Assembly (NCBI GenBank): GCA_947631505.1
Contig: CANRLR010000019.1
Location: 1 to 50,909, forward strand
From: an uncultured Lachnospiraceae bacterium
Lineage (GTDB): Bacteria; Bacillota; Clostridia; Lachnospirales; Lachnospiraceae
Reading direction: 5' to 3'
DNA: 50,909 nucleotides
Shown here: positions 1-50,909 of the stretch, piece after piece
Layout: each line of letters starts with the position of its first letter
Position numbering within the stretch: position 1 is the stretch's first letter
Program-made: the position numbers and the translations under genes
Notes under the pieces: generated by a model
Seen by the model: the letters and a program-made list of their open reading frames with translations, nothing else
The model's database searches: none
Told to the model about the DNA's origin: nothing

Positions 1-104
1 GTGAGGAGATTTTTGATTTTAGCAACAAAAAAATGCCGTATTCATGCGGCTTGTGGCGTTTCGCAAACGCCTATATAGGAAATGGATATAAGGAGGAAAG
101 ACTT

Positions 105-1010
105 ATGGAACAGCAAATTTTTACAAATGAGGTAATTTTGTCATGGCTTCAATATTATGCCGGAAATACGACGATTGATCTGGAACATGTAAAAATTATC
201 GACATTACAAAGAAGAACAAAAACATTATTCCGACTGTAGAGTCACATAAGACAACGATGGTATTTACCAATGCCGGAATAGAAGATATTTTCTATCGTC
301 TCTGGAATGCCGGACTGGGTGAATGTGACGTGTGGTATAATGAGGGTTCCGAGCCGAAAGGTGAAATTCTTCACAAGAAAGTAAAAGAACTGATTGACCG
401 GGGAATTAATGCTTCAGCAGGTATGCTGATCGTAAACCTAAATGCCCGCAATACAGCAAAAATCGGTATGGGAAATGACCGGTTCAAAAAGGGTTCGATT
501 CATTACGTGGGCAGTGAGATCCGGGCTGTTATCTTGAATAAGATGATGGTAGACACGCAGGATGATATCTGTGTCATTGGTGGAGAAAGTATTGCGATTG
601 AAGCGGCTTTAATTGCGGCAGAGGGTACGGTAGTGGCGGTAGAGTATAGCAGTGCCGACCGAGATATCATGGAAGAAAATGTGGAGCATTTCGGCCTTCA
701 GAATATAAAAATTGTTGACCATGTGGATGAGGAGAGTATGAAAGACTGTCCGGTTCCGTCTCTTGTCTTTATGGTAGCATCCGCCAGTATGGAGAAAGAG
801 CTTTCTTATCTTACAAAATGGAATCCACAGATTCAGGTCGTAATCTATACGTTAGATTTTCATGTGGCGGCAAATGGTGCGGCAATACTGGAAAAATATG
901 GAATTACTGATGTAGAAACGATTCAGATTGCGGTGTCAAGGCTGGGAAGCAATCATGCCTTTAAACAGCAGCCGGCACCATGGATTATTACGGGAAGGGG
1001 AAATCAATAG
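105..1010 (+). CDS. CbiE/CbiT-like (precorrin-6Y methylase family) SAM-binding protein, divergent
   Basis: The C-terminal ~180 residues resemble CbiT/CobL methyltransferases: a GNDRFKKGSIHYVGSEIRAV segment, then a SAM-fold core and an AVEYSS acidic strand end. The N-terminal ~110 residues resemble only the second half of CbiE (GLGECDVWYNEGSEP). The glycine-rich SAM loop reads IGGESIAIE where the family usually has a GAGTG-type loop, so binding or catalysis may be altered. At 301 aa it is shorter than full CbiET fusions (~400 aa). ATG 105 is chosen because AAGGAGG lies just upstream; a longer open frame from 33 has no such site. No other cobalamin gene is nearby, so a role in B12 synthesis is not supported by context. 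Confidence 0.55.
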   Translation: MEQQIFTNEVILSWLQYYAGNTTIDLEHVKIIDITKKNKNIIPTVESHKTTMVFTNAGIEDIFYRLWNAGLGECDVWYNEGSEPKGEILHKKVKELIDRGINASAGMLIVNLNARNTAKIGMGNDRFKKGSIHYVGSEIRAVILNKMMVDTQDDICVIGGESIAIEAALIAAEGTVVAVEYSSADRDIMEENVEHFGLQNIKIVDHVDEESMKDCPVPSLVFMVASASMEKELSYLTKWNPQIQVVIYTLDFHVAANGAAILEKYGITDVETIQIAVSRLGSNHAFKQQPAPWIITGRGNQ

Positions 1011-1025
1011 AGGAGAGAACGGAAA

Positions 1026-2309
1026 ATGAGAAGGAAGTTTGCAAAGGCAGTGTTGGGAATCTTATTGGGTATTTCTCTTGTGGTGGGAGAAACCGGAGGA
1101 ATACAGGCAGAAAATGATGATATAAGAACGCTGGCGACAGATGTAACATCCCCATCGTCCGGAACAACCTTTGTTGGAGCATACGGAAAATATGTTACAG
1201 AGGCAGAGAGAGCACTGGCCCGTCTGAATGCAATTCGTTTGGAGGCTTGTGAACAGGGAGCGCCGAATCCGGAGAATCCCTCTAAAAAATTGACAAAAAA
1301 GGATTATGTTCCTCTAAAATGGTCCCGTGATTTAGAATATATGTCTCGAATCCGTGCGGCAGAGGCAAGTGTATATCCGGCACATGACAGACCAAATGGG
1401 AAATCTTGTTTTACAGTAAAGTCTCCCAATGATATTTTTACCTGCGCAGAGGTGCTGGCATGGAATCTGGCAGAAAATATGATGAGTGGAATTGAACAAT
1501 GGTACAGTGAAAAAGAGGACTGGGTAAAGCAGAATGATAAGGCAGTCACAGGGCATTATACCAGCATGATTGATCCAAAGAATACGTATGTTGGTATTGG
1601 AACCTTTATTTCGGAAAAAGGGTACTTTAACAATACGACCTGCGGACGATTTGCAAGAGGAACGGGATATGACACTTCTATGATGCCGTCAGTGTCGAAT
1701 TGCATGCAGACAATAGAAGTAGTAAAATCAGCGCTCAGTGCACCAAAGATTTTTCCGGTTTCCACGAAGGTGGGATATGTGGGGAGAACGCAGAATTATT
1801 CTTTGATACGTAAATTTTCCTTAAATGGGAAGACTGGTAATGTGGAATGGCTGGAACATGTGAAGTGGGTTTCCTCCAAACCATCTGTTGCGACCGTGAA
1901 TGCCAATGGAAAGGTGAAAATGTTGAGACCCGGAAAAACAAAAATAAAGGCAACGACAGCTTCCGGGAAGTCGGCTTCTTTTACCTTGAAGGTAGTGAAA
2001 GAAATTCCTCTTTCTGATATGAAAAAAACATCTATCACAAAGTTGACAGCAGGTAAAAAGAAGCTGAAGGTCAAGTGGAAAAAAATCAAGAAAAATACAA
2101 TGGGATATGAAATTCAGTATTCCACCAATAAGAAATTTCAAAAAAAAGTCAAAAGAAAAAGGGTAACGGGCTGTAATAAAAGCAGTGTCACCCTGAAAAA
2201 GTTAAAATCAAAGAAAAAATATTATGTGAGAATCCGCACCTATTACAAAATGCCATCCTCAACATACTACTCTGCATGGTCAAAGACAAAGAGCAAAAAA
2301 GTCAAGTAA
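1026..2309 (+). CDS. Secreted CAP (SCP-like) protein with BIG2 and fibronectin III-like domains
   Basis: The first ~28 residues form a signal peptide: basic MRRKF, a hydrophobic AVLGILLGISLVVG core, then a polar stretch. Residues ~55-235 look like a CAP/SCP domain (LNAIRLEACEQG, LKWSRDLEYMSRIRAAEAS). Residues ~245-325 look like a bacterial Ig-like group 2 domain (VKWVSSKPSVATVNANGKV ... GKTKIKATTASG). The lysine-rich C-terminal ~95 residues look like a fibronectin type III module (YEIQYSTNKKF ... YYVRIRTYY). It is probably exported and wall-associated; the substrate or ligand is unknown. The stop overlaps the end of the convergent thiT gene by 8 bp. Confidence 0.75.
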   Translation: MRRKFAKAVLGILLGISLVVGETGGIQAENDDIRTLATDVTSPSSGTTFVGAYGKYVTEAERALARLNAIRLEACEQGAPNPENPSKKLTKKDYVPLKWSRDLEYMSRIRAAEASVYPAHDRPNGKSCFTVKSPNDIFTCAEVLAWNLAENMMSGIEQWYSEKEDWVKQNDKAVTGHYTSMIDPKNTYVGIGTFISEKGYFNNTTCGRFARGTGYDTSMMPSVSNCMQTIEVVKSALSAPKIFPVSTKVGYVGRTQNYSLIRKFSLNGKTGNVEWLEHVKWVSSKPSVATVNANGKVKMLRPGKTKIKATTASGKSASFTLKVVKEIPLSDMKKTSITKLTAGKKKLKVKWKKIKKNTMGYEIQYSTNKKFQKKVKRKRVTGCNKSSVTLKKLKSKKKYYVRIRTYYKMPSSTYYSAWSKTKSKKVK

Positions 2310-2847
2310 TTGCCTGATGCCGCAGCTGTTGGATAGAATTTTTAACAGCCGGAATACACAGAAGTACGACCGTAATGACAAGCTCCGGCAAAATATAGGT
2401 CAAATTGTAAGTCAATGTATAGACAAGGGAGTTTGTTCCTGCCGGTGCGTAGGAAGCAAAAAATACATATCCGGAAATAACATGGAAAATATATCTTCCA
2501 ATGACACCGGTAATATAACCAACGATAAGACCCCATTTTTTCTGGCTGAAGAATCCGCTTAAGCCCAAAGCACCAAAAGCGAGAGGGTAATCCAACAGAA
2601 CCTGAATGGGCGCGTATACATAGGGATTCAGGATAAAATTTAAAATACCGCAGGCAATACCGGCGGTGATTCCTGCTTTCGGACCATAGAAATAGCCGGG
2701 AAGAGTGACAAACAGCATACTGAATAATGTAATCGAGCCGCCATATGGCAGGGATGCGATTTTGATATAAGATGTTACGACCGCAAGAGCCAGACAAATG
2801 GCACAAAACACTAACTGCCGGATATTTGTAGATTTTATAATTGACAT
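2302..2847 (-). CDS. thiT: ThiT-like thiamine transporter (ECF S component)
   Basis: Small protein of 181 aa with five to six hydrophobic segments and the ThiT/YuaJ-type run SYIKIASLPYGGSITLFSML, followed by GYFYGPKAGITAGIACG and NPYVYAPIQVLLDYPLAF. Family role: substrate-binding S component for thiamine that works with a shared EcfA/EcfA'/EcfT module, none of which is in this window. The start at 2847 follows a GAGGTCC-type site; the open frame extends 17 codons further upstream without a better signal. I saw no TPP riboswitch in the short upstream gap, which is unusual for thiamine transporters of this group. Confidence 0.75.
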   Translation of the reverse strand: MSIIKSTNIRQLVFCAICLALAVVTSYIKIASLPYGGSITLFSMLFVTLPGYFYGPKAGITAGIACGILNFILNPYVYAPIQVLLDYPLAFGALGLSGFFSQKKWGLIVGYITGVIGRYIFHVISGYVFFASYAPAGTNSLVYTLTYNLTYILPELVITVVLLCIPAVKNSIQQLRHQAIT

Positions 2848-2943
2848 AAACAGGACCTCTTTTCTATTATTCGATAATGGATTCAGTATATAGGACAATG
2901 AGGACTGTTGTCAAGGAAAAGGATATTAGAAAGGTGTGTGAGC

Positions 2944-3912
2944 ATGCAATATAACAGTAATGTGTTTGAACATGACACTAAAAAATATTCCAGACTGGTG
3001 TATGGCACTGGAAACAACGCTATCATGGGAGAGGATGCGGGTGCTGCCGTTGCCTGTATGGATCTGGCATGGGAGAATGGTTTTACGATTTATGACACAG
3101 CATATTCCTATGGGAATGCAGAGAGTAATATAGGAAAATGGATGACACTGCGGGGACACAGAGAAGAGATGATTCTCTTTGATAAAGGGTGTAATCCGGG
3201 GCAAAAGGGTTCAGAGGATATTATGTCTCCTGAATTGATTCGCAGACAAAATGAAGAATCTTTAGAACGGCTGCAAACGGATTATGTGGATTTTTATGTA
3301 CTTCACCGTGATGAACCCGGGTATCCGGTAGAGAAAATTATGGATGTGCTGAATGCCCTAAAGGAGGAAGGGAAAATTCGGCACTTTGGTGTATCGAATT
3401 GGTCCTTAGAGCGATTGCAGGAGGCGAATGATTATGCCGGATCTCATGGATTAGAGGGATTTTCCGTATACAGTCCTGCTTATAGTCTGGCGGAGCTGTC
3501 AGGTGATCCATGGGGGAGAAGCGTGACGCTTTCCGGTAAAGAAAATGAAAAAGCGAGAAAATGGTGTCAGGACAATTGTATGCCGGTATTCCCTTATTCC
3601 GGTCTGGCGCGTGGATTTTTGTCTGGAAAATTCAGAACAGACGGAGAGAAAACAATTGAAGAGTGTTTGTGGTGGGCACCGATTGAGGAATACGATACAA
3701 AGGCAAACAGAGAACGGCTGGCGAGAGCAGAGAACATGGCAAGAGAAAAATCTGTTACGGTATCTCAAGTCGCTCTGGCATGGCTGCTTCAACAGCCAAT
3801 GATTATTTATCCGATTGTCAGCCCATCTTCCGAGATTCATATGAAAGAAAACATTCGGGCGTTGGATGTATCACTGACAAAAGAAGAATGCGGCTGGCTT
3901 TTAGAGGGCTGA
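2944..3912 (+). CDS. Aldo/keto reductase
   Basis: NAD(P)-dependent oxidoreductase of the aldo/keto reductase superfamily, 322 aa, the usual size for a single TIM barrel. The expected catalytic tetrad is visible: Asp and Tyr in YDTAYSYGNAE, Lys in LFDKGC and His in YVLHRDEP. Conserved strand motifs HFGVSNWSLERL and a C-terminal SQVALAWLLQQP nucleotide-binding segment follow. ATG 2944 is preferred over an in-frame start at 2908 because GAAAGGTG lies upstream. It appears monocistronic. The physiological substrate cannot be read from context. Confidence 0.8.
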   Translation: MQYNSNVFEHDTKKYSRLVYGTGNNAIMGEDAGAAVACMDLAWENGFTIYDTAYSYGNAESNIGKWMTLRGHREEMILFDKGCNPGQKGSEDIMSPELIRRQNEESLERLQTDYVDFYVLHRDEPGYPVEKIMDVLNALKEEGKIRHFGVSNWSLERLQEANDYAGSHGLEGFSVYSPAYSLAELSGDPWGRSVTLSGKENEKARKWCQDNCMPVFPYSGLARGFLSGKFRTDGEKTIEECLWWAPIEEYDTKANRERLARAENMAREKSVTVSQVALAWLLQQPMIIYPIVSPSSEIHMKENIRALDVSLTKEECGWLLEG

Positions 3913-3930
3913 AAATTTGTTTTTCTAACC

Positions 3931-3959
3931 TTGCGTATCGCAAAAAAATATGCTATAAT
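3931..3959 (+). promoter_or_regulatory. Candidate sigma-A promoter upstream of the FliD-like gene
   Basis: TTGCGT at 3931-3936 and TATAAT at 3954-3959 are separated by 17 bp. This lies just upstream of a sigma-28-like element, so the downstream gene may have two promoters. Confidence 0.5.
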
Positions 3960-3970
3960 TATTAAAATCA

Positions 3971-3998
3971 TAATGTTCGGCAACGGATTTGCCGATAT
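3971..3998 (+). promoter_or_regulatory. Candidate sigma-28 (sigma-D) promoter
   Basis: A perfect GCCGATAT -10 element at 3991-3998 is preceded, 16 bp upstream, by TAAT at 3971-3974. The sigma-28 family consensus is TAAA-N15-GCCGATAA/T. Its position 46 bp before a flagellar-like gene supports assignment to the flagellar regulon. Confidence 0.55.
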
Positions 3999-4044
3999 AT
4001 AACTTAGTAAGGGATTACTGTGTATAGTCAAAGGAGTGATTATT

Positions 4045-4743
4045 ATGAGTACGATAAATCATGTAAATTCAAATGTTTTCCGTTATAATTTACAGAATAT
4101 GAAAAATGATTCCATCAGCACTTTATTTCAGACATTGCCTTCAAAAAATTCAGGAAGTTCTTCTTTGATTTCTTCTTTAGGTGATTTAAAGATGATTCAA
4201 AGCGGTGTTTATAAAAAGGCACTGAAAAAGGTATATGCGAACCGGAAAGAAGCAGAGTCTGTCAGTGAGTCGGGTACAGCAGACAGTAATGCCAGTCTTT
4301 CTACCTTGAAAAGTTCCGCTGCCAAGTTAAATGAGGCAACGTCAAAATTGCAGGCAGTTGATTATAACAAAGCGACGGGGAAAGATATTTTAGAAGATGC
4401 CAAGAATTTTGTATCGAGCTATAATAGTACATTGAACAACACAAAAAAAATGAATTCCTACAGCATTTTGCAGACTGCTGTTTGGATGACAGACCAGATG
4501 AGTGTTGGTGAAGGGCTTCTGAATAAGGTTGGTATTTCAATTAATGCAGATAATACATTGTCCTTAGATGAAGATAAATTCAAGGAAGCAGCAAGTTCGG
4601 ATCTGAAAGCAATTTTCTCAGGAAGTGGTTCCTTTGCTTCCCGTATTGCTTCAAAAGCCTCTTCGCTGGCAACTCAGAGTGCGAACCAATTGTCAGTAAA
4701 CAATGGGAACCGGATGTATAATGTATTTGGAATGTTACAGTAG
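4045..4743 (+). CDS. FliD-like flagellar filament-associated protein (short)
   Basis: A 232-aa protein without signal peptide or membrane segment. The C-terminal half contains LLNKVGISINADNTLSLDED, then KFKEAASSDLKAIFSGSGS and a Ser/Ala/Gln-rich helix. This matches the C-terminal layout of hook-associated protein 2 (FliD), but the protein is about half the normal length and lacks the variable D2/D3 region. The N-terminus is Asn/Ser-rich (INHVNSNVFRYNLQNMKND). ATG 4045 follows AAAGGAGTG at proper spacing. Standing alone among housekeeping genes, preceded by a sigma-28-like promoter and followed by a terminator, it looks like a dispersed flagellar-regulon gene. It could be a mini cap protein or an exported filament accessory. 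Confidence 0.5.
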   Translation: MSTINHVNSNVFRYNLQNMKNDSISTLFQTLPSKNSGSSSLISSLGDLKMIQSGVYKKALKKVYANRKEAESVSESGTADSNASLSTLKSSAAKLNEATSKLQAVDYNKATGKDILEDAKNFVSSYNSTLNNTKKMNSYSILQTAVWMTDQMSVGEGLLNKVGISINADNTLSLDEDKFKEAASSDLKAIFSGSGSFASRIASKASSLATQSANQLSVNNGNRMYNVFGMLQ

Positions 4744-4803
4744 TTAAGTTTCACTTTTTACAGAGGTCGAAAAAATCCGGGAATGAGTATTTAATTAAAA
4801 AAT

Positions 4804-4837
4804 AAACGGCACAAGCAGAGGACTGTTTGTGCCGTTT
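4804..4837 (+). terminator. Intrinsic terminator after the FliD-like gene
   Basis: An 11-bp perfect stem, AAACGGCACAA at 4804-4814 pairing with TTGTGCCGTTT at 4827-4837. It separates the preceding gene from rsmE; the T-run is short. Confidence 0.65.
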
Positions 4838-4863
4838 GTGTGCATTTCAGAAAGAGGTCAATT

Positions 4864-5613
4864 ATGTATCGTTTTTTTGTATCACCGGAAGCAATATCAG
4901 AAAATGAGGTTCAGATTACCGGTGATGATGTCAATCATATAAAAAATGTTCTGCGGATGAGGCAGGGTGAACAGGTAGTGGTTTCCTGCGGAAGAGGAAT
5001 AGATTATAATTGTGTGATTCAGGAAGTAAAAGAGCAAGTGATTCTTTTGGATATTCAGCGGGAGGAACCGGCGGTGACAGAACTGCCGGTACGAATTATT
5101 TTATTTCAGGCTTTACCGAAAAAAGATAAAATGGAATTTGTGATTCAGAAAGCCATTGAGCTGGGGGCCTCGGAAATTGTGCCGGTGCAGACGAAGCGCT
5201 GTATTGTGAAGCTGGATGCTAAGAAAGAGGAAAAAAAGTTACAGCGGTGGAAAACGATTGCTGAGAGTGCAGCGAAGCAAAGCGGGAGAGCACTTGTGCC
5301 GGAAATTCATTCGATTATGACATTGAGAGAAGCGCTTGCTTATGGCGGGGACATAGAAACATTAATGATTCCTTATGAGCTCTGTGAGGATATGACCGGC
5401 TCTGTGTCTGTGATGCAGGAAGCGGCAAAAGGAGAAAGCATTGGTATTTTCATTGGACCAGAGGGCGGGTTTGAACGAAGTGAGGTAGAGGAAGCCATGG
5501 AAGCCGGAGCCGTGCCGATTTCTTTGGGAAAACGGATTTTGCGGACAGAAACAGCAGGATTGGCAGCTTTGTCGGTGCTGATGTTTCTTATAGAAGCTTC
5601 CGGAAAGGAATAG
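4864..5613 (+). CDS. rsmE: 16S rRNA (uracil-1498-N3)-methyltransferase RsmE
   Basis: SPOUT-class rRNA methyltransferase, 249 aa, usual length. The N-terminal PUA-like part begins MYRFFVSPE and has NHIKNVLRMRQGEQVV. The C-terminal trefoil-knot SAM site is visible as IGIFIGPEGGFERSEVE and ISLGKRILRTETA. It methylates N3 of U1498 in 16S rRNA. ATG 4864 follows AGAGGT. The stop codon abuts the start of the cysteine desulfurase gene, so the two are probably translationally coupled. Confidence 0.92.
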   Translation: MYRFFVSPEAISENEVQITGDDVNHIKNVLRMRQGEQVVVSCGRGIDYNCVIQEVKEQVILLDIQREEPAVTELPVRIILFQALPKKDKMEFVIQKAIELGASEIVPVQTKRCIVKLDAKKEEKKLQRWKTIAESAAKQSGRALVPEIHSIMTLREALAYGGDIETLMIPYELCEDMTGSVSVMQEAAKGESIGIFIGPEGGFERSEVEEAMEAGAVPISLGKRILRTETAGLAALSVLMFLIEASGKE

Positions 5614-6786
5614 ATGAACGTGGAATGTTATTTGGATAATGCGGCAACGACAAAAGCGCTGCCTGAGGTGTGTGAGCTGGTAACAAAGGTGATGTATGAG
5701 GATTATGGAAATCCCTCTTCTCTTCACCGGAAGGGAATGGAGGGGGAAAATTATGTAAAGGAGGCAGCAGCACGTATTGCAAAGACACTGAAATGTGAAC
5801 CGAAGAATATAATATTTACTTCCGGTGGTACGGAGAGCAACAACATGGCTTTGATCGGAACTGCATTTGCCAATCAGCGTGCCGGAAAGCATATTATAAC
5901 AACGTGTTTTGAACATGCTTCCGTTCATGAACCGCTCATTTATTTGGAGAATCTGGGTTTTGACGTGACTTATCTGCCAGTAGATGGGAGGGGGCATCTT
6001 GTGCCGGAAACATTAAAAGAAGCTCTTCGGGAAGATACCATTCTTGTATCGGTCATGATGGTAAATAATGAGGTGGGCTCCATTCTTGATATCAAGACTT
6101 TATGTGATGTGGTAAAAGGATATAACAAAGACATTATTTTTCATGTAGATGCCATTCAGGCATATGGGAAGATAAAAGTAGTGCCGAAAAAGTTAGGGAT
6201 TGATTTGATGAGTGCCAGCGGCCATAAAATCCACGGTCCGAAGGGAACCGGTTTTTTGTATCGTGGTGATAAGGTCAAAATGCACGCCTATATGCACGGA
6301 GGCGGGCAGCAGGGTGGAATGCGCTCCGGTACGGAAAATGTGCCGGGAATTGCCGGATTGGGGCTTGCTGCGGAATATATGGACAAGTCATTGACCGAGC
6401 GGCAGGAACATCTATACCAGTTAAAAAGTTATTTCCTTGAGAGAATCCATGAGGTAGAGGGAGCAGTGGTTAATGCGGTTGCTGATTTCTCGGAAATACG
6501 AAAAACGGCTCCTCATGTGGTGAGTGTCAGTTTTGCAGGTGTGCGAAGTGAGGTGCTGCTGCATGCATTGGAGGAGAAGGAAATTTATGTGTCTTCCGGT
6601 TCTGCCTGTTCCTCCCATCATCCGGGTATAAGTGGAACACTGGTAGCAATCGGGGTACCGAAGGAATTGCTGGATTCGACTTTGCGATTCAGTTTTTCCG
6701 CAAATACTACAAGGGAACAGATCGATATGGCAATAGAAGCGTTGAAAGAATTGGTGCCTGTGCTGGCACGGTATACGAGAAAATAA
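5614..6786 (+). CDS. Cysteine desulfurase (NifS/IscS family)
   Basis: PLP enzyme that removes sulfur from L-cysteine as a persulfide; 390 aa. The N-terminal CYLDNAATTK and TSGGTESNN are family hallmarks. The PLP lysine lies in SASGHKIHGPKG, and the catalytic Cys in SSGSACSSHH. The gene immediately precedes thiI with 18 bp between them, so the natural role is sulfur supply to ThiI for 4-thiouridine in tRNA, as with NifZ-ThiI pairs in other Firmicutes. General Fe-S supply is not excluded. Confidence 0.9.
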   Translation: MNVECYLDNAATTKALPEVCELVTKVMYEDYGNPSSLHRKGMEGENYVKEAAARIAKTLKCEPKNIIFTSGGTESNNMALIGTAFANQRAGKHIITTCFEHASVHEPLIYLENLGFDVTYLPVDGRGHLVPETLKEALREDTILVSVMMVNNEVGSILDIKTLCDVVKGYNKDIIFHVDAIQAYGKIKVVPKKLGIDLMSASGHKIHGPKGTGFLYRGDKVKMHAYMHGGGQQGGMRSGTENVPGIAGLGLAAEYMDKSLTERQEHLYQLKSYFLERIHEVEGAVVNAVADFSEIRKTAPHVVSVSFAGVRSEVLLHALEEKEIYVSSGSACSSHHPGISGTLVAIGVPKELLDSTLRFSFSANTTREQIDMAIEALKELVPVLARYTRK

Positions 6787-6804
6787 GGAGGATAAAGAAG
6801 AATC

Positions 6805-7989
6805 ATGGTACGGGCTTTTTTAATAAAATATGCAGAAATCGGAATAAAGGGGAAAAACCGTTACGTTTTTGAAAATGCGCTGGTTCGCCGAGTGTCCGAG
6901 CGGCTGGAACGCTGTGAGGGCGAGTTTATCATAGAAAAGGAACAGGGGCGTATTTATGTTGAGGCAAAATCTGCCTTTGATCAGGAGGAAGTAATTACGG
7001 CACTTACCCATGTATTTGGGATAGCCCATATCTGTCCGGTGGTTCTTGTGGAGGATAAGAACTTTGATAATGTGTGTAAGGAACTGGTGAATCATATGAA
7101 AGAGGAGCTGGGAGAGAAGCCTTTTACCTTTAAAGTGTTTGCCAAGCGGAGCGATAAAAAATATGAGAGGAAGAGTCCGGAAATCTGTATTGATGCAGGA
7201 GCATATATTATCGACCATATGCCGCAGGCAACGGTAGATGTACACGATCCGGATGTAAAAGTGTATGTGGAAATACGCCAGCGTGCTTATGTGTATGTTA
7301 CCAGTATCAAAGGACTTGGGGGTATGCCGGTGGGGACAGCAGACCGTTCGATGCTTTTGCTGTCCGGTGGAATTGACAGTCCGGTCGCCGGATATATGAT
7401 GGCAAAAAGAGGAGTTCGCATTGAAGCCGTTTATTTTCATGCACCTCCGTACACGAGTGAGCGTGCGAAACAAAAGGTGGTGGACTTAGCACGGATCATT
7501 TCGGAATATACCGGGCCGATTCAACTGCATATTGTGAACTTTACGGATATCCAGCTCTATATTTATGACCAGTGTCCACATGATGAGCTGACCATTATTA
7601 TGCGGCGTTATATGATGCGAATCGCTCAGACAATTGCGGAGGAACGGCATTGCTTGTCATTGATCACCGGAGAAAGTGTGGGGCAGGTGGCAAGTCAGAC
7701 GATGCAAAGTCTGGCAGCTACCGATGCGGTGTGCCATATGCCGGTATTCCGTCCGGTTATCGCATTTGATAAAAATGAGATTATTGATATAGCAGAAAAA
7801 ATTAATACGTTTGAAACTTCGATTCAGCCATTTGAAGATTGCTGTACGATATTTGTGGCAAAGCATCCAGTGACAAAACCGAATATTGAAAAAATGGAAA
7901 ACTCTGAAAAAAAATTGGCAGAAAAAATAGACGATATGGTGAAAAAAGCGATTGAGGAGAGAGAAATATTGGATGTGAGACCGCAATGA
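6805..7989 (+). CDS. thiI: tRNA 4-thiouridine synthase ThiI
   Basis: Uses ATP to activate U8 of tRNA and inserts persulfide sulfur. The order is N-terminal ferredoxin-like/THUMP (MVRAFLIKYAEIGIKGKNR; VEIRQRAYVYVTSIKGLGG) then a PP-loop ATPase (MLLLSGGIDSPVAGYMMAKR). At 394 aa it has no C-terminal rhodanese domain, the usual Firmicutes form. ATG 6805 follows AAGGAGGATAAAG. It is co-oriented with and closely linked to the cysteine desulfurase gene, its likely partner. Confidence 0.93.
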   Translation: MVRAFLIKYAEIGIKGKNRYVFENALVRRVSERLERCEGEFIIEKEQGRIYVEAKSAFDQEEVITALTHVFGIAHICPVVLVEDKNFDNVCKELVNHMKEELGEKPFTFKVFAKRSDKKYERKSPEICIDAGAYIIDHMPQATVDVHDPDVKVYVEIRQRAYVYVTSIKGLGGMPVGTADRSMLLLSGGIDSPVAGYMMAKRGVRIEAVYFHAPPYTSERAKQKVVDLARIISEYTGPIQLHIVNFTDIQLYIYDQCPHDELTIIMRRYMMRIAQTIAEERHCLSLITGESVGQVASQTMQSLAATDAVCHMPVFRPVIAFDKNEIIDIAEKINTFETSIQPFEDCCTIFVAKHPVTKPNIEKMENSEKKLAEKIDDMVKKAIEEREILDVRPQ

Positions 7990-8009
7990 CTTTCCTATAA
8001 AGTAAAAAA

Positions 8010-8033
8010 GCGGCGGTCTCATACCGAGCCGCC
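8010..8033. terminator. Candidate bidirectional terminator between thiI and the HPr-like gene
   Basis: GCGGC at 8010-8014 and GCCGC at 8028-8032 can pair, with GGT/ACC extending the stem inside, and an A-run on the left side. It lies between convergent genes. The stem is imperfect. Confidence 0.4.
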
Positions 8034-8070
8034 CCATGTAAGTAACAATCCCAATCATTAACTGTGAAAA

Positions 8071-8304
8071 TTATTGAACGATAAATGGTGCCAATTTAGC
8101 AAGAATTTCATCAACCTCATTTTCACTATGAATGTTCAAATCGATTGGTTTCGATAGATCAAGACTGAAGATACCCATAATGGATTTCGCATCAATTACA
8201 TATCTGCCGGAAACCAAGTCAAACTCTGCATCATATTTTGTTACTTCATTTACAAATGCTTTTACCTTGTCGATTGAGTTCAAGGAAATTTTAACTGTTT
8301 TCAT
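8071..8304 (-). CDS. HPr-like protein lacking the active-site histidine
   Basis: A 77-aa protein with the PTS HPr fold signature: the regulatory-serine segment SIMGIFSLDLSKPIDL is clear, with the Ser equivalent to HPr Ser46 at residue 41. The region that holds His15 in true HPr reads SLNSIDKVKAFVNEV and has no histidine, so it cannot accept phosphate from enzyme I. This resembles Crh-type regulators known in Bacillus, which act through the serine phosphorylated by HPr kinase. Whether HprK phosphorylates it is inference. A good AGGAGG-type site precedes the start. It is transcribed alone. Confidence 0.7.
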   Translation of the reverse strand: MKTVKISLNSIDKVKAFVNEVTKYDAEFDLVSGRYVIDAKSIMGIFSLDLSKPIDLNIHSENEVDEILAKLAPFIVQ

Positions 8305-8493
8305 ACTAATTACCTCCTTTGATATTTGAAGTACATTTTCTCTTCATGTATTATACTATTATGAACTGGAAAATATGTCAATATTAAATATTTACGAGGT
8401 GAATAAAATTTACAAAGGTTTTTTGTGCAAATTAACAATAAATGGTGGATTTTTTGTGCAAGTTGCCTAGAATCGGAGGGACGGATAAGAAAA

Positions 8494-9807
8494 ATGGAAC
8501 GATTAACAGCTGCCTTTCTTACACTGGGGTGCAAAGTCAATTATTACGAAACAGAAAAAATGATGGAGCAGTTTCGGGAACGTGGTTTTAGTATTTGTGA
8601 GTTTTCGGAGAAAGCGGATATTTATATCATTAATACCTGTACTGTTACCAATATCGCAGACCGTAAATCCAGACAGATGATTCATCGGGCAAAGAGGAAA
8701 AATCCAGATAGTTTGGTTGTTGCTGTCGGGTGTTATGTAGAAAGTGGAGGTGAGGCCCTGCTTCAGGATGAAGCGATTGATGCCGCATATTCCAATCAGG
8801 AAAAAGCCGTGCTGGCAGATGCTGTTATAGAACGGTTTCATCTGGCGAAGGGTGTTGGTACTACGAAAGTAGAACCATTAAAAACAGAACGTACGAGAGC
8901 TTATCTTAAAATACAGGATGGGTGCAATCAGTTCTGCAGCTATTGTATGATTCCCTATGTGCGGGGAAATGGAAAATTGAAGAGCACATCAAAAGAAGAT
9001 GTGCTGGAGCAGGTTCAAAGGCTGGCAGAGCAGGGGTATAAGGAAGTGGTGCTGACAGGAATTCATTTATCTTCCTACGGAATTGATTTTTCAAAGGAGA
9101 TTAATTTTGTGAAACTGGAGGGACGGCCTCTGCTGGACCTGATTCAGGATGCGGTGCAGATTCCGGGGATTGAACGGATCCGGCTGGGCTCACTGGAACC
9201 TCGAATTATAACAGAAACTTTTCTGGAACCCCTTTCGCACATACCACAGTTTTGCCCACATTTTCATTTATCCTTACAAAGTGGATGTGATACGGTGCTC
9301 CGCCGGATGAACCGGCATTATACGGCAAAAGAGTATAAAGAAAAGGTGGAATTGCTGCGGCATTATTTTGAGCATCCGGCAGTTACAACGGATGTAATTG
9401 TTGGTTTTCCGGGAGAAAGTGAAGTGGAATTTCAGGAGACAAGAACTTTTTTACGGGAAATGCATATGGCTGATATTCATGTGTTTCCTTATTCGATGCG
9501 GAATGGTACGAAAGCGGCGGCAATGAACAATCAGGTTCTGCCGGAAATAAAAAAGAAAAGGACAGAAATGCTGATTCAGGATACGATGGAATATCGGAAA
9601 AAATACAGTAGATTTTTTCTTGGGAAAAGGGAAAAAGTGTTATTTGAGGATACAACAGTAGAAAACGGGAGAGCCTATCTTGTAGGGCATAATGAACGCT
9701 ATGTGAAGATAGGTGTCCAACTGGAAGAAGCCGAAAAAAAAGGCTTTGAGCCAAATACAATCCATGAGATTACAGTGACAAAGATATTTTTGGGGGAGAA
9801 TGGATAA
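8494..9807 (+). CDS. mtaB: tRNA t6A37 methylthiotransferase MtaB
   Basis: Radical-SAM methylthiotransferase that converts t6A to ms2t6A at A37 of tRNA. The order is an N-terminal UPF0004 domain (TLGCKVNYYETE, INTCTVTNIADRKSRQ) with cysteines for the auxiliary cluster, a radical-SAM core with CNQFCSYC (CxxxCxxC), and a C-terminal TRAM domain. ATG 8494 follows GGAGGGACG; the open frame runs upstream to 8425 without a better site. Length (437 aa) is normal. Confidence 0.92.
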   Translation: MERLTAAFLTLGCKVNYYETEKMMEQFRERGFSICEFSEKADIYIINTCTVTNIADRKSRQMIHRAKRKNPDSLVVAVGCYVESGGEALLQDEAIDAAYSNQEKAVLADAVIERFHLAKGVGTTKVEPLKTERTRAYLKIQDGCNQFCSYCMIPYVRGNGKLKSTSKEDVLEQVQRLAEQGYKEVVLTGIHLSSYGIDFSKEINFVKLEGRPLLDLIQDAVQIPGIERIRLGSLEPRIITETFLEPLSHIPQFCPHFHLSLQSGCDTVLRRMNRHYTAKEYKEKVELLRHYFEHPAVTTDVIVGFPGESEVEFQETRTFLREMHMADIHVFPYSMRNGTKAAAMNNQVLPEIKKKRTEMLIQDTMEYRKKYSRFFLGKREKVLFEDTTVENGRAYLVGHNERYVKIGVQLEEAEKKGFEPNTIHEITVTKIFLGENG

Positions 9808-9817
9808 GAAAAAGGGG

Positions 9818-9846
9818 TTGCTAATTTGTTATGAATATATTACAAT
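9818..9846 (+). promoter_or_regulatory. Sigma-A promoter for the ireB operon
   Basis: TTGCTA at 9818-9823 and TACAAT at 9841-9846 with a 17-bp spacer, 40 bp upstream of ireB. Confidence 0.6.
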
Positions 9847-9885
9847 ATTACTAACGGCTTAGTATTAGGAAAGGGACGTGAGAAG

Positions 9886-10152
9886 ATGCAGGAAATTAAT
9901 AATACACAGTATTTTAAAGTGGATGCGGAAAAGGATTACGATGTTAAGGATGTCATTGCGTCAGTTTATACTGCATTGACCGAAAAGGGGTACAATCCGG
10001 TAAACCAGATTGTAGGATATCTCATGTCAGGTGATCCTACTTATATTACGAGTCACAAGGGAGCACGCAGTTTGATCATGCGTGCAGAGCGTGATGAGAT
10101 TATCGAAGTGTTTTTAGAAGATTATATAGAGAACAATTTGAAGAATAAATAG
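9886..10152 (+). CDS. ireB: IreB family regulatory phosphoprotein
   Basis: An 88-aa protein of the DUF965/IreB family, with NPVNQIVGYLMSGDPTYITS and GARSLIMRAERDEIIE as hallmarks. In Enterococcus, IreB is a substrate of the PASTA kinase IreK and influences cell-wall stress tolerance; here this is by family only. It begins the conserved ireB-ruvX-DUF1292-rnj order, with 15 bp to ruvX. The start follows GGGACGTGAGAAG. Confidence 0.9.
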   Translation: MQEINNTQYFKVDAEKDYDVKDVIASVYTALTEKGYNPVNQIVGYLMSGDPTYITSHKGARSLIMRAERDEIIEVFLEDYIENNLKNK

Positions 10153-10167
10153 GATTAGGATAGTACG

Positions 10168-10587
10168 TTGAAGATTATGGGACTTGACTACGGTTCTGTG
10201 ACAGTCGGTGTTGCAATCAGCGATTCGATGCAGCTGACAGCACAGCCGGTAGAAGTAATAAAAAGAAAAAGTGAAAATAAACTGCGTCAGACTCTTGCCC
10301 GTATTAAGGAACTGGCAGATGAGAATGATGTGGAGTATATTGTACTCGGATTTCCGAAAAATATGAATAATACAGAGGGAGAACGTGTACAGCGTACGAA
10401 GGAATTTAGAGAAAAGCTGATAGCCAGAACCGGTCTGGAGGTCGTGCTGTGGGACGAGAGACTGACAACGGTTTCTGCTATGGACGTGTTAAAAGAAGGT
10501 GGAGTGCGTCGGGAGAACCGGAAAGCATATGTCGATAAGATAGCGGCATCCCTTATTTTGCAGGGATATTTGGATTCCATTCACTAA
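10168..10587 (+). CDS. ruvX: RuvX/YqgF RNase H-fold nuclease
   Basis: A 139-aa YqgF-family protein. The N-terminal strand [13 protein letters not shown] carries the first catalytic Asp, followed by [15 protein letters not shown] and [14 protein letters not shown], then a C-terminal [13 protein letters not shown]. Family roles are pre-16S rRNA 5' maturation and/or Holliday-junction resolution. The apparent start is TTG at 10168, two codons before an in-frame ATG at 10177; the GGATTAGGATAG upstream fits the TTG better. Confidence 0.88.
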
Positions 10588-10654
10588 TTTTTAACTCCTT
10601 AATCAATTTTTGAAAAAGTAAATAATTTGCCAGAGAGCAGAAATGGAGGACAAC

Positions 10655-10936
10655 ATGTCAGAAAATGGTAAAATCATGCTTACGGCTGACGATGGCAGCG
10701 AGGAGGCTTTTTTTGTGTTGGAAAAAGCTGAGATTGCGGGAGCCAGTTACCTTCTTGTGACAGAGACATATGACGAGGACACAGAGGTAGAAGAAGCAGA
10801 TGCCCTGATTTTGAAAGAAAGTCAGGAAGATGAGATGGTTACATACGAAGTAGTGGAAGATGAAAAGGAATTAATGATAATTTCAAAATATTTTGAAGAA
10901 CTATTAGAGGATATAGAATTAAAAGTAGAAGAATAG
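10655..10936 (+). CDS. DUF1292 (YrzB-like) acidic protein
   Basis: A 93-aa, very acidic protein (ILKESQEDEMVTYEVVEDEK) of the DUF1292 family, regularly found beside ireB and ruvX in Firmicutes. No function is established. ATG 10655 is chosen because GGAGG at 10645-10649 sits five bases upstream; the earlier in-frame ATG at 10643 overlaps that site. Confidence 0.82.
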   Translation: MSENGKIMLTADDGSEEAFFVLEKAEIAGASYLLVTETYDEDTEVEEADALILKESQEDEMVTYEVVEDEKELMIISKYFEELLEDIELKVEE

Positions 10937-10950
10937 AGAGGTGTCAGTAG

Positions 10951-12624
10951 TTGAAGAAAAAAGAAAAAATGGGGAATGGGGCCGTGAAGGTAATCCCATT
11001 GGGAGGCTTGGAGCAGATCGGTATGAATATCACTGCTTTTGAAACGGAGTCAAGCATTATTGTTGTTGATTGTGGTCTGGCTTTTCCGGAAGACGATATG
11101 CTGGGAATTGATTTGGTAATTCCGGATATATCTTATCTGCTGGATAACAGAGATAAAGTAAAGGGATTTGTGATTACGCATGGACATGAAGACCATATCG
11201 GCTCACTGCCATATGTTCTACAGCAGTTGAATGTGCCGATCTATGCAACAAAATTAACGATGGCGATTATTGAAAATAAGTTAAAAGAGCATAATCTCAT
11301 TAATAATGTAAAACGAAAAGTAGTAACCTATGGACAATATATTAATTTAGGAGATTTTCGGATTGAATTTATCCGTACCAATCATAGTATTGCAGATTCC
11401 GCCGCACTCGCTATTTACACACCGGCAGGAATTATCGTGCATACCGGAGATTTTAAAGTGGATTATACACCGGTATATGGAGATACGATTGACTTGGCAA
11501 GATTTGGCGAGCTTGGGAAAAAGGGTGTATTGGCTCTCATGTGCGACAGTACCAATGTTCTGAATCCGGGATTTACCGAATCAGAACGCACGGTAGGAAA
11601 AACCTTTGATACGATTTTCGAGGAAAATTCAAAAAGCAGAATTATTGTAGCGACCTTTGCTTCTAATGTGGACCGCGTGCAGCAGATTATAAATTCCGCG
11701 GCAAAACAGAAGCGTAAGGTAGTAATTGAAGGGCGGAGCATGGTCAATATTGTTAATACGGCGATTGAGCTCGGCTATATACAGATGCCGGACAATATGA
11801 TGATAAGTCTGGAAGAGATGAAGAATTACAGCGATGACCAGATCGTATTGATTACAACTGGAAGTCAGGGAGAAGCTATGGCAGCATTATCCCGGATTGC
11901 GGCCAGTATTCACCGTAAGGTGACAATTATGCCGGGGGATGTGGTAATCTTTAGTTCCCGTCCGATACCGGGGAATGAAAAATCGGTTGCCAAAGTAATC
12001 AATGAATTATCCCAAAAAGGGGCAAAAGTCATTATTCAGGATACGCACGTGTCCGGGCATGCCTGTGAAGAGGAAGTCAAACTTATCTATTCTTTAGTTC
12101 GCCCGAAGTTCGCTATTCCGGTTCATGGTGAATATCGTCATCTGCTGGGACAGGGACTGGTCGCTCAGAAAATGGGCGTGGATAAAGATAATGTCAAGAT
12201 TCTTCGTTCCGGTGAAGTATTGGAATTAAAAGCGGATAGTGCGAAGGTAACAGGAACAGTTCGTGCACAGGGAATTATGGTAGACGGACTTGGCGTGGGA
12301 GATGTTGGTAATATTGTCCTCCGTGATCGTCAGCATTTATCAGAAAATGGTTTATTAGTTGTGGTGCTTACATTAGAACGCGGTTCCAACACGATTTTAG
12401 CAGGACCGGATATTGTATCCCGTGGATTTGTCTATGTGAGAGAATCGGAAAATCTCATGGATGAATGCAGAGAAGTAGTGAATATCGCTCTTGACCGTCT
12501 GTATGACAGAGGTGTGACGGATTGGGGCCGGATAAAGACAGAAATAAAAGACTCACTGAATGATTTCTTGTGGAAAAAAACAAAAAGAAATCCAATGATT
12601 CTGCCGATTATAATGGAGGTATAA
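10951..12624 (+). CDS. rnj: Ribonuclease J
   Basis: Metallo-beta-lactamase/beta-CASP ribonuclease, 557 aa, normal length. It has the metal motif THGHEDHIGS, DTHVSGHACEEE and IPVHGEYRHL in the beta-CASP part, and a C-terminal dimerisation domain. Family role: 5' exo- and endonucleolytic mRNA decay and rRNA maturation. The start is TTG at 10951, 14 bp after DUF1292, following AGAGAGGTG. It ends 3 bp before the MltG-like gene, so co-transcription is likely. Confidence 0.92.
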   Translation: MKKKEKMGNGAVKVIPLGGLEQIGMNITAFETESSIIVVDCGLAFPEDDMLGIDLVIPDISYLLDNRDKVKGFVITHGHEDHIGSLPYVLQQLNVPIYATKLTMAIIENKLKEHNLINNVKRKVVTYGQYINLGDFRIEFIRTNHSIADSAALAIYTPAGIIVHTGDFKVDYTPVYGDTIDLARFGELGKKGVLALMCDSTNVLNPGFTESERTVGKTFDTIFEENSKSRIIVATFASNVDRVQQIINSAAKQKRKVVIEGRSMVNIVNTAIELGYIQMPDNMMISLEEMKNYSDDQIVLITTGSQGEAMAALSRIAASIHRKVTIMPGDVVIFSSRPIPGNEKSVAKVINELSQKGAKVIIQDTHVSGHACEEEVKLIYSLVRPKFAIPVHGEYRHLLGQGLVAQKMGVDKDNVKILRSGEVLELKADSAKVTGTVRAQGIMVDGLGVGDVGNIVLRDRQHLSENGLLVVVLTLERGSNTILAGPDIVSRGFVYVRESENLMDECREVVNIALDRLYDRGVTDWGRIKTEIKDSLNDFLWKKTKRNPMILPIIMEV

Positions 12625-12627
12625 TCC

Positions 12628-13002
12628 ATGTTAAAAACAGTGCGGACCATGCTGATTATTATATTGAATATTATATTTTACGGCGTGGTCGTATTTGTTG
12701 GATACCATATTTGTCATACCGGATATGTCTTTGCTTATGATGTTCTGGGAGATACCATGGCAGAACTGCCGCCGGGACAGGATAAGGAATTCGTTGTATC
12801 ACCTCAGGATACGGATTTTCAGGTGGCACAGCATTTAGAAGAGCAGGGTTTGATAAAGGGACGGTATACCTTTTATATCCGTTCAAAACTGGAAGAGAGA
12901 GAACATGCATCTATACAGGCAGGAACATTTACATTGAATTCCAGTATGACATATGAGGAAATTATTTCAGAACTGAGCAGAGGTAAGATAACATCATCTT
13001 AG
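12628..13002 (+). CDS. Short MltG/YceG-like membrane protein without catalytic domain
   Basis: A 124-aa protein with one N-terminal membrane segment (IIIILNIIFYGVVVFVGYHI) and an extracytoplasmic part resembling the LysM-like N-terminal region of MltG (FQVAQHLEEQGLIKGRYTFYIRSK; AGTFTLNSSMTYEEIISEL). The downstream catalytic YceG domain is absent and the frame ends cleanly. A structural or regulatory role in peptidoglycan processing is possible but unproven. Confidence 0.6.
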   Translation: MLKTVRTMLIIILNIIFYGVVVFVGYHICHTGYVFAYDVLGDTMAELPPGQDKEFVVSPQDTDFQVAQHLEEQGLIKGRYTFYIRSKLEEREHASIQAGTFTLNSSMTYEEIISELSRGKITSS

Positions 13003-13031
13003 AAAGTAGTGTGCAGATTTGCACACGTTTC

Positions 13032-13077
13032 AAATCCCATCGTTTTGCTGCCTATTGGCGGGATAGCGTTGGGATTT
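13032..13077 (+). terminator. Intrinsic terminator at the end of the rnj operon
   Basis: AAATCCCA at 13032-13039 pairs with TGGGATTT at 13070-13077, extended inward by CG/CG, with an internal GCC/GGC arm and a short T-run after it. Confidence 0.55.
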
Positions 13078-13125
13078 TGTGTTGAAAGTGCAGGATGAAT
13101 ACTTGAAAATGGAGGTGATTGCAGT

Positions 13126-13791
13126 ATGGACAACCGTATTGAGGTATTTTTAGAACGGTATCGGGAACAACCACCGGATTATATTTTGGAATTGGAGAAA
13201 CAGGCATTGGCGGCAGAGGTGCCGATCATCCGGCGGGGAACAAGAGATATGCTTCGTTATCTTCTGCGGACATTAAAGCCGGATAAGGTGTTGGAGGTAG
13301 GGACTGCGATTGGATATTCTGCTCTTTTTATGAAAGAGTGTCTGCCGGGAAATAGTAGTATTACAACTGTAGAAAAAGTAGCCATGCGTTTGACGGAGGC
13401 AAGGAAAAATCTGGCAGAATATGACAAAGAGGGCAGAATCTGTTTGCTGGAGGGAGATGCCCGGACTGTCTTGAAAGACTTGGTGAAAAAAGGAAAAACT
13501 TATTCTTTTATTTTTATGGATGCGGCGAAAGGGCAATATTTGAATTTTCTGCCGGATATTTTAGCTCTGTTAGAGAGCGGAGGAGTTCTTGTTTCGGATA
13601 ATATTCTGCATGAAGGTGATGTACTGGAATCCCGTTATGGAGTCATGAGACGGGACCGGACGATTCATGGAAGAATGAGAGAATATTTACAGGTAATAAC
13701 TCAGCATGAACAGTTGGAAACCATTTGTCTTCCTATTGGAGACGGCATGACAATATCGACCAAAAAGGAACAGGAAAGGACGGATATATAA
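13126..13791 (+). CDS. O-methyltransferase family protein (TrmR-like)
   Basis: SAM-dependent methyltransferase, 221 aa. Motif I is VLEVGTAIGYSALFM, motif II region TTVEKV, followed by FIFMDAAKGQY and LVSDNIL, typical of the O-methyltransferase family 3 group (COMT-like). The gene sits directly before the U32 gene with 1 bp between. Bacillus TrmR methylates 5-hydroxyuridine in tRNA, the product of U32-type hydroxylation, so this neighbour pair fits a two-step wobble uridine modification. That assignment is inference from context. Confidence 0.7.
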   Translation: MDNRIEVFLERYREQPPDYILELEKQALAAEVPIIRRGTRDMLRYLLRTLKPDKVLEVGTAIGYSALFMKECLPGNSSITTVEKVAMRLTEARKNLAEYDKEGRICLLEGDARTVLKDLVKKGKTYSFIFMDAAKGQYLNFLPDILALLESGGVLVSDNILHEGDVLESRYGVMRRDRTIHGRMREYLQVITQHEQLETICLPIGDGMTISTKKEQERTDI

Positions 13792-13792
13792 T

Positions 13793-15022
13793 ATGAGGAG
13801 ACCGGAAATACTGGCACCGGCCAGCAGCCTGAAGGTATTAAAAACAGCAATTTATTATGGAGCAGATGCGGTATACATTGGCGGAGAAATGTATGGACTT
13901 CGTGCGAAGGCGAAGAATTTTTCCAAAGAAGACATGAAAGAAGGAATTGAATATGCTCATGACCATGGAAAAAAGGTTTATGTGACGGCTAATATTACAG
14001 CACACGACAGAGACTTGGCAGGGGTAGAGGAGTATTTCAAGGAGTTGAAAGAAATAAGACCGGATGCTCTGATTATTTCCGACCCGGGCGTTTTTACCGT
14101 GGCAAGAAGGGTTTGTCCAGAGATTGATATTCATGTCAGTACACAGGCAAACAATGTCAATTATCTGACCTTTCAATTCTGGAAGGAGCAGGGGGCAGCC
14201 CGTGTTGTGACAGCAAGAGAACTTTCGATACAGGAAATAGCGGATATTCATGCTCATATTCCCGAAGATCTGGAAATCGAAACATTTGTTCATGGTGCTA
14301 TGTGTATTTCTTATTCCGGCAGATGTCTTTTGAGTAATTACTTTACGGGACGGGATGCGAATCTTGGAGCCTGCACCCATCCGTGCCGCTGGCGTTACCA
14401 TTTAGTGGAGGAAACAAGACCGGGTGAGTATCTGCCGGTGGAAGAAAATGAGAGAGGAACTTACATTTTTAATTCCAAAGATCTGTGTATGATAGAGCAT
14501 ATACCGGAGTTAATCGAAGCCGGTGTCGACAGCTTTAAAATTGAGGGAAGAATGAAAACGGCTCTTTATGTGGCGGTAGTGTCAAGAACGTATCGTCAGG
14601 CAGTGGATGATTATATGGAAAGTGAAGAAAAATATCGGAACAATATTCCCCATTATAAAGAGGAAATTGCAAAATGTACGTATCGGCAGTTCACTACAGG
14701 ATTTTTCTTTGGAAAGCCGACACATGAAACCCAGATTTATGACAATAATACATATGAACAAAGTTATACGTATCTGGGAATGGTAGAGGAAGTGTCGGAA
14801 GATGGTCTGGTGTATTTTGAGCAGAAGAATAAATTTGCTGTGGGAGATACGATTGAGCTTATGATGAGGAATGGTGAAAACCGATTTGCAGTCGTAGAAG
14901 CTATGTGGAATCAATACGGTGAACCGGTAGAGAGCTGTCCTCATCCGGGTGAGCGTATTGGCATGAAGCTGAGCGTAGAAGCAGAGGAACGCTTAATTAT
15001 GCGAAAGGAATGTGAAGCATGA
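13793..15022 (+). CDS. Peptidase U32-family tRNA hydroxylation protein (TrhP-like)
   Basis: A 409-aa protein of the U32 family. Conserved segments are RPEILAPASSLKVLKTAIYY, GADAVYIGGEMYGLRAKAKN, HVSTQANNVNY, and the Cys-rich GAMCISYSGRCLLSNYFTGR ... GACTHPCRWRY that ligates a cluster in this family. TrhP proteins make 5-hydroxyuridine at tRNA wobble U34; older annotations say collagenase-like protease. It overlaps the birA start by 4 bp. Confidence 0.82.
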   Translation: MRRPEILAPASSLKVLKTAIYYGADAVYIGGEMYGLRAKAKNFSKEDMKEGIEYAHDHGKKVYVTANITAHDRDLAGVEEYFKELKEIRPDALIISDPGVFTVARRVCPEIDIHVSTQANNVNYLTFQFWKEQGAARVVTARELSIQEIADIHAHIPEDLEIETFVHGAMCISYSGRCLLSNYFTGRDANLGACTHPCRWRYHLVEETRPGEYLPVEENERGTYIFNSKDLCMIEHIPELIEAGVDSFKIEGRMKTALYVAVVSRTYRQAVDDYMESEEKYRNNIPHYKEEIAKCTYRQFTTGFFFGKPTHETQIYDNNTYEQSYTYLGMVEEVSEDGLVYFEQKNKFAVGDTIELMMRNGENRFAVVEAMWNQYGEPVESCPHPGERIGMKLSVEAEERLIMRKECEA

Positions 15023-16023
15023 GTGTTAAGACAGAAGTTCTGAAATTACTGGAAACTCATCGGCAGGAGGATTTGTCCGGCCAGCAGATTGCGGACAAAC
15101 TCGGTGTTACCCGTGCAGCCGTCTGGAAAGCTGTAAATTCCCTGAAAAGTGAGGGATACCGCATTGAGGCTGCGAATAACAGAGGATATCGTCTCCATAT
15201 GGAAAATGATGTTTTATCGGCAGAGGGAATTTATCCACAACTAAAAGAAGCGTATCAGGAGCGGGAAGTTATTGTTTACAAATCGGTTGATTCTACGAAT
15301 CAGGAAGTGAAAAGGCGGGCATTAGAAGGTGCCAAAGAAGGACTGGCAGTGCTTTCGGAAGAGCAGACGGCAGGAAAGGGCAGAAGAGGGAGAAGCTTTT
15401 ATTCCCCTGTCGGGACAGGAATCTATATGAGTGTTCTGTTTCATCCGTCAGAAGAAAAGACAAAAGATGTGGTGTTAATTACGACGGCAGCTTCTGTGGC
15501 AGTATGCCGGGCGATTCGTAAGCTGCTGCCGGAAGAACCGCAGATTAAGTGGGTCAATGATGTATATCTTCGTGGGAAAAAGATATGTGGTATTCTTACG
15601 GAGGCCGTTTCGGATTTTGAAACGGGAAGAATTGATACGGTGGTTGTAGGAATCGGAATTAATTATCGTGAGCCGGAAGGGGGATTTCCAGAGGAGATTC
15701 GGGCTGTGGCAGGCTCTGTGTGTACGGATGAAAACAAGATTCCCAGAAATGATCTGGCAGCTGCTGTATTAAATGAATTGTATGAACTGTATGATGGTCT
15801 GGCGGATCGTACTTTTTTGAAGGACTATAAAAAATGGTCCTATGTCCTTGGCAAGGAAATAAAGTTTTCTTCCAACTATACAGTAGTTGAGGAGGAAGCG
15901 GATCAAGAATGGCAATATGGCAAAGCAGTGGATATTGACCGTGATGGTGGTCTTGTTGTTCGGATGGAAAATGGAGAAGAGCAGGTGCTTCGGACCGGGG
16001 AAATTACCTTGCGGGTTTTGTGA
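15019..16023 (+). CDS. birA: Bifunctional biotin-[acetyl-CoA-carboxylase] ligase / biotin repressor BirA
   Basis: A 334-aa protein with an N-terminal winged helix (DLSGQQIADKLGVTRAAVWK), a central ligase domain with the adenylate motif AGKGRRGRSFYSP and KWVNDVYLRGKKICGIL, and a C-terminal SH3-like domain. It biotinylates carboxylase carrier proteins and, having the HTH, probably represses biotin genes. No biotin gene or obvious BirA operator was seen nearby. ATGA overlap with the preceding U32 gene indicates coupling. Confidence 0.92.
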   Translation: MSVKTEVLKLLETHRQEDLSGQQIADKLGVTRAAVWKAVNSLKSEGYRIEAANNRGYRLHMENDVLSAEGIYPQLKEAYQEREVIVYKSVDSTNQEVKRRALEGAKEGLAVLSEEQTAGKGRRGRSFYSPVGTGIYMSVLFHPSEEKTKDVVLITTAASVAVCRAIRKLLPEEPQIKWVNDVYLRGKKICGILTEAVSDFETGRIDTVVVGIGINYREPEGGFPEEIRAVAGSVCTDENKIPRNDLAAAVLNELYELYDGLADRTFLKDYKKWSYVLGKEIKFSSNYTVVEEEADQEWQYGKAVDIDRDGGLVVRMENGEEQVLRTGEITLRVL

Positions 16024-16043
16024 TTGAGAGTTTGGAGGAGAGT

Positions 16044-17294
16044 ATGGCAAAAATATATGATACAGAGAAGGAACAGGAACGGGTGGTTTTAATTGCAGTA
16101 GATCTATCGCAGAACAATGATTCTACGGATGTAGATATATCGTTGGATGAACTGGAAGAGCTGGCAGGAACAGCAGGAGCTGTCACGGTAGGACGCTTGG
16201 TTCAAAAGAGGGATGCCATTCATCCGGCGACCTATATCGGAAAGGGAAAAATGGAAGAACTTCGTAACATGGTGGAGGAGAAACAGGCAGATGCTGTAGT
16301 TTGCGATGATGAGCTGTCACCGGCACAGATTACGAATCTTCAGGAGGAGTTACAAAGAAAGGTCATTGACCGGACGGTGATGATTTTGGATATTTTCGCT
16401 GCTCATGCAAGGACGAGCGAAGGTAAATTGCAGGTAGAGCTGGCACAGCTGCGATATCGTTCTTCCAGACTGATTGGACTTGGAAAATCTTTATCCCGTT
16501 TGGGCGGTGGTATTGGAACGAGAGGTCCGGGAGAGAAAAAACTGGAAATGGACCGGCGTCTGATTAAAGACCGTATTTCAATTTTGAACCGTCAACTAAA
16601 AGATGTGGTACAGAACCGGGATACGATGAGAAAGAAACGGAGTCAGAATGCTGTGCCGACAGTGGCAATTGTAGGGTATACCAATGCGGGAAAATCTACA
16701 TTATTGAACGCTTTGACAGAAGCAGAAGTGCTCTCGGAGAATAAGTTATTTGCTACATTAGATCCAACAACACGGGGGTTGGAATTGGAAAATGGACAAA
16801 AAATTCTGCTTACGGATACCGTAGGATTTATCAGTAAACTGCCCCATTCGTTAATTCGGGCCTTTCGTTCTACGCTGGAAGAGGCGAAATATGCCGATGT
16901 GATTCTGCATGTGGTAGATGCTTCCAATCCCCATTATGAGCGGCAGATGCAGGTCGTTTATGACACCCTGCAGGAACTGGAGGTGGGAGATAAGCCCGTG
17001 ATAACCGCTTTTAATAAAATAGACAAGAGCAGTTCGGAAGATAAAGGGGGACGAAAGGATTTACGAAGTGATTGTGTCCTGCAGATTTCTGCTAAGGAGT
17101 TGATTGGTTTAGAACAGCTGCTGGAAGCCATTGAGAGAGTGCTGAATGACGGCATGATACGAATGGAACAGTTGATCCCCTATGCAGAGGCGGGTAAAAT
17201 CCAACAGATACGCCAGTATGGGAAATTGGAATCGGAAGAATATCAGGAGGGCGGTATTTTTGTAAAAGCACTTGTGCCGCCGTTTCTTGTGTAG
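16044..17294 (+). CDS. hflX: GTPase HflX
   Basis: A 416-aa ribosome-associated GTPase. The N-terminal HflX domain contains GRLVQKRDAIHPATYIGKGK and SRLGGGIGTRGPGEKKLEMD. The G domain has Walker A GYTNAGKSTLLN, DTVGFISKLPH and FNKIDK. Family role: splitting or rescuing stalled ribosomes. ATG 16044 follows TTTGGAGGAG; an in-frame GTG at 16020 overlaps the birA stop and has a poorer site. Confidence 0.92.
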   Translation: MAKIYDTEKEQERVVLIAVDLSQNNDSTDVDISLDELEELAGTAGAVTVGRLVQKRDAIHPATYIGKGKMEELRNMVEEKQADAVVCDDELSPAQITNLQEELQRKVIDRTVMILDIFAAHARTSEGKLQVELAQLRYRSSRLIGLGKSLSRLGGGIGTRGPGEKKLEMDRRLIKDRISILNRQLKDVVQNRDTMRKKRSQNAVPTVAIVGYTNAGKSTLLNALTEAEVLSENKLFATLDPTTRGLELENGQKILLTDTVGFISKLPHSLIRAFRSTLEEAKYADVILHVVDASNPHYERQMQVVYDTLQELEVGDKPVITAFNKIDKSSSEDKGGRKDLRSDCVLQISAKELIGLEQLLEAIERVLNDGMIRMEQLIPYAEAGKIQQIRQYGKLESEEYQEGGIFVKALVPPFLV

Positions 17295-17331
17295 CCGGCT
17301 GTATATCGAGATGGAAAAGGAGTTGGAAAGA

Positions 17332-18642
17332 GTGAAAGATTATTTTGATTTTATGGATAAAAGTGTCAGTCCCTTTCATGCCGTGAGGGAGGCAGTAAAA
17401 AGGTTAGAAGAGCAGGGCTTCCAGAAAATAGAAGAGAGTGAACAATGGCAGCTTCAGAAGGGCGGCAGATATTATGTCACCCGCAATCAGTCCAGTATCC
17501 TTGCATTTGATGTGCCGGACGGGAAACCGGGCTATTATCACATGACAGCCAGCCACAGTGATAGTCCGACATTTCGTATTAAGAAAAATAAGATGGAAGG
17601 AACTTACTACGCCAGAGCAGAGATAGAAGGATATGGCGGCATCATTTATTCCAGCTGGATGGACCGGCCGCTGACGTTTGCCGGGCGGGTCGTGGTAAAA
17701 ACACCGGAGGGATTGATGACTCATCTTGTTGCACCGGATAAAGATATTTTTGTGATTCCGAATCTGGCCATTCATTTCAACCGGGAGATCAATAAGGGAT
17801 ATTCTTATAATCCGCAGATTGATTTACAACCTCTTTATGGCAGCTGTGAATGTGACTTGCGGGAACAAATTCGGGATGAGCTACGGGACTGCCGGGAACC
17901 GGTAAGAAAGAACGAAAATATTCTCGATATGGATTTGGTACTGGCAGTCCGTCAGAAAGCCAGTGTGCTGGGGGCAAAGGGCGAGTATTATATTTCACCG
18001 CGGATCGATGATCTTGGCTGTGCATATACGACACTTTCAGGATATCTGAATTCAGTTGATACTGCTAAAAGTGATGGGATTCGTATTTGGGCAATGTTTG
18101 ATAATGAAGAAGTAGGAAGTGGGACAAGGCAGGGGGCAATGGGGGATTTTCTTCCCTCTGTCATTTCACGGATGGAAAATCTGCTGGGAATGACAGAAGA
18201 AGAGAGCAGACAGATTCGCAGCCGGAGCCTGCTGATCAGTGCGGATAATGCACATGCCACGCACCCGAATCTGCCGGAGAAGAGTGATAAGGAATTTCCG
18301 GTAATTTTGAACCATGGAATTGTGATGAAATATAATGCCAGTCAGAGATACACAACAACCGGAATGACAGCGGCTGTATTTGGGGAGATATGCAGAAGGG
18401 CGGATGTTCCGCTTCAGCATTTTGCCAATCGGGCAGATGCTCCGGGAGGAAGCACATTAGGAAATCTTCTCAGTCATCAGCTGAGTATTCCTATGTTAGA
18501 TATCGGTCTTCCCCAGCTGGCGATGCACAGTGCGGTTGAGACAGCCGGCTGTGAAGATGTGTTTTCTATGACAAAGGCAATTCATGCTTTTTATGAGAGC
18601 AGGGTCTATCAGGAGAGAGACGGTGTCTGGAAAGGAATATAG
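17332..18642 (+). CDS. apeB: M18 family aminopeptidase
   Basis: Zinc aminopeptidase of the aspartyl-aminopeptidase family, about 436 aa. Metal and catalytic segments are YHMTASHSDSPTF, PRIDDLGCAYT, MFDNEEVGSGTRQGA and a C-terminal MHSAVETAGCED. The start is uncertain: GTG 17332 has AAAAGGAG ten bases upstream and begins VKDYFDFMDKSVSPFHA, matching the family N-terminus; an in-frame ATG at 17311 has no clear site. Possibly co-transcribed with hflX. Confidence 0.85.
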   Translation: MKDYFDFMDKSVSPFHAVREAVKRLEEQGFQKIEESEQWQLQKGGRYYVTRNQSSILAFDVPDGKPGYYHMTASHSDSPTFRIKKNKMEGTYYARAEIEGYGGIIYSSWMDRPLTFAGRVVVKTPEGLMTHLVAPDKDIFVIPNLAIHFNREINKGYSYNPQIDLQPLYGSCECDLREQIRDELRDCREPVRKNENILDMDLVLAVRQKASVLGAKGEYYISPRIDDLGCAYTTLSGYLNSVDTAKSDGIRIWAMFDNEEVGSGTRQGAMGDFLPSVISRMENLLGMTEEESRQIRSRSLLISADNAHATHPNLPEKSDKEFPVILNHGIVMKYNASQRYTTTGMTAAVFGEICRRADVPLQHFANRADAPGGSTLGNLLSHQLSIPMLDIGLPQLAMHSAVETAGCEDVFSMTKAIHAFYESRVYQERDGVWKGI

Positions 18643-18729
18643 AGGTTCGGAATAGAAAATTACGAATAATGTAATGGTAATGGGGGATACTGATTCTATC
18701 TAATATAGAATAAGGAGTTGAAAACTACA

Positions 18730-19164
18730 ATGATAGAAGATGATACAATAAAATTGCTGCGGGAGTGTGACGCGGGAATTAAAATGGGAGTAGCGTCAAT
18801 TGACGAGGTTCTGGACTATGTGAATAATGAAACATTTAAAAACTATCTGACGGACTGCAAAAATGAACATGTGAAGCTGCAAGCGGAAATACAGACACTA
18901 TTGGACTGTTATCAGGATGAGGGAAAAGAGCCTAACCCGATAGCAAAAGGAATGTCGTGGATGAAGACAAATGTAAAGCTTGTTATGAATGAATCCGACC
19001 AAACAATTGCGGATTTAATAACCGATGGCTGTAATATGGGGACAAAATCCCTGAGTAAATATTTGAACCAGTATAAGGCGGCCGATGAAAAATCGAAGGA
19101 TATCACAAAGCGGCTGATCAAACTGGAAGAGAGACTGGTCGCAGATATTCGTGAGTATTTGTAA
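18730..19164 (+). CDS. DUF2383-like four-helix protein
   Basis: A 144-aa, mostly helical protein (LLRECDAGIKMGVASIDEVL; ADLITDGCNMGTKSLSKYLN) resembling the ferritin-like DUF2383/PA2169 group. No metal ligand set could be confirmed by eye. ATG 18730 is preferred because AAGGAG at 18712-18717 lies 12 bases upstream; an in-frame TTG at 18718 abuts that site. It is convergent with the left licD gene with 25 bp between. Function unknown. Confidence 0.55.
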   Translation: MIEDDTIKLLRECDAGIKMGVASIDEVLDYVNNETFKNYLTDCKNEHVKLQAEIQTLLDCYQDEGKEPNPIAKGMSWMKTNVKLVMNESDQTIADLITDGCNMGTKSLSKYLNQYKAADEKSKDITKRLIKLEERLVADIREYL

Positions 19165-19189
19165 ACATCATTTCCCATCTCTGTCTCTA

Positions 19190-21526
19190 TTAAATTTTTT
19201 GCAGCATTACCGCTTTATTTTGTAGCCGGCAGGTATGGAACACCGTTCCGCCATCTCCATAGCAGGCATCACAAAGTGAAATTGCAGCAGCAGCTTCGGG
19301 AGAATGATCATAAATACCCCATCCGCTATTTTGGTAGTGCTGTACCAGTTCACGGTATTGCCGCCAAAGTCCCGGATGGTTTTTTCGCAGCAATTCCCGG
19401 GCATTATAATCCGGATGCCATATCAGTGCTATTTCATCCTGATAATTTCTGAAAGCACAAAAGGTCTGTTCCATTTTCATGAGCATTTTTTCTTTGTGGT
19501 ACAATAAGGCACTGGTACTTGTACTATATAATACAATTTTTTTGAGGGTGCCATCCGGTTTCTGGATAATCGGCAGCCATTCTTCTGAAATTTCTTCCTT
19601 TTCCATGAGAGTGTTGGTTTTATGATCGTATACCGGAGAACCAATGCCGGCGATTTTCTCTCTCCAGATTTCTTTTGTATCTTCCCCGGCAAATGCGGTC
19701 AATAGTTCGACATATACGTTTTTCATTTGTTCCGACTGAACGATGACTTTGTCTGCATTTACCACACCTGGCATATTGCAATAGTATTTTAGTGCTTCCC
19801 GTGTACGCTTATCTTCTGGAGCCACTTCATCCATGACCAGTGCCGGTATATAGATGAGCTGGTTCGTGTATTTTCGGAGATTGCTAGAGTAAAAAAACGG
19901 GTGCAGGGTAAGGGTATAATCAAATTCATCATAGGGGCATTGAATTACTATCACATCCGGATGGTGTGTTTCAAAATGATATTCCTCGTAAGAAGTAATC
20001 GTTACTTCTTTTGGATAGCCATCGGTTTCGTAGTGCATTTCATCCTTTTTGACTCTTCCCAGAGAATCCTTGTAATAATAAGGTGACGGGATGACATATA
20101 CATCCGTATCTGCAGACTTCATTGCTGCACGCCATACGGATTCCAAGGCATTCCAGTGAGTACATTTATAGGGAATAAAAACAATTTCTTTTTGTACCGG
20201 GAAATCCTGCCGGAATATATCGTCTAACTGTTCTGCGAATGTTGACAGCTTTCCGGATATTTCCTCTGTAAGAGAGGAAGATGGTAGTTCCGTTCTTTCC
20301 TGCAGCTGCTGGTAAATGAGAAATAGCTGTTCGCAGTACTGTTCTAACACAGGAATACCGGCATGATTCTGTCCACACTGTTTCTCCACCAAATGACCGA
20401 TCTGAATGGCAGTATCCTGACAGTCCCCAATGAGGAGGCATGCAGAATTAATTTGTCCGCTGTGCAATAGCATTATAATATTATCATGTGCTTCTGTAAG
20501 GAGCATCAGAATGTTCCTTATCTGATTGCGAAACTGAACCGCTTTATCAATTTTCCGATTATTTGCTGACTGCATTATTGCACGAACAATTTCCCCATCG
20601 GTTTCATACATATAATGCTCTAACGGGGACACAGGAAACAGATGCTTTTCCCCTTCTTTAAAATAAGGATAGGCATGAGAGTCACACGTACGGATTGGAC
20701 GCATCCAGCCCGCTCCATATTTTATCTGCAGCAGCTGTTCGTAACCGGAGGGAACTTCTATCTGCATCTGTTCAAAGGGAACTTTAATACATTGTTCAAA
20801 GCACGATTTCGGAAATTTGTAATGTTCGTTCTGATTGCACCAAATTGCTAACATGGTAACTTCATCGGATTCGTTTTCGTGGTAAACTTCAGACAACCGT
20901 TCAAAAGCCAGATGATACAGCTGTTCTTTGATAGGCTTGTCCCGCACGATCTCTGCCCTGAAAATTTCTTCTATTTTCCTTAAATATTCTTCTAAAGTTC
21001 TTCCTTCTTTGATTTTTCCTGTATTTATCAGAGATACTACACCGGTTACCAGTACCATTAACTTTTTAAAAAAAATCAGGTCTTTTTTGTCTTTGGGCAG
21101 ATAATCCAGCCGGAAAATATCCACTCCCGCACTATAAGGGAATCCATGGCATTGTTCCAGCATTTCCTTTGAGACAAAAGCGGATCTGGAATTTTGAATT
21201 TTAATGACCATGTTGTCATCCTCTTTTGAATGGAAGTCCGAAACAAAATAACCCGGTGGTAATTCATCGAGCACGGCAACTAACTTGTCATATTCTTTTC
21301 CTAACATACAGATATCAAAATCATCATCCCATGGGATCATCCCACCGTGGCGGACAGCACCTAACAGTGTTCCGAAATCCGCAAAAAAAGTAATACCATG
21401 CTTTTGGCATAAATCCTGTATGACATGCAGCACTTCCATCTGTGCTGCCCATGCCCGCTTCATGATACTCGGTACATAAAAACCTTCCCGTACTTCATCT
21501 TCAAAATAAGAATCTGCAAATTCCAT
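19190..21526 (-). CDS. LicD-family transferase with TagF-like C-terminal domain (left arm)
   Basis: A 778-aa protein. The N-terminal LicD domain has GTLLGAVRHGG (residues 52-62) and the metal motif PWDDDFD (65-71). Family role: transfer of phosphocholine or similar groups from CDP/CMP donors to glycans. Residues ~330-430 are helical. The C-terminal ~320 residues (VVNADKVIVQSEQMK; LIWHPDYNARELLRK; CDACYGDGGTVF) recall the GT-B fold of CDP-glycerol glycerophosphotransferases. It follows the left flagellin after a terminator, mirroring the flagellin-licD order on the right. No signal peptide, so probably cytoplasmic. Donor and acceptor are unknown; CMP-aminoethylphosphonate is a context-based guess. 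The start follows AATGGAG. Confidence 0.72.
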   Translation of the reverse strand: MEFADSYFEDEVREGFYVPSIMKRAWAAQMEVLHVIQDLCQKHGITFFADFGTLLGAVRHGGMIPWDDDFDICMLGKEYDKLVAVLDELPPGYFVSDFHSKEDDNMVIKIQNSRSAFVSKEMLEQCHGFPYSAGVDIFRLDYLPKDKKDLIFFKKLMVLVTGVVSLINTGKIKEGRTLEEYLRKIEEIFRAEIVRDKPIKEQLYHLAFERLSEVYHENESDEVTMLAIWCNQNEHYKFPKSCFEQCIKVPFEQMQIEVPSGYEQLLQIKYGAGWMRPIRTCDSHAYPYFKEGEKHLFPVSPLEHYMYETDGEIVRAIMQSANNRKIDKAVQFRNQIRNILMLLTEAHDNIIMLLHSGQINSACLLIGDCQDTAIQIGHLVEKQCGQNHAGIPVLEQYCEQLFLIYQQLQERTELPSSSLTEEISGKLSTFAEQLDDIFRQDFPVQKEIVFIPYKCTHWNALESVWRAAMKSADTDVYVIPSPYYYKDSLGRVKKDEMHYETDGYPKEVTITSYEEYHFETHHPDVIVIQCPYDEFDYTLTLHPFFYSSNLRKYTNQLIYIPALVMDEVAPEDKRTREALKYYCNMPGVVNADKVIVQSEQMKNVYVELLTAFAGEDTKEIWREKIAGIGSPVYDHKTNTLMEKEEISEEWLPIIQKPDGTLKKIVLYSTSTSALLYHKEKMLMKMEQTFCAFRNYQDEIALIWHPDYNARELLRKNHPGLWRQYRELVQHYQNSGWGIYDHSPEAAAAISLCDACYGDGGTVFHTCRLQNKAVMLQKI

Positions 21527-21578
21527 AGTTGGTCTCCATTCTTTCTGATATTACCCCAGTTGATTCCCGGTTATGAAA

Positions 21579-21608
21579 AATAGAGGACATTGCTGTCCCC
21601 TATTTTCT
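21579..21608 (-). terminator. Intrinsic terminator after the left flagellin gene
   Basis: A 13-pair stem (one G:T) closes a GCAA loop: on the minus strand AAAATAGGGGACA, GCAA, TGTCCTCTATTTT. The loop and stem resemble the terminator after the right flagellin, so the two ends are homologous. Confidence 0.8.
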
Positions 21609-21648
21609 GCACAACCAATTGAAATCCGTTTACTGAACCAATCGTACA

Positions 21649-22581
21649 TTACTGTAACAGTGAAAGCACTCCCTGATTTGCCTGATTTGCCTGAGCCAGC
21701 ATAGAAGTAGCTGCCTGCTGCAAGATACTCTCCTTGGAGAATCTTGTCATTTCATCTGCCATATCCGTATCACGGATGCGGGATTCAGCAGACTGCAAGT
21801 TCTCAGCGGTGTTATCATCCACTTTAACGGTGTACTCTAAGCGGTTTTGGATGGCACCTAATTTTGAACGCTCGGTAGAAACATCCTTAATCATATCATC
21901 TACCGTTTTCAGCATAGCACTCATAAGATCACCACTGGCAACGGAAGTTGTAAGAACCGAAGTCTGGGCAATACCGGTGGCTTCTACAAAGCTGCCGGTA
22001 ATGATGCTTGTTGATACCGAAGCTGTATAAGATGTTTTTACGCCTGCTGCACCACTAGAAGCAAATGTTGCCAGACACCACTTAACTGCTTTAATGGTAA
22101 CTTCAATACCCTGTCCTTTGTTAGCACCGACCTGTAAATACTGATCTTTATAAGAACCATCTAACAGTTTCTTTTTGTTAAATTCCGTATCTGTGCTGAT
22201 ACGAGTGTACTCTTCTTTCAGTGTGTCGATTTCATCCTGAATTTTCTGGTAATCATTTTCCTGTGAAGCATCTAATACACCGGTGTTGGACGCCTGTACG
22301 ATCAGTTCACGGGTTCTCTGCAGAATCGCATGCTGCTGGTCCATCGCACCTTCTGCTGTCTGAATCATGGAAATACCATCCTGAGCATTGTCCGAAGCAC
22401 GGTTCAGACCGCGGACCTGAGCTCTCATTTTTTCAGAAATGGCCAATCCTGCGGCATCATCTGCGGCACGGTTTATCCGGTAACCACTGGATAGTTTTTC
22501 CGTAGATTTTGCAAGGTTATTTCCTACGATTCCTAACTGTCTGTTTGCATTCATAGATGTAATGTTGTGTTGTACGATCAT
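21649..22581 (-). CDS. Flagellin (left, predicted OFF in this orientation)
   Basis: A 310-aa flagellin with conserved D0/D1 ends: N-terminal MIVQHNITSMNANRQLGIVG and SSGYRINRAADDAAGLAISE, C-terminal AATSMLAQANQANQGVLSLL. The central region (~165-235; VKTSYTASVSTSIITGSFVE) differs from the right flagellin and is about 40 residues longer, so the two filaments should differ at the surface. LQRTRELIVQASN keeps the D1 motif associated with TLR5 recognition. The leader matches that of the right gene, but no sigma-28 promoter is visible upstream; it would be supplied only after inversion of 22737-25015. Strong CTCCTT (minus AAGGAGG) site seven bases before ATG. Confidence 0.95.
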   Translation of the reverse strand: MIVQHNITSMNANRQLGIVGNNLAKSTEKLSSGYRINRAADDAAGLAISEKMRAQVRGLNRASDNAQDGISMIQTAEGAMDQQHAILQRTRELIVQASNTGVLDASQENDYQKIQDEIDTLKEEYTRISTDTEFNKKKLLDGSYKDQYLQVGANKGQGIEVTIKAVKWCLATFASSGAAGVKTSYTASVSTSIITGSFVEATGIAQTSVLTTSVASGDLMSAMLKTVDDMIKDVSTERSKLGAIQNRLEYTVKVDDNTAENLQSAESRIRDTDMADEMTRFSKESILQQAATSMLAQANQANQGVLSLLQ

Positions 22582-22587
22582 AATAAA

Positions 22588-22624
22588 CCCTCCTTGTTTT
22601 TACAACCGCAAATCCATTTGCGGT
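22588..22624 (-). promoter_or_regulatory. CsrA-like hairpin plus Shine-Dalgarno site, left flagellin leader
   Basis: A perfect 8-bp stem (ACCGCAAA / TTTGCGGT) displays a TGGA loop (ATGGA with its closing base), ending ten bases before an AAGGAGGG Shine-Dalgarno. CsrA typically binds GGA in a hairpin loop plus a second GGA at the SD, as known for the Bacillus subtilis hag leader. CsrA control here is inference. Confidence 0.5.
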
Positions 22625-22652
22625 GTTGATTTCATTATTTTGTTTATAATAT

Positions 22653-22710
22653 CTAAAGGAGTAGAGATTTTTGCTGCGGGCCCGGCAGCAGACCTTGTCA
22701 CTCGCTTTAG
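22653..22710 (-). ncRNA. Structured flagellin leader element (left copy)
   Basis: On the minus strand an outer CTAAAG/CTTTAG pairing encloses an inner hairpin TGCTGC-CGGGCCC-GCAGCA (22672-22690). The right flagellin has the same element with a base-pair change in the inner stem and the identical CGGGCCC loop. This is a 5'-UTR element, not a separate gene. Confidence 0.6.
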
Positions 22711-22736
22711 CTACTATCTGTTTTTTGGCAGCTAGT

Positions 22737-22764
22737 ATGCAATAGTTGTTACTAAAAGGTTGCA
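22737..22764 (+). repeat. Left inverted repeat, predicted recombinase site IRL
   Basis: A 28-bp element that, read on the minus strand, matches the right repeat at 23 of 28 positions, including an unbroken TTTAGTAACAA core and the outer TGCAAC and TTGCAT arms. The element is itself an imperfect palindrome (ATGCAA ... TTGCA), the usual form of a tyrosine-recombinase core site. Confidence 0.8.
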
Positions 22765-22776
22765 AAATGATATTGT
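22749..22776 (+). promoter_or_regulatory. Candidate sigma-A promoter for the ATPase gene, overlapping IRL
   Basis: TTACTA (22749-22754), 16-bp spacer, TATTGT (22771-22776). The same arrangement, TTGCTA-N16-TATAGT, overlaps the third repeat before the recombinase gene. The -35 lies inside the recombination site, so recombinase occupancy could repress it. Confidence 0.4.
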
Positions 22777-22831
22777 AAATCAAAAGAGAATGACATATAA
22801 TATTACAAAAGGTCTTGGTACAGGAAAAAAA

Positions 22832-22845
22832 TGCGTATATACGCA
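22832..22845. promoter_or_regulatory. Perfect 14-bp palindrome upstream of the ATPase gene
   Basis: TGCGTATATACGCA, flanked by A-runs on the right-hand strand, 24 bp before the ATPase start. It may be an operator for a dimeric regulator; on the minus strand it is followed by seven Ts and could act as a weak terminator that keeps segment-internal transcripts from entering the left flagellin gene. Confidence 0.4.
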
Positions 22846-22868
22846 AAAATTCCATGAGAGGTGTAGCT

Positions 22869-24167
22869 ATGATAGAAAGAAAGAGTTATTTGGATAAGCT
22901 GATAAGCAAACAGAATAACGGTCTGATTAAAATTATTACGGGAATTAGAAGGTCAGGAAAATCCTATTTGCTTTTTGAAATATATAAGCAATATTTAATT
23001 GGCTCGGGGATAAAGCAGGAATGCATTATTGAACTTCCCTTAGATGAAATTCAAAATATGAAGTATCGTAATCCTATTGAGTTAGATCAATATATCCGGG
23101 AAAAGGTTTCGGATACGGATAAATATTATTATGTTTTTATTGATGAAATACAGATGGTCAGCGAAATTCAGAACCCATATATAAAACACAGCAGTGCAAA
23201 AATAGGGTTTGTGGATGTTTTGTTAGGACTCATGAAATTAAAGAATGCCGATATTTATGTTACCGGAAGCAATTCTAAAATGCTTTCTTCTGATATTTTA
23301 ACCGAATTTAAAGACCGGGGAGATGAAATACATGTAAGTCCATTGACATATAAGGAATTTTATAAGTCTTATAAGGGAGAACAACGGCATGCATGGCGGG
23401 AGTATTTTACCTATGGGGGGCTTCCCCTTGTAACATTGAAAAAGACGCATGAGGAGAAGAGTAAATATTTGAGAGATTTATTTGCAAAAACCTACATTAC
23501 AGATGTGATTGAACGAAATAAAATGAATCATAATCAGGAACTATTAGAAGATTTATTAAATTACATTTCTTCGGCAGTTGGTTCTCTGACAAATCCAAGT
23601 AAATTGGCAAAAACCTTTAAAAGTGTAAAAAATGTATCCATTTCTTCGGAGACAATTAACAAATATTTGGATTACTTTGAAGATGCCTTTATTATTACAA
23701 AAGCCCAGCGGTATAATGTTAAGGGAAGAAAATATATCGGAAGTCCCCTCAAATATTATTTTACAGATATCGGACTGCGAAATGCCAGATTAGGTTTCCG
23801 GCAGCAGGAGGAAAATCATATTATGGAAAACATTATATTTAATGAGCTTAAATTCAGAGAATTTGATATTGACGTTGGTGTTGTGGAATACAATTCAAAA
23901 AATGATGCCGGGAAAAGTATTCGTACAAATCTTGAAATAGATTTTGTTGCCAATAAGGGAAGCCAAAGGTATTATATTCAATCTGCTTTGACGGTATCTG
24001 AAGAAGAGAAGAGATTACAGGAAATTAATTCGCTGAAGCGGGTAGATGATTCTTACAAAAAAATTGTAGTGGTAAAGGATGATATAGTTCCGTGGCATGA
24101 TGAATATGGCATACTTTATATAGGAATTGAAGAATTTTTACTGGAACAAAATAGTTTGGAATTATAA
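22869..24167 (+). CDS. AAA_14/DUF4143-type ATPase carried on the invertible segment
   Basis: A 432-aa protein: N-terminal P-loop (GIRRSGKS, residues ~25-32), Walker B (YVFIDEIQ, ~93-100), a sensor-like VTGSNSKML, then a C-terminal DUF4143 region with EIDFVANKG ... YYIQSA that resembles a degenerate PD-(D/E)XK nuclease core. Such ATPases are widespread in gut Firmicutes and Bacteroidetes with no clear function. ATG 22869 follows GAGAGGTG; an upstream in-frame start at 22815 lies across the palindrome and lacks a site. Its role in the switch is unknown; it may be cargo. Lower GC than the flanking flagellins. Confidence 0.75.
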   Translation: MIERKSYLDKLISKQNNGLIKIITGIRRSGKSYLLFEIYKQYLIGSGIKQECIIELPLDEIQNMKYRNPIELDQYIREKVSDTDKYYYVFIDEIQMVSEIQNPYIKHSSAKIGFVDVLLGLMKLKNADIYVTGSNSKMLSSDILTEFKDRGDEIHVSPLTYKEFYKSYKGEQRHAWREYFTYGGLPLVTLKKTHEEKSKYLRDLFAKTYITDVIERNKMNHNQELLEDLLNYISSAVGSLTNPSKLAKTFKSVKNVSISSETINKYLDYFEDAFIITKAQRYNVKGRKYIGSPLKYYFTDIGLRNARLGFRQQEENHIMENIIFNELKFREFDIDVGVVEYNSKNDAGKSIRTNLEIDFVANKGSQRYYIQSALTVSEEEKRLQEINSLKRVDDSYKKIVVVKDDIVPWHDEYGILYIGIEEFLLEQNSLEL

Positions 24168-24211
24168 TATTACCGATGGCTGTTCATACTATTGGTAAAG
24201 CAGTCAGTTTT

Positions 24212-24239
24212 TCATTATAGTTGTTGCTAAAAGGTTGTG
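24212..24239 (+). repeat. Third recombinase-site-like repeat (direct with IRL)
   Basis: Matches IRL at 20 of 21 central positions (AGTTGTTRCTAAAAGGTTG), in the same orientation, but its left arm and the last two bases have diverged. The single central difference (G for A in the TTGTTRCTAAA core) falls where tyrosine recombinases need identical overlap sequences, so this copy may be inactive. Confidence 0.6.
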
Positions 24240-24251
24240 GATAACTATAGT
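24224..24251 (+). promoter_or_regulatory. Candidate sigma-A promoter for the recombinase gene
   Basis: TTGCTA (24224-24229), 16-bp spacer, TATAGT (24246-24251), about 40 bp upstream of the recombinase start. The -35 is inside the third repeat, giving a possible autoregulatory site. Confidence 0.4.
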
Positions 24252-24289
24252 AAAATGGAGTCAATAATATAGAGAAAGAAGGTAAAAAA

Positions 24290-24871
24290 ATGAGTACGAC
24301 ACAACCGATTAGAAACAAAGAACAACTGGAGAAATTCAGAAACTATTACAAATACAAGGAAAGAAAACCGAGAAATTATGCCTTAATTGTCTTAGGATTA
24401 AATTCGGCTCTTCGTATCAGCGATATTTTGGCTCTTCGATGGAAAGATGTCTATATCAAAGAATGTAATTGTTATCGAGAGCATATTTATGTAATTGAGA
24501 AAAAAACAGGAAAGGAGAACGTGTTTGCACTTAATCCACCAGCCATCGAGGCATTGGAATTATACCGCAGCTCTATCCAAACATACAACGAGAGCCGGTA
24601 TATCTTTTGCAGCCAGAAATACCCGGAGGAACCACTGAGCCGTTCTCAGGCATTTCGGATTATAAAAAAGGCTGCCGGATGCTGTGGACTGGACAATCAT
24701 ATCAGCTGTCATTCCTTGCGGAAAACTTTTGGATATTTTGCATGGAAGAATGGAGTTCCTCCGGCACTGCTTATGAATATTTATAATCATTCTTCCTATG
24801 AGATTACAAAAAGATATCTCTGCATTGACCAAATGGAAAAAGATGAAGTGTATTTGAACATATTTTTGTGA
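24290..24871 (+). CDS. Compact tyrosine recombinase (FimB/FimE-like invertase)
   Basis: A 193-aa site-specific recombinase consisting essentially of a catalytic domain, the size of FimB/FimE rather than of phage integrases or XerC/D (~300 aa). The catalytic residues are all visible: Arg42 (ALRISD), Lys75 (KTGKEN), His141 and Arg144 (CHSLRKTFG), His167 (YNHSSYE) and the nucleophile Tyr176 (TKRYL). It lies inside the inverted repeats it is predicted to recombine, so it moves with the segment, like hin. The start follows AGAAAGAAGG. It is the best candidate for driving the flagellin switch. Confidence 0.88.
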   Translation: MSTTQPIRNKEQLEKFRNYYKYKERKPRNYALIVLGLNSALRISDILALRWKDVYIKECNCYREHIYVIEKKTGKENVFALNPPAIEALELYRSSIQTYNESRYIFCSQKYPEEPLSRSQAFRIIKKAAGCCGLDNHISCHSLRKTFGYFAWKNGVPPALLMNIYNHSSYEITKRYLCIDQMEKDEVYLNIFL

Positions 24872-24941
24872 CGAAAAAAACGAAAATACGTTACTTTCAG
24901 CAGGTGATCCAAAAAAAATGAAAAAAATTTCAATTTGGGGT

Positions 24942-24968
24942 TAAGTATTTTAGAACAGCTCCGATATA
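24942..24968 (+). promoter_or_regulatory. Sigma-28 (sigma-D) promoter on the invertible segment
   Basis: TAAG at 24942-24945, a 15-bp spacer, then CCGATATA at 24961-24968, close to the TAAA-N14/15-GCCGATAT consensus. It points out through the right repeat into the right flagellin leader, giving a predicted ~200-nt 5' UTR. No equivalent CCGAT element was found upstream of the left flagellin. Confidence 0.75.
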
Positions 24969-24987
24969 TATAGTGTCAGAAAGAAAA

Positions 24988-25015
24988 TGCAACACTTTAG
25001 TAACAAAAGTTGCAT
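24988..25015 (+). repeat. Right inverted repeat, predicted recombinase site IRR
   Basis: A 28-bp partner of IRL (23/28 identical when IRL is read on the minus strand). Its ends are inverted arms (ATGCAAC ... GTTGCAT) around the TTTAGTAACAA core. It lies downstream of the sigma-28 promoter and so is transcribed into the leader. Confidence 0.8.
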
Positions 25016-25039
25016 TTCCAAAATGTTCTGTGATAGTAA

Positions 25040-25098
25040 CTAAAGCGAGTGGCGAGGCTTGTTGCCGGGCCCGTAACAAAACTCACTGCTCTCTTTAG
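25040..25098 (+). ncRNA. Structured flagellin leader element (right copy)
   Basis: An outer CTAAAG (25040-25045) / CTTTAG (25093-25098) pairing encloses the inner hairpin TTGTTGC-CGGGCCC-GTAACAA (25059-25079). Compared with the left copy, one C:G pair is a T:A pair and one G:C is G:U, while the loop is unchanged: covariation supporting a selected RNA structure. I do not recognise it as a known riboswitch class. Confidence 0.65.
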
Positions 25099-25132
25099 AT
25101 ATTATAAAAAAAGAAACTAAAATAAAAATAAC

Positions 25133-25169
25133 ACCGCAAACGGATTTGCGGTTGTAAAAACAAGGAGGG
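25133..25169 (+). promoter_or_regulatory. CsrA-like hairpin plus Shine-Dalgarno site, right flagellin leader
   Basis: Perfect 8-bp stem ACCGCAAA/TTTGCGGT with a CGGA loop (25141-25144), followed at 25162-25169 by AAGGAGGG. Same architecture as the left copy; two GGA sites ~20 nt apart fit CsrA bridging. Confidence 0.5.
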
Positions 25170-25176
25170 CTATATT

Positions 25177-25986
25177 ATGATAGTACAACACAATATTACA
25201 TCTATGAACGCTAACAGACAGTTAGGAATCGTAGGAAAAAATCTTTCAAAAGCAACTGAAAAACTTTCCAGTGGTTACAGAATTAACCGTGCCGCAGATG
25301 ATGCTGCAGGACTTGCAATTTCTGAAAAAATGAGAAGTCAGGTTCGTGGTCTTCAGAGAGCATCTGATAATGCACAGGATGGTATTTCCATGATTCAGAC
25401 CGCTGAGGGTGCTTTGGAGCAGCAGCATGCAATCTTACAGAGAGCTCGTGAGCTGGTAGTTCAGGCTTCCAACAGTGCTGTATTGGATAGTGCGACAGGA
25501 GACTTCGACAAGATTCAGGATGAGTTGGATCAGTTGAAAGAAGAGTTCAACTCTATTACCAGTACAACACAGTTCAATAAGAAAAACTTATTGAATGGTG
25601 ATTTGGATGAAGCATATCTTCAGGTAGGTGCGAATAAAGAGCAGGGAATTAAAGTTACAGTTTCCGCTGTTAGCTGGGCTGGTGTTTCTGTAGGTTCTTC
25701 TGGTGAGACGACTTCCGGTCTGTTAGATGATATTGATGACAAAATTACAGAAGTTTCTGAGAAACGTTCTTATCTTGGTGCTGTTCAGAATCGTCTTGAG
25801 TACAGAATTAAGGTAGATGATAATGCCGCTGAGAACTTACAGTCTGCTGAGTCTTTGATTCGTGATACTGATATGGCAGATGAAATGACAAGATACTCCA
25901 AGGAGAGCATCTTGCAGCAGGCAGCTACTTCTATGCTGGCTCAGGCAAATCAGGCAAATCAGGGAGTTCTTTCTCTCCTTCAGTAA
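25177..25986 (+). CDS. Flagellin (right, predicted ON in this orientation)
   Basis: A 269-aa flagellin with the same D0/D1 ends as the left copy (SSGYRINRAADDAAGLAISE near the N-terminus; AATSMLAQANQANQGVLSLL at the C-terminus) but a much shorter, different centre (VSWAGVSVGSSGETTSGLLD). LQRARELVVQASN retains the D1 motif linked to TLR5 recognition. It is preceded by a sigma-28 promoter on the invertible segment, a structured leader and an AAGGAGGG site, and followed by a strong terminator. It is exported by the flagellar type III system. No enzyme domain is inserted. Confidence 0.96.
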   Translation: MIVQHNITSMNANRQLGIVGKNLSKATEKLSSGYRINRAADDAAGLAISEKMRSQVRGLQRASDNAQDGISMIQTAEGALEQQHAILQRARELVVQASNSAVLDSATGDFDKIQDELDQLKEEFNSITSTTQFNKKNLLNGDLDEAYLQVGANKEQGIKVTVSAVSWAGVSVGSSGETTSGLLDDIDDKITEVSEKRSYLGAVQNRLEYRIKVDDNAAENLQSAESLIRDTDMADEMTRYSKESILQQAATSMLAQANQANQGVLSLLQ

Positions 25987-26035
25987 TCGTTTTGATTATC
26001 ATTTGTTTGAAAAACGAATTCAAATTGGTTGTATT

Positions 26036-26067
26036 AAAAATAGGAGACAGCAATGTCTCCTATTTTT
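26036..26067 (+). terminator. Intrinsic terminator after the right flagellin gene
   Basis: A perfect 14-bp stem (AAAAATAGGAGACA / TGTCTCCTATTTTT) with a GCAA loop. It is the counterpart of the terminator after the left flagellin. Readthrough would be needed for flagellin-licD co-expression. Confidence 0.85.
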
Positions 26068-26123
26068 CTCTATAAAAATAAATCAGGAGCAACAAGGGGT
26101 ACGCTTCGGAATGGGGGATTAGG

Positions 26124-28478
26124 ATGGAATTTGCAGATTCATATTTTGAAGATGAAGTAAGGGATGGATTTTACGTTTCCGGTTTCATGAAGCGGGCATG
26201 GGCGGCACAGCTTGAGGTGTTAGATGGAATCCAAAAAGTTTGTAAAAAACATCATATACAATATTTTGCGGAGTGGGGTACTTTGTTGGGGGCAATTCGT
26301 CATGGCGGTATGATTCCATGGGATGATGATTTTGATATCTGCATGACAAGTGAAGAATATAATAAATTTCTGACCGTAGCAGATGAATTGCCAAATGGTT
26401 GTTATGTGTCAGATTACCGTAAGAAAGAGTCTTATACGGATAACATGGTGACAAGAGTGGAAAACTCGAATCTTGCTATTGTCTCCAAAGAGACACTGCA
26501 GGAGTTTCATGGGTTTCCCTACATTGCAGGTATTGATATTTTTCGTCTTGATTCGCTTCCGAAATCCGAAGAACTGCAGGAAGAATACCGGACGGTGGTT
26601 TTGTATATTGCCGGAGTGATTGGGTTAATCGAACAAAAAGAGAAAGACGAAAAATCAGTAAGCCAGAATAAAATCAATGACTATTTGCGAAAAATTGAAA
26701 AAATCTGTGGGAAAAGCATTCCCCGGGATGAGCAGATAAAGAAACGGCTTCATTATCTGCTTATGGAGGTCGTACCGGTTCTTTATAAGGATAAAGAGGC
26801 AGAGATGGTCACGAATCTGCCCAAGTGGAGTGATGAATCTGATTACCAGCTGCCAAAAGCATGTTTTGCTGAGAGTGTCTCGGTACCTTTTGAAAATACG
26901 GAAATTCGTGTGCCGGTCGGCTATGAGGAACTATTGCGGAAAAAATACGGCGGAATTGGTTATATGAAGCCAATTCGGATATGGGACAGCCATGAATATC
27001 CTTATTTTCAGAAATTGAAGAAGTATCTGACGGCAAATACTGCCTTGGAATTTTTTGAATATGATTGTTCGGATGATGTTCTGGAGATTATGGAACAGAG
27101 CGGTGTACGGAATCAGAATGTGAAAAAGGATTCGCTGCAGCAAAGGATAAAAGGTTTTCTGCCTCTGTTTCAGGAAGCACATCAAAACCTTGATTTGTTG
27201 ATCAGGGAAGAAAATTATTCTTTATTTGCCGGACTTTTAGAGGAGTGTCAGAATACGGCAATTCAGATTGGTTCGATGATTGAAGAGGAACGGGGAGATG
27301 GCCACAGTACCGTTAAAATATTAGAAGAATATTGTGAATTTCTCTTTCGGGTTCATGAAAACCTGTTTGGGAACGGGGAAGAGGAAACATTAGAAATAAA
27401 TGAAATTTTTGAGCGCTTGAGACAGTTCGAGATACAATTGGAACGAAGTATAGAAGATGAACTGAAGGATAGAAAGGAAGTTGTATTGATTCCTTATAAA
27501 CCAGCCCACTGGAATGCGATGGAAAGCGTATGGCAGGCAGCGATGGAATCAGAGGATACCGATGTATACGTGGTTCCTGCTCCCTATTATTATAAAGATG
27601 CACTGGGAAAAGAAAAAATGAAAGAACTCCATTATGAAATAGAGGGGTATCCGGAACAGGTAACGATTACTTCTTATGAAAAATATAATTTTGAGGTGCA
27701 TCATCCGGATACAATTATCATTCAGTGTCCTTATGATGAGTTCAATTTCGCCATGACGATTCATCCGTTCTTTTATGTTAAAAATTTGAAACAATATACG
27801 AATCAGCTTGTGTATATTCCGGCTCTCGTGATGGATGACATGGATACGAAGGATGAGCGTGCCAAAGAAATGCTGAAAGCTTATTGCAATATGCCGGGTG
27901 TGGTAAATGCAGATAAAGTATTTGTCCAATCGGAACAGATGAAAAAGATTTATGTAGAGCTTTTGACGGAATTTGCCGGTGAGCACACAGAATCAATATG
28001 GGAAAATAAAATATTCGGCATGGGTTCTCCGGTGTATGACTGGGAAAACAATTTTCATAAAGAGGACGGGGAAGTGCCACAAGAATGGCTGCCTGTACTA
28101 CAGAAAACAGACGGTTCATGGAAGAAGATCGTATTGTACAGTACGAGTGCAAGTGCCCTGTTGTGCCATAAGGAGAAGATGATAAAGAAAATCCAAGAGG
28201 TATTTCTTGCCTTTAAAGAATACCGGGAAGAAATAGCATTCATATGGCGTCCCGATTTTAAAGTGAGGGAACTGCTTCGGAAAAGCCATCCCGGATTATG
28301 GCAGCAATATCGCAGTTTGGTACAGGAATACCGGGAGGAGGCATGGGGAATTTATGACGACTCATGTGAAGCAGAGCGTGCAATTGCTCTATGTGATGCC
28401 TGCTATGGGGATGGTGGGACCGTTATAAATACCTGCCGTACCAGAAAGAAACCAGTGAAGCTGCAGGATGTGTTTTAA
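26124..28478 (+). CDS. LicD-family transferase with TagF-like C-terminal domain (right arm, copy 1)
   Basis: A 784-aa paralogue of the left-arm LicD. The N-terminus MEFADSYFEDEVRDGFYVSG is nearly the same, followed by GTLLGAIRHGG and PWDDDFD. The middle is helical (LFQEAHQNLDLLIREENYS), and the C-terminal part repeats VVNADKVFVQSEQMK and CDACYGDGGTVINT. It follows the right flagellin by 138 bp with only a terminator between and no clear promoter. Likely role: transfer of a phospho- or phosphono-group to a flagellar or other glycan, from LicD family knowledge and the nearby CMP-AEP genes. Start after GGGGGATTAGG. Confidence 0.72.
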   Translation: MEFADSYFEDEVRDGFYVSGFMKRAWAAQLEVLDGIQKVCKKHHIQYFAEWGTLLGAIRHGGMIPWDDDFDICMTSEEYNKFLTVADELPNGCYVSDYRKKESYTDNMVTRVENSNLAIVSKETLQEFHGFPYIAGIDIFRLDSLPKSEELQEEYRTVVLYIAGVIGLIEQKEKDEKSVSQNKINDYLRKIEKICGKSIPRDEQIKKRLHYLLMEVVPVLYKDKEAEMVTNLPKWSDESDYQLPKACFAESVSVPFENTEIRVPVGYEELLRKKYGGIGYMKPIRIWDSHEYPYFQKLKKYLTANTALEFFEYDCSDDVLEIMEQSGVRNQNVKKDSLQQRIKGFLPLFQEAHQNLDLLIREENYSLFAGLLEECQNTAIQIGSMIEEERGDGHSTVKILEEYCEFLFRVHENLFGNGEEETLEINEIFERLRQFEIQLERSIEDELKDRKEVVLIPYKPAHWNAMESVWQAAMESEDTDVYVVPAPYYYKDALGKEKMKELHYEIEGYPEQVTITSYEKYNFEVHHPDTIIIQCPYDEFNFAMTIHPFFYVKNLKQYTNQLVYIPALVMDDMDTKDERAKEMLKAYCNMPGVVNADKVFVQSEQMKKIYVELLTEFAGEHTESIWENKIFGMGSPVYDWENNFHKEDGEVPQEWLPVLQKTDGSWKKIVLYSTSASALLCHKEKMIKKIQEVFLAFKEYREEIAFIWRPDFKVRELLRKSHPGLWQQYRSLVQEYREEAWGIYDDSCEAERAIALCDACYGDGGTVINTCRTRKKPVKLQDVF

Positions 28479-28506
28479 AAACATTTAGTTGTTGTGGAGG
28501 GTTGTT

Positions 28507-30846
28507 ATGGAGTTTGCAGATACCTATTTTGAAGACGAGGTAAGGGAAGGGTTTTATATTCCCAGCCTGATGAAACGGGCATGGGCGGCACAAATGGAAG
28601 TGCTGGAAATGGTCCAGAAAATATGTGAAAATCATCAGATCCGCTATTTCGCCGAATGGGGTACCTTGCTCGGTGCAGTGCGCCATGGAGGAAGAATACC
28701 ATGGGATGATGACATCGATATCTGTATGCTCCGGCAGGATTATGATCGGTTCCGTGAAGTGGTAAAAGATGAGCTTCCCGAAGAGTGTATGTTTTTTGAC
28801 TATCATAATTTGGATGGCTTTGATAATATGCTGGGTCGTATTATCAATTCAAAGGTACACGTACTGGAAGGAAAGAATCTGGAAAAATACCACGGTTTTC
28901 CTTATGTGGCAGGAATTGACATTTTCTGGCTGGACTATCTGCCTGCCGGTTCTGATGCAGAAGAACAGTATTATAAGGAGATACAATCCATCTGCAGACT
29001 GATACGAGGGATTGTGCAGAGCAAAAAAGGCGGAAATGTTATATCACCCGAACAATTAGAGTACCATATACAGAAACTGGAAAAGCTGTGTCAGGTCTCA
29101 TTGAATCGAAAAGAACCATTGATTAAGCAGCTGTACGCCCTTTTGGACAGGAGAACGCTTGCCGTTGTTCAAGGGGATGACATAAAGGAAGTTACGAATC
29201 TTTATGCATGGCGGGAGAACCGGAATTACCGGCTGCCTAAGAAATGTTATGATGAGGGGGTTTTACTGCCCTTTGAAAATGCCCGCATTATGGTGCCGGC
29301 TGGGTATGATAAGCTTCTTTTTGATAAATATGGGACAAATTGGATGAAATCGGTACGTTCCGGAGGACTCCATGATTATCCATCCTATGCGAAACAGCAG
29401 AAGTTCTTGGAAGAAGAACAGGCGGCAGAATTATTTGAATACAGATTCTCACGGAGAGAGATAGAAGAAGTCCGGGCAGCACGTGTGCCAAAGGATACGC
29501 TGCAACATAAAGTAAAAGAGTTTATCCCGCTTTTTCAAACTGCTCATAAGGAAATCTGTGAAGGGATAAAAAAAGGGGATTTTGATGCTGCCCTTCTAAT
29601 ATTAGGAGAGTGTCAGGAAACAGCAATTCAGATTGGTACATTGATTGAACAGGAGCAGGGAGAAGGACATCCGGTCGTCAGGAAACTGGAACAGTATTGT
29701 GAATTTATTTTTTACATTCATACAAAAATCGGGGAGAGGATGTTTGCTGACAAAGAAGATTTTGCGAATGTAAGTTATAAGGAATTGACGGACTTTACGG
29801 ATGAACTGTCCCGACACATAGAGTATGAATTAAAAGAAAGAAAAGAAGTGGTGTTCGTGCCTTACAGAGCCACCCTGTGGAGCAGCATGGAAAGTGTGTG
29901 GCAGGCGGCGACAGCGGAGGAGGATACGGATGTGTATGTTGTTCCGGCATCCTTTTATTATAAAGATGCATACGGAACAGCAAAAACAGAGGAGCCTCAT
30001 TATGAAACGGAGGGGTATCCGGAAAATGTCACGGTAACTTTTTACGAAGACTATAATTTTCAGGAACATCATCCGGATATTATCATAATCCAATGTCCTT
30101 ATGATGAGTACAATTACGGTATGACGTTACATCCGTTTTTTTATGCAAAAAATTTGGCAAAATATACAGACAGACTGGTTTATATCCCTGCTTTTGTAAT
30201 GGATGAGATTGGTCCGGGAGATGAGCGTGCGAGGGAAACATTAAAATCTTACTGTAATATGCCGGGAGTGGTGCATGCAGATAAAGTGATTGTACAGTCC
30301 GAGCAAATGAAAAATGTCTATGTTGAACTTCTTACCGAATTTGCGGGGGAGACTACAAGGTCAGTTTGGGAAAAGAAAATAGTGGGACTTGGTTCTCCGG
30401 TATATGATCAAAAGGCAGTGCAGAGGGAGAACATGACTTTGCCGGACGAATGGCGGCAAATCATAGAAAGACCAGATGGAAGCCGGAAGAAGATTATTCT
30501 GTACAATACGAGTGCCAGTGCAGTGCTGCATTATGGACAGGCGAAGCTTGACAAGATGCAAGAGGTGTTATATACTTTTCAAAAAAATCAGGCGGATGTT
30601 GCACTCTTGTGGCTGCCGGACAGCAAGGCAGAGCAGATACTGCAGAATACTGCCCCCGAGTTTTGGGAGCAGTATCAGAATCTGATACAGGAGTATTGTA
30701 ATGGCGGCTGGGGAATTTATGCGGATTGCTCCGAAGCTGAACAGGCGGTACAAATCTGTGATGCCTGTTATGGAGATGGCGGGAGTATCGTGAACCGGTG
30801 CCGGAATATGGGCAAAGTGGCAAGAACGGAGAATATGTTGATTTGA
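28507..30846 (+). CDS. LicD-family transferase with TagF-like C-terminal domain (right arm, copy 2)
   Basis: A 779-aa tandem paralogue of the preceding gene, starting 28 bp after it. It has MEFADTYFEDEVREGFYIPS, GTLLGAVRHGG and PWDDDID in the LicD domain; the C-terminal half has VVHADKVIVQSEQMK and CDACYGDGGSIVNR. ATG 28507 follows TGGAGG; the open frame extends to 28489. Divergence from copy 1 is spread over the full length, so this is an old duplication. The left arm has only one copy, so the two arms are not equivalent. Substrate unknown. Confidence 0.72.
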   Translation: MEFADTYFEDEVREGFYIPSLMKRAWAAQMEVLEMVQKICENHQIRYFAEWGTLLGAVRHGGRIPWDDDIDICMLRQDYDRFREVVKDELPEECMFFDYHNLDGFDNMLGRIINSKVHVLEGKNLEKYHGFPYVAGIDIFWLDYLPAGSDAEEQYYKEIQSICRLIRGIVQSKKGGNVISPEQLEYHIQKLEKLCQVSLNRKEPLIKQLYALLDRRTLAVVQGDDIKEVTNLYAWRENRNYRLPKKCYDEGVLLPFENARIMVPAGYDKLLFDKYGTNWMKSVRSGGLHDYPSYAKQQKFLEEEQAAELFEYRFSRREIEEVRAARVPKDTLQHKVKEFIPLFQTAHKEICEGIKKGDFDAALLILGECQETAIQIGTLIEQEQGEGHPVVRKLEQYCEFIFYIHTKIGERMFADKEDFANVSYKELTDFTDELSRHIEYELKERKEVVFVPYRATLWSSMESVWQAATAEEDTDVYVVPASFYYKDAYGTAKTEEPHYETEGYPENVTVTFYEDYNFQEHHPDIIIIQCPYDEYNYGMTLHPFFYAKNLAKYTDRLVYIPAFVMDEIGPGDERARETLKSYCNMPGVVHADKVIVQSEQMKNVYVELLTEFAGETTRSVWEKKIVGLGSPVYDQKAVQRENMTLPDEWRQIIERPDGSRKKIILYNTSASAVLHYGQAKLDKMQEVLYTFQKNQADVALLWLPDSKAEQILQNTAPEFWEQYQNLIQEYCNGGWGIYADCSEAEQAVQICDACYGDGGSIVNRCRNMGKVARTENMLI

Positions 30847-30865
30847 GGAAGGTCAGGACAAGGAT

Positions 30866-32005
30866 ATGAAGAATGAACAGGACAAGGTTGTTTTAGAAAA
30901 AGGCAGGGCATATTTTAATGCTGCTGTACAAATGGGAGAGTATCTATATTATTCTGCAAAAGATACGAATGGACTATTCCGAGCGGATTTATCAACCGGA
31001 AAAAGTGAGTTTATTACCATGTTTGACACAGAAAACGAGACGGATATTCATATACATGCTTTTTCCGTGAATGATGAGATATGGTTCATACCATCTTTTT
31101 GGGGTGATAAAATTGCGGTTTTTAACACAGAATCTTTGAACATAAAATATATTGACATACCAGAGACGAAGACTAAAAAAATAACTGCCGCAAATGGATA
31201 TCTGTTTTTAAAACTGATTCGAAAGGGAGATTTCGTCTGGCTTGTGCCGGGAGTTTATGATGCCTTTCTTTGTTTGAATCTAAACAACAGGGAACTAAGA
31301 AAAATTGATCTGCCAATCAGTGATTATGAAGGAATAAATTACCTTGCAGCACAAGGGTGTGAACATAATAACAAAATATATCTGTGTCCATGGGATTATA
31401 ATAAAATTCTTTCTTTTGATTTAGAAACAGAAGAGTTTAAAGAATTAGGCAGTACGGTGGAAGAACGGGTATATAGAAATATCGTTGTGAGAGAGAATCA
31501 TCTCTATTTGTTCCCTGAGAAATTACCAAATGACATTTTGGATATTGATTTGAATGTCAATGCGTGTGTCAGAAAAAAAATTGATATAGAAGATACCAGT
31601 GAACTAAATATTGTAATGTACTATGATGACCGCACAAATCAAGTGTTCCTGTTTCCGCGATTAAGGGAAAAAAGAATCTATGTACTCGATATGGGCAATT
31701 TTACTATGAATCAGATCGAAATCGAATTTGATGACAGTTACAACATTTCGGATAATGCGTATTGGCTCGTTATCACAAAAATATCAGAGGATACTTTTTA
31801 TGTAATATCCAATGATAAAATGGCTCCGATTTTGAAATGTCACAATCATACGTTTACTTCCCTGTCCCTTGCATGTCCCAAAGATTTATTTGTGAAACAA
31901 CTATTGGAATTAATGGAAAAGAAAGAAAAGGAACAGGAGCAGAAGAATGAGCAGGAGACGATTGGTGAAAAAATATTCAAGGCTATTTCCTCAGATACTC
32001 CATAA
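30866..32005 (+). CDS. Beta-propeller-like protein of unknown function
   Basis: A 379-aa protein with repeating short beta-rich units (YLYYSAKDTNGLFRADLSTG; IWFIPSFWGDKIAVFNTESL; IYLCPWDYNKILSFDLETEE; VFLFPRLREKRIYVLDMGNF), suggesting a six- or seven-bladed propeller of Kelch/YVTN type. No signal peptide or membrane segment. The C-terminus is a charged, Glu/Lys-rich tail. It lies 19 bp after the last licD gene and probably shares its transcript, and overlaps the convergent ppd gene end by 23 bp. A binding or scaffold role in surface modification is possible. Confidence 0.5.
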   Translation: MKNEQDKVVLEKGRAYFNAAVQMGEYLYYSAKDTNGLFRADLSTGKSEFITMFDTENETDIHIHAFSVNDEIWFIPSFWGDKIAVFNTESLNIKYIDIPETKTKKITAANGYLFLKLIRKGDFVWLVPGVYDAFLCLNLNNRELRKIDLPISDYEGINYLAAQGCEHNNKIYLCPWDYNKILSFDLETEEFKELGSTVEERVYRNIVVRENHLYLFPEKLPNDILDIDLNVNACVRKKIDIEDTSELNIVMYYDDRTNQVFLFPRLREKRIYVLDMGNFTMNQIEIEFDDSYNISDNAYWLVITKISEDTFYVISNDKMAPILKCHNHTFTSLSLACPKDLFVKQLLELMEKKEKEQEQKNEQETIGEKIFKAISSDTP

Positions 32006-33101
32006 ATCCTTTCTTGTTTTCTTTGGCTGTTGTGGTAGGTCTTCCTAGATCTTTTCTGGCACCAATTGAACATAACACTTCAATCATGGTAAGTTCATTA
32101 CCTGTTTTGGCGGCATTCAGTTCCCTGTCCAGTTCATCCAAAGAAGATACCCGTACCGCTTTTGGGTATCCGCAGCCCTTGGCTATTGTCACGAAATCAA
32201 TTTGCCCTGCGACAGTCGGCATACCGCCTACTGTTTCATGGGCACTATTATTGATAAGGATATGTACAAGATTTTTTGGCTGATTGGTTCCGATCAGTGC
32301 CAGAGCCCCCATATGCATCAGAACGGCACCATCGCCGTCGATACACCAGATTTTTTTTGCGGGCTGGTTCAAGGCGGCGCCCAGAGCAATGGAAGAACTG
32401 TGTCCCATAGAACCGACCGTCAAAAAATCATATTGATGTCCTTCCCCTCTTGATTCTCTTATTTCAAAAAGTTCCCGGCTTGCCTTTCCTGTAGTGGAAA
32501 TAATCGAATCGGTTCTGGCTGTCTGAACGATATGCCGGATAATCTCTTCGCGCATTATATTATTTTCGTTCGCATATTGTGGGGGTGTTTTATAGGATAG
32601 GGCATCTTTCCGTATAACAAAAGCTACATTCTTCCCTTTTTTCAGCAGCGGATTAAATTCTGTCATAGCTTCGATAAGCTGTTCTTTTGTGCTGTCTTTT
32701 CCCACTACAAAATAGGAAATGTCCATGTCATTCAGTAGTTTCAGCGTTATTTCTCCCTGAAAAATATGCTGGGGTTCATCCTTGATTCCCGGTTCTCCCC
32801 GCCAGCCAATTACGAAAATCATAGGAATTGCATAAACTTTATCATGTAATAAGGAGGCAGCCGGATTTATGATGTTTCCCTCTCCGGAATTCTGCATATA
32901 GACAACCGGAATTTTACCTGTGGCAAGATGATATCCCGCTGCCAGTGCCGTGCAATTCCCTTCATTTGCGGCAATGATATGATGATTTTTGTGAATCCCA
33001 TACCGGTTCATCAGATAATCACATAAAGCCTTGAGCTGGGAATCCGGTACCCCGGTATAAAAATCACTCCCCAGTACGTCTACAAAATCTTCTACCTTCA
33101 T
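31983..33101 (-). CDS. ppd: Phosphonopyruvate decarboxylase
   Basis: TPP-dependent enzyme, 372 aa, that converts phosphonopyruvate to phosphonoacetaldehyde, the step that makes the PEP mutase reaction irreversible in phosphonate pathways. Family segments are FYTGVPDSQLKALCDYLM, ANEGNCTALAAGYHLATGK and YMQNSGEGNIINPAASLL. The TPP motif is CIDGDGAVLMHMGALALIG followed by INNSAHETVGG. ATG 33101 is chosen because GGAGG lies six bases upstream; the open frame continues 28 codons through a hairpin-rich stretch. It lies directly downstream of pepM on the same strand. Confidence 0.92.
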   Translation of the reverse strand: MKVEDFVDVLGSDFYTGVPDSQLKALCDYLMNRYGIHKNHHIIAANEGNCTALAAGYHLATGKIPVVYMQNSGEGNIINPAASLLHDKVYAIPMIFVIGWRGEPGIKDEPQHIFQGEITLKLLNDMDISYFVVGKDSTKEQLIEAMTEFNPLLKKGKNVAFVIRKDALSYKTPPQYANENNIMREEIIRHIVQTARTDSIISTTGKASRELFEIRESRGEGHQYDFLTVGSMGHSSSIALGAALNQPAKKIWCIDGDGAVLMHMGALALIGTNQPKNLVHILINNSAHETVGGMPTVAGQIDFVTIAKGCGYPKAVRVSSLDELDRELNAAKTGNELTMIEVLCSIGARKDLGRPTTTAKENKKGFMEYLRK

Positions 33102-33128
33102 AATTACCTCCATTTGCACACGCTTCTT

Positions 33129-33172
33129 GAGCGTCTGTGTTTTGACGCTTTGGCGTCGGTTTTTCACGACGC
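33129..33172 (-). other. Tandem GCGTC/GACGC hairpins between pepM and ppd
   Basis: Four alternating copies (GCGTC at 33131 and 33153, GACGC at 33144 and 33168) can form two short hairpins in the pepM-ppd spacer on either strand. On the plus strand the second is followed by six Ts. They may influence transcript processing or stop antisense transcription. Confidence 0.4.
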
Positions 33173-33187
33173 TTTTTTCTGCCATTC

Positions 33188-34483
33188 TTATAATCGGTCA
33201 ATTAATGTTAATATTTTGCTGATTGGCATCAGCCGGTCATCCACTTCCTTGGCACGGTGGTATTTTAAAATATCTTTTGCAGTCTGCTCCATTGCCGGAA
33301 AAGCACTTCTGGTCAGCTGGTTCGCATAAATTACAATATTGACGCCGTGAGCCGCTAATTCCTCTTCTGTAATTGTGTTAAAAGAGGAAGGGACTACAAC
33401 CAAAGGTGTTTCTTTGTTTTCTTTTCGGAAGGTATCACAAAATTCAATGATTTCTGCCGGATTCTTTTTCCTGCTGTGAATCATAATGCCATCTGCTCCG
33501 GCTTCGACAAACGCTCTTGCCCGGTTCAGTGCATCTTCCATTCCCTGCTCTAAAATCAGACTTTCAATTCTTGCGATAATCATAAAATCATCGGTCAGCT
33601 GAATTTTCTTCCCTGCCTTGATTTTTTCACTGAAATGTTCGATGGTATCCTGTGTTTGGGGGACTTTTGTTCCAAACAAAGAATTTTGTTTTAATCCGGT
33701 CTTATCTTCAATAATGATGGCAGATACCCCCATTCGTTCCAATGACCTTACGGTATATACAAAATGTTCGATCTGTCCACCGGTATCTCCATCAAATATA
33801 ATCGGTTTTGTCGTTACTTCCATCACATCATCAATGGTACGGAAACGGGATGTCATATCGACAAGTTCAATATCCGGTTTTCCTTTTGCTGTCGAATCAC
33901 AAAGGGAAGAAATCCACATGGCGTCAAACTGGTCCAACTCGCCTTCGTGTTCAACAACCGTTTTCTCGGCGATAAGCCCCGTGAGCCCATTATGTACCTC
34001 TAAAGCTTTTACAATAGGCCGGATGTTCAGCAGCTGCTTTAATTGTTTCCGTCTGAATTCGGGCATGGCAAGCTTTTCTCTGATTTTATCGTCAATGTGC
34101 TTTACATTTTCATTATAGGTGTAGGGCACATCAATAATCTGACCACCATAGGAAGAAAGTAATTTTTCCACATTATCCCGGATGGCTCTGATGGGGCCGG
34201 TCTTCCAGTTATCTCCGTGGATAATATAATCGGGATGATAGGTGCGGATAATTTCGTTGTACATAATGTCCTTTTGCGTTATCACACGGCTGACTCCCGG
34301 AATTGACTGTACAAGGCTCTGCCGCTCCTCAAAGGTGATGGTGGGGAACCGGTTATATTTAATCATAGCTTCATCCGATAAAACACCGATTACTACTTCG
34401 CCATATTTTTGTGCCTCATGAATTATATTAATATGTCCTTCGTGAATCACATCTGTTGTAAAACAGGCATATACCATTTTCAT
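33188..34483 (-). CDS. pepM: Phosphoenolpyruvate mutase with N-terminal cytidylyltransferase-like domain
   Basis: A 431-aa two-domain protein. Residues ~1-135 form a nucleotidyltransferase fold of the glycerol-3-phosphate cytidylyltransferase type (CFTTDVIHEGHINIIHEA, with HEGH in place of the common HxGH loop, and RFPTITFEERQSLVQSI). Residues ~140-431 are a PEP mutase of the isocitrate lyase superfamily, with IIIEDKTGLKQNSLFG matching the diagnostic EDKxxxxxNS signature and DGDTGGQIEHF for metal binding. It makes phosphonopyruvate, the C-P bond-forming step. The start follows GCGAGGACAC. The fused N-terminal domain may activate the pathway product, or may be inactive. Confidence 0.92.
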   Translation of the reverse strand: MKMVYACFTTDVIHEGHINIIHEAQKYGEVVIGVLSDEAMIKYNRFPTITFEERQSLVQSIPGVSRVITQKDIMYNEIIRTYHPDYIIHGDNWKTGPIRAIRDNVEKLLSSYGGQIIDVPYTYNENVKHIDDKIREKLAMPEFRRKQLKQLLNIRPIVKALEVHNGLTGLIAEKTVVEHEGELDQFDAMWISSLCDSTAKGKPDIELVDMTSRFRTIDDVMEVTTKPIIFDGDTGGQIEHFVYTVRSLERMGVSAIIIEDKTGLKQNSLFGTKVPQTQDTIEHFSEKIKAGKKIQLTDDFMIIARIESLILEQGMEDALNRARAFVEAGADGIMIHSRKKNPAEIIEFCDTFRKENKETPLVVVPSSFNTITEEELAAHGVNIVIYANQLTRSAFPAMEQTAKDILKYHRAKEVDDRLMPISKILTLIDRL

Positions 34484-34619
34484 TTTTGTGTCCTCGCTCT
34501 ATGCTTTTTCTATGCTGTGTATGATTGACAGCAATTTGTTTTTTGAACTTATTAAAAGTATACCATAGATAGGGAGATTTTGCACGATAAATTCGTTGGT
34601 GCAGTACAAAATTATTGTA

Positions 34620-34648
34620 TTCATACGTATAGTATGGTACATTATAAT
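34620..34648 (+). promoter_or_regulatory. Sigma-A promoter for the AEP transaminase gene
   Basis: TTCATA at 34620-34625 and TATAAT at 34643-34648, 17-bp spacer, 35 bp upstream of the start. It is in the ~200-bp gap between divergent pepM and the transaminase gene, where the opposite promoter for pepM must also lie. Confidence 0.55.
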
Positions 34649-34683
34649 GGAGCCGAAGAATTGTTTTAACGGAGGAAATAGGT

Positions 34684-35823
34684 ATGAATATAAAACGCAA
34701 TATTTTACTAAATCCAGGTCCATCAACGACAACCGATACAGTAAAAATGGCACAGGTCGTTCCTGATATCTGTCCCCGCGAGTCAGAGTTTGCTGACATG
34801 ATGAAAAAAATGAGACAGGACCTTGTAAAAATCGTACACGGCAGTCAGGATGAATATACTTCCGTGCTTTTTTGCGGTTCCGGTACATTGAATATGGATG
34901 TGTGCCTGAATTCCCTTTTACCTGAAAGGAAGAAAATACTTGTTGTCAATAATGGAGCATATAGTTCACGGGCGGTCGAGATCTGTGAATATTATGGTCT
35001 GGATTTTATCAATTTAGAGTTCCCGGTCGATGAACTTCCGGATTTAGCAATCATCGAAGAAACTTTGAAAAATAACCCGGATGTTGCACTGGTATATACA
35101 ACGCATAATGAAACCGGGACCGGAATTCTGAATCCTATCCGGGAGATCGGTGCACTGGTCCACAAGTATCATGCGGTTTTTACGGTCGATACGACATCTA
35201 CTTACGCAATGCGTCCGATTCATATAAAGGAGGATAATATTGATTTTTGCATGGCATCCGCTCAGAAAGGCCTTATGGCAATGACAGGGCTTTCCTTTGT
35301 GATCGGGAAAAAGGATATTATAGAAAAGTCAAAGGATTATCCCAAAAGGTCTTATTATTGTAATTTATTTATGCAGTATGACTTTTTTGAGAGAACAGGG
35401 GAAATGCATTTTACTCCGCCGGTCCAGACCGTTTATGCAGCAAGACAGGCAATAAAAGAATATTTTGAAGAAGGTGAAAGGAATAAATGGGAACGTCATC
35501 AGAGAGTTTTTGAAGCCATTCACAGAGGACTTGAGGAATTAGGCTTTCAAGATGTAATTAAGCGGGAATGGCAGTCCGGGCTTGTAGTTTCTGTCCGTTA
35601 TCCCGATGATGAGAATTGGGATTTTATGAAAATCCATGATTACTGTTACGAAAGGGGATTTACCATTTATCCGGGTAAGATTTCTAATGCGGACACTTTT
35701 CGTTTATGTGCGCTAGGGGCAATTGATGAGAGTGATATTGTGGACTTTTTCAAGATACTGAAAGAGGCATTGCTTTCTTATCATGTTGCTGTCCCTGTAT
35801 TATATGGGGATAGTAGAAGCTGA
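34684..35823 (+). CDS. 2-aminoethylphosphonate transaminase (PhnW/AepY-like)
   Basis: PLP-dependent class V aminotransferase, 379 aa. The N-terminus NILLNPGPSTTTDTVKMAQ, the DICPRESEF segment, CGSGTLNMDVCLNSLLP and the PLP lysine in ASAQKGLMAMTG match 2-AEP:pyruvate aminotransferases. In catabolic loci the enzyme consumes AEP; here, beside pepM and ppd and with no phosphonatase (PhnX), it most likely runs in the direction phosphonoacetaldehyde to AEP. GGAGG site ten bases before ATG. Confidence 0.9.
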   Translation: MNIKRNILLNPGPSTTTDTVKMAQVVPDICPRESEFADMMKKMRQDLVKIVHGSQDEYTSVLFCGSGTLNMDVCLNSLLPERKKILVVNNGAYSSRAVEICEYYGLDFINLEFPVDELPDLAIIEETLKNNPDVALVYTTHNETGTGILNPIREIGALVHKYHAVFTVDTTSTYAMRPIHIKEDNIDFCMASAQKGLMAMTGLSFVIGKKDIIEKSKDYPKRSYYCNLFMQYDFFERTGEMHFTPPVQTVYAARQAIKEYFEEGERNKWERHQRVFEAIHRGLEELGFQDVIKREWQSGLVVSVRYPDDENWDFMKIHDYCYERGFTIYPGKISNADTFRLCALGAIDESDIVDFFKILKEALLSYHVAVPVLYGDSRS

Positions 35824-35831
35824 AAAAGATG

Positions 35832-35860
35832 TTGTGATATGTGATAAATTATGGTATATT
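35832..35860 (+). promoter_or_regulatory. Sigma-A promoter of the structured RNA
   Basis: TTGTGA at 35832-35837 and TATATT at 35855-35860 with a 17-bp spacer. The expected start point is at about 35867, just where the RNA's closing stem begins. Confidence 0.55.
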
Positions 35861-35866
35861 ATTGAT

Positions 35867-36041
35867 GCGGGAAAACCATAGAGCAAAAGGTGGTATTGCC
35901 CTTGCAAATTTGATTTATCAAATTTGCAAGGGAAAAAGAAAATAGCCGCCACTACTCGCAATAGTGACGGCTGACCCTTTTCGGAGGGTTTAAGCTAATA
36001 CTATTGAGGGTAGAGCCGCTTCTATGGTTTCCCTCTTTTTT
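35867..36041 (+). ncRNA. Unrecognised structured RNA with its own promoter and terminator
   Basis: A ~175-nt unit. A closing stem pairs GGGAAAACCATAGA (from 35869) with TCTATGGTTTCCC (to ~36033), which ends in CTCTTTTTT. Inside are a 16-bp perfect hairpin (35899-35932, arm CCCTTGCAAATTTGAT), a second hairpin GCCGcCACTA/TAGTGaCGGC (~35944-35970), and a third ACCCT/AGGGT (~35974-35990). No protein frame was recognised on either strand. It resembles antitoxin-type small RNAs of type I toxin-antitoxin modules or a MITE by layout only; I cannot assign a family. It fills most of the 325-bp gap between two phosphonate genes. Confidence 0.5.
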
Positions 36042-36148
36042 CTATAATTACTATATCACATTTGGTAACAGATTGCAAGACATCTTACTTTGTTTTTTGT
36101 GAGATGTAAAAGGATGGGCTAAAGCTGAAAAAAAGGAGTAGTGCAGAT

Positions 36149-36847
36149 ATGGAAAATGCGATTTTGATGGCATCCGGTCTGGGTACCAGAATGCGTCCCT
36201 TAACAGAGAAAACTCCGAAGCCATTAGTTCCGGTTGGCGGGATCCCTATGATTGAAAGTGTGATTCGGGGGCTGGAGCATCGGGGCGTGAATCAGATTTA
36301 TGTTGTGGTCGGATATCTCGGGGAACAGTTTGATTATCTGAAAGAAAAATATCCAAATATAACTATTTTATATAATCCTGATTATGAGAAGGTGAATAAT
36401 ATATCTTCGGTATACGTGGCAAGGGATATTTTGCTGCAGGGGGACTGTTTCATCTGTGAAGCAGATCTGTATGTGGCAGATTTGTCCATTTTTGACGCGC
36501 TTCTTGAAAAATCCTGTTATTATGGTAAAATGGTTGTAGGTCACTCAGAGGACTGGGTATTTGATTTAGATAACAAAGGTATAATCACAAGAGTAGGCAA
36601 GGCTGGTGATGACCAGTATAATATGACGGGAATTGCCTATTTTAGAGCAGAAGATGCCAGAATATTGTATGATTGCATTCTTGAGGAGTATGGCAGAGCA
36701 GGATATGAGGTTCTTTTTTGGGATGATGTGGTGAATCGGCATATTCATCGGTTCAATCTGGGTGTTCACGAAGTAGGAAGAGAACAGATTGTAGAGATTG
36801 ATACGGTAGAAGAGCTGGAAGCGGTAAGGATGAATTGCCAGCAATAA
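36149..36847 (+). CDS. LicC/PntC-like cytidylyltransferase (predicted CTP:aminoethylphosphonate)
   Basis: A 232-aa nucleotidyltransferase. The N-terminal MASGLGTRMRPLTEKTPKPL is the NTP-binding signature of sugar/choline-phosphate nucleotidyltransferases; PDYEKVNNISSVYVARD and FICEADLYVAD match LicC. LicC makes CDP-choline, and PntC makes CMP-AEP by the same fold. Placed after AEP biosynthesis, CMP-AEP is the more likely product, which is inference. ATG after AAAAGGAG. A shrunken second copy lies at 38340-38472. Confidence 0.78.
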   Translation: MENAILMASGLGTRMRPLTEKTPKPLVPVGGIPMIESVIRGLEHRGVNQIYVVVGYLGEQFDYLKEKYPNITILYNPDYEKVNNISSVYVARDILLQGDCFICEADLYVADLSIFDALLEKSCYYGKMVVGHSEDWVFDLDNKGIITRVGKAGDDQYNMTGIAYFRAEDARILYDCILEEYGRAGYEVLFWDDVVNRHIHRFNLGVHEVGREQIVEIDTVEELEAVRMNCQQ

Positions 36848-36893
36848 GAAAGGCGGATAATATGATTGAATAATGTAACAGGCAGGTGATGTT

Positions 36894-37151
36894 GTGGAGG
36901 AACGGAAATTTTATTTGGAGAAATATGGAGTTACCGGAAGCGTGGAACATTCAGAAGGCAGGACATATTATATTCGATTTGAATATGAAGGAGAAATCCA
37001 TTGTATTCCGATGGACTTTTATGTAACCCCCAAAACGAAGCCATGGCTTATGGAAGCCGCACAAATGATGGCAGAAAGTTACTTGGATAAAATGGATTTT
37101 CAAAAGCAATGTGCAGCCTTTATGACGGGGAGTGATTGGGATGAATGGTAA
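36894..37151 (+). CDS. Small conserved-looking protein paired with a HipA-like gene
   Basis: An 85-aa protein (GTG start after GGCAGGTGAT). It has a short beta-rich N-terminus (EGRTYYIRFEYEGEIHCIPM) and a helical, acidic C-terminus; no DNA-binding HTH is apparent, unlike HipB. Its end overlaps the start of the following HipA-like gene by 11 bp, so the two are translationally coupled and probably act together. Function not recognised. Confidence 0.5.
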   Translation: MEERKFYLEKYGVTGSVEHSEGRTYYIRFEYEGEIHCIPMDFYVTPKTKPWLMEAAQMMAESYLDKMDFQKQCAAFMTGSDWDEW

Positions 37152-38358
37152 TATCTACTGCCTGATGCATCGTGATGAAGTAGTCTGTATGCTGGAACTG
37201 GATGAGGCATCGGGAGATATTATAAAAATATCAAAAAATGTTAAGAAAGATCTTCTTCCGTTGGGAGCAAGATTATCTGGGGATTATTTGAAAATCTGGT
37301 GGAGCAGACGGGCCGTACCCATTCGGCAGAGACAGATAGAGAAAATATTAGAAAAGTATCATACTCCTACGCCGCAGAGTCTTTTGGTGAAGAACATGGG
37401 GTTAAGCCTTGTTGACCACTATTGGATCAAGCCTATGGGAACCGATTACACATGGTCAGATGTCAATTTGTATGAAAATGATTTTTTGGATGAGATCGGT
37501 GAGTTTCAGATACAAAGCGGAATTGACATGGAAATTGGAACCGTAAGGCAAACGGATTTAGAAAGAAGAATAATGTTTTGTCCCAGTGCATCATCTCAGG
37601 GAGAACTGTTAAAAAAATGGGTTATAGGCAGGAATAAAAAAAGATATCTGGTGAAGGGAAATAAGGGGGCATCATGTCAGCAAAGTATTAATGAAACAGT
37701 GGCATCTCAGATTCATAAAAGGCAAGAGAAAATGCCATATGTGAACTATCAGTTGTGTGATTTGGGGGCAGAATCGGAACATAAGCTTGGTTGCGTATGT
37801 GAGAATTTTTCTTCCGCGAGGCTGGAATTTATTCCGGCGTATGATGTTGTCAGTTCGGCAAAAAAGAAAAACGATGTGTCTCAGTATGAGCATTTTATTG
37901 GGCTGTGCACAGCGTATGGTCTGGCTGAGGAGTATGTCAGATGCTTTTTGGAATACCAGATTTTGGCGGATTTTGTTATGACAAATGTGGATCGGCATTT
38001 TAATAACTTTGGTGTGCTACGTGATACAAATACGCTGCAATTTGTAGGAATGGCTCCTATTTTTGATACAGGAAACAGTATGTTCTGGAATTTGGATTCT
38101 GTTCCAAAGGATTGCAATTTTTTAAATATAACCGTCTCCAGTTTCCGAACGAAGGAGACCGATTTGCTTCGCTATGTACAAAATCCAGATTTGCTCAATG
38201 TAAGCCTTTTGCCGGATTGTGAAGAACTTGCCGAATGGCTGGCGCGCAATGAGGAGATGGAGAGGCGGCTGGATGGTATTTTAATGGGATATGAACGGAA
38301 GCTTTATTGGCTGGAAAGATTTCAGGCAGGAGAGAAGATATGGAAAATGCAATTTTGA
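37141..38358 (+). CDS. HipA-like kinase-fold protein
   Basis: A 405-aa protein. The C-terminal part has the HipA kinase signature TNVDRHFNNFGVLRD followed by APIFDTGNSMFWN, matching the catalytic loop and metal-binding Asp of HipA/CtkA-type kinases. An earlier YLVKGNKGASCQQSINE may be the nucleotide-binding loop. The first ~150 residues are unlike canonical HipA. ATG 37141 follows GGGGAG. In HipBA the kinase is a persistence toxin; here the small partner lacks an HTH, so a regulatory kinase role is as likely. The pair interrupts the surface-modification cluster and ends on a decayed licC copy, suggesting insertion. Confidence 0.6.
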   Translation: MNGNIYCLMHRDEVVCMLELDEASGDIIKISKNVKKDLLPLGARLSGDYLKIWWSRRAVPIRQRQIEKILEKYHTPTPQSLLVKNMGLSLVDHYWIKPMGTDYTWSDVNLYENDFLDEIGEFQIQSGIDMEIGTVRQTDLERRIMFCPSASSQGELLKKWVIGRNKKRYLVKGNKGASCQQSINETVASQIHKRQEKMPYVNYQLCDLGAESEHKLGCVCENFSSARLEFIPAYDVVSSAKKKNDVSQYEHFIGLCTAYGLAEEYVRCFLEYQILADFVMTNVDRHFNNFGVLRDTNTLQFVGMAPIFDTGNSMFWNLDSVPKDCNFLNITVSSFRTKETDLLRYVQNPDLLNVSLLPDCEELAEWLARNEEMERRLDGILMGYERKLYWLERFQAGEKIWKMQF

Positions 38359-38472
38359 AAGAAAAATCTTCAAATGTAACCTTACTTGACGCAATTCTTG
38401 AAAATTCCTGCTATTATGGTAAAATGATTGTAGGTCATTCAGAGGACTGGGTGTTCACGAAGTGGGAAGAGG
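38340..38472 (+). pseudogene. Internally deleted second copy of the licC-like gene
   Basis: Four blocks of the 36149 gene remain in order: the start (ATGGAAAATGCAATTTTG), an AAAGAAAAATCTTCAAATGT block, the coding segment ILENSCYYGKMIVGHSEDWV, and the late segment GTTCACGAAGTGGGAAGAG. The last junction falls in a CTGGGT shared by both deletion ends. The result is a short reading frame without the catalytic core. Its ATG overlaps the HipA-like stop. Confidence 0.8.
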
Positions 38473-38509
38473 GCAGGATACCATGGTTAAGGAGAGGAAG
38501 GAAGACATT

Positions 38510-39502
38510 ATGATTACAATAAGAAGAGCGGAATATGATGATATCTCTAGTATTATGAGGTTTATGGACGAACACTGGAAACCAGGGAACATCCTTGCCA
38601 AAAACCGGGATTTCTTTGAATGGCAGTTTGTAGATGGGGATAAACTGAATATGTTTATCGGTATAGATGAAGAGGGTGGGACGATCTATGGCATGATAGG
38701 TGCCATCATATATAATAAAAGTGCGAATCCGGATATTTCAGGCTGTACATGGCAGGTGATCAAAAGCAGCAATCCGATTCTCGGGATGGATTTGTCAGAT
38801 TATATGCGAAGCCAACTGAATGTGAGATACTGCTTTGGGGCAGGACTTAGTGAAAAGGCCGTTAAAATCAATCAGATGCTTGGGTGCAGCATCATAGCAA
38901 TGGATCATTATTACCGGCTGGCGGACATAGGGGATTATAAGATTGCCAAGGTGGCGGACAAGGTGATCCCAGTTGCGGAAAGTACAGGGTATTCCCTGAA
39001 ACAGATCAATTCTGTAGAGGAAATGAAACAAATTATATCGGAGGAGATGCTTGCGAATTGCATTCTGAGCAAAGAGTACAGTTATATTGAGAAACGCTAT
39101 TTTGGGCATCCGATTTATCACTATGATATCTGGAAAATCGTGGATGCAGGAGGAGAGTCCCAGTCTGTCCTTATCACAAGGGATGAAGTAATGCAGGACA
39201 GAAGAGTATGTAAGATTGTAGATCATTATGGAAAGATGGAAGATTTGGGAAAGATAGCAGGAGCTCTTGACCGGCTGATGGAAGAGAGGGGATATGAATT
39301 TGTGGATATATATTCCTACGGGATCCCGGTAGAAATATATGAACAGGGAGGATTTGTCTGTTGCACGGAAGAAAGTTCTAATATTATTCCCAATTATTTT
39401 CATCCGTTTGTACAGAAAAATATTGTGTTGAAAATGGTGGATCCTATGATGGCGGGGGTGAGATTGTTCCGGGGAGACGGGGATCAGGATCGGCCATGCT
39501 GA
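38510..39502 (+). CDS. GNAT-like acyltransferase
   Basis: A 330-aa protein starting MITIRRAEYDDISSIMRFMD, a typical GNAT N-terminus, with FEWQFVDGDKLNMFIGIDEE and GTIYGMIGAIIYNK as the central strands. The C-terminal half has a second GNAT-like segment (YEFVDIYSYGIPVEIYEQGG), so it may be a double-GNAT fold as in acyltransferases of surface glycans. ATG 38510 follows AAGGAGAGGAAGG; the open frame extends to 38462 over the licC remnant. Probably adds an acyl group to a glycan precursor; substrate unknown. Confidence 0.55.
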   Translation: MITIRRAEYDDISSIMRFMDEHWKPGNILAKNRDFFEWQFVDGDKLNMFIGIDEEGGTIYGMIGAIIYNKSANPDISGCTWQVIKSSNPILGMDLSDYMRSQLNVRYCFGAGLSEKAVKINQMLGCSIIAMDHYYRLADIGDYKIAKVADKVIPVAESTGYSLKQINSVEEMKQIISEEMLANCILSKEYSYIEKRYFGHPIYHYDIWKIVDAGGESQSVLITRDEVMQDRRVCKIVDHYGKMEDLGKIAGALDRLMEERGYEFVDIYSYGIPVEIYEQGGFVCCTEESSNIIPNYFHPFVQKNIVLKMVDPMMAGVRLFRGDGDQDRPC

Positions 39503-39615
39503 ATTAGGGTTCAGACCATTGAAACGCCAGCAGATTGATTGTGAAGTCTAAACGGCATAACACTCCAAAGGCTGTTTATCGCCATGCCCGGGATAGATCA
39601 TGATACCTGTGTCTA

Positions 39616-39970
39616 ATGATATGGAAGGAAAACTACTTGACTTTACAAGAAGAATTTGAGATAATGAATTGTCTTAAAAATCAGAAATTCTTGAAGAGAC
39701 TGGGTGCGGTTCCGGATGCTTATTTACTGACTGGAAAAGCAGATAAGTTTATTGAACCGTGCACGTGTTATATCCGCCTGATGGAAAAGAATGGAATTAT
39801 ATATGTAACTTTTTCTGGGTTGAGGCATACATTTCATCCGGCTGGTTGAAAGTGGCTGCCATTATAAAACGAACAGTGATCTTCTAGGGTATGCGGATAT
39901 CAATACCACATTTCGTACTTATGTACATAGTGACATAGACAAGAAACAGCAATTTGTGGAAAAAGTCTGA
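39616..39970 (+). pseudogene. Frameshifted C-terminal relic of a tyrosine integrase
   Basis: The first frame contains PDAYLLTGKADKFIEPCTCY and ends GLRHTF (His/Arg box II) before running out near 39849. A different frame carries on with IRLVESGCHYKTNSDLLGYA and DINTTFRTYVHSDIDKK, which holds the box with the catalytic Tyr, to a stop at 39970. Both are integrase C-terminal motifs, so a frameshift near 39829 split the gene. The N-terminal domain is absent. It is a trace of a lost mobile element; bases 39503-39615 before it hold nothing I recognise. Confidence 0.8.
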
Positions 39971-40029
39971 AAAATGATTGAGACTGGTTAAGTAAGGACA
40001 AGTTTTGACCGATATAAAATTTGGTTGTA

Positions 40030-40052
40030 TCCTTAAGTTTTTATCTTAAGGA
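40030..40052 (+). terminator. Candidate terminator before the acyl cluster
   Basis: Perfect 8-bp stem TCCTTAAG/CTTAAGGA with a 7-nt loop, followed by TTATTATTTG. It would isolate the downstream operon from the relic region. Confidence 0.4.
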
Positions 40053-40091
40053 TTATTATTTGCATTGTCCGTGTTGAAAAGGAGAAGAAGG

Positions 40092-40811
40092 ATGCAAAGG
40101 AAAAACATTTTGGTAACAGGCGCCTCCCAAGGAATAGGTGCGGAAACCGCGAAATATTTATCTGGGCATGGGGCAACTGTGGTTCTGACAGCAAGGAACG
40201 GGGAAAAATTGAAAAAAATGCAGGAGGATATCGCCACAGAGTCCTATATTTTCCCATATGATCTTAGTGACCTGAAACATATAGAAAGTATTTTCGAATT
40301 TTGTGCAGAACATGGAATTAAGCTTCATGGCATGGTACATTGTGCCGGGGTAAATCGTGATACACCGATCCGCAATAATGATGTTGAATTAATGAAAGAG
40401 ACAATGGCTGTAAATTATATGTCATTTGTTGAGTTGGCAAAATTCTTTGTTCGCAAGAAATATTCGCAGGATAACAGCAGTGTGGTTGCAATTTCATCTC
40501 TTGCAACCAATATCATAGCAGCCGGCATGAGTACATATACGTCTTCGAAAGCAGCATTAGAGGCAACTATAAAAGTGATGGCAAAGGAAGTTGTAAAACG
40601 CAGGATCAGAGTAAATGCAGTTGCCCCGGCATGCGTTGATACAGAGATGGTCAACAATGCCCCGTTTTTAAATGATGAAGCGGTCTGTGCCGCACAACCA
40701 TTAGGACTTATTGAACCTGCATATATTTCATATTTAGTGGGTTTTTTGCTGTCTGATGAAGCAAAATATATTACTGGATCGGTTATTCCTGTTTCAGCAG
40801 GAAATGTGTAG
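40092..40811 (+). CDS. SDR-family 3-oxoacyl-ACP reductase-like enzyme 1
   Basis: A 239-aa short-chain dehydrogenase. The Rossmann loop is VTGASQGIGAET; the catalytic Ser lies in AISSLATN and the YxxxK pair in YTSSKAALEA; the C-terminus KYITGSVIPVSAGNV is FabG-like. It likely reduces a beta-ketoacyl-ACP to the 3-hydroxyacyl form. ATG 40092 follows GGAGAAGAAGG. First gene of the same-strand accessory cluster; its neighbours are an ACP and a KAS III, which supports an acyl-carrier substrate. Confidence 0.8.
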   Translation: MQRKNILVTGASQGIGAETAKYLSGHGATVVLTARNGEKLKKMQEDIATESYIFPYDLSDLKHIESIFEFCAEHGIKLHGMVHCAGVNRDTPIRNNDVELMKETMAVNYMSFVELAKFFVRKKYSQDNSSVVAISSLATNIIAAGMSTYTSSKAALEATIKVMAKEVVKRRIRVNAVAPACVDTEMVNNAPFLNDEAVCAAQPLGLIEPAYISYLVGFLLSDEAKYITGSVIPVSAGNV

Positions 40812-40887
40812 GTTTTTTTCAAAAGAACCGGTCTACAGAGGCTATACTTAACCAATTGAAAATGTTATGGAAAGAAGGAGAATAAAA

Positions 40888-41109
40888 ATGACTTTGCAGG
40901 AAAAAATCGAATTTTTAGAAGAGATTATGGATGTAGAGGAGGATACCCTGACTGTAGAAACAGTTTTAAACGAAGTAGAGGAATGGGACTCGCTTAGTGC
41001 TCTGTCTTTAACGGTAGAGATGAAGAAAAGGTACGATAAATTTCTGACAACGGAAATGATCAAGGGTTTTAAAACAGTTGGCGATGTCTGTCAGTTCATT
41101 CCTGATTAG
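40888..41109 (+). CDS. Acyl carrier protein 1
   Basis: A 73-aa acidic protein with the phosphopantetheine motif EWDSLSALSLTVEM. The DSL serine is the expected attachment site. ATG 40888 follows AAGAAGGAG; an in-frame ATG at 40867 has no site. It lies 11 bp before KAS III-1, its likely partner. The primary fatty-acid ACP motif is normally DSLDxVE, so this is a specialised carrier. Confidence 0.82.
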   Translation: MTLQEKIEFLEEIMDVEEDTLTVETVLNEVEEWDSLSALSLTVEMKKRYDKFLTTEMIKGFKTVGDVCQFIPD

Positions 41110-41120
41110 GAGGAAAAACG

Positions 41121-42134
41121 ATGCGAGGAGAATTCGAGCATGTTTGCATAGAAGGAATTGTTTCCGTTGTACCTGAAAATGAAGTCTGCAATGATGATTA
41201 TGTTGCCAAGATACAAAATCGTAGGGCAAAAAAACAAATTTTACTTACCGGTATCGAAAAGCGCAGAGTGACGACAGGTGAACAGAAAGCTTCTGATTTG
41301 GCAACAGTGGCTGCAGACCGGTTGTTGGAACATCTGAAATGGGATCGCCATGATATAGATGTAATGATTTTTGTTACCCAGTCGCCGGATTTGGTCAGGC
41401 CGTCATCCGCTTTCCTGATTCAGGATCGTCTTGGAATCAGCAGGGATTGCATGGTATATGACATAAACCAAGGGTGTGCAGGATACATAGTAGGCCTTAC
41501 GACGATTTGCAGTATTTTACAGGTTACAAAAGGAAAAGGGCTACTGTTAGTAGGAGAAAGCAATGCGAGTGCCGGTGAGGGGATAGACAGAAGTGCACTT
41601 CTTGAGGGAGATGCCGCATCAGCGACAGCCCTGCAGTATAGAGAAACGGCAGCTGCTATGAAGTTTATTAATTACAGTGACGGCTCAAGAGCAGATTATC
41701 TGTACAAGACAAATAATAATTTTTCTTTTATGGATGGAAATGCAGTGCTGTTGTTTGGACTGAGTGATGTTGCTGATTCTGTAAAAGAATTTATGAGTGA
41801 CAATAATCTTAGCGTGGAAGATATTGATTATTATGTATTCCATCAGGCACAGAAGATGATTGTGGACGGAATTGCACAGACGGTTGGAATACCGGAGGAC
41901 AGACTTTTCAATTCCTGCCAGATGTATGGGAACACTTCTTCGGCATCCGTTCCCCTTACCATCTGTCTGGAAAAAGAGGGGCGTGAGCTTGCCGGAAAAA
42001 AGAAAGTTTTGTTATGCGGTTATGGTATTGGCCTTACATGGGGTATGATTTTACTGGATATTGACATGGATGTGGTTTTACCAATCGTAGAGAGTAATTA
42101 TGTTTATGAGGATCGAAAGAAATTTGGATTATAA
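41121..42134 (+). CDS. Beta-ketoacyl-ACP synthase III-like enzyme 1
   Basis: A 337-aa FabH-fold protein. The catalytic triad is visible: Cys in DINQGCAGYIVGL, His in YVFHQAQKMI and Asn in MYGNTSSASVP, followed by the C-terminal LLCGYGIGLTWG loop. KAS III condenses an acyl-CoA primer with malonyl-ACP; relatives also transfer acyl groups without condensation. With ACP 1 and SDR 1 it could build a short 3-hydroxyacyl group. ATG follows TTAGGAGG. Confidence 0.85.
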   Translation: MRGEFEHVCIEGIVSVVPENEVCNDDYVAKIQNRRAKKQILLTGIEKRRVTTGEQKASDLATVAADRLLEHLKWDRHDIDVMIFVTQSPDLVRPSSAFLIQDRLGISRDCMVYDINQGCAGYIVGLTTICSILQVTKGKGLLLVGESNASAGEGIDRSALLEGDAASATALQYRETAAAMKFINYSDGSRADYLYKTNNNFSFMDGNAVLLFGLSDVADSVKEFMSDNNLSVEDIDYYVFHQAQKMIVDGIAQTVGIPEDRLFNSCQMYGNTSSASVPLTICLEKEGRELAGKKKVLLCGYGIGLTWGMILLDIDMDVVLPIVESNYVYEDRKKFGL

Positions 42135-42148
42135 GGGGGAATAGTAAA

Positions 42149-42373
42149 ATGACAAGGGAAGAAAAAATTGAAACCATAGCAGATATTTTGGAGATAGAGC
42201 CGGAGGAAGTAAAAGAGGATGCGGTGCTGGAGGAATTTGATACATGGGACTCGGTGGCTGTTCTTGGAGTGATCTCCGCAGTCAGTGAAGAAACGGGACA
42301 GTTTCTCCATGCAGATGAAATTCTCCAGTTAAAAACAATCGGCGACCTTTTCGGCGTTCTGGAGGCAAAATAG
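42149..42373 (+). CDS. Acyl carrier protein 2
   Basis: A 74-aa acidic carrier with TWDSVAVLGVISAV, where DSV replaces DSL; the phosphopantetheine serine is present. It lies 14 bp after KAS III-1 and 16 bp before SDR 2, within the same operon. Start after AAGGGGG. Confidence 0.8.
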   Translation: MTREEKIETIADILEIEPEEVKEDAVLEEFDTWDSVAVLGVISAVSEETGQFLHADEILQLKTIGDLFGVLEAK

Positions 42374-42389
42374 GGAGCAGGGGATTCGT

Positions 42390-43148
42390 ATGAAAAAAAA
42401 TTATTTGATTGTCGGGGCTTCATCTGGCATCGGTGAGGCTTGTGTACACAAACTCGCGAAAGAAGCAGAAAATATTATTATAGTGGCGAGAAATGAAGAA
42501 AAGTTAAATACTTTGCAGAATCAATATGAAGGGGAAGTGAATATTTTTCCCGTGCCATATGATGTGACGGATTTGGAACATATCAACATGGTTTTCGGAG
42601 TTTGCAAAGAATGTAAAATAAAACTGGATGGAATGGTATATTCTGCCGGAATGGATGGGACATGGCCTGTCAAGATAAATAATACTGCATTAATGGAGGA
42701 AATGATGAAAGTAAACTGTTTTGCTTTCGTGGAAATGGCAAGGAATTTCTACAGTAAAAGATTTTCTTCCGATGGAGCCTCCATTGTTGCTGTTTCGTCA
42801 ATTGCCAGCCTTTTAAATGATACAGGGATGTCAGCATATTGCGCATCAAAAGCAGCTCTGAATACTTATGTGAAAATTATGGCAAAAGAGTTTGTGCGCC
42901 GGAGGATCCGTGTGAATGCCGTGTTGCCTGCGGGAGTAAGTACGCCGATGGCGGTGAAGAAAGGCGACTTGTTGTCGGGACTGACGGCTGGAGAAACAAG
43001 CAGGCAAAATGGTATATCACCGAATCCACAGCCTCTTGGAATGATTCCGGCAGAAACAATTGCTTCACACATTGAATTTCTGCTATCAGATGAGGCAGTT
43101 TACATAACAGGCGAGTTGTTGACAATAGGTGCCGGCCGGTCATATTAA
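42390..43148 (+). CDS. SDR-family 3-oxoacyl-ACP reductase-like enzyme 2
   Basis: A 252-aa short-chain dehydrogenase with NAD(P) loop VGASSGIGEACV, catalytic AVSSIASL and YCASKAALNTY, and the C-terminal YITGELLTIGAG. It is a clear paralogue of SDR 1 about 2 kb upstream. Presumably it reduces the keto group of a carrier-bound intermediate from KAS III. Confidence 0.8.
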   Translation: MKKNYLIVGASSGIGEACVHKLAKEAENIIIVARNEEKLNTLQNQYEGEVNIFPVPYDVTDLEHINMVFGVCKECKIKLDGMVYSAGMDGTWPVKINNTALMEEMMKVNCFAFVEMARNFYSKRFSSDGASIVAVSSIASLLNDTGMSAYCASKAALNTYVKIMAKEFVRRRIRVNAVLPAGVSTPMAVKKGDLLSGLTAGETSRQNGISPNPQPLGMIPAETIASHIEFLLSDEAVYITGELLTIGAGRSY

Positions 43149-43167
43149 AGAAAAAGAGGGAAACATA

Positions 43168-43989
43168 ATGAAGTTTATAGATATCCAGAAAAGAATTGAC
43201 GAATTAAAGAAAAAGGAAGGAAAGTTGGTATCAAATATCATTTTTTCTCAAATTGATTCTGAGGAAGAGGCAGAGGCCCTTTGGGATGAAAAAGGAGTGG
43301 TTTTTATCGTACAGGAGCCAAACCGTAAAAGGGCATATTATGCGGTGAGCGATACATCCGTACTTATCTCCCTGTTGCATAAAGTTGAGAGCGGGGTTGT
43401 TTTGGAATGTATTCACCAGAAAGAAATGATAAATGAAATGGAAAAATTTATTCTAGAATCCGGTTTCAGCTTTTATAAAAAATATATCAGGGTAACCATT
43501 TGTTATAATGAAAATCCTCACAAAATTCCGGAGAAGGGGAGGAGGAAGCTATTACAGGAACTGTATGACCCGGCCTGCGGGGAATATCCCTCAATTGAAG
43601 ATGCACGGGAACTGTACGAGCTGACAAAGGAAACATTTGATCCCCTGACAGACGACGTTTTTACGATTGATGTGTGGAAAAGCATCATCCGGAAGAAGGA
43701 GTGTCTGGTTTACCGAGAACAGGGAAAGATTATTTCATATTATGTCTGGCGTTTGGAAGGGAAGAAATTATACAGCAATATATCCGTGAATCAGGGACCG
43801 GCAAATTATCTTTATAATATGGAGAGAAGGGCCTTTGAAACCATGTGGGACAAAGGAATACGGGTATATTATGCATGGTTTGACATGGAAAATTCTAAAG
43901 CACTGACAAGATATAATAAAAATTCTGAAAAATGTATAACGAGTATTAAACAAATATTCAATTCAATTTACATAAAGGAGATGGAGTAA
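43168..43989 (+). CDS. GNAT-fold-like protein of unknown function
   Basis: A 273-aa protein. The C-terminal ~150 residues contain CLVYREQGKIISYYVWRLEG and YYAWFDMENSKALTRYNKNS, which fit the middle and end of a GNAT/FemAB-type acyltransferase fold. The N-terminal part is charged and unassigned. ATG 43168 follows AGAGGG; the open frame begins at 43129 inside SDR 2. It ends 1 bp before ACP 3. It might transfer the carrier-bound acyl group, but no motif proves this. Confidence 0.45.
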   Translation: MKFIDIQKRIDELKKKEGKLVSNIIFSQIDSEEEAEALWDEKGVVFIVQEPNRKRAYYAVSDTSVLISLLHKVESGVVLECIHQKEMINEMEKFILESGFSFYKKYIRVTICYNENPHKIPEKGRRKLLQELYDPACGEYPSIEDARELYELTKETFDPLTDDVFTIDVWKSIIRKKECLVYREQGKIISYYVWRLEGKKLYSNISVNQGPANYLYNMERRAFETMWDKGIRVYYAWFDMENSKALTRYNKNSEKCITSIKQIFNSIYIKEME

Positions 43990-43990
43990 T

Positions 43991-44224
43991 ATGGAAGAAA
44001 AGATTTTCAGTATGCTAAAAGAAATACGCCCGGAATTTGATTTTTTGGAAAGTGATAATTTTGTGGAGGATGGGTACTTGGATTCCTTTGATATTATCAC
44101 ATTAGTTTCCGAACTGGAGTCGGCTTTTGATATTGTTATTGATGGTTTGGATGTTATGCCTGATAATTTTGAAACGGTTCAAGATATCTGCCGTTTGGTT
44201 AATGAAAGCAGGGGAGAAAAATGA
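43991..44224 (+). CDS. Acyl/peptidyl carrier protein 3
   Basis: A 77-aa acidic carrier with the motif YLDSFDIITLVSELE; the attachment serine is in DSF. It overlaps the start of KAS III-2 (ATGA), so translation is coupled. The DSF motif is closer to the DltC/PCP type than ACP 1, so it could accept the aminoacyl adenylate made by the 45323 enzyme. That partnership is inference. Confidence 0.8.
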   Translation: MEEKIFSMLKEIRPEFDFLESDNFVEDGYLDSFDIITLVSELESAFDIVIDGLDVMPDNFETVQDICRLVNESRGEK

Positions 44225-45279
44225 TATTTGAATTTAATAATAAAATAATATCAGGTGTGTTGTCTATTTTACCAGAAAATGAATATTTTTTTGAAGATGA
44301 GACCGCAGATCCTAAAGATATTAAAAATCGAAGGTTAAAAAAAATTATTGGTTTTGGTACCCGCCGCAGGGTAAAGGGAACAACAACTTTATCTGATATG
44401 CTTCTATATGGTATCAACCACCTTTTAGAACATGACAAACTTAAAAAGGAAGATATTGGGGCAATTGTCGCTTCTTCTCTTTCACCAGATTATTTTGTAC
44501 CACAGATCAGTAACATTATACATGGCAAACTGGGTTTTAATAAAGATATATACTGTGTAGATATTATGCAGGCATGTGCCGGATATACGGTTGGACTCAT
44601 TCAGGCATTCATGCTATTAGAACATCTTGGGGACAAAAAAGTACTTTTATGTACAGGCGAAATATTTAATAGGAAATCCGACGATAATGAACCCAAGTTT
44701 GAACATCCATCATTTGGCGGTGACATTGCTAATATTTCCATTATAGAAAATTCTAATGTTCCCAAAAAGATTTTTGCTAGTACATATAATGATGGATCAC
44801 AAAGAGATGCGCTTGTAATACATGATGGAGGGTTTAAAAGTCCTATGACGCCCGATAAAATCCGTTTACAAACAAGTAATATTCCCTTTATGGGCGTTGC
44901 CATGGACGGATCAACTGTTTTTAATTTTATACAAAAGGAGATTCCATCTACAATACATGAATTGTTAGAAAAAGCCCATATGAAAAAGAATGATATTGAT
45001 TATTTCTTGTTTCATCAACCCAATAAATTTATATTGCAAAAACTGGCCGATAAATTGAAAATTCCTTATGAAAAATTGCCTATGGACATCACTGAAAAAC
45101 TAGGGAATTCTGATTCAGGTACTATACCAGCTGTAATGACTACTGATGTTGCAGATGACCTGCTTTCAAAGAATAATCACTGCTGTTTGTCCGGATTTGG
45201 CGGCGGACTTACATGGGCATCCATAGTCATGGATATAGGCAATTTGGATTTTTGCAAAAATATAGTTTCAAATCTGTGA
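44221..45279 (+). CDS. Beta-ketoacyl-ACP synthase III-like enzyme 2
   Basis: A 352-aa FabH-fold protein with Cys in DIMQACAGYTVGL, His in FLFHQPNKFI and Asn in LGNSDSGTIP, so the triad is complete. The C-terminal LSGFGGGLTWASIV resembles the first KAS III. It is visibly more AT-rich than KAS III-1, suggesting separate origin rather than recent duplication. It may condense or transfer an acyl group from ACP 3. Confidence 0.83.
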   Translation: MIFEFNNKIISGVLSILPENEYFFEDETADPKDIKNRRLKKIIGFGTRRRVKGTTTLSDMLLYGINHLLEHDKLKKEDIGAIVASSLSPDYFVPQISNIIHGKLGFNKDIYCVDIMQACAGYTVGLIQAFMLLEHLGDKKVLLCTGEIFNRKSDDNEPKFEHPSFGGDIANISIIENSNVPKKIFASTYNDGSQRDALVIHDGGFKSPMTPDKIRLQTSNIPFMGVAMDGSTVFNFIQKEIPSTIHELLEKAHMKKNDIDYFLFHQPNKFILQKLADKLKIPYEKLPMDITEKLGNSDSGTIPAVMTTDVADDLLSKNNHCCLSGFGGGLTWASIVMDIGNLDFCKNIVSNL

Positions 45280-45322
45280 TGATACTTAGATAAGCAGTGA
45301 GGACAGACAAGGAGGGGAACAA

Positions 45323-46870
45323 TTGAAAAACTCAGTTCTTTGTTATTTAGAACAGACAGCATCAAAATATAAGGACAAAACAGCAATTATTGACAAGAAT
45401 GGTGAACTGTCCTTTGGTGACATGAAATCCTTGGCACTAAAGACAGCAAATGCCATTATAAATCTATATGATGGAATACAACGACCTATTTTAGTCTTTC
45501 TTCCTAAACTCAAGGAAAGCTTTGCCGTTTTTATGGGGATAGTCTATTCTAGAAATATCTATGTGCCTACAGATGTTAAATACCCTAGTGAAAGAATTCT
45601 CTCCCTTGTTGAAATACTGAAACCGGCCCTCATTATTTCAGATAAAAAATATGGACAAAAATTATCCGACTATGGAATTGATATTCCGCTATTATTATTA
45701 GAAAACATCATGGAAACTTCTTGTGAGTTAAAAAGTTTTGAATTAAGCAAGCAGAGTCTTTTATCAGATTTAGTTTATATAATTTTCACATCCGGCTCCA
45801 CCGGATCACCTAAGGGTGTCAGTATTAGTAACCTGAATATTATAGAGTATATTGACTGGGTAACCGAAGTGTTCCATAGTGATGAAAATACAGTTATGGG
45901 AAGTCTGGCACCGCTATATTTTGATTTGTCTACTCATGAGTTGTATACGTGTTTAGCAAAGGCTTCCACTCTGGTTATGATACCAGAAAAGTACAAAGCA
46001 TTTCCAGCAGCCATTCTCAAGTATCTGAAAGAAAAACATGTTAATTTTTTGTACTGGGTTCCTTCTGCCTATGTGAATGTTGCAACATTTAACTTGTTGG
46101 AATCTGTTAAATTGGATGAAATAAAGACAATGGTCTTTGGTGGAGAGGTTATGCCAGTCAAAACATTAAATTACTGGAGAAAAAATCTACCGTCATTATC
46201 CCTTGTTGCCAATATGTATGGTCCAACTGAAGCAACCGTGAACTGTACATATTATATCGTCGATCGTGAATTCGGCGATGATGAATTTCTGCCTTTAGGG
46301 AAACCATGTGATATAAAGGAGATTATAGTTCTGGATGAAGAAGAAAAGAAAATCACCCCTGAACAGGCAGGGACAATAGGTGAACTTTGTGTCTGTGGTA
46401 CATCGTTGTCAAGAGGTTACTGGAATAATCCTGAGAAGACTAGCCAATTTTTTGTCCAAAACCCTTTAAACCCTTATTTACCTGAAATTATGTACCGTAC
46501 TGGCGATCTTGTATATTACAATGAGCAGGGGGAACTCGTTTTTGCAGGTAGAAAGGACTTCCAGATCAAACATATGGGGTATCGTCTTGAACTGGGTGAG
46601 ATTGAAAGTGCTATTTTACAAACACAAATCGTGGATAATGCCTGTGTTTTATATGATTCCATGAATAAAAGTATTGTTTTGACCTATTGCGCTGCAAATG
46701 AGATTGACAGGGATTTACTGGTCAAAAAACTGGCTGATATCCTTCCCCAGTATGCAATACCTTCCAGATACGAATACATTCGTTCCTTCCCTATGACGGA
46801 ATCTGGTAAAATAGACCGCCAATATCTTTCTAAAAGGTATTTAAAAAATGATGACGGGAGTGACTTATAA
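45323..46870 (+). CDS. Stand-alone amino acid adenylation enzyme (DltA/NRPS A-domain family)
   Basis: A 515-aa adenylate-forming enzyme with all core motifs: A3 IFTSGSTGSPKGVS, A4 YFDLSTHELY, A5 NMYGPTEATV, A7 YRTGDLVYY, A8 GRKDFQIKHMGYRLELGEIE and A10 ESGKIDRQYL with the catalytic lysine. The Asp of FDxS, equivalent to Asp235 of GrsA, binds the alpha-amino group, so an amino acid substrate is expected. The start is TTG 45323 after AAGGAGGGG. It overlaps the next gene by one base. A broken paralogue lies at 50070. Confidence 0.85.
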   Translation: MKNSVLCYLEQTASKYKDKTAIIDKNGELSFGDMKSLALKTANAIINLYDGIQRPILVFLPKLKESFAVFMGIVYSRNIYVPTDVKYPSERILSLVEILKPALIISDKKYGQKLSDYGIDIPLLLLENIMETSCELKSFELSKQSLLSDLVYIIFTSGSTGSPKGVSISNLNIIEYIDWVTEVFHSDENTVMGSLAPLYFDLSTHELYTCLAKASTLVMIPEKYKAFPAAILKYLKEKHVNFLYWVPSAYVNVATFNLLESVKLDEIKTMVFGGEVMPVKTLNYWRKNLPSLSLVANMYGPTEATVNCTYYIVDREFGDDEFLPLGKPCDIKEIIVLDEEEKKITPEQAGTIGELCVCGTSLSRGYWNNPEKTSQFFVQNPLNPYLPEIMYRTGDLVYYNEQGELVFAGRKDFQIKHMGYRLELGEIESAILQTQIVDNACVLYDSMNKSIVLTYCAANEIDRDLLVKKLADILPQYAIPSRYEYIRSFPMTESGKIDRQYLSKRYLKNDDGSDL

Positions 46871-47757
46871 TGACAAACGTTGCTATTATCGGAAGTGGAA
46901 ACGTTGGCACTGATTTATTATATAAAATTCAACGGACAAAGGGGTTAACATGCACGCTTTTTGCTGGACAAAACCCTGATTCTGAGGGATTGAAGAGGGC
47001 AGGGAAACTAGGAGTGACTGTTTCCTCACATTCCATTGATGCAATTGTAGAACATAAGGATGATATTGATATTATTTGTGATGCAACATCTGCGCTGGCT
47101 CATACACAAAACCAGCCAGTTTTTAAACGGCTGGGAAAACGTATCATTGATCTCACGCCGTCCAAAACAGGAGAATTTTGTATCCCTGTACTCAATAAAA
47201 AAGAATGTCTGAAACTAAATGAGATAAACATGGTCACTTGCGGCGGTCAGGCTACCATCCCAATTGCATACGCTATTAGCCAATTATATCAGGATACGAC
47301 CCAAATACATTATATGGAAATTGTTGCTTGTATTGCATCCAATTCAGCCGGGGTTGGAACAAGAAAAAATATAGATGAATTTACTCAGACGACTAAGGAT
47401 GCCTTGACTCAGTTTACGAAAATATCAAACACGAAAGCAATTATAATTTTAAATCCGGCTGTTCCGGAAATTAATATGAGAAATACTTTATACTGTTATA
47501 TTGACGACCCCAATATGGAATTGATTCGAAAGAGTGTAGATGCAATGGTGAAAAAAATCCAGAAATATGTACCGGGATATCATTTGTTGGTGGAACCGGT
47601 TCTAGAGAATGGACGGGTGACTACTACTGTTGAAGTGCAGGGAGCTGCTGATTATCTTCCCTCTTATGCTGGGAATCTCGATATCATAACGTGTGCAGCA
47701 TTAGAAATGGCAAAAGAATATGCAGAACAGCAGGAAGCCGGTGATTTCCATGAATAG
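46870..47757 (+). CDS. Acylating acetaldehyde dehydrogenase (DmpF/MhpF-like)
   Basis: A 295-aa protein interconverting acetyl-CoA and acetaldehyde. The NAD loop is VAIIGSGNVGTDLLYKI and the catalytic Cys is in MVTCGGQATIPIAYA; CIASNSAGVGTRKNIDEFT and LNPAVPEINMRNTLYC are family segments. It overlaps the aldolase gene by 8 bp, matching the DmpFG channel complex of meta-cleavage pathways. No catechol-degradation genes are here, which argues for a biosynthetic direction. Confidence 0.9.
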   Translation: MTNVAIIGSGNVGTDLLYKIQRTKGLTCTLFAGQNPDSEGLKRAGKLGVTVSSHSIDAIVEHKDDIDIICDATSALAHTQNQPVFKRLGKRIIDLTPSKTGEFCIPVLNKKECLKLNEINMVTCGGQATIPIAYAISQLYQDTTQIHYMEIVACIASNSAGVGTRKNIDEFTQTTKDALTQFTKISNTKAIIILNPAVPEINMRNTLYCYIDDPNMELIRKSVDAMVKKIQKYVPGYHLLVEPVLENGRVTTTVEVQGAADYLPSYAGNLDIITCAALEMAKEYAEQQEAGDFHE

Positions 47758-48763
47758 AATATTTGTTTTTGATTCCACATTGCGCGATGGTTCCCATGCA
47801 AATAAACACCAGTTTACAGAGCAGCAAATTGCTGACTATTGCTCGGCTTTAGATGATGCAGGAATGGATGTAATCTTCGTTGGTCACGGAAACGGTCTAG
47901 GGGCGTCCTCATCACAGATTGGTTTTTCACTTGTTGATGAAATACAAATGTTGCAGGTTGCACGAGAACATTTGAAGATAACACAGTTGGGAGCTTATTT
48001 AATACCAGGTTTCGGGACAATTCGGGATCAGATATCCAAAGCAGTTGATCTCGGAGTAGATGTTTTTGAGATCGGGTGTCACTGCACAGAAGCAGATATT
48101 TCCGAACAACATATAAATTACATTGTAAGGAGTCAGAGGAAAGCATACGGAACGCTCATGATGTTTCATATGGCTTCCCCCGATGTTGTACTGGAAAATG
48201 CAAAAAAAATGGAAAGCTATGGTGCTACTGGTGTCATACTCATGGACTCAGCAGGTGCATCAACAAATGAAATGACAATGGAATACATAGATCTTCTTAC
48301 AAAAAACCTTTCCATTCCGGTTGGTTTACATGCACATAATAACCTTGGACTAGCCGTGTCTAATACATATACGGCTCTTGAACACGGAGCACAGATTATA
48401 GATGGGACATTACGCGGTTATGGGGCAGGCGCAGGAAACTGTCAGTTGGAAGCAATCTGTGCCCTTCTTTATAAAATGGGACGTGATTCTCAGACAAATA
48501 TTGATTTTTTTCAACTTCTAAAAAAATCAGACCAGCTAATGGACAGTATTATGCATGAAGCAATGGGCATCCCCCCGATAAGCATTGCCAGCGGAGTTGC
48601 CGGTGTTTTCTCTGCTTTTAAAGAGCATGCATTGAAAGCAGGTAAGGCATTTGGGGTAGATCCCAAGGAAATTCTCATGGAAGTAGGTAGAAGGAAGGCA
48701 GTGGGCGGTCAGGAAGACATCATTGTACAGATTGCCAGTGAATTATCTAAAGGAGTGAAATAA
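47750..48763 (+). CDS. 4-hydroxy-2-oxovalerate aldolase (DmpG/MhpE-like)
   Basis: A 337-aa pyruvate aldolase with FDSTLRDGSHANKHQFT at the N-terminus and the metal motif VGLHAHNNLGLAVSN. It joins or splits acetaldehyde and pyruvate to or from 4-hydroxy-2-oxopentanoate, with acetaldehyde channelled from DmpF. ATG 47750 is within the end of dmpF; an in-frame ATG at 47720 would give an odd extension. It abuts the aminotransferase gene (stop then ATG). Confidence 0.9.
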   Translation: MNRIFVFDSTLRDGSHANKHQFTEQQIADYCSALDDAGMDVIFVGHGNGLGASSSQIGFSLVDEIQMLQVAREHLKITQLGAYLIPGFGTIRDQISKAVDLGVDVFEIGCHCTEADISEQHINYIVRSQRKAYGTLMMFHMASPDVVLENAKKMESYGATGVILMDSAGASTNEMTMEYIDLLTKNLSIPVGLHAHNNLGLAVSNTYTALEHGAQIIDGTLRGYGAGAGNCQLEAICALLYKMGRDSQTNIDFFQLLKKSDQLMDSIMHEAMGIPPISIASGVAGVFSAFKEHALKAGKAFGVDPKEILMEVGRRKAVGGQEDIIVQIASELSKGVK

Positions 48764-49945
48764 ATGGAGTATCAGTTTTCAAAATTAATCCAAGGTATCC
48801 AGCCTTCTGCTGCTGATCGGATGCTTGAACAGATGAATAACCCACAACTTTTATCTCTGGCTGGAGGGAATCCCTCTCCGGAAACATTTCCAATAGATGA
48901 AATACGGCGTGCATCCGGCTTGTTATTAGAGACCGATCCAATTCATGTTTTACAGTATTCTGTTACGGAAGGGTATGCTCCGTTAAGAAAGGCAGCTTGG
49001 GAGTATTTTAATTCAAGAGGACAGCATTTCCAATCAGAGGATGAACTCATTATCACGTCAGGTTCCCAACAAGTTCCGGATCTAGCAGCAAAATGTTTCT
49101 TGGAATATGGGGATATTGTTATTGTTGAGGACCCATCTTACTATTTGACTCTGGACACATTCCGGAGCCACGGGGTCTGCCTTGTTGGTATCCGTATGGA
49201 AGAAGATGGCATGGATATACAAGAACTGGAGAATGCAATCCACAGATATCAGCCCAAAATGCTTTATACCATTCCTAATTTCCATAACCCGACAGGAATA
49301 ACCACTTCTTCTGAAAAAAGGAAGAAAATATATGATATCTGTACAAGAAACAACGTGCTTATTCTTGAGGATAATCCATATGGCGATATTTATTTTGGAG
49401 ATTACCCGCTACCATTAATTAAAAGTTTTGACACGGAAGGTTCGGTAATACTGGCACAGTCATTGTCAAAGATTATTGCGCCGGGTCTCCGTGTATCCAC
49501 GTGTATTGCCAATAAAAAAATCATCCAGAAACTTGTTCTTGCAAAAAGATGTGCCGATGTCCATACTTCTACATGGGGACAATATATATGCGAACAAATA
49601 TTGGTAAACATCGATATGGATGAACATATTAATAATATCTGCGCTTATTATAAAGAAAAATGTAATATTATGCGAAATGGAATAGAACAAAATTTTCCTG
49701 ATGATATTAAGCTAATTTACCCAAAAGGCGGAATGTTTATGTGGGTAACTCTGCCAGAGCGCTTTTCCATGCCTGATCTTGTTGAGAAAGCATTGAGACA
49801 AAATGTGGCCGTGGTACCGGGAAATATATTTTTTGTAAACCAAAATGCCCCTTGCCAGAGTATCCGTATGAATTATTCCACTCCCTCTGCTGAGGATATA
49901 AGTAATGCAATCTTTACAATTGGTAAAATACTAAGCAAGGATTAA
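48764..49945 (+). CDS. PLP-dependent aminotransferase, class I/II (MocR/2-aminoadipate type)
   Basis: A 393-aa fold-type I aminotransferase. Segments are LSLAGGNPSPETFPID, TSGSQQVPDLAAKCFLE, PNFHNPTGITTS, EDNPYGDIYFGD and the PLP lysine in AQSLSKIIAPGLRVS. It directly follows the aldolase, so transamination of 4-hydroxy-2-oxopentanoate to 2-amino-4-hydroxypentanoate is a plausible reaction; the family itself accepts many 2-oxo acids. No HTH domain is attached. It ends the intact part of the cluster. Confidence 0.85.
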   Translation: MEYQFSKLIQGIQPSAADRMLEQMNNPQLLSLAGGNPSPETFPIDEIRRASGLLLETDPIHVLQYSVTEGYAPLRKAAWEYFNSRGQHFQSEDELIITSGSQQVPDLAAKCFLEYGDIVIVEDPSYYLTLDTFRSHGVCLVGIRMEEDGMDIQELENAIHRYQPKMLYTIPNFHNPTGITTSSEKRKKIYDICTRNNVLILEDNPYGDIYFGDYPLPLIKSFDTEGSVILAQSLSKIIAPGLRVSTCIANKKIIQKLVLAKRCADVHTSTWGQYICEQILVNIDMDEHINNICAYYKEKCNIMRNGIEQNFPDDIKLIYPKGGMFMWVTLPERFSMPDLVEKALRQNVAVVPGNIFFVNQNAPCQSIRMNYSTPSAEDISNAIFTIGKILSKD

Positions 49946-50069
49946 AGTAGTATATATGTAAAGGTGTATCGGAATATAGTTTGGGGTATGTTCTTTTGAG
50001 CAATTATAAGTATAGCATAGAGGAAATAAAAAAATTGACCTACCAATTGTAATATGGGGGAGATGCCCG

Positions 50070-50877
50070 TTGTTGCTTGGAAATATATCATATAGGGACA
50101 TACTGAGCCGGCTGGACTGCTCTTGTCTGGAGTATGTTCTGCTTGCCGGGGAAGTAATTCCGAACAAGCATTTGAATTATTGGTGGAGGTATCTGCCGGA
50201 CGCTGTTTATGCCAATTTGTATGGTTCCACTGAAATTACGGTGGACTGTACATGTTACATCGTTGACCGGCAGTTTGAGGATGATAAACCACTGCCGATT
50301 GGAAAACCGTGCATCAATTCGGACGTTTTCGTTTTGGATGAGAATGACTGTCTGGTTTCCGCGCCGAGCCAGACGGGGGGGATTGTGTGTGCGCGGAAGC
50401 TCTCTTGCTATGGGGTATTGGAATGACTTTTAAAAGACATCGTAGGTCTTTGTACAGAATCTAATGAACCAGCATTACCTGGAAAAAATATACCGTACCG
50501 GGGATTTGGTATATTACAATGAACGTGGTGAACTGGTTTTCATAGAACGGAAAGATTTCCAGATCAAGCATTCCGGGTACCGGATTGAACTGGGGGAGAT
50601 TGAATCGGCAGCCATGGGCAGGGAGGGAGTTTCTGTTGTCTGTGCCGCCTACCACAACGGAAAAAAACAGATTGTCCTCTTCTACCAGGGTGATATCCGT
50701 GAGGAAGAACTGAGGGACTATCTACTGACAATCATTCCGAAATACATGGTTCCGACGATATATATCCCGCTGAAACGCTTCCCTTATAACGATAATGGAA
50801 AGATTAATCGGAAGCAGCTGACGGAACAGTATTTAATAGGTAATTGCGAAACTCGCTCAGCTCGTTCGCAATCTTGA
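50070..50877 (+). pseudogene. Broken second adenylation-domain gene (3' part)
   Basis: The frame carries AGEVIPNKHLNYWWRYLP, YGSTEITVDCTCYIVDRQFE and GKPCINSDVFVLDEND. Near a run of seven Gs (50377-50383) the homology shifts frame to GGLCVRGSSLAMGYWNDF, then meets in-frame TAA and TAG before resuming as KIYRTGDLVYYNERGELVF and GKINRKQL. The N-terminal half (A1-A4) is missing. It is clearly related to the intact enzyme at 45323. The 49946-50069 stretch before it holds nothing else I recognise. Confidence 0.85.
50843..50872 (+). other. Inverted repeat at the end of the broken adenylation gene
   Basis: ATTGCGAA (50843-50850) pairs with TTCGCAAT (50865-50872), with CTCGCTCAGCTCG-type pairing possible inside. 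It overlaps the end of the pseudogene frame and could be a terminator or repeat end; no T-run follows. Confidence 0.35.
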
Positions 50878-50909
50878 ATGAAAACAAAGAAGCATTCGCG
50901 ACAAGCACG

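Follow-up and report, generated by a model that had tools for sequence, protein, structure and literature searches.

A predicted promoter switch with a tyrosine recombinase between two divergent flagellin genes of a Lachnospiraceae bacterium

Two divergent flagellin genes and the segment between them

The window analysed here, the whole stretch of 50,909 nucleotides (G000:C19:1-50909), comes from a genome of 2.74 Mb in 49 contigs. It carries two divergent flagellin genes whose products are 67% identical to each other (Table 1). Between them lie, in order, a left recombination site, an ATPase gene, a poor third copy of the site, a recombinase gene, a sigma-28-like element and a right site, such that the segment amounts to a unit of ∼0.8 kb plus the ATPase gene. 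The initial annotation described divergent flagellins flanking a segment bounded by inverted repeats. Both genes match Flagellin_N and Flagellin_C, and the 28-nt repeats at 22737-22764 and 24988-25015 are identical at 23 of 28 positions (82%), as that description had it. The ATPase gene, the third copy of the site and the duplicated leaders of the flagellins (below) are additions to it. No RNA families were found at gathering score in 18000-29000, and no tandem repeats in 18000-33000.

Table 1. Features of the flagellin locus, with coordinates in the window
Feature	Position	Strand	Remarks
LicD-family gene, downstream of left flagellin	19190-21526	-	54% identical to right LicD gene
Left flagellin, 310 aa	21649-22581	-	Flagellin_N and Flagellin_C over cut-off; unfaced by promoter
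Left flagellin leader	22582-22736	-	inverted duplicate of right leader
Left recombination site TGCAATAGTTGTTACTAAAAGGTTGCA	22738-22764	+	core GTTACTA 22748-22754; profile score 19.3
AAA_14/DUF4143 ATPase gene	22869-24167	+	Pfam; fills most of segment
Possible relic of inner left site	24213-24239	+	20/27 to left site
Tyrosine recombinase, 193 aa	24290-24871	+	Phage_integrase PF00589
Sigma-28-like element TAAG-N15-CCGATAT	24942-24967	+	faces right flagellin, 20 bp inside right site
Right recombination site TGCAACTTTTGTTACTAAAGTGTTGCA	24988-25014	-	core 24998-25004; profile score 35.5, window's best 27-mer
Right flagellin leader	25015-25176	+	hairpin before ribosome site
Right flagellin, 269 aa	25177-25986	+	Flagellin_N and Flagellin_C over cut-off; faced by promoter
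LicD-family gene, downstream of right flagellin	26124-28478	+	PF04991, 123 bits

Compared as 27-mers, the left and right sites agree at 22 of 27 positions, and 500 dinucleotide-block shuffles of the 307-bp right flank peak at 17 matches. The central 7 bp, GTTACTA, are identical in both. We built a site profile from both sites of 59 relatives, leaving the window out (consensus TGCAACATTTTGTAATAAAATGTTGCA), and ran it over all 27-mers of the window on both strands. Its first four places are the two sites on both strands (right site 35.5 and 21.7, left site 19.3 and 8.5), and the next-best 27-mer scores −0.7. The profile thus picks exactly the two repeats that had been proposed as inverted 28-bp sites with an identical core. 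The left site, at 19.3, scores less than any site of the 59 relatives (minimum 22.1), whose sites had trained the profile, and this low score speaks against frequent switching. With up to 3 mismatches allowed, the site pattern of the window has two matches in the 2.74-Mb genome, both at these sites, and the reversed control pattern has none in the genome.

The recombinase scores 95.2 bits against Phage_integrase (cut-off 27.1), its sole Pfam match, and thus shows no match to a serine recombinase family. Its catalytic set is complete (R42, K72, H141, R144, H167 and Y176), in agreement with the earlier description of a compact recombinase with a full set inside the segment, and among 104 aligned relatives these residues are kept in 104, 104, 103, 103, 103 and 101, respectively. 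A structure model has a mean pLDDT of 78.6, with residues 153-177 below 50. Foldseek returns XerA (5hxy) as its best match (E 3.4e-6), and the modelled catalytic domain matches the fold of Xer, Cre and lambda integrase. The FimB/FimE models PRK09871 and PRK09870 (tyrosine-type DNA invertase) reach 51.1 and 47.9 bits, below their cut-offs of 222 and 221. The genome encodes a second small recombinase (G000:C5:76945-77481) whose matching part is 41% identical; it has no flanking exact inverted repeats of 11 or more bases.

The sigma-28 consensus, as known for SigD of B. subtilis, is TAAA-N15-GCCGATAT. The window has a single sigma-28-like element between the two flagellins, and a search with a loose pattern gives no such element on the left (minus strand, 22560-22900). 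Both observations agree with the initial annotation, which describes a single sigma-28 promoter 20 bp inside the right repeat. A FliA-type sigma factor gene is present on another contig, C24 (259.5 bits, cut-off 189.6). In this assembly, the right flagellin is the one faced by the promoter-like element, with 209 bp from the −10 element to the ATG. Inversion in silico places the element 203 bp from the ATG of the left flagellin, so the identical spacing claimed by the initial annotation is off by 6 bp. Two weak sigma-70-like matches (9/12) at 22796-22767 and 22605-22577 are aimed at the left flagellin, and they hint weakly at a possible basal promoter for this gene; sigma-70-like matches in that region number 20, versus 14.7 (sd 4.8) in shuffles.

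The two flagellin leaders are inverted duplicates of each other (82-92%). Both carry a hairpin, CCGCAAAnGGATTTGCGG, just 5′ of the ribosome site (22605-22624 and 25133-25152), with ANGGA in the loop and fold z-scores of −2.4 and −2.1. This arrangement resembles the consensus of a CsrA site. Each flagellin is followed by a LicD-family gene of ∼780 aa, and a hairpin-plus-T match at 21585 may limit read-through. The surrounding island (19190-21526, 26124-30846 and 31983-36847) contains three LicD-type paralogs of ∼780 aa, as well as genes for a PEP mutase/cytidylyltransferase fusion, a TPP enzyme, a class-V aminotransferase and a nucleotidyltransferase. This gene set recalls aminoethylphosphonate synthesis, and the island may serve flagellin decoration. 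Were each LicD gene transcribed together with its flagellin, decoration too would change with the switch. Elsewhere in the genome lies a further flagellin gene of about 471 aa (G000:C6:30459-30869). No sigma-28-like match was found within 2 kb upstream of it, and flagellin expression outside the switch scheme is therefore possible.

A conserved unit beside csrA and flagellin genes

Relatives of the recombinase were collected from several sets of genomes. At E ≤ 1e-40, matches occur in 11 of 39 genomes of the genus, own genome included, and in 5 of 6 and 40 of 77 genomes of two more genera; at E ≤ 1e-30, they occur in 33 of 397 genomes of the family, and a second family draw around another centre gave the same genomes again. 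A scan of genome contigs added 17 loci, comprising 9 distant Desulfovibrio-type records and 8 of Lachnospiraceae type, among the latter one record under the name Acetivibrio and that of Eubacterium xylanophilum ATCC 35991. Viral contigs also yielded two distant relatives (37% and 35%).

In a first table of 51 loci, an inverted pair is present in 27, with the same core in 25 of these, and shuffled flanks of this set yielded a pair of at least 80% in just one of 135 trials, and never one with a common core. The full table holds 107 loci, window included. An inverted site pair flanks 78 of them, with the central 7 bp common to both sites in 72 of the 78 and a sigma-28-like element between recombinase and site in 70, again including the window. 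Site pair, identical core and promoter occur together at 67 of the 107 loci. These complete units have csrA or a flagellin within 2.3 kb in 66 cases (csrA in 64). They carry 37 different cores, and a change in the left core goes along with a change in the right one, which is what strand exchange between the two would predict. Of the 65 units that have the promoter after the recombinase, 61 have it 12-24 bp from the site; in the window the distance is 20 bp. The window has every part of this unit, with inverted palindromic sites around an identical core, a recombinase inside, a sigma-28-like element ∼20 bp inside one site and flagellin outside. The other 66 complete units are all 708-950 bp long.

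No flagellin or csrA match is found nearby at 25 of the 107 loci, many of which sit on separate branches of the recombinase tree; one of the 25 (L107) starts inside an apparent csrA. Three related recombinases without flagellin or csrA nearby (L103, L198 and L199) have inverted pairs, and a fourth (L114) has a repeat that is a 20/24 match only. All four are probably switches for other targets. Two genomes hold two units each, every one beside csrA or csrA-flagellin (L097 and L098 in G098, L110 and L113 in G054). In another (L051, G035), the recombinase gene of a csrA-flagellin unit is broken and the script detects no promoter, so that this unit is perhaps locked OFF. A contig end beside a site, which we had considered as a sign of mixed populations, occurs at just 2 of 78 loci (15 and 16 bp) and was dropped as evidence.

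We examined which way the promoter points at loci with a single target. In 66 of them it faces away from csrA-flagellin, and in two (L172 and L205) it faces csrA-flagellin; 12 further loci that have flagellin or csrA, but for which the script finds no complete unit, are outside this count. Among the 66, the promoter follows the recombinase in 64, including two with unlike cores (L111 and L158), and precedes it in L118 and L120. At L172 and L205 the script missed the right pair; by eye, the arms have a common core. Thus, comparison of segment orientation across related genomes, which the initial annotation had suggested as a check, reveals both orientations. On the recombinase tree, both ‘towards’ loci are surrounded by ‘away’ loci. 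In-silico inversion of ‘away’ relatives at the core improves their alignment to the ‘towards’ loci, from recombinase end to csrA, in all nine comparisons (6/6 for L172, 3/3 for L205), these being between species and with hand-picked relatives. For example, L159 aligns to L172 with a score of 227 over 244 columns when inverted and 151 over 133 as assembled. Of the evidence gathered, such alignments speak most strongly for inversion of the unit. Among the fetched flanks, ‘towards’ and ‘away’ relatives have no common outer neighbours at E ≤ 1e-8, and hence there is no second anchor for the comparison. The bias of 66 to 2 could reflect either OFF as the common state in the places sampled or bias or locking in many of the units. 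In 58 of 62 OFF units with like cores, a T-rich stretch follows the outer site (by a lenient rule of 4 T in a row, or 8/14), and the two together could terminate the misdirected transcript.

Judged from these loci, the usual form of the family looks like an ON/OFF switch of csrA-flagellin. A flagellin on each side is found at 2 of the 107 loci, the window and E. xylanophilum. The E. xylanophilum unit lacks an ATPase gene. Its two sites match at 23 of 25 positions and have the same core, and a single sigma-28-like element faces the right flagellin. Flagellin identity is 67% within the window, 81% within E. xylanophilum and 55-62% across the two, and the window is nested among single-target loci on the recombinase tree. 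Because identity is higher within than across loci and because of this nesting, the two-flagellin form may well have arisen by two separate duplications, as the sequences suggest; gene conversion would look alike. The claim of a convergent tyrosine-recombinase flagellar switch thus gains support from a conserved unit, but the locus is no lone oddity, being the two-target version of a family.

Proposed switching and its alternatives

We consider it very probable that the locus is a flagellin A/B switch, in which recombination at the inverted sites flips the promoter from the right to the left flagellin. The recombinase would bind the palindromic half-sites, and strand exchange within the common 7-bp core would invert the segment, thereby moving the promoter from 209 bp before the right flagellin to 203 bp before the left. 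The usual single-target unit is likely an ON/OFF switch of the flagellum, which a flagellin on each side would turn into a two-state antigen A/B switch. We infer that these two sites are substrates of the recombinase, that the segment can flip back and forth in the species and that sigma-28 starts transcription at the element; the locus would then make only the faced flagellin, now the right one. An inverted junction was sought in the organism's own assembly and none was found, and inversion in this organism is predicted from the sequence.

The ATPase gene inside the segment is likely a passenger. Counting the own genome, 7 of 39 genus genomes have similar ATPases at other places, and we rejected an essential role for it on this ground and on its absence from E. 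xylanophilum and the other complete units. The third site copy, at 24213-24239, exceeds the 19 matches that 300 shuffles reach at most, and it lies close to the position of the left site in relatives. It may be a relic of the arrival of the ATPase gene. Its presence counts against the A/B reading in so far as it raises the question of which pair is used. Were the inner copy and the right site the working pair, inversion would aim the promoter into the ATPase gene and leave the right flagellin OFF, with a segment closer to the 708-950 bp of complete units in relatives. However, the inner copy has a profile score of −5.4, has lost its outer arm and differs at one core base, whereas the outer left site retains core and arms. 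We set the copy aside as a working left site on its score and core mismatch, took the outer pair as the working pair for the same reasons, and regard use of the inner pair as very improbable.

A locked relic of a once-working switch is unlikely but has more in its favor. The weak left site or the ATPase insertion would block inversion, so that only the right flagellin would be made and the left would be a silent reserve. A left site scoring below those of all 59 relatives, the extra ATPase with the inner relic, and the one-sided orientation in relatives all fit this account, and the last counts against the A/B reading in general, since locked or rarely flipping units would give the same 66 to 2. 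Nonetheless, the core is identical on both sides, the catalytic residues are intact, and the left flagellin has kept both its reading frame and its leader. It is scarcely credible that the repeats are mere ends of the inverted duplication that gave both flagellins and their leaders, with no role in recombination. Such an origin would explain why leaders that are inverted duplicates adjoin them, but relatives with a flagellin on just one side also have these palindromic sites around the recombinase, and the profile from relatives ranks both repeats above all else in the window.

Beyond the A/B switch favored for this locus, we put forward a broader proposal tentatively, with somewhat less than even confidence. 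In Lachnospiraceae-type bacteria, a widespread family of self-contained tyrosine-recombinase units would act as ON/OFF switches of csrA-flagellin operons, and on two or more occasions, via inverted flagellin duplication, would have become an A/B switch of the whole filament coat, that is, of a flagellin together with its own LicD-type partner, which possibly adds phosphonate. In the gut, flagellin ranks among the main targets of host immunity. If the proposal is true, loss or swap of flagellin by a DNA switch would explain silent flagellin genes, and the orientation of a single segment would tell how strains differ in flagellation. Gene duplication would be a plausible route by which an ON/OFF switch becomes an A/B switch, and the one-sided ‘off’ count of 66 to 2 becomes a checkable prediction about these bacteria in their habitat.

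Comparison with known switches

The flagellar passages in the accessible part of a 2025 review of phase variation concern Salmonella, and the term ‘tyrosine recombinase’ does not occur there (PMC11868660). A search of titles and abstract openings, with subscription literature mostly outside its reach, found no earlier report of a tyrosine-recombinase flagellin A/B switch or of a csrA-flagellin inverting unit. In C. difficile, according to the accessible text of one study, the tyrosine recombinase RecV inverts a segment that controls flagellar genes, a 154-bp segment with 21-bp repeats upstream of flgB that exerts its control after transcription start, and RecV also acts at cwpV (PMC5386303). 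Set against that text, the segment described here differs in holding a promoter-like element and the recombinase gene and in facing flagellin genes. Gut bacteria reportedly have invertible promoters between inverted repeats (Jiang et al. 2019), and the window, as far as that account goes, is alike in placing its promoter between such repeats.

In the Hin switch of Salmonella (fljBA/fliC), the recombinase gene lies inside the inverting segment, and the second flagellin is distant and silenced by a repressor. The accessible parts of two papers describe how DNA inversion chooses which of two flagellins is made (PMC8987985, PMC7241687), with Hin being a serine recombinase (PMC8987985). The present locus is alike in that inversion would select between two flagellins and in having its recombinase gene inside the segment, but it differs in using a tyrosine recombinase and one promoter between two adjacent divergent flagellins. 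If our proposal is true, bacteria arrived independently at the Hin way of alternating flagellins, using a recombinase of an unrelated class.

The fim switch of E. coli has one fimbrial target, which it turns ON or OFF, and its recombinase genes lie outside the segment. Like FimB and FimE, the enzyme in the window is a small tyrosine recombinase of ∼200 aa, and in both systems the promoter is between inverted repeats. In contrast, the window recombinase scores far below the cut-offs of that family, its gene is inside the segment, and the targets are two flagellins. FimB and FimE are nonetheless its nearest match in the enzyme's mode of action.
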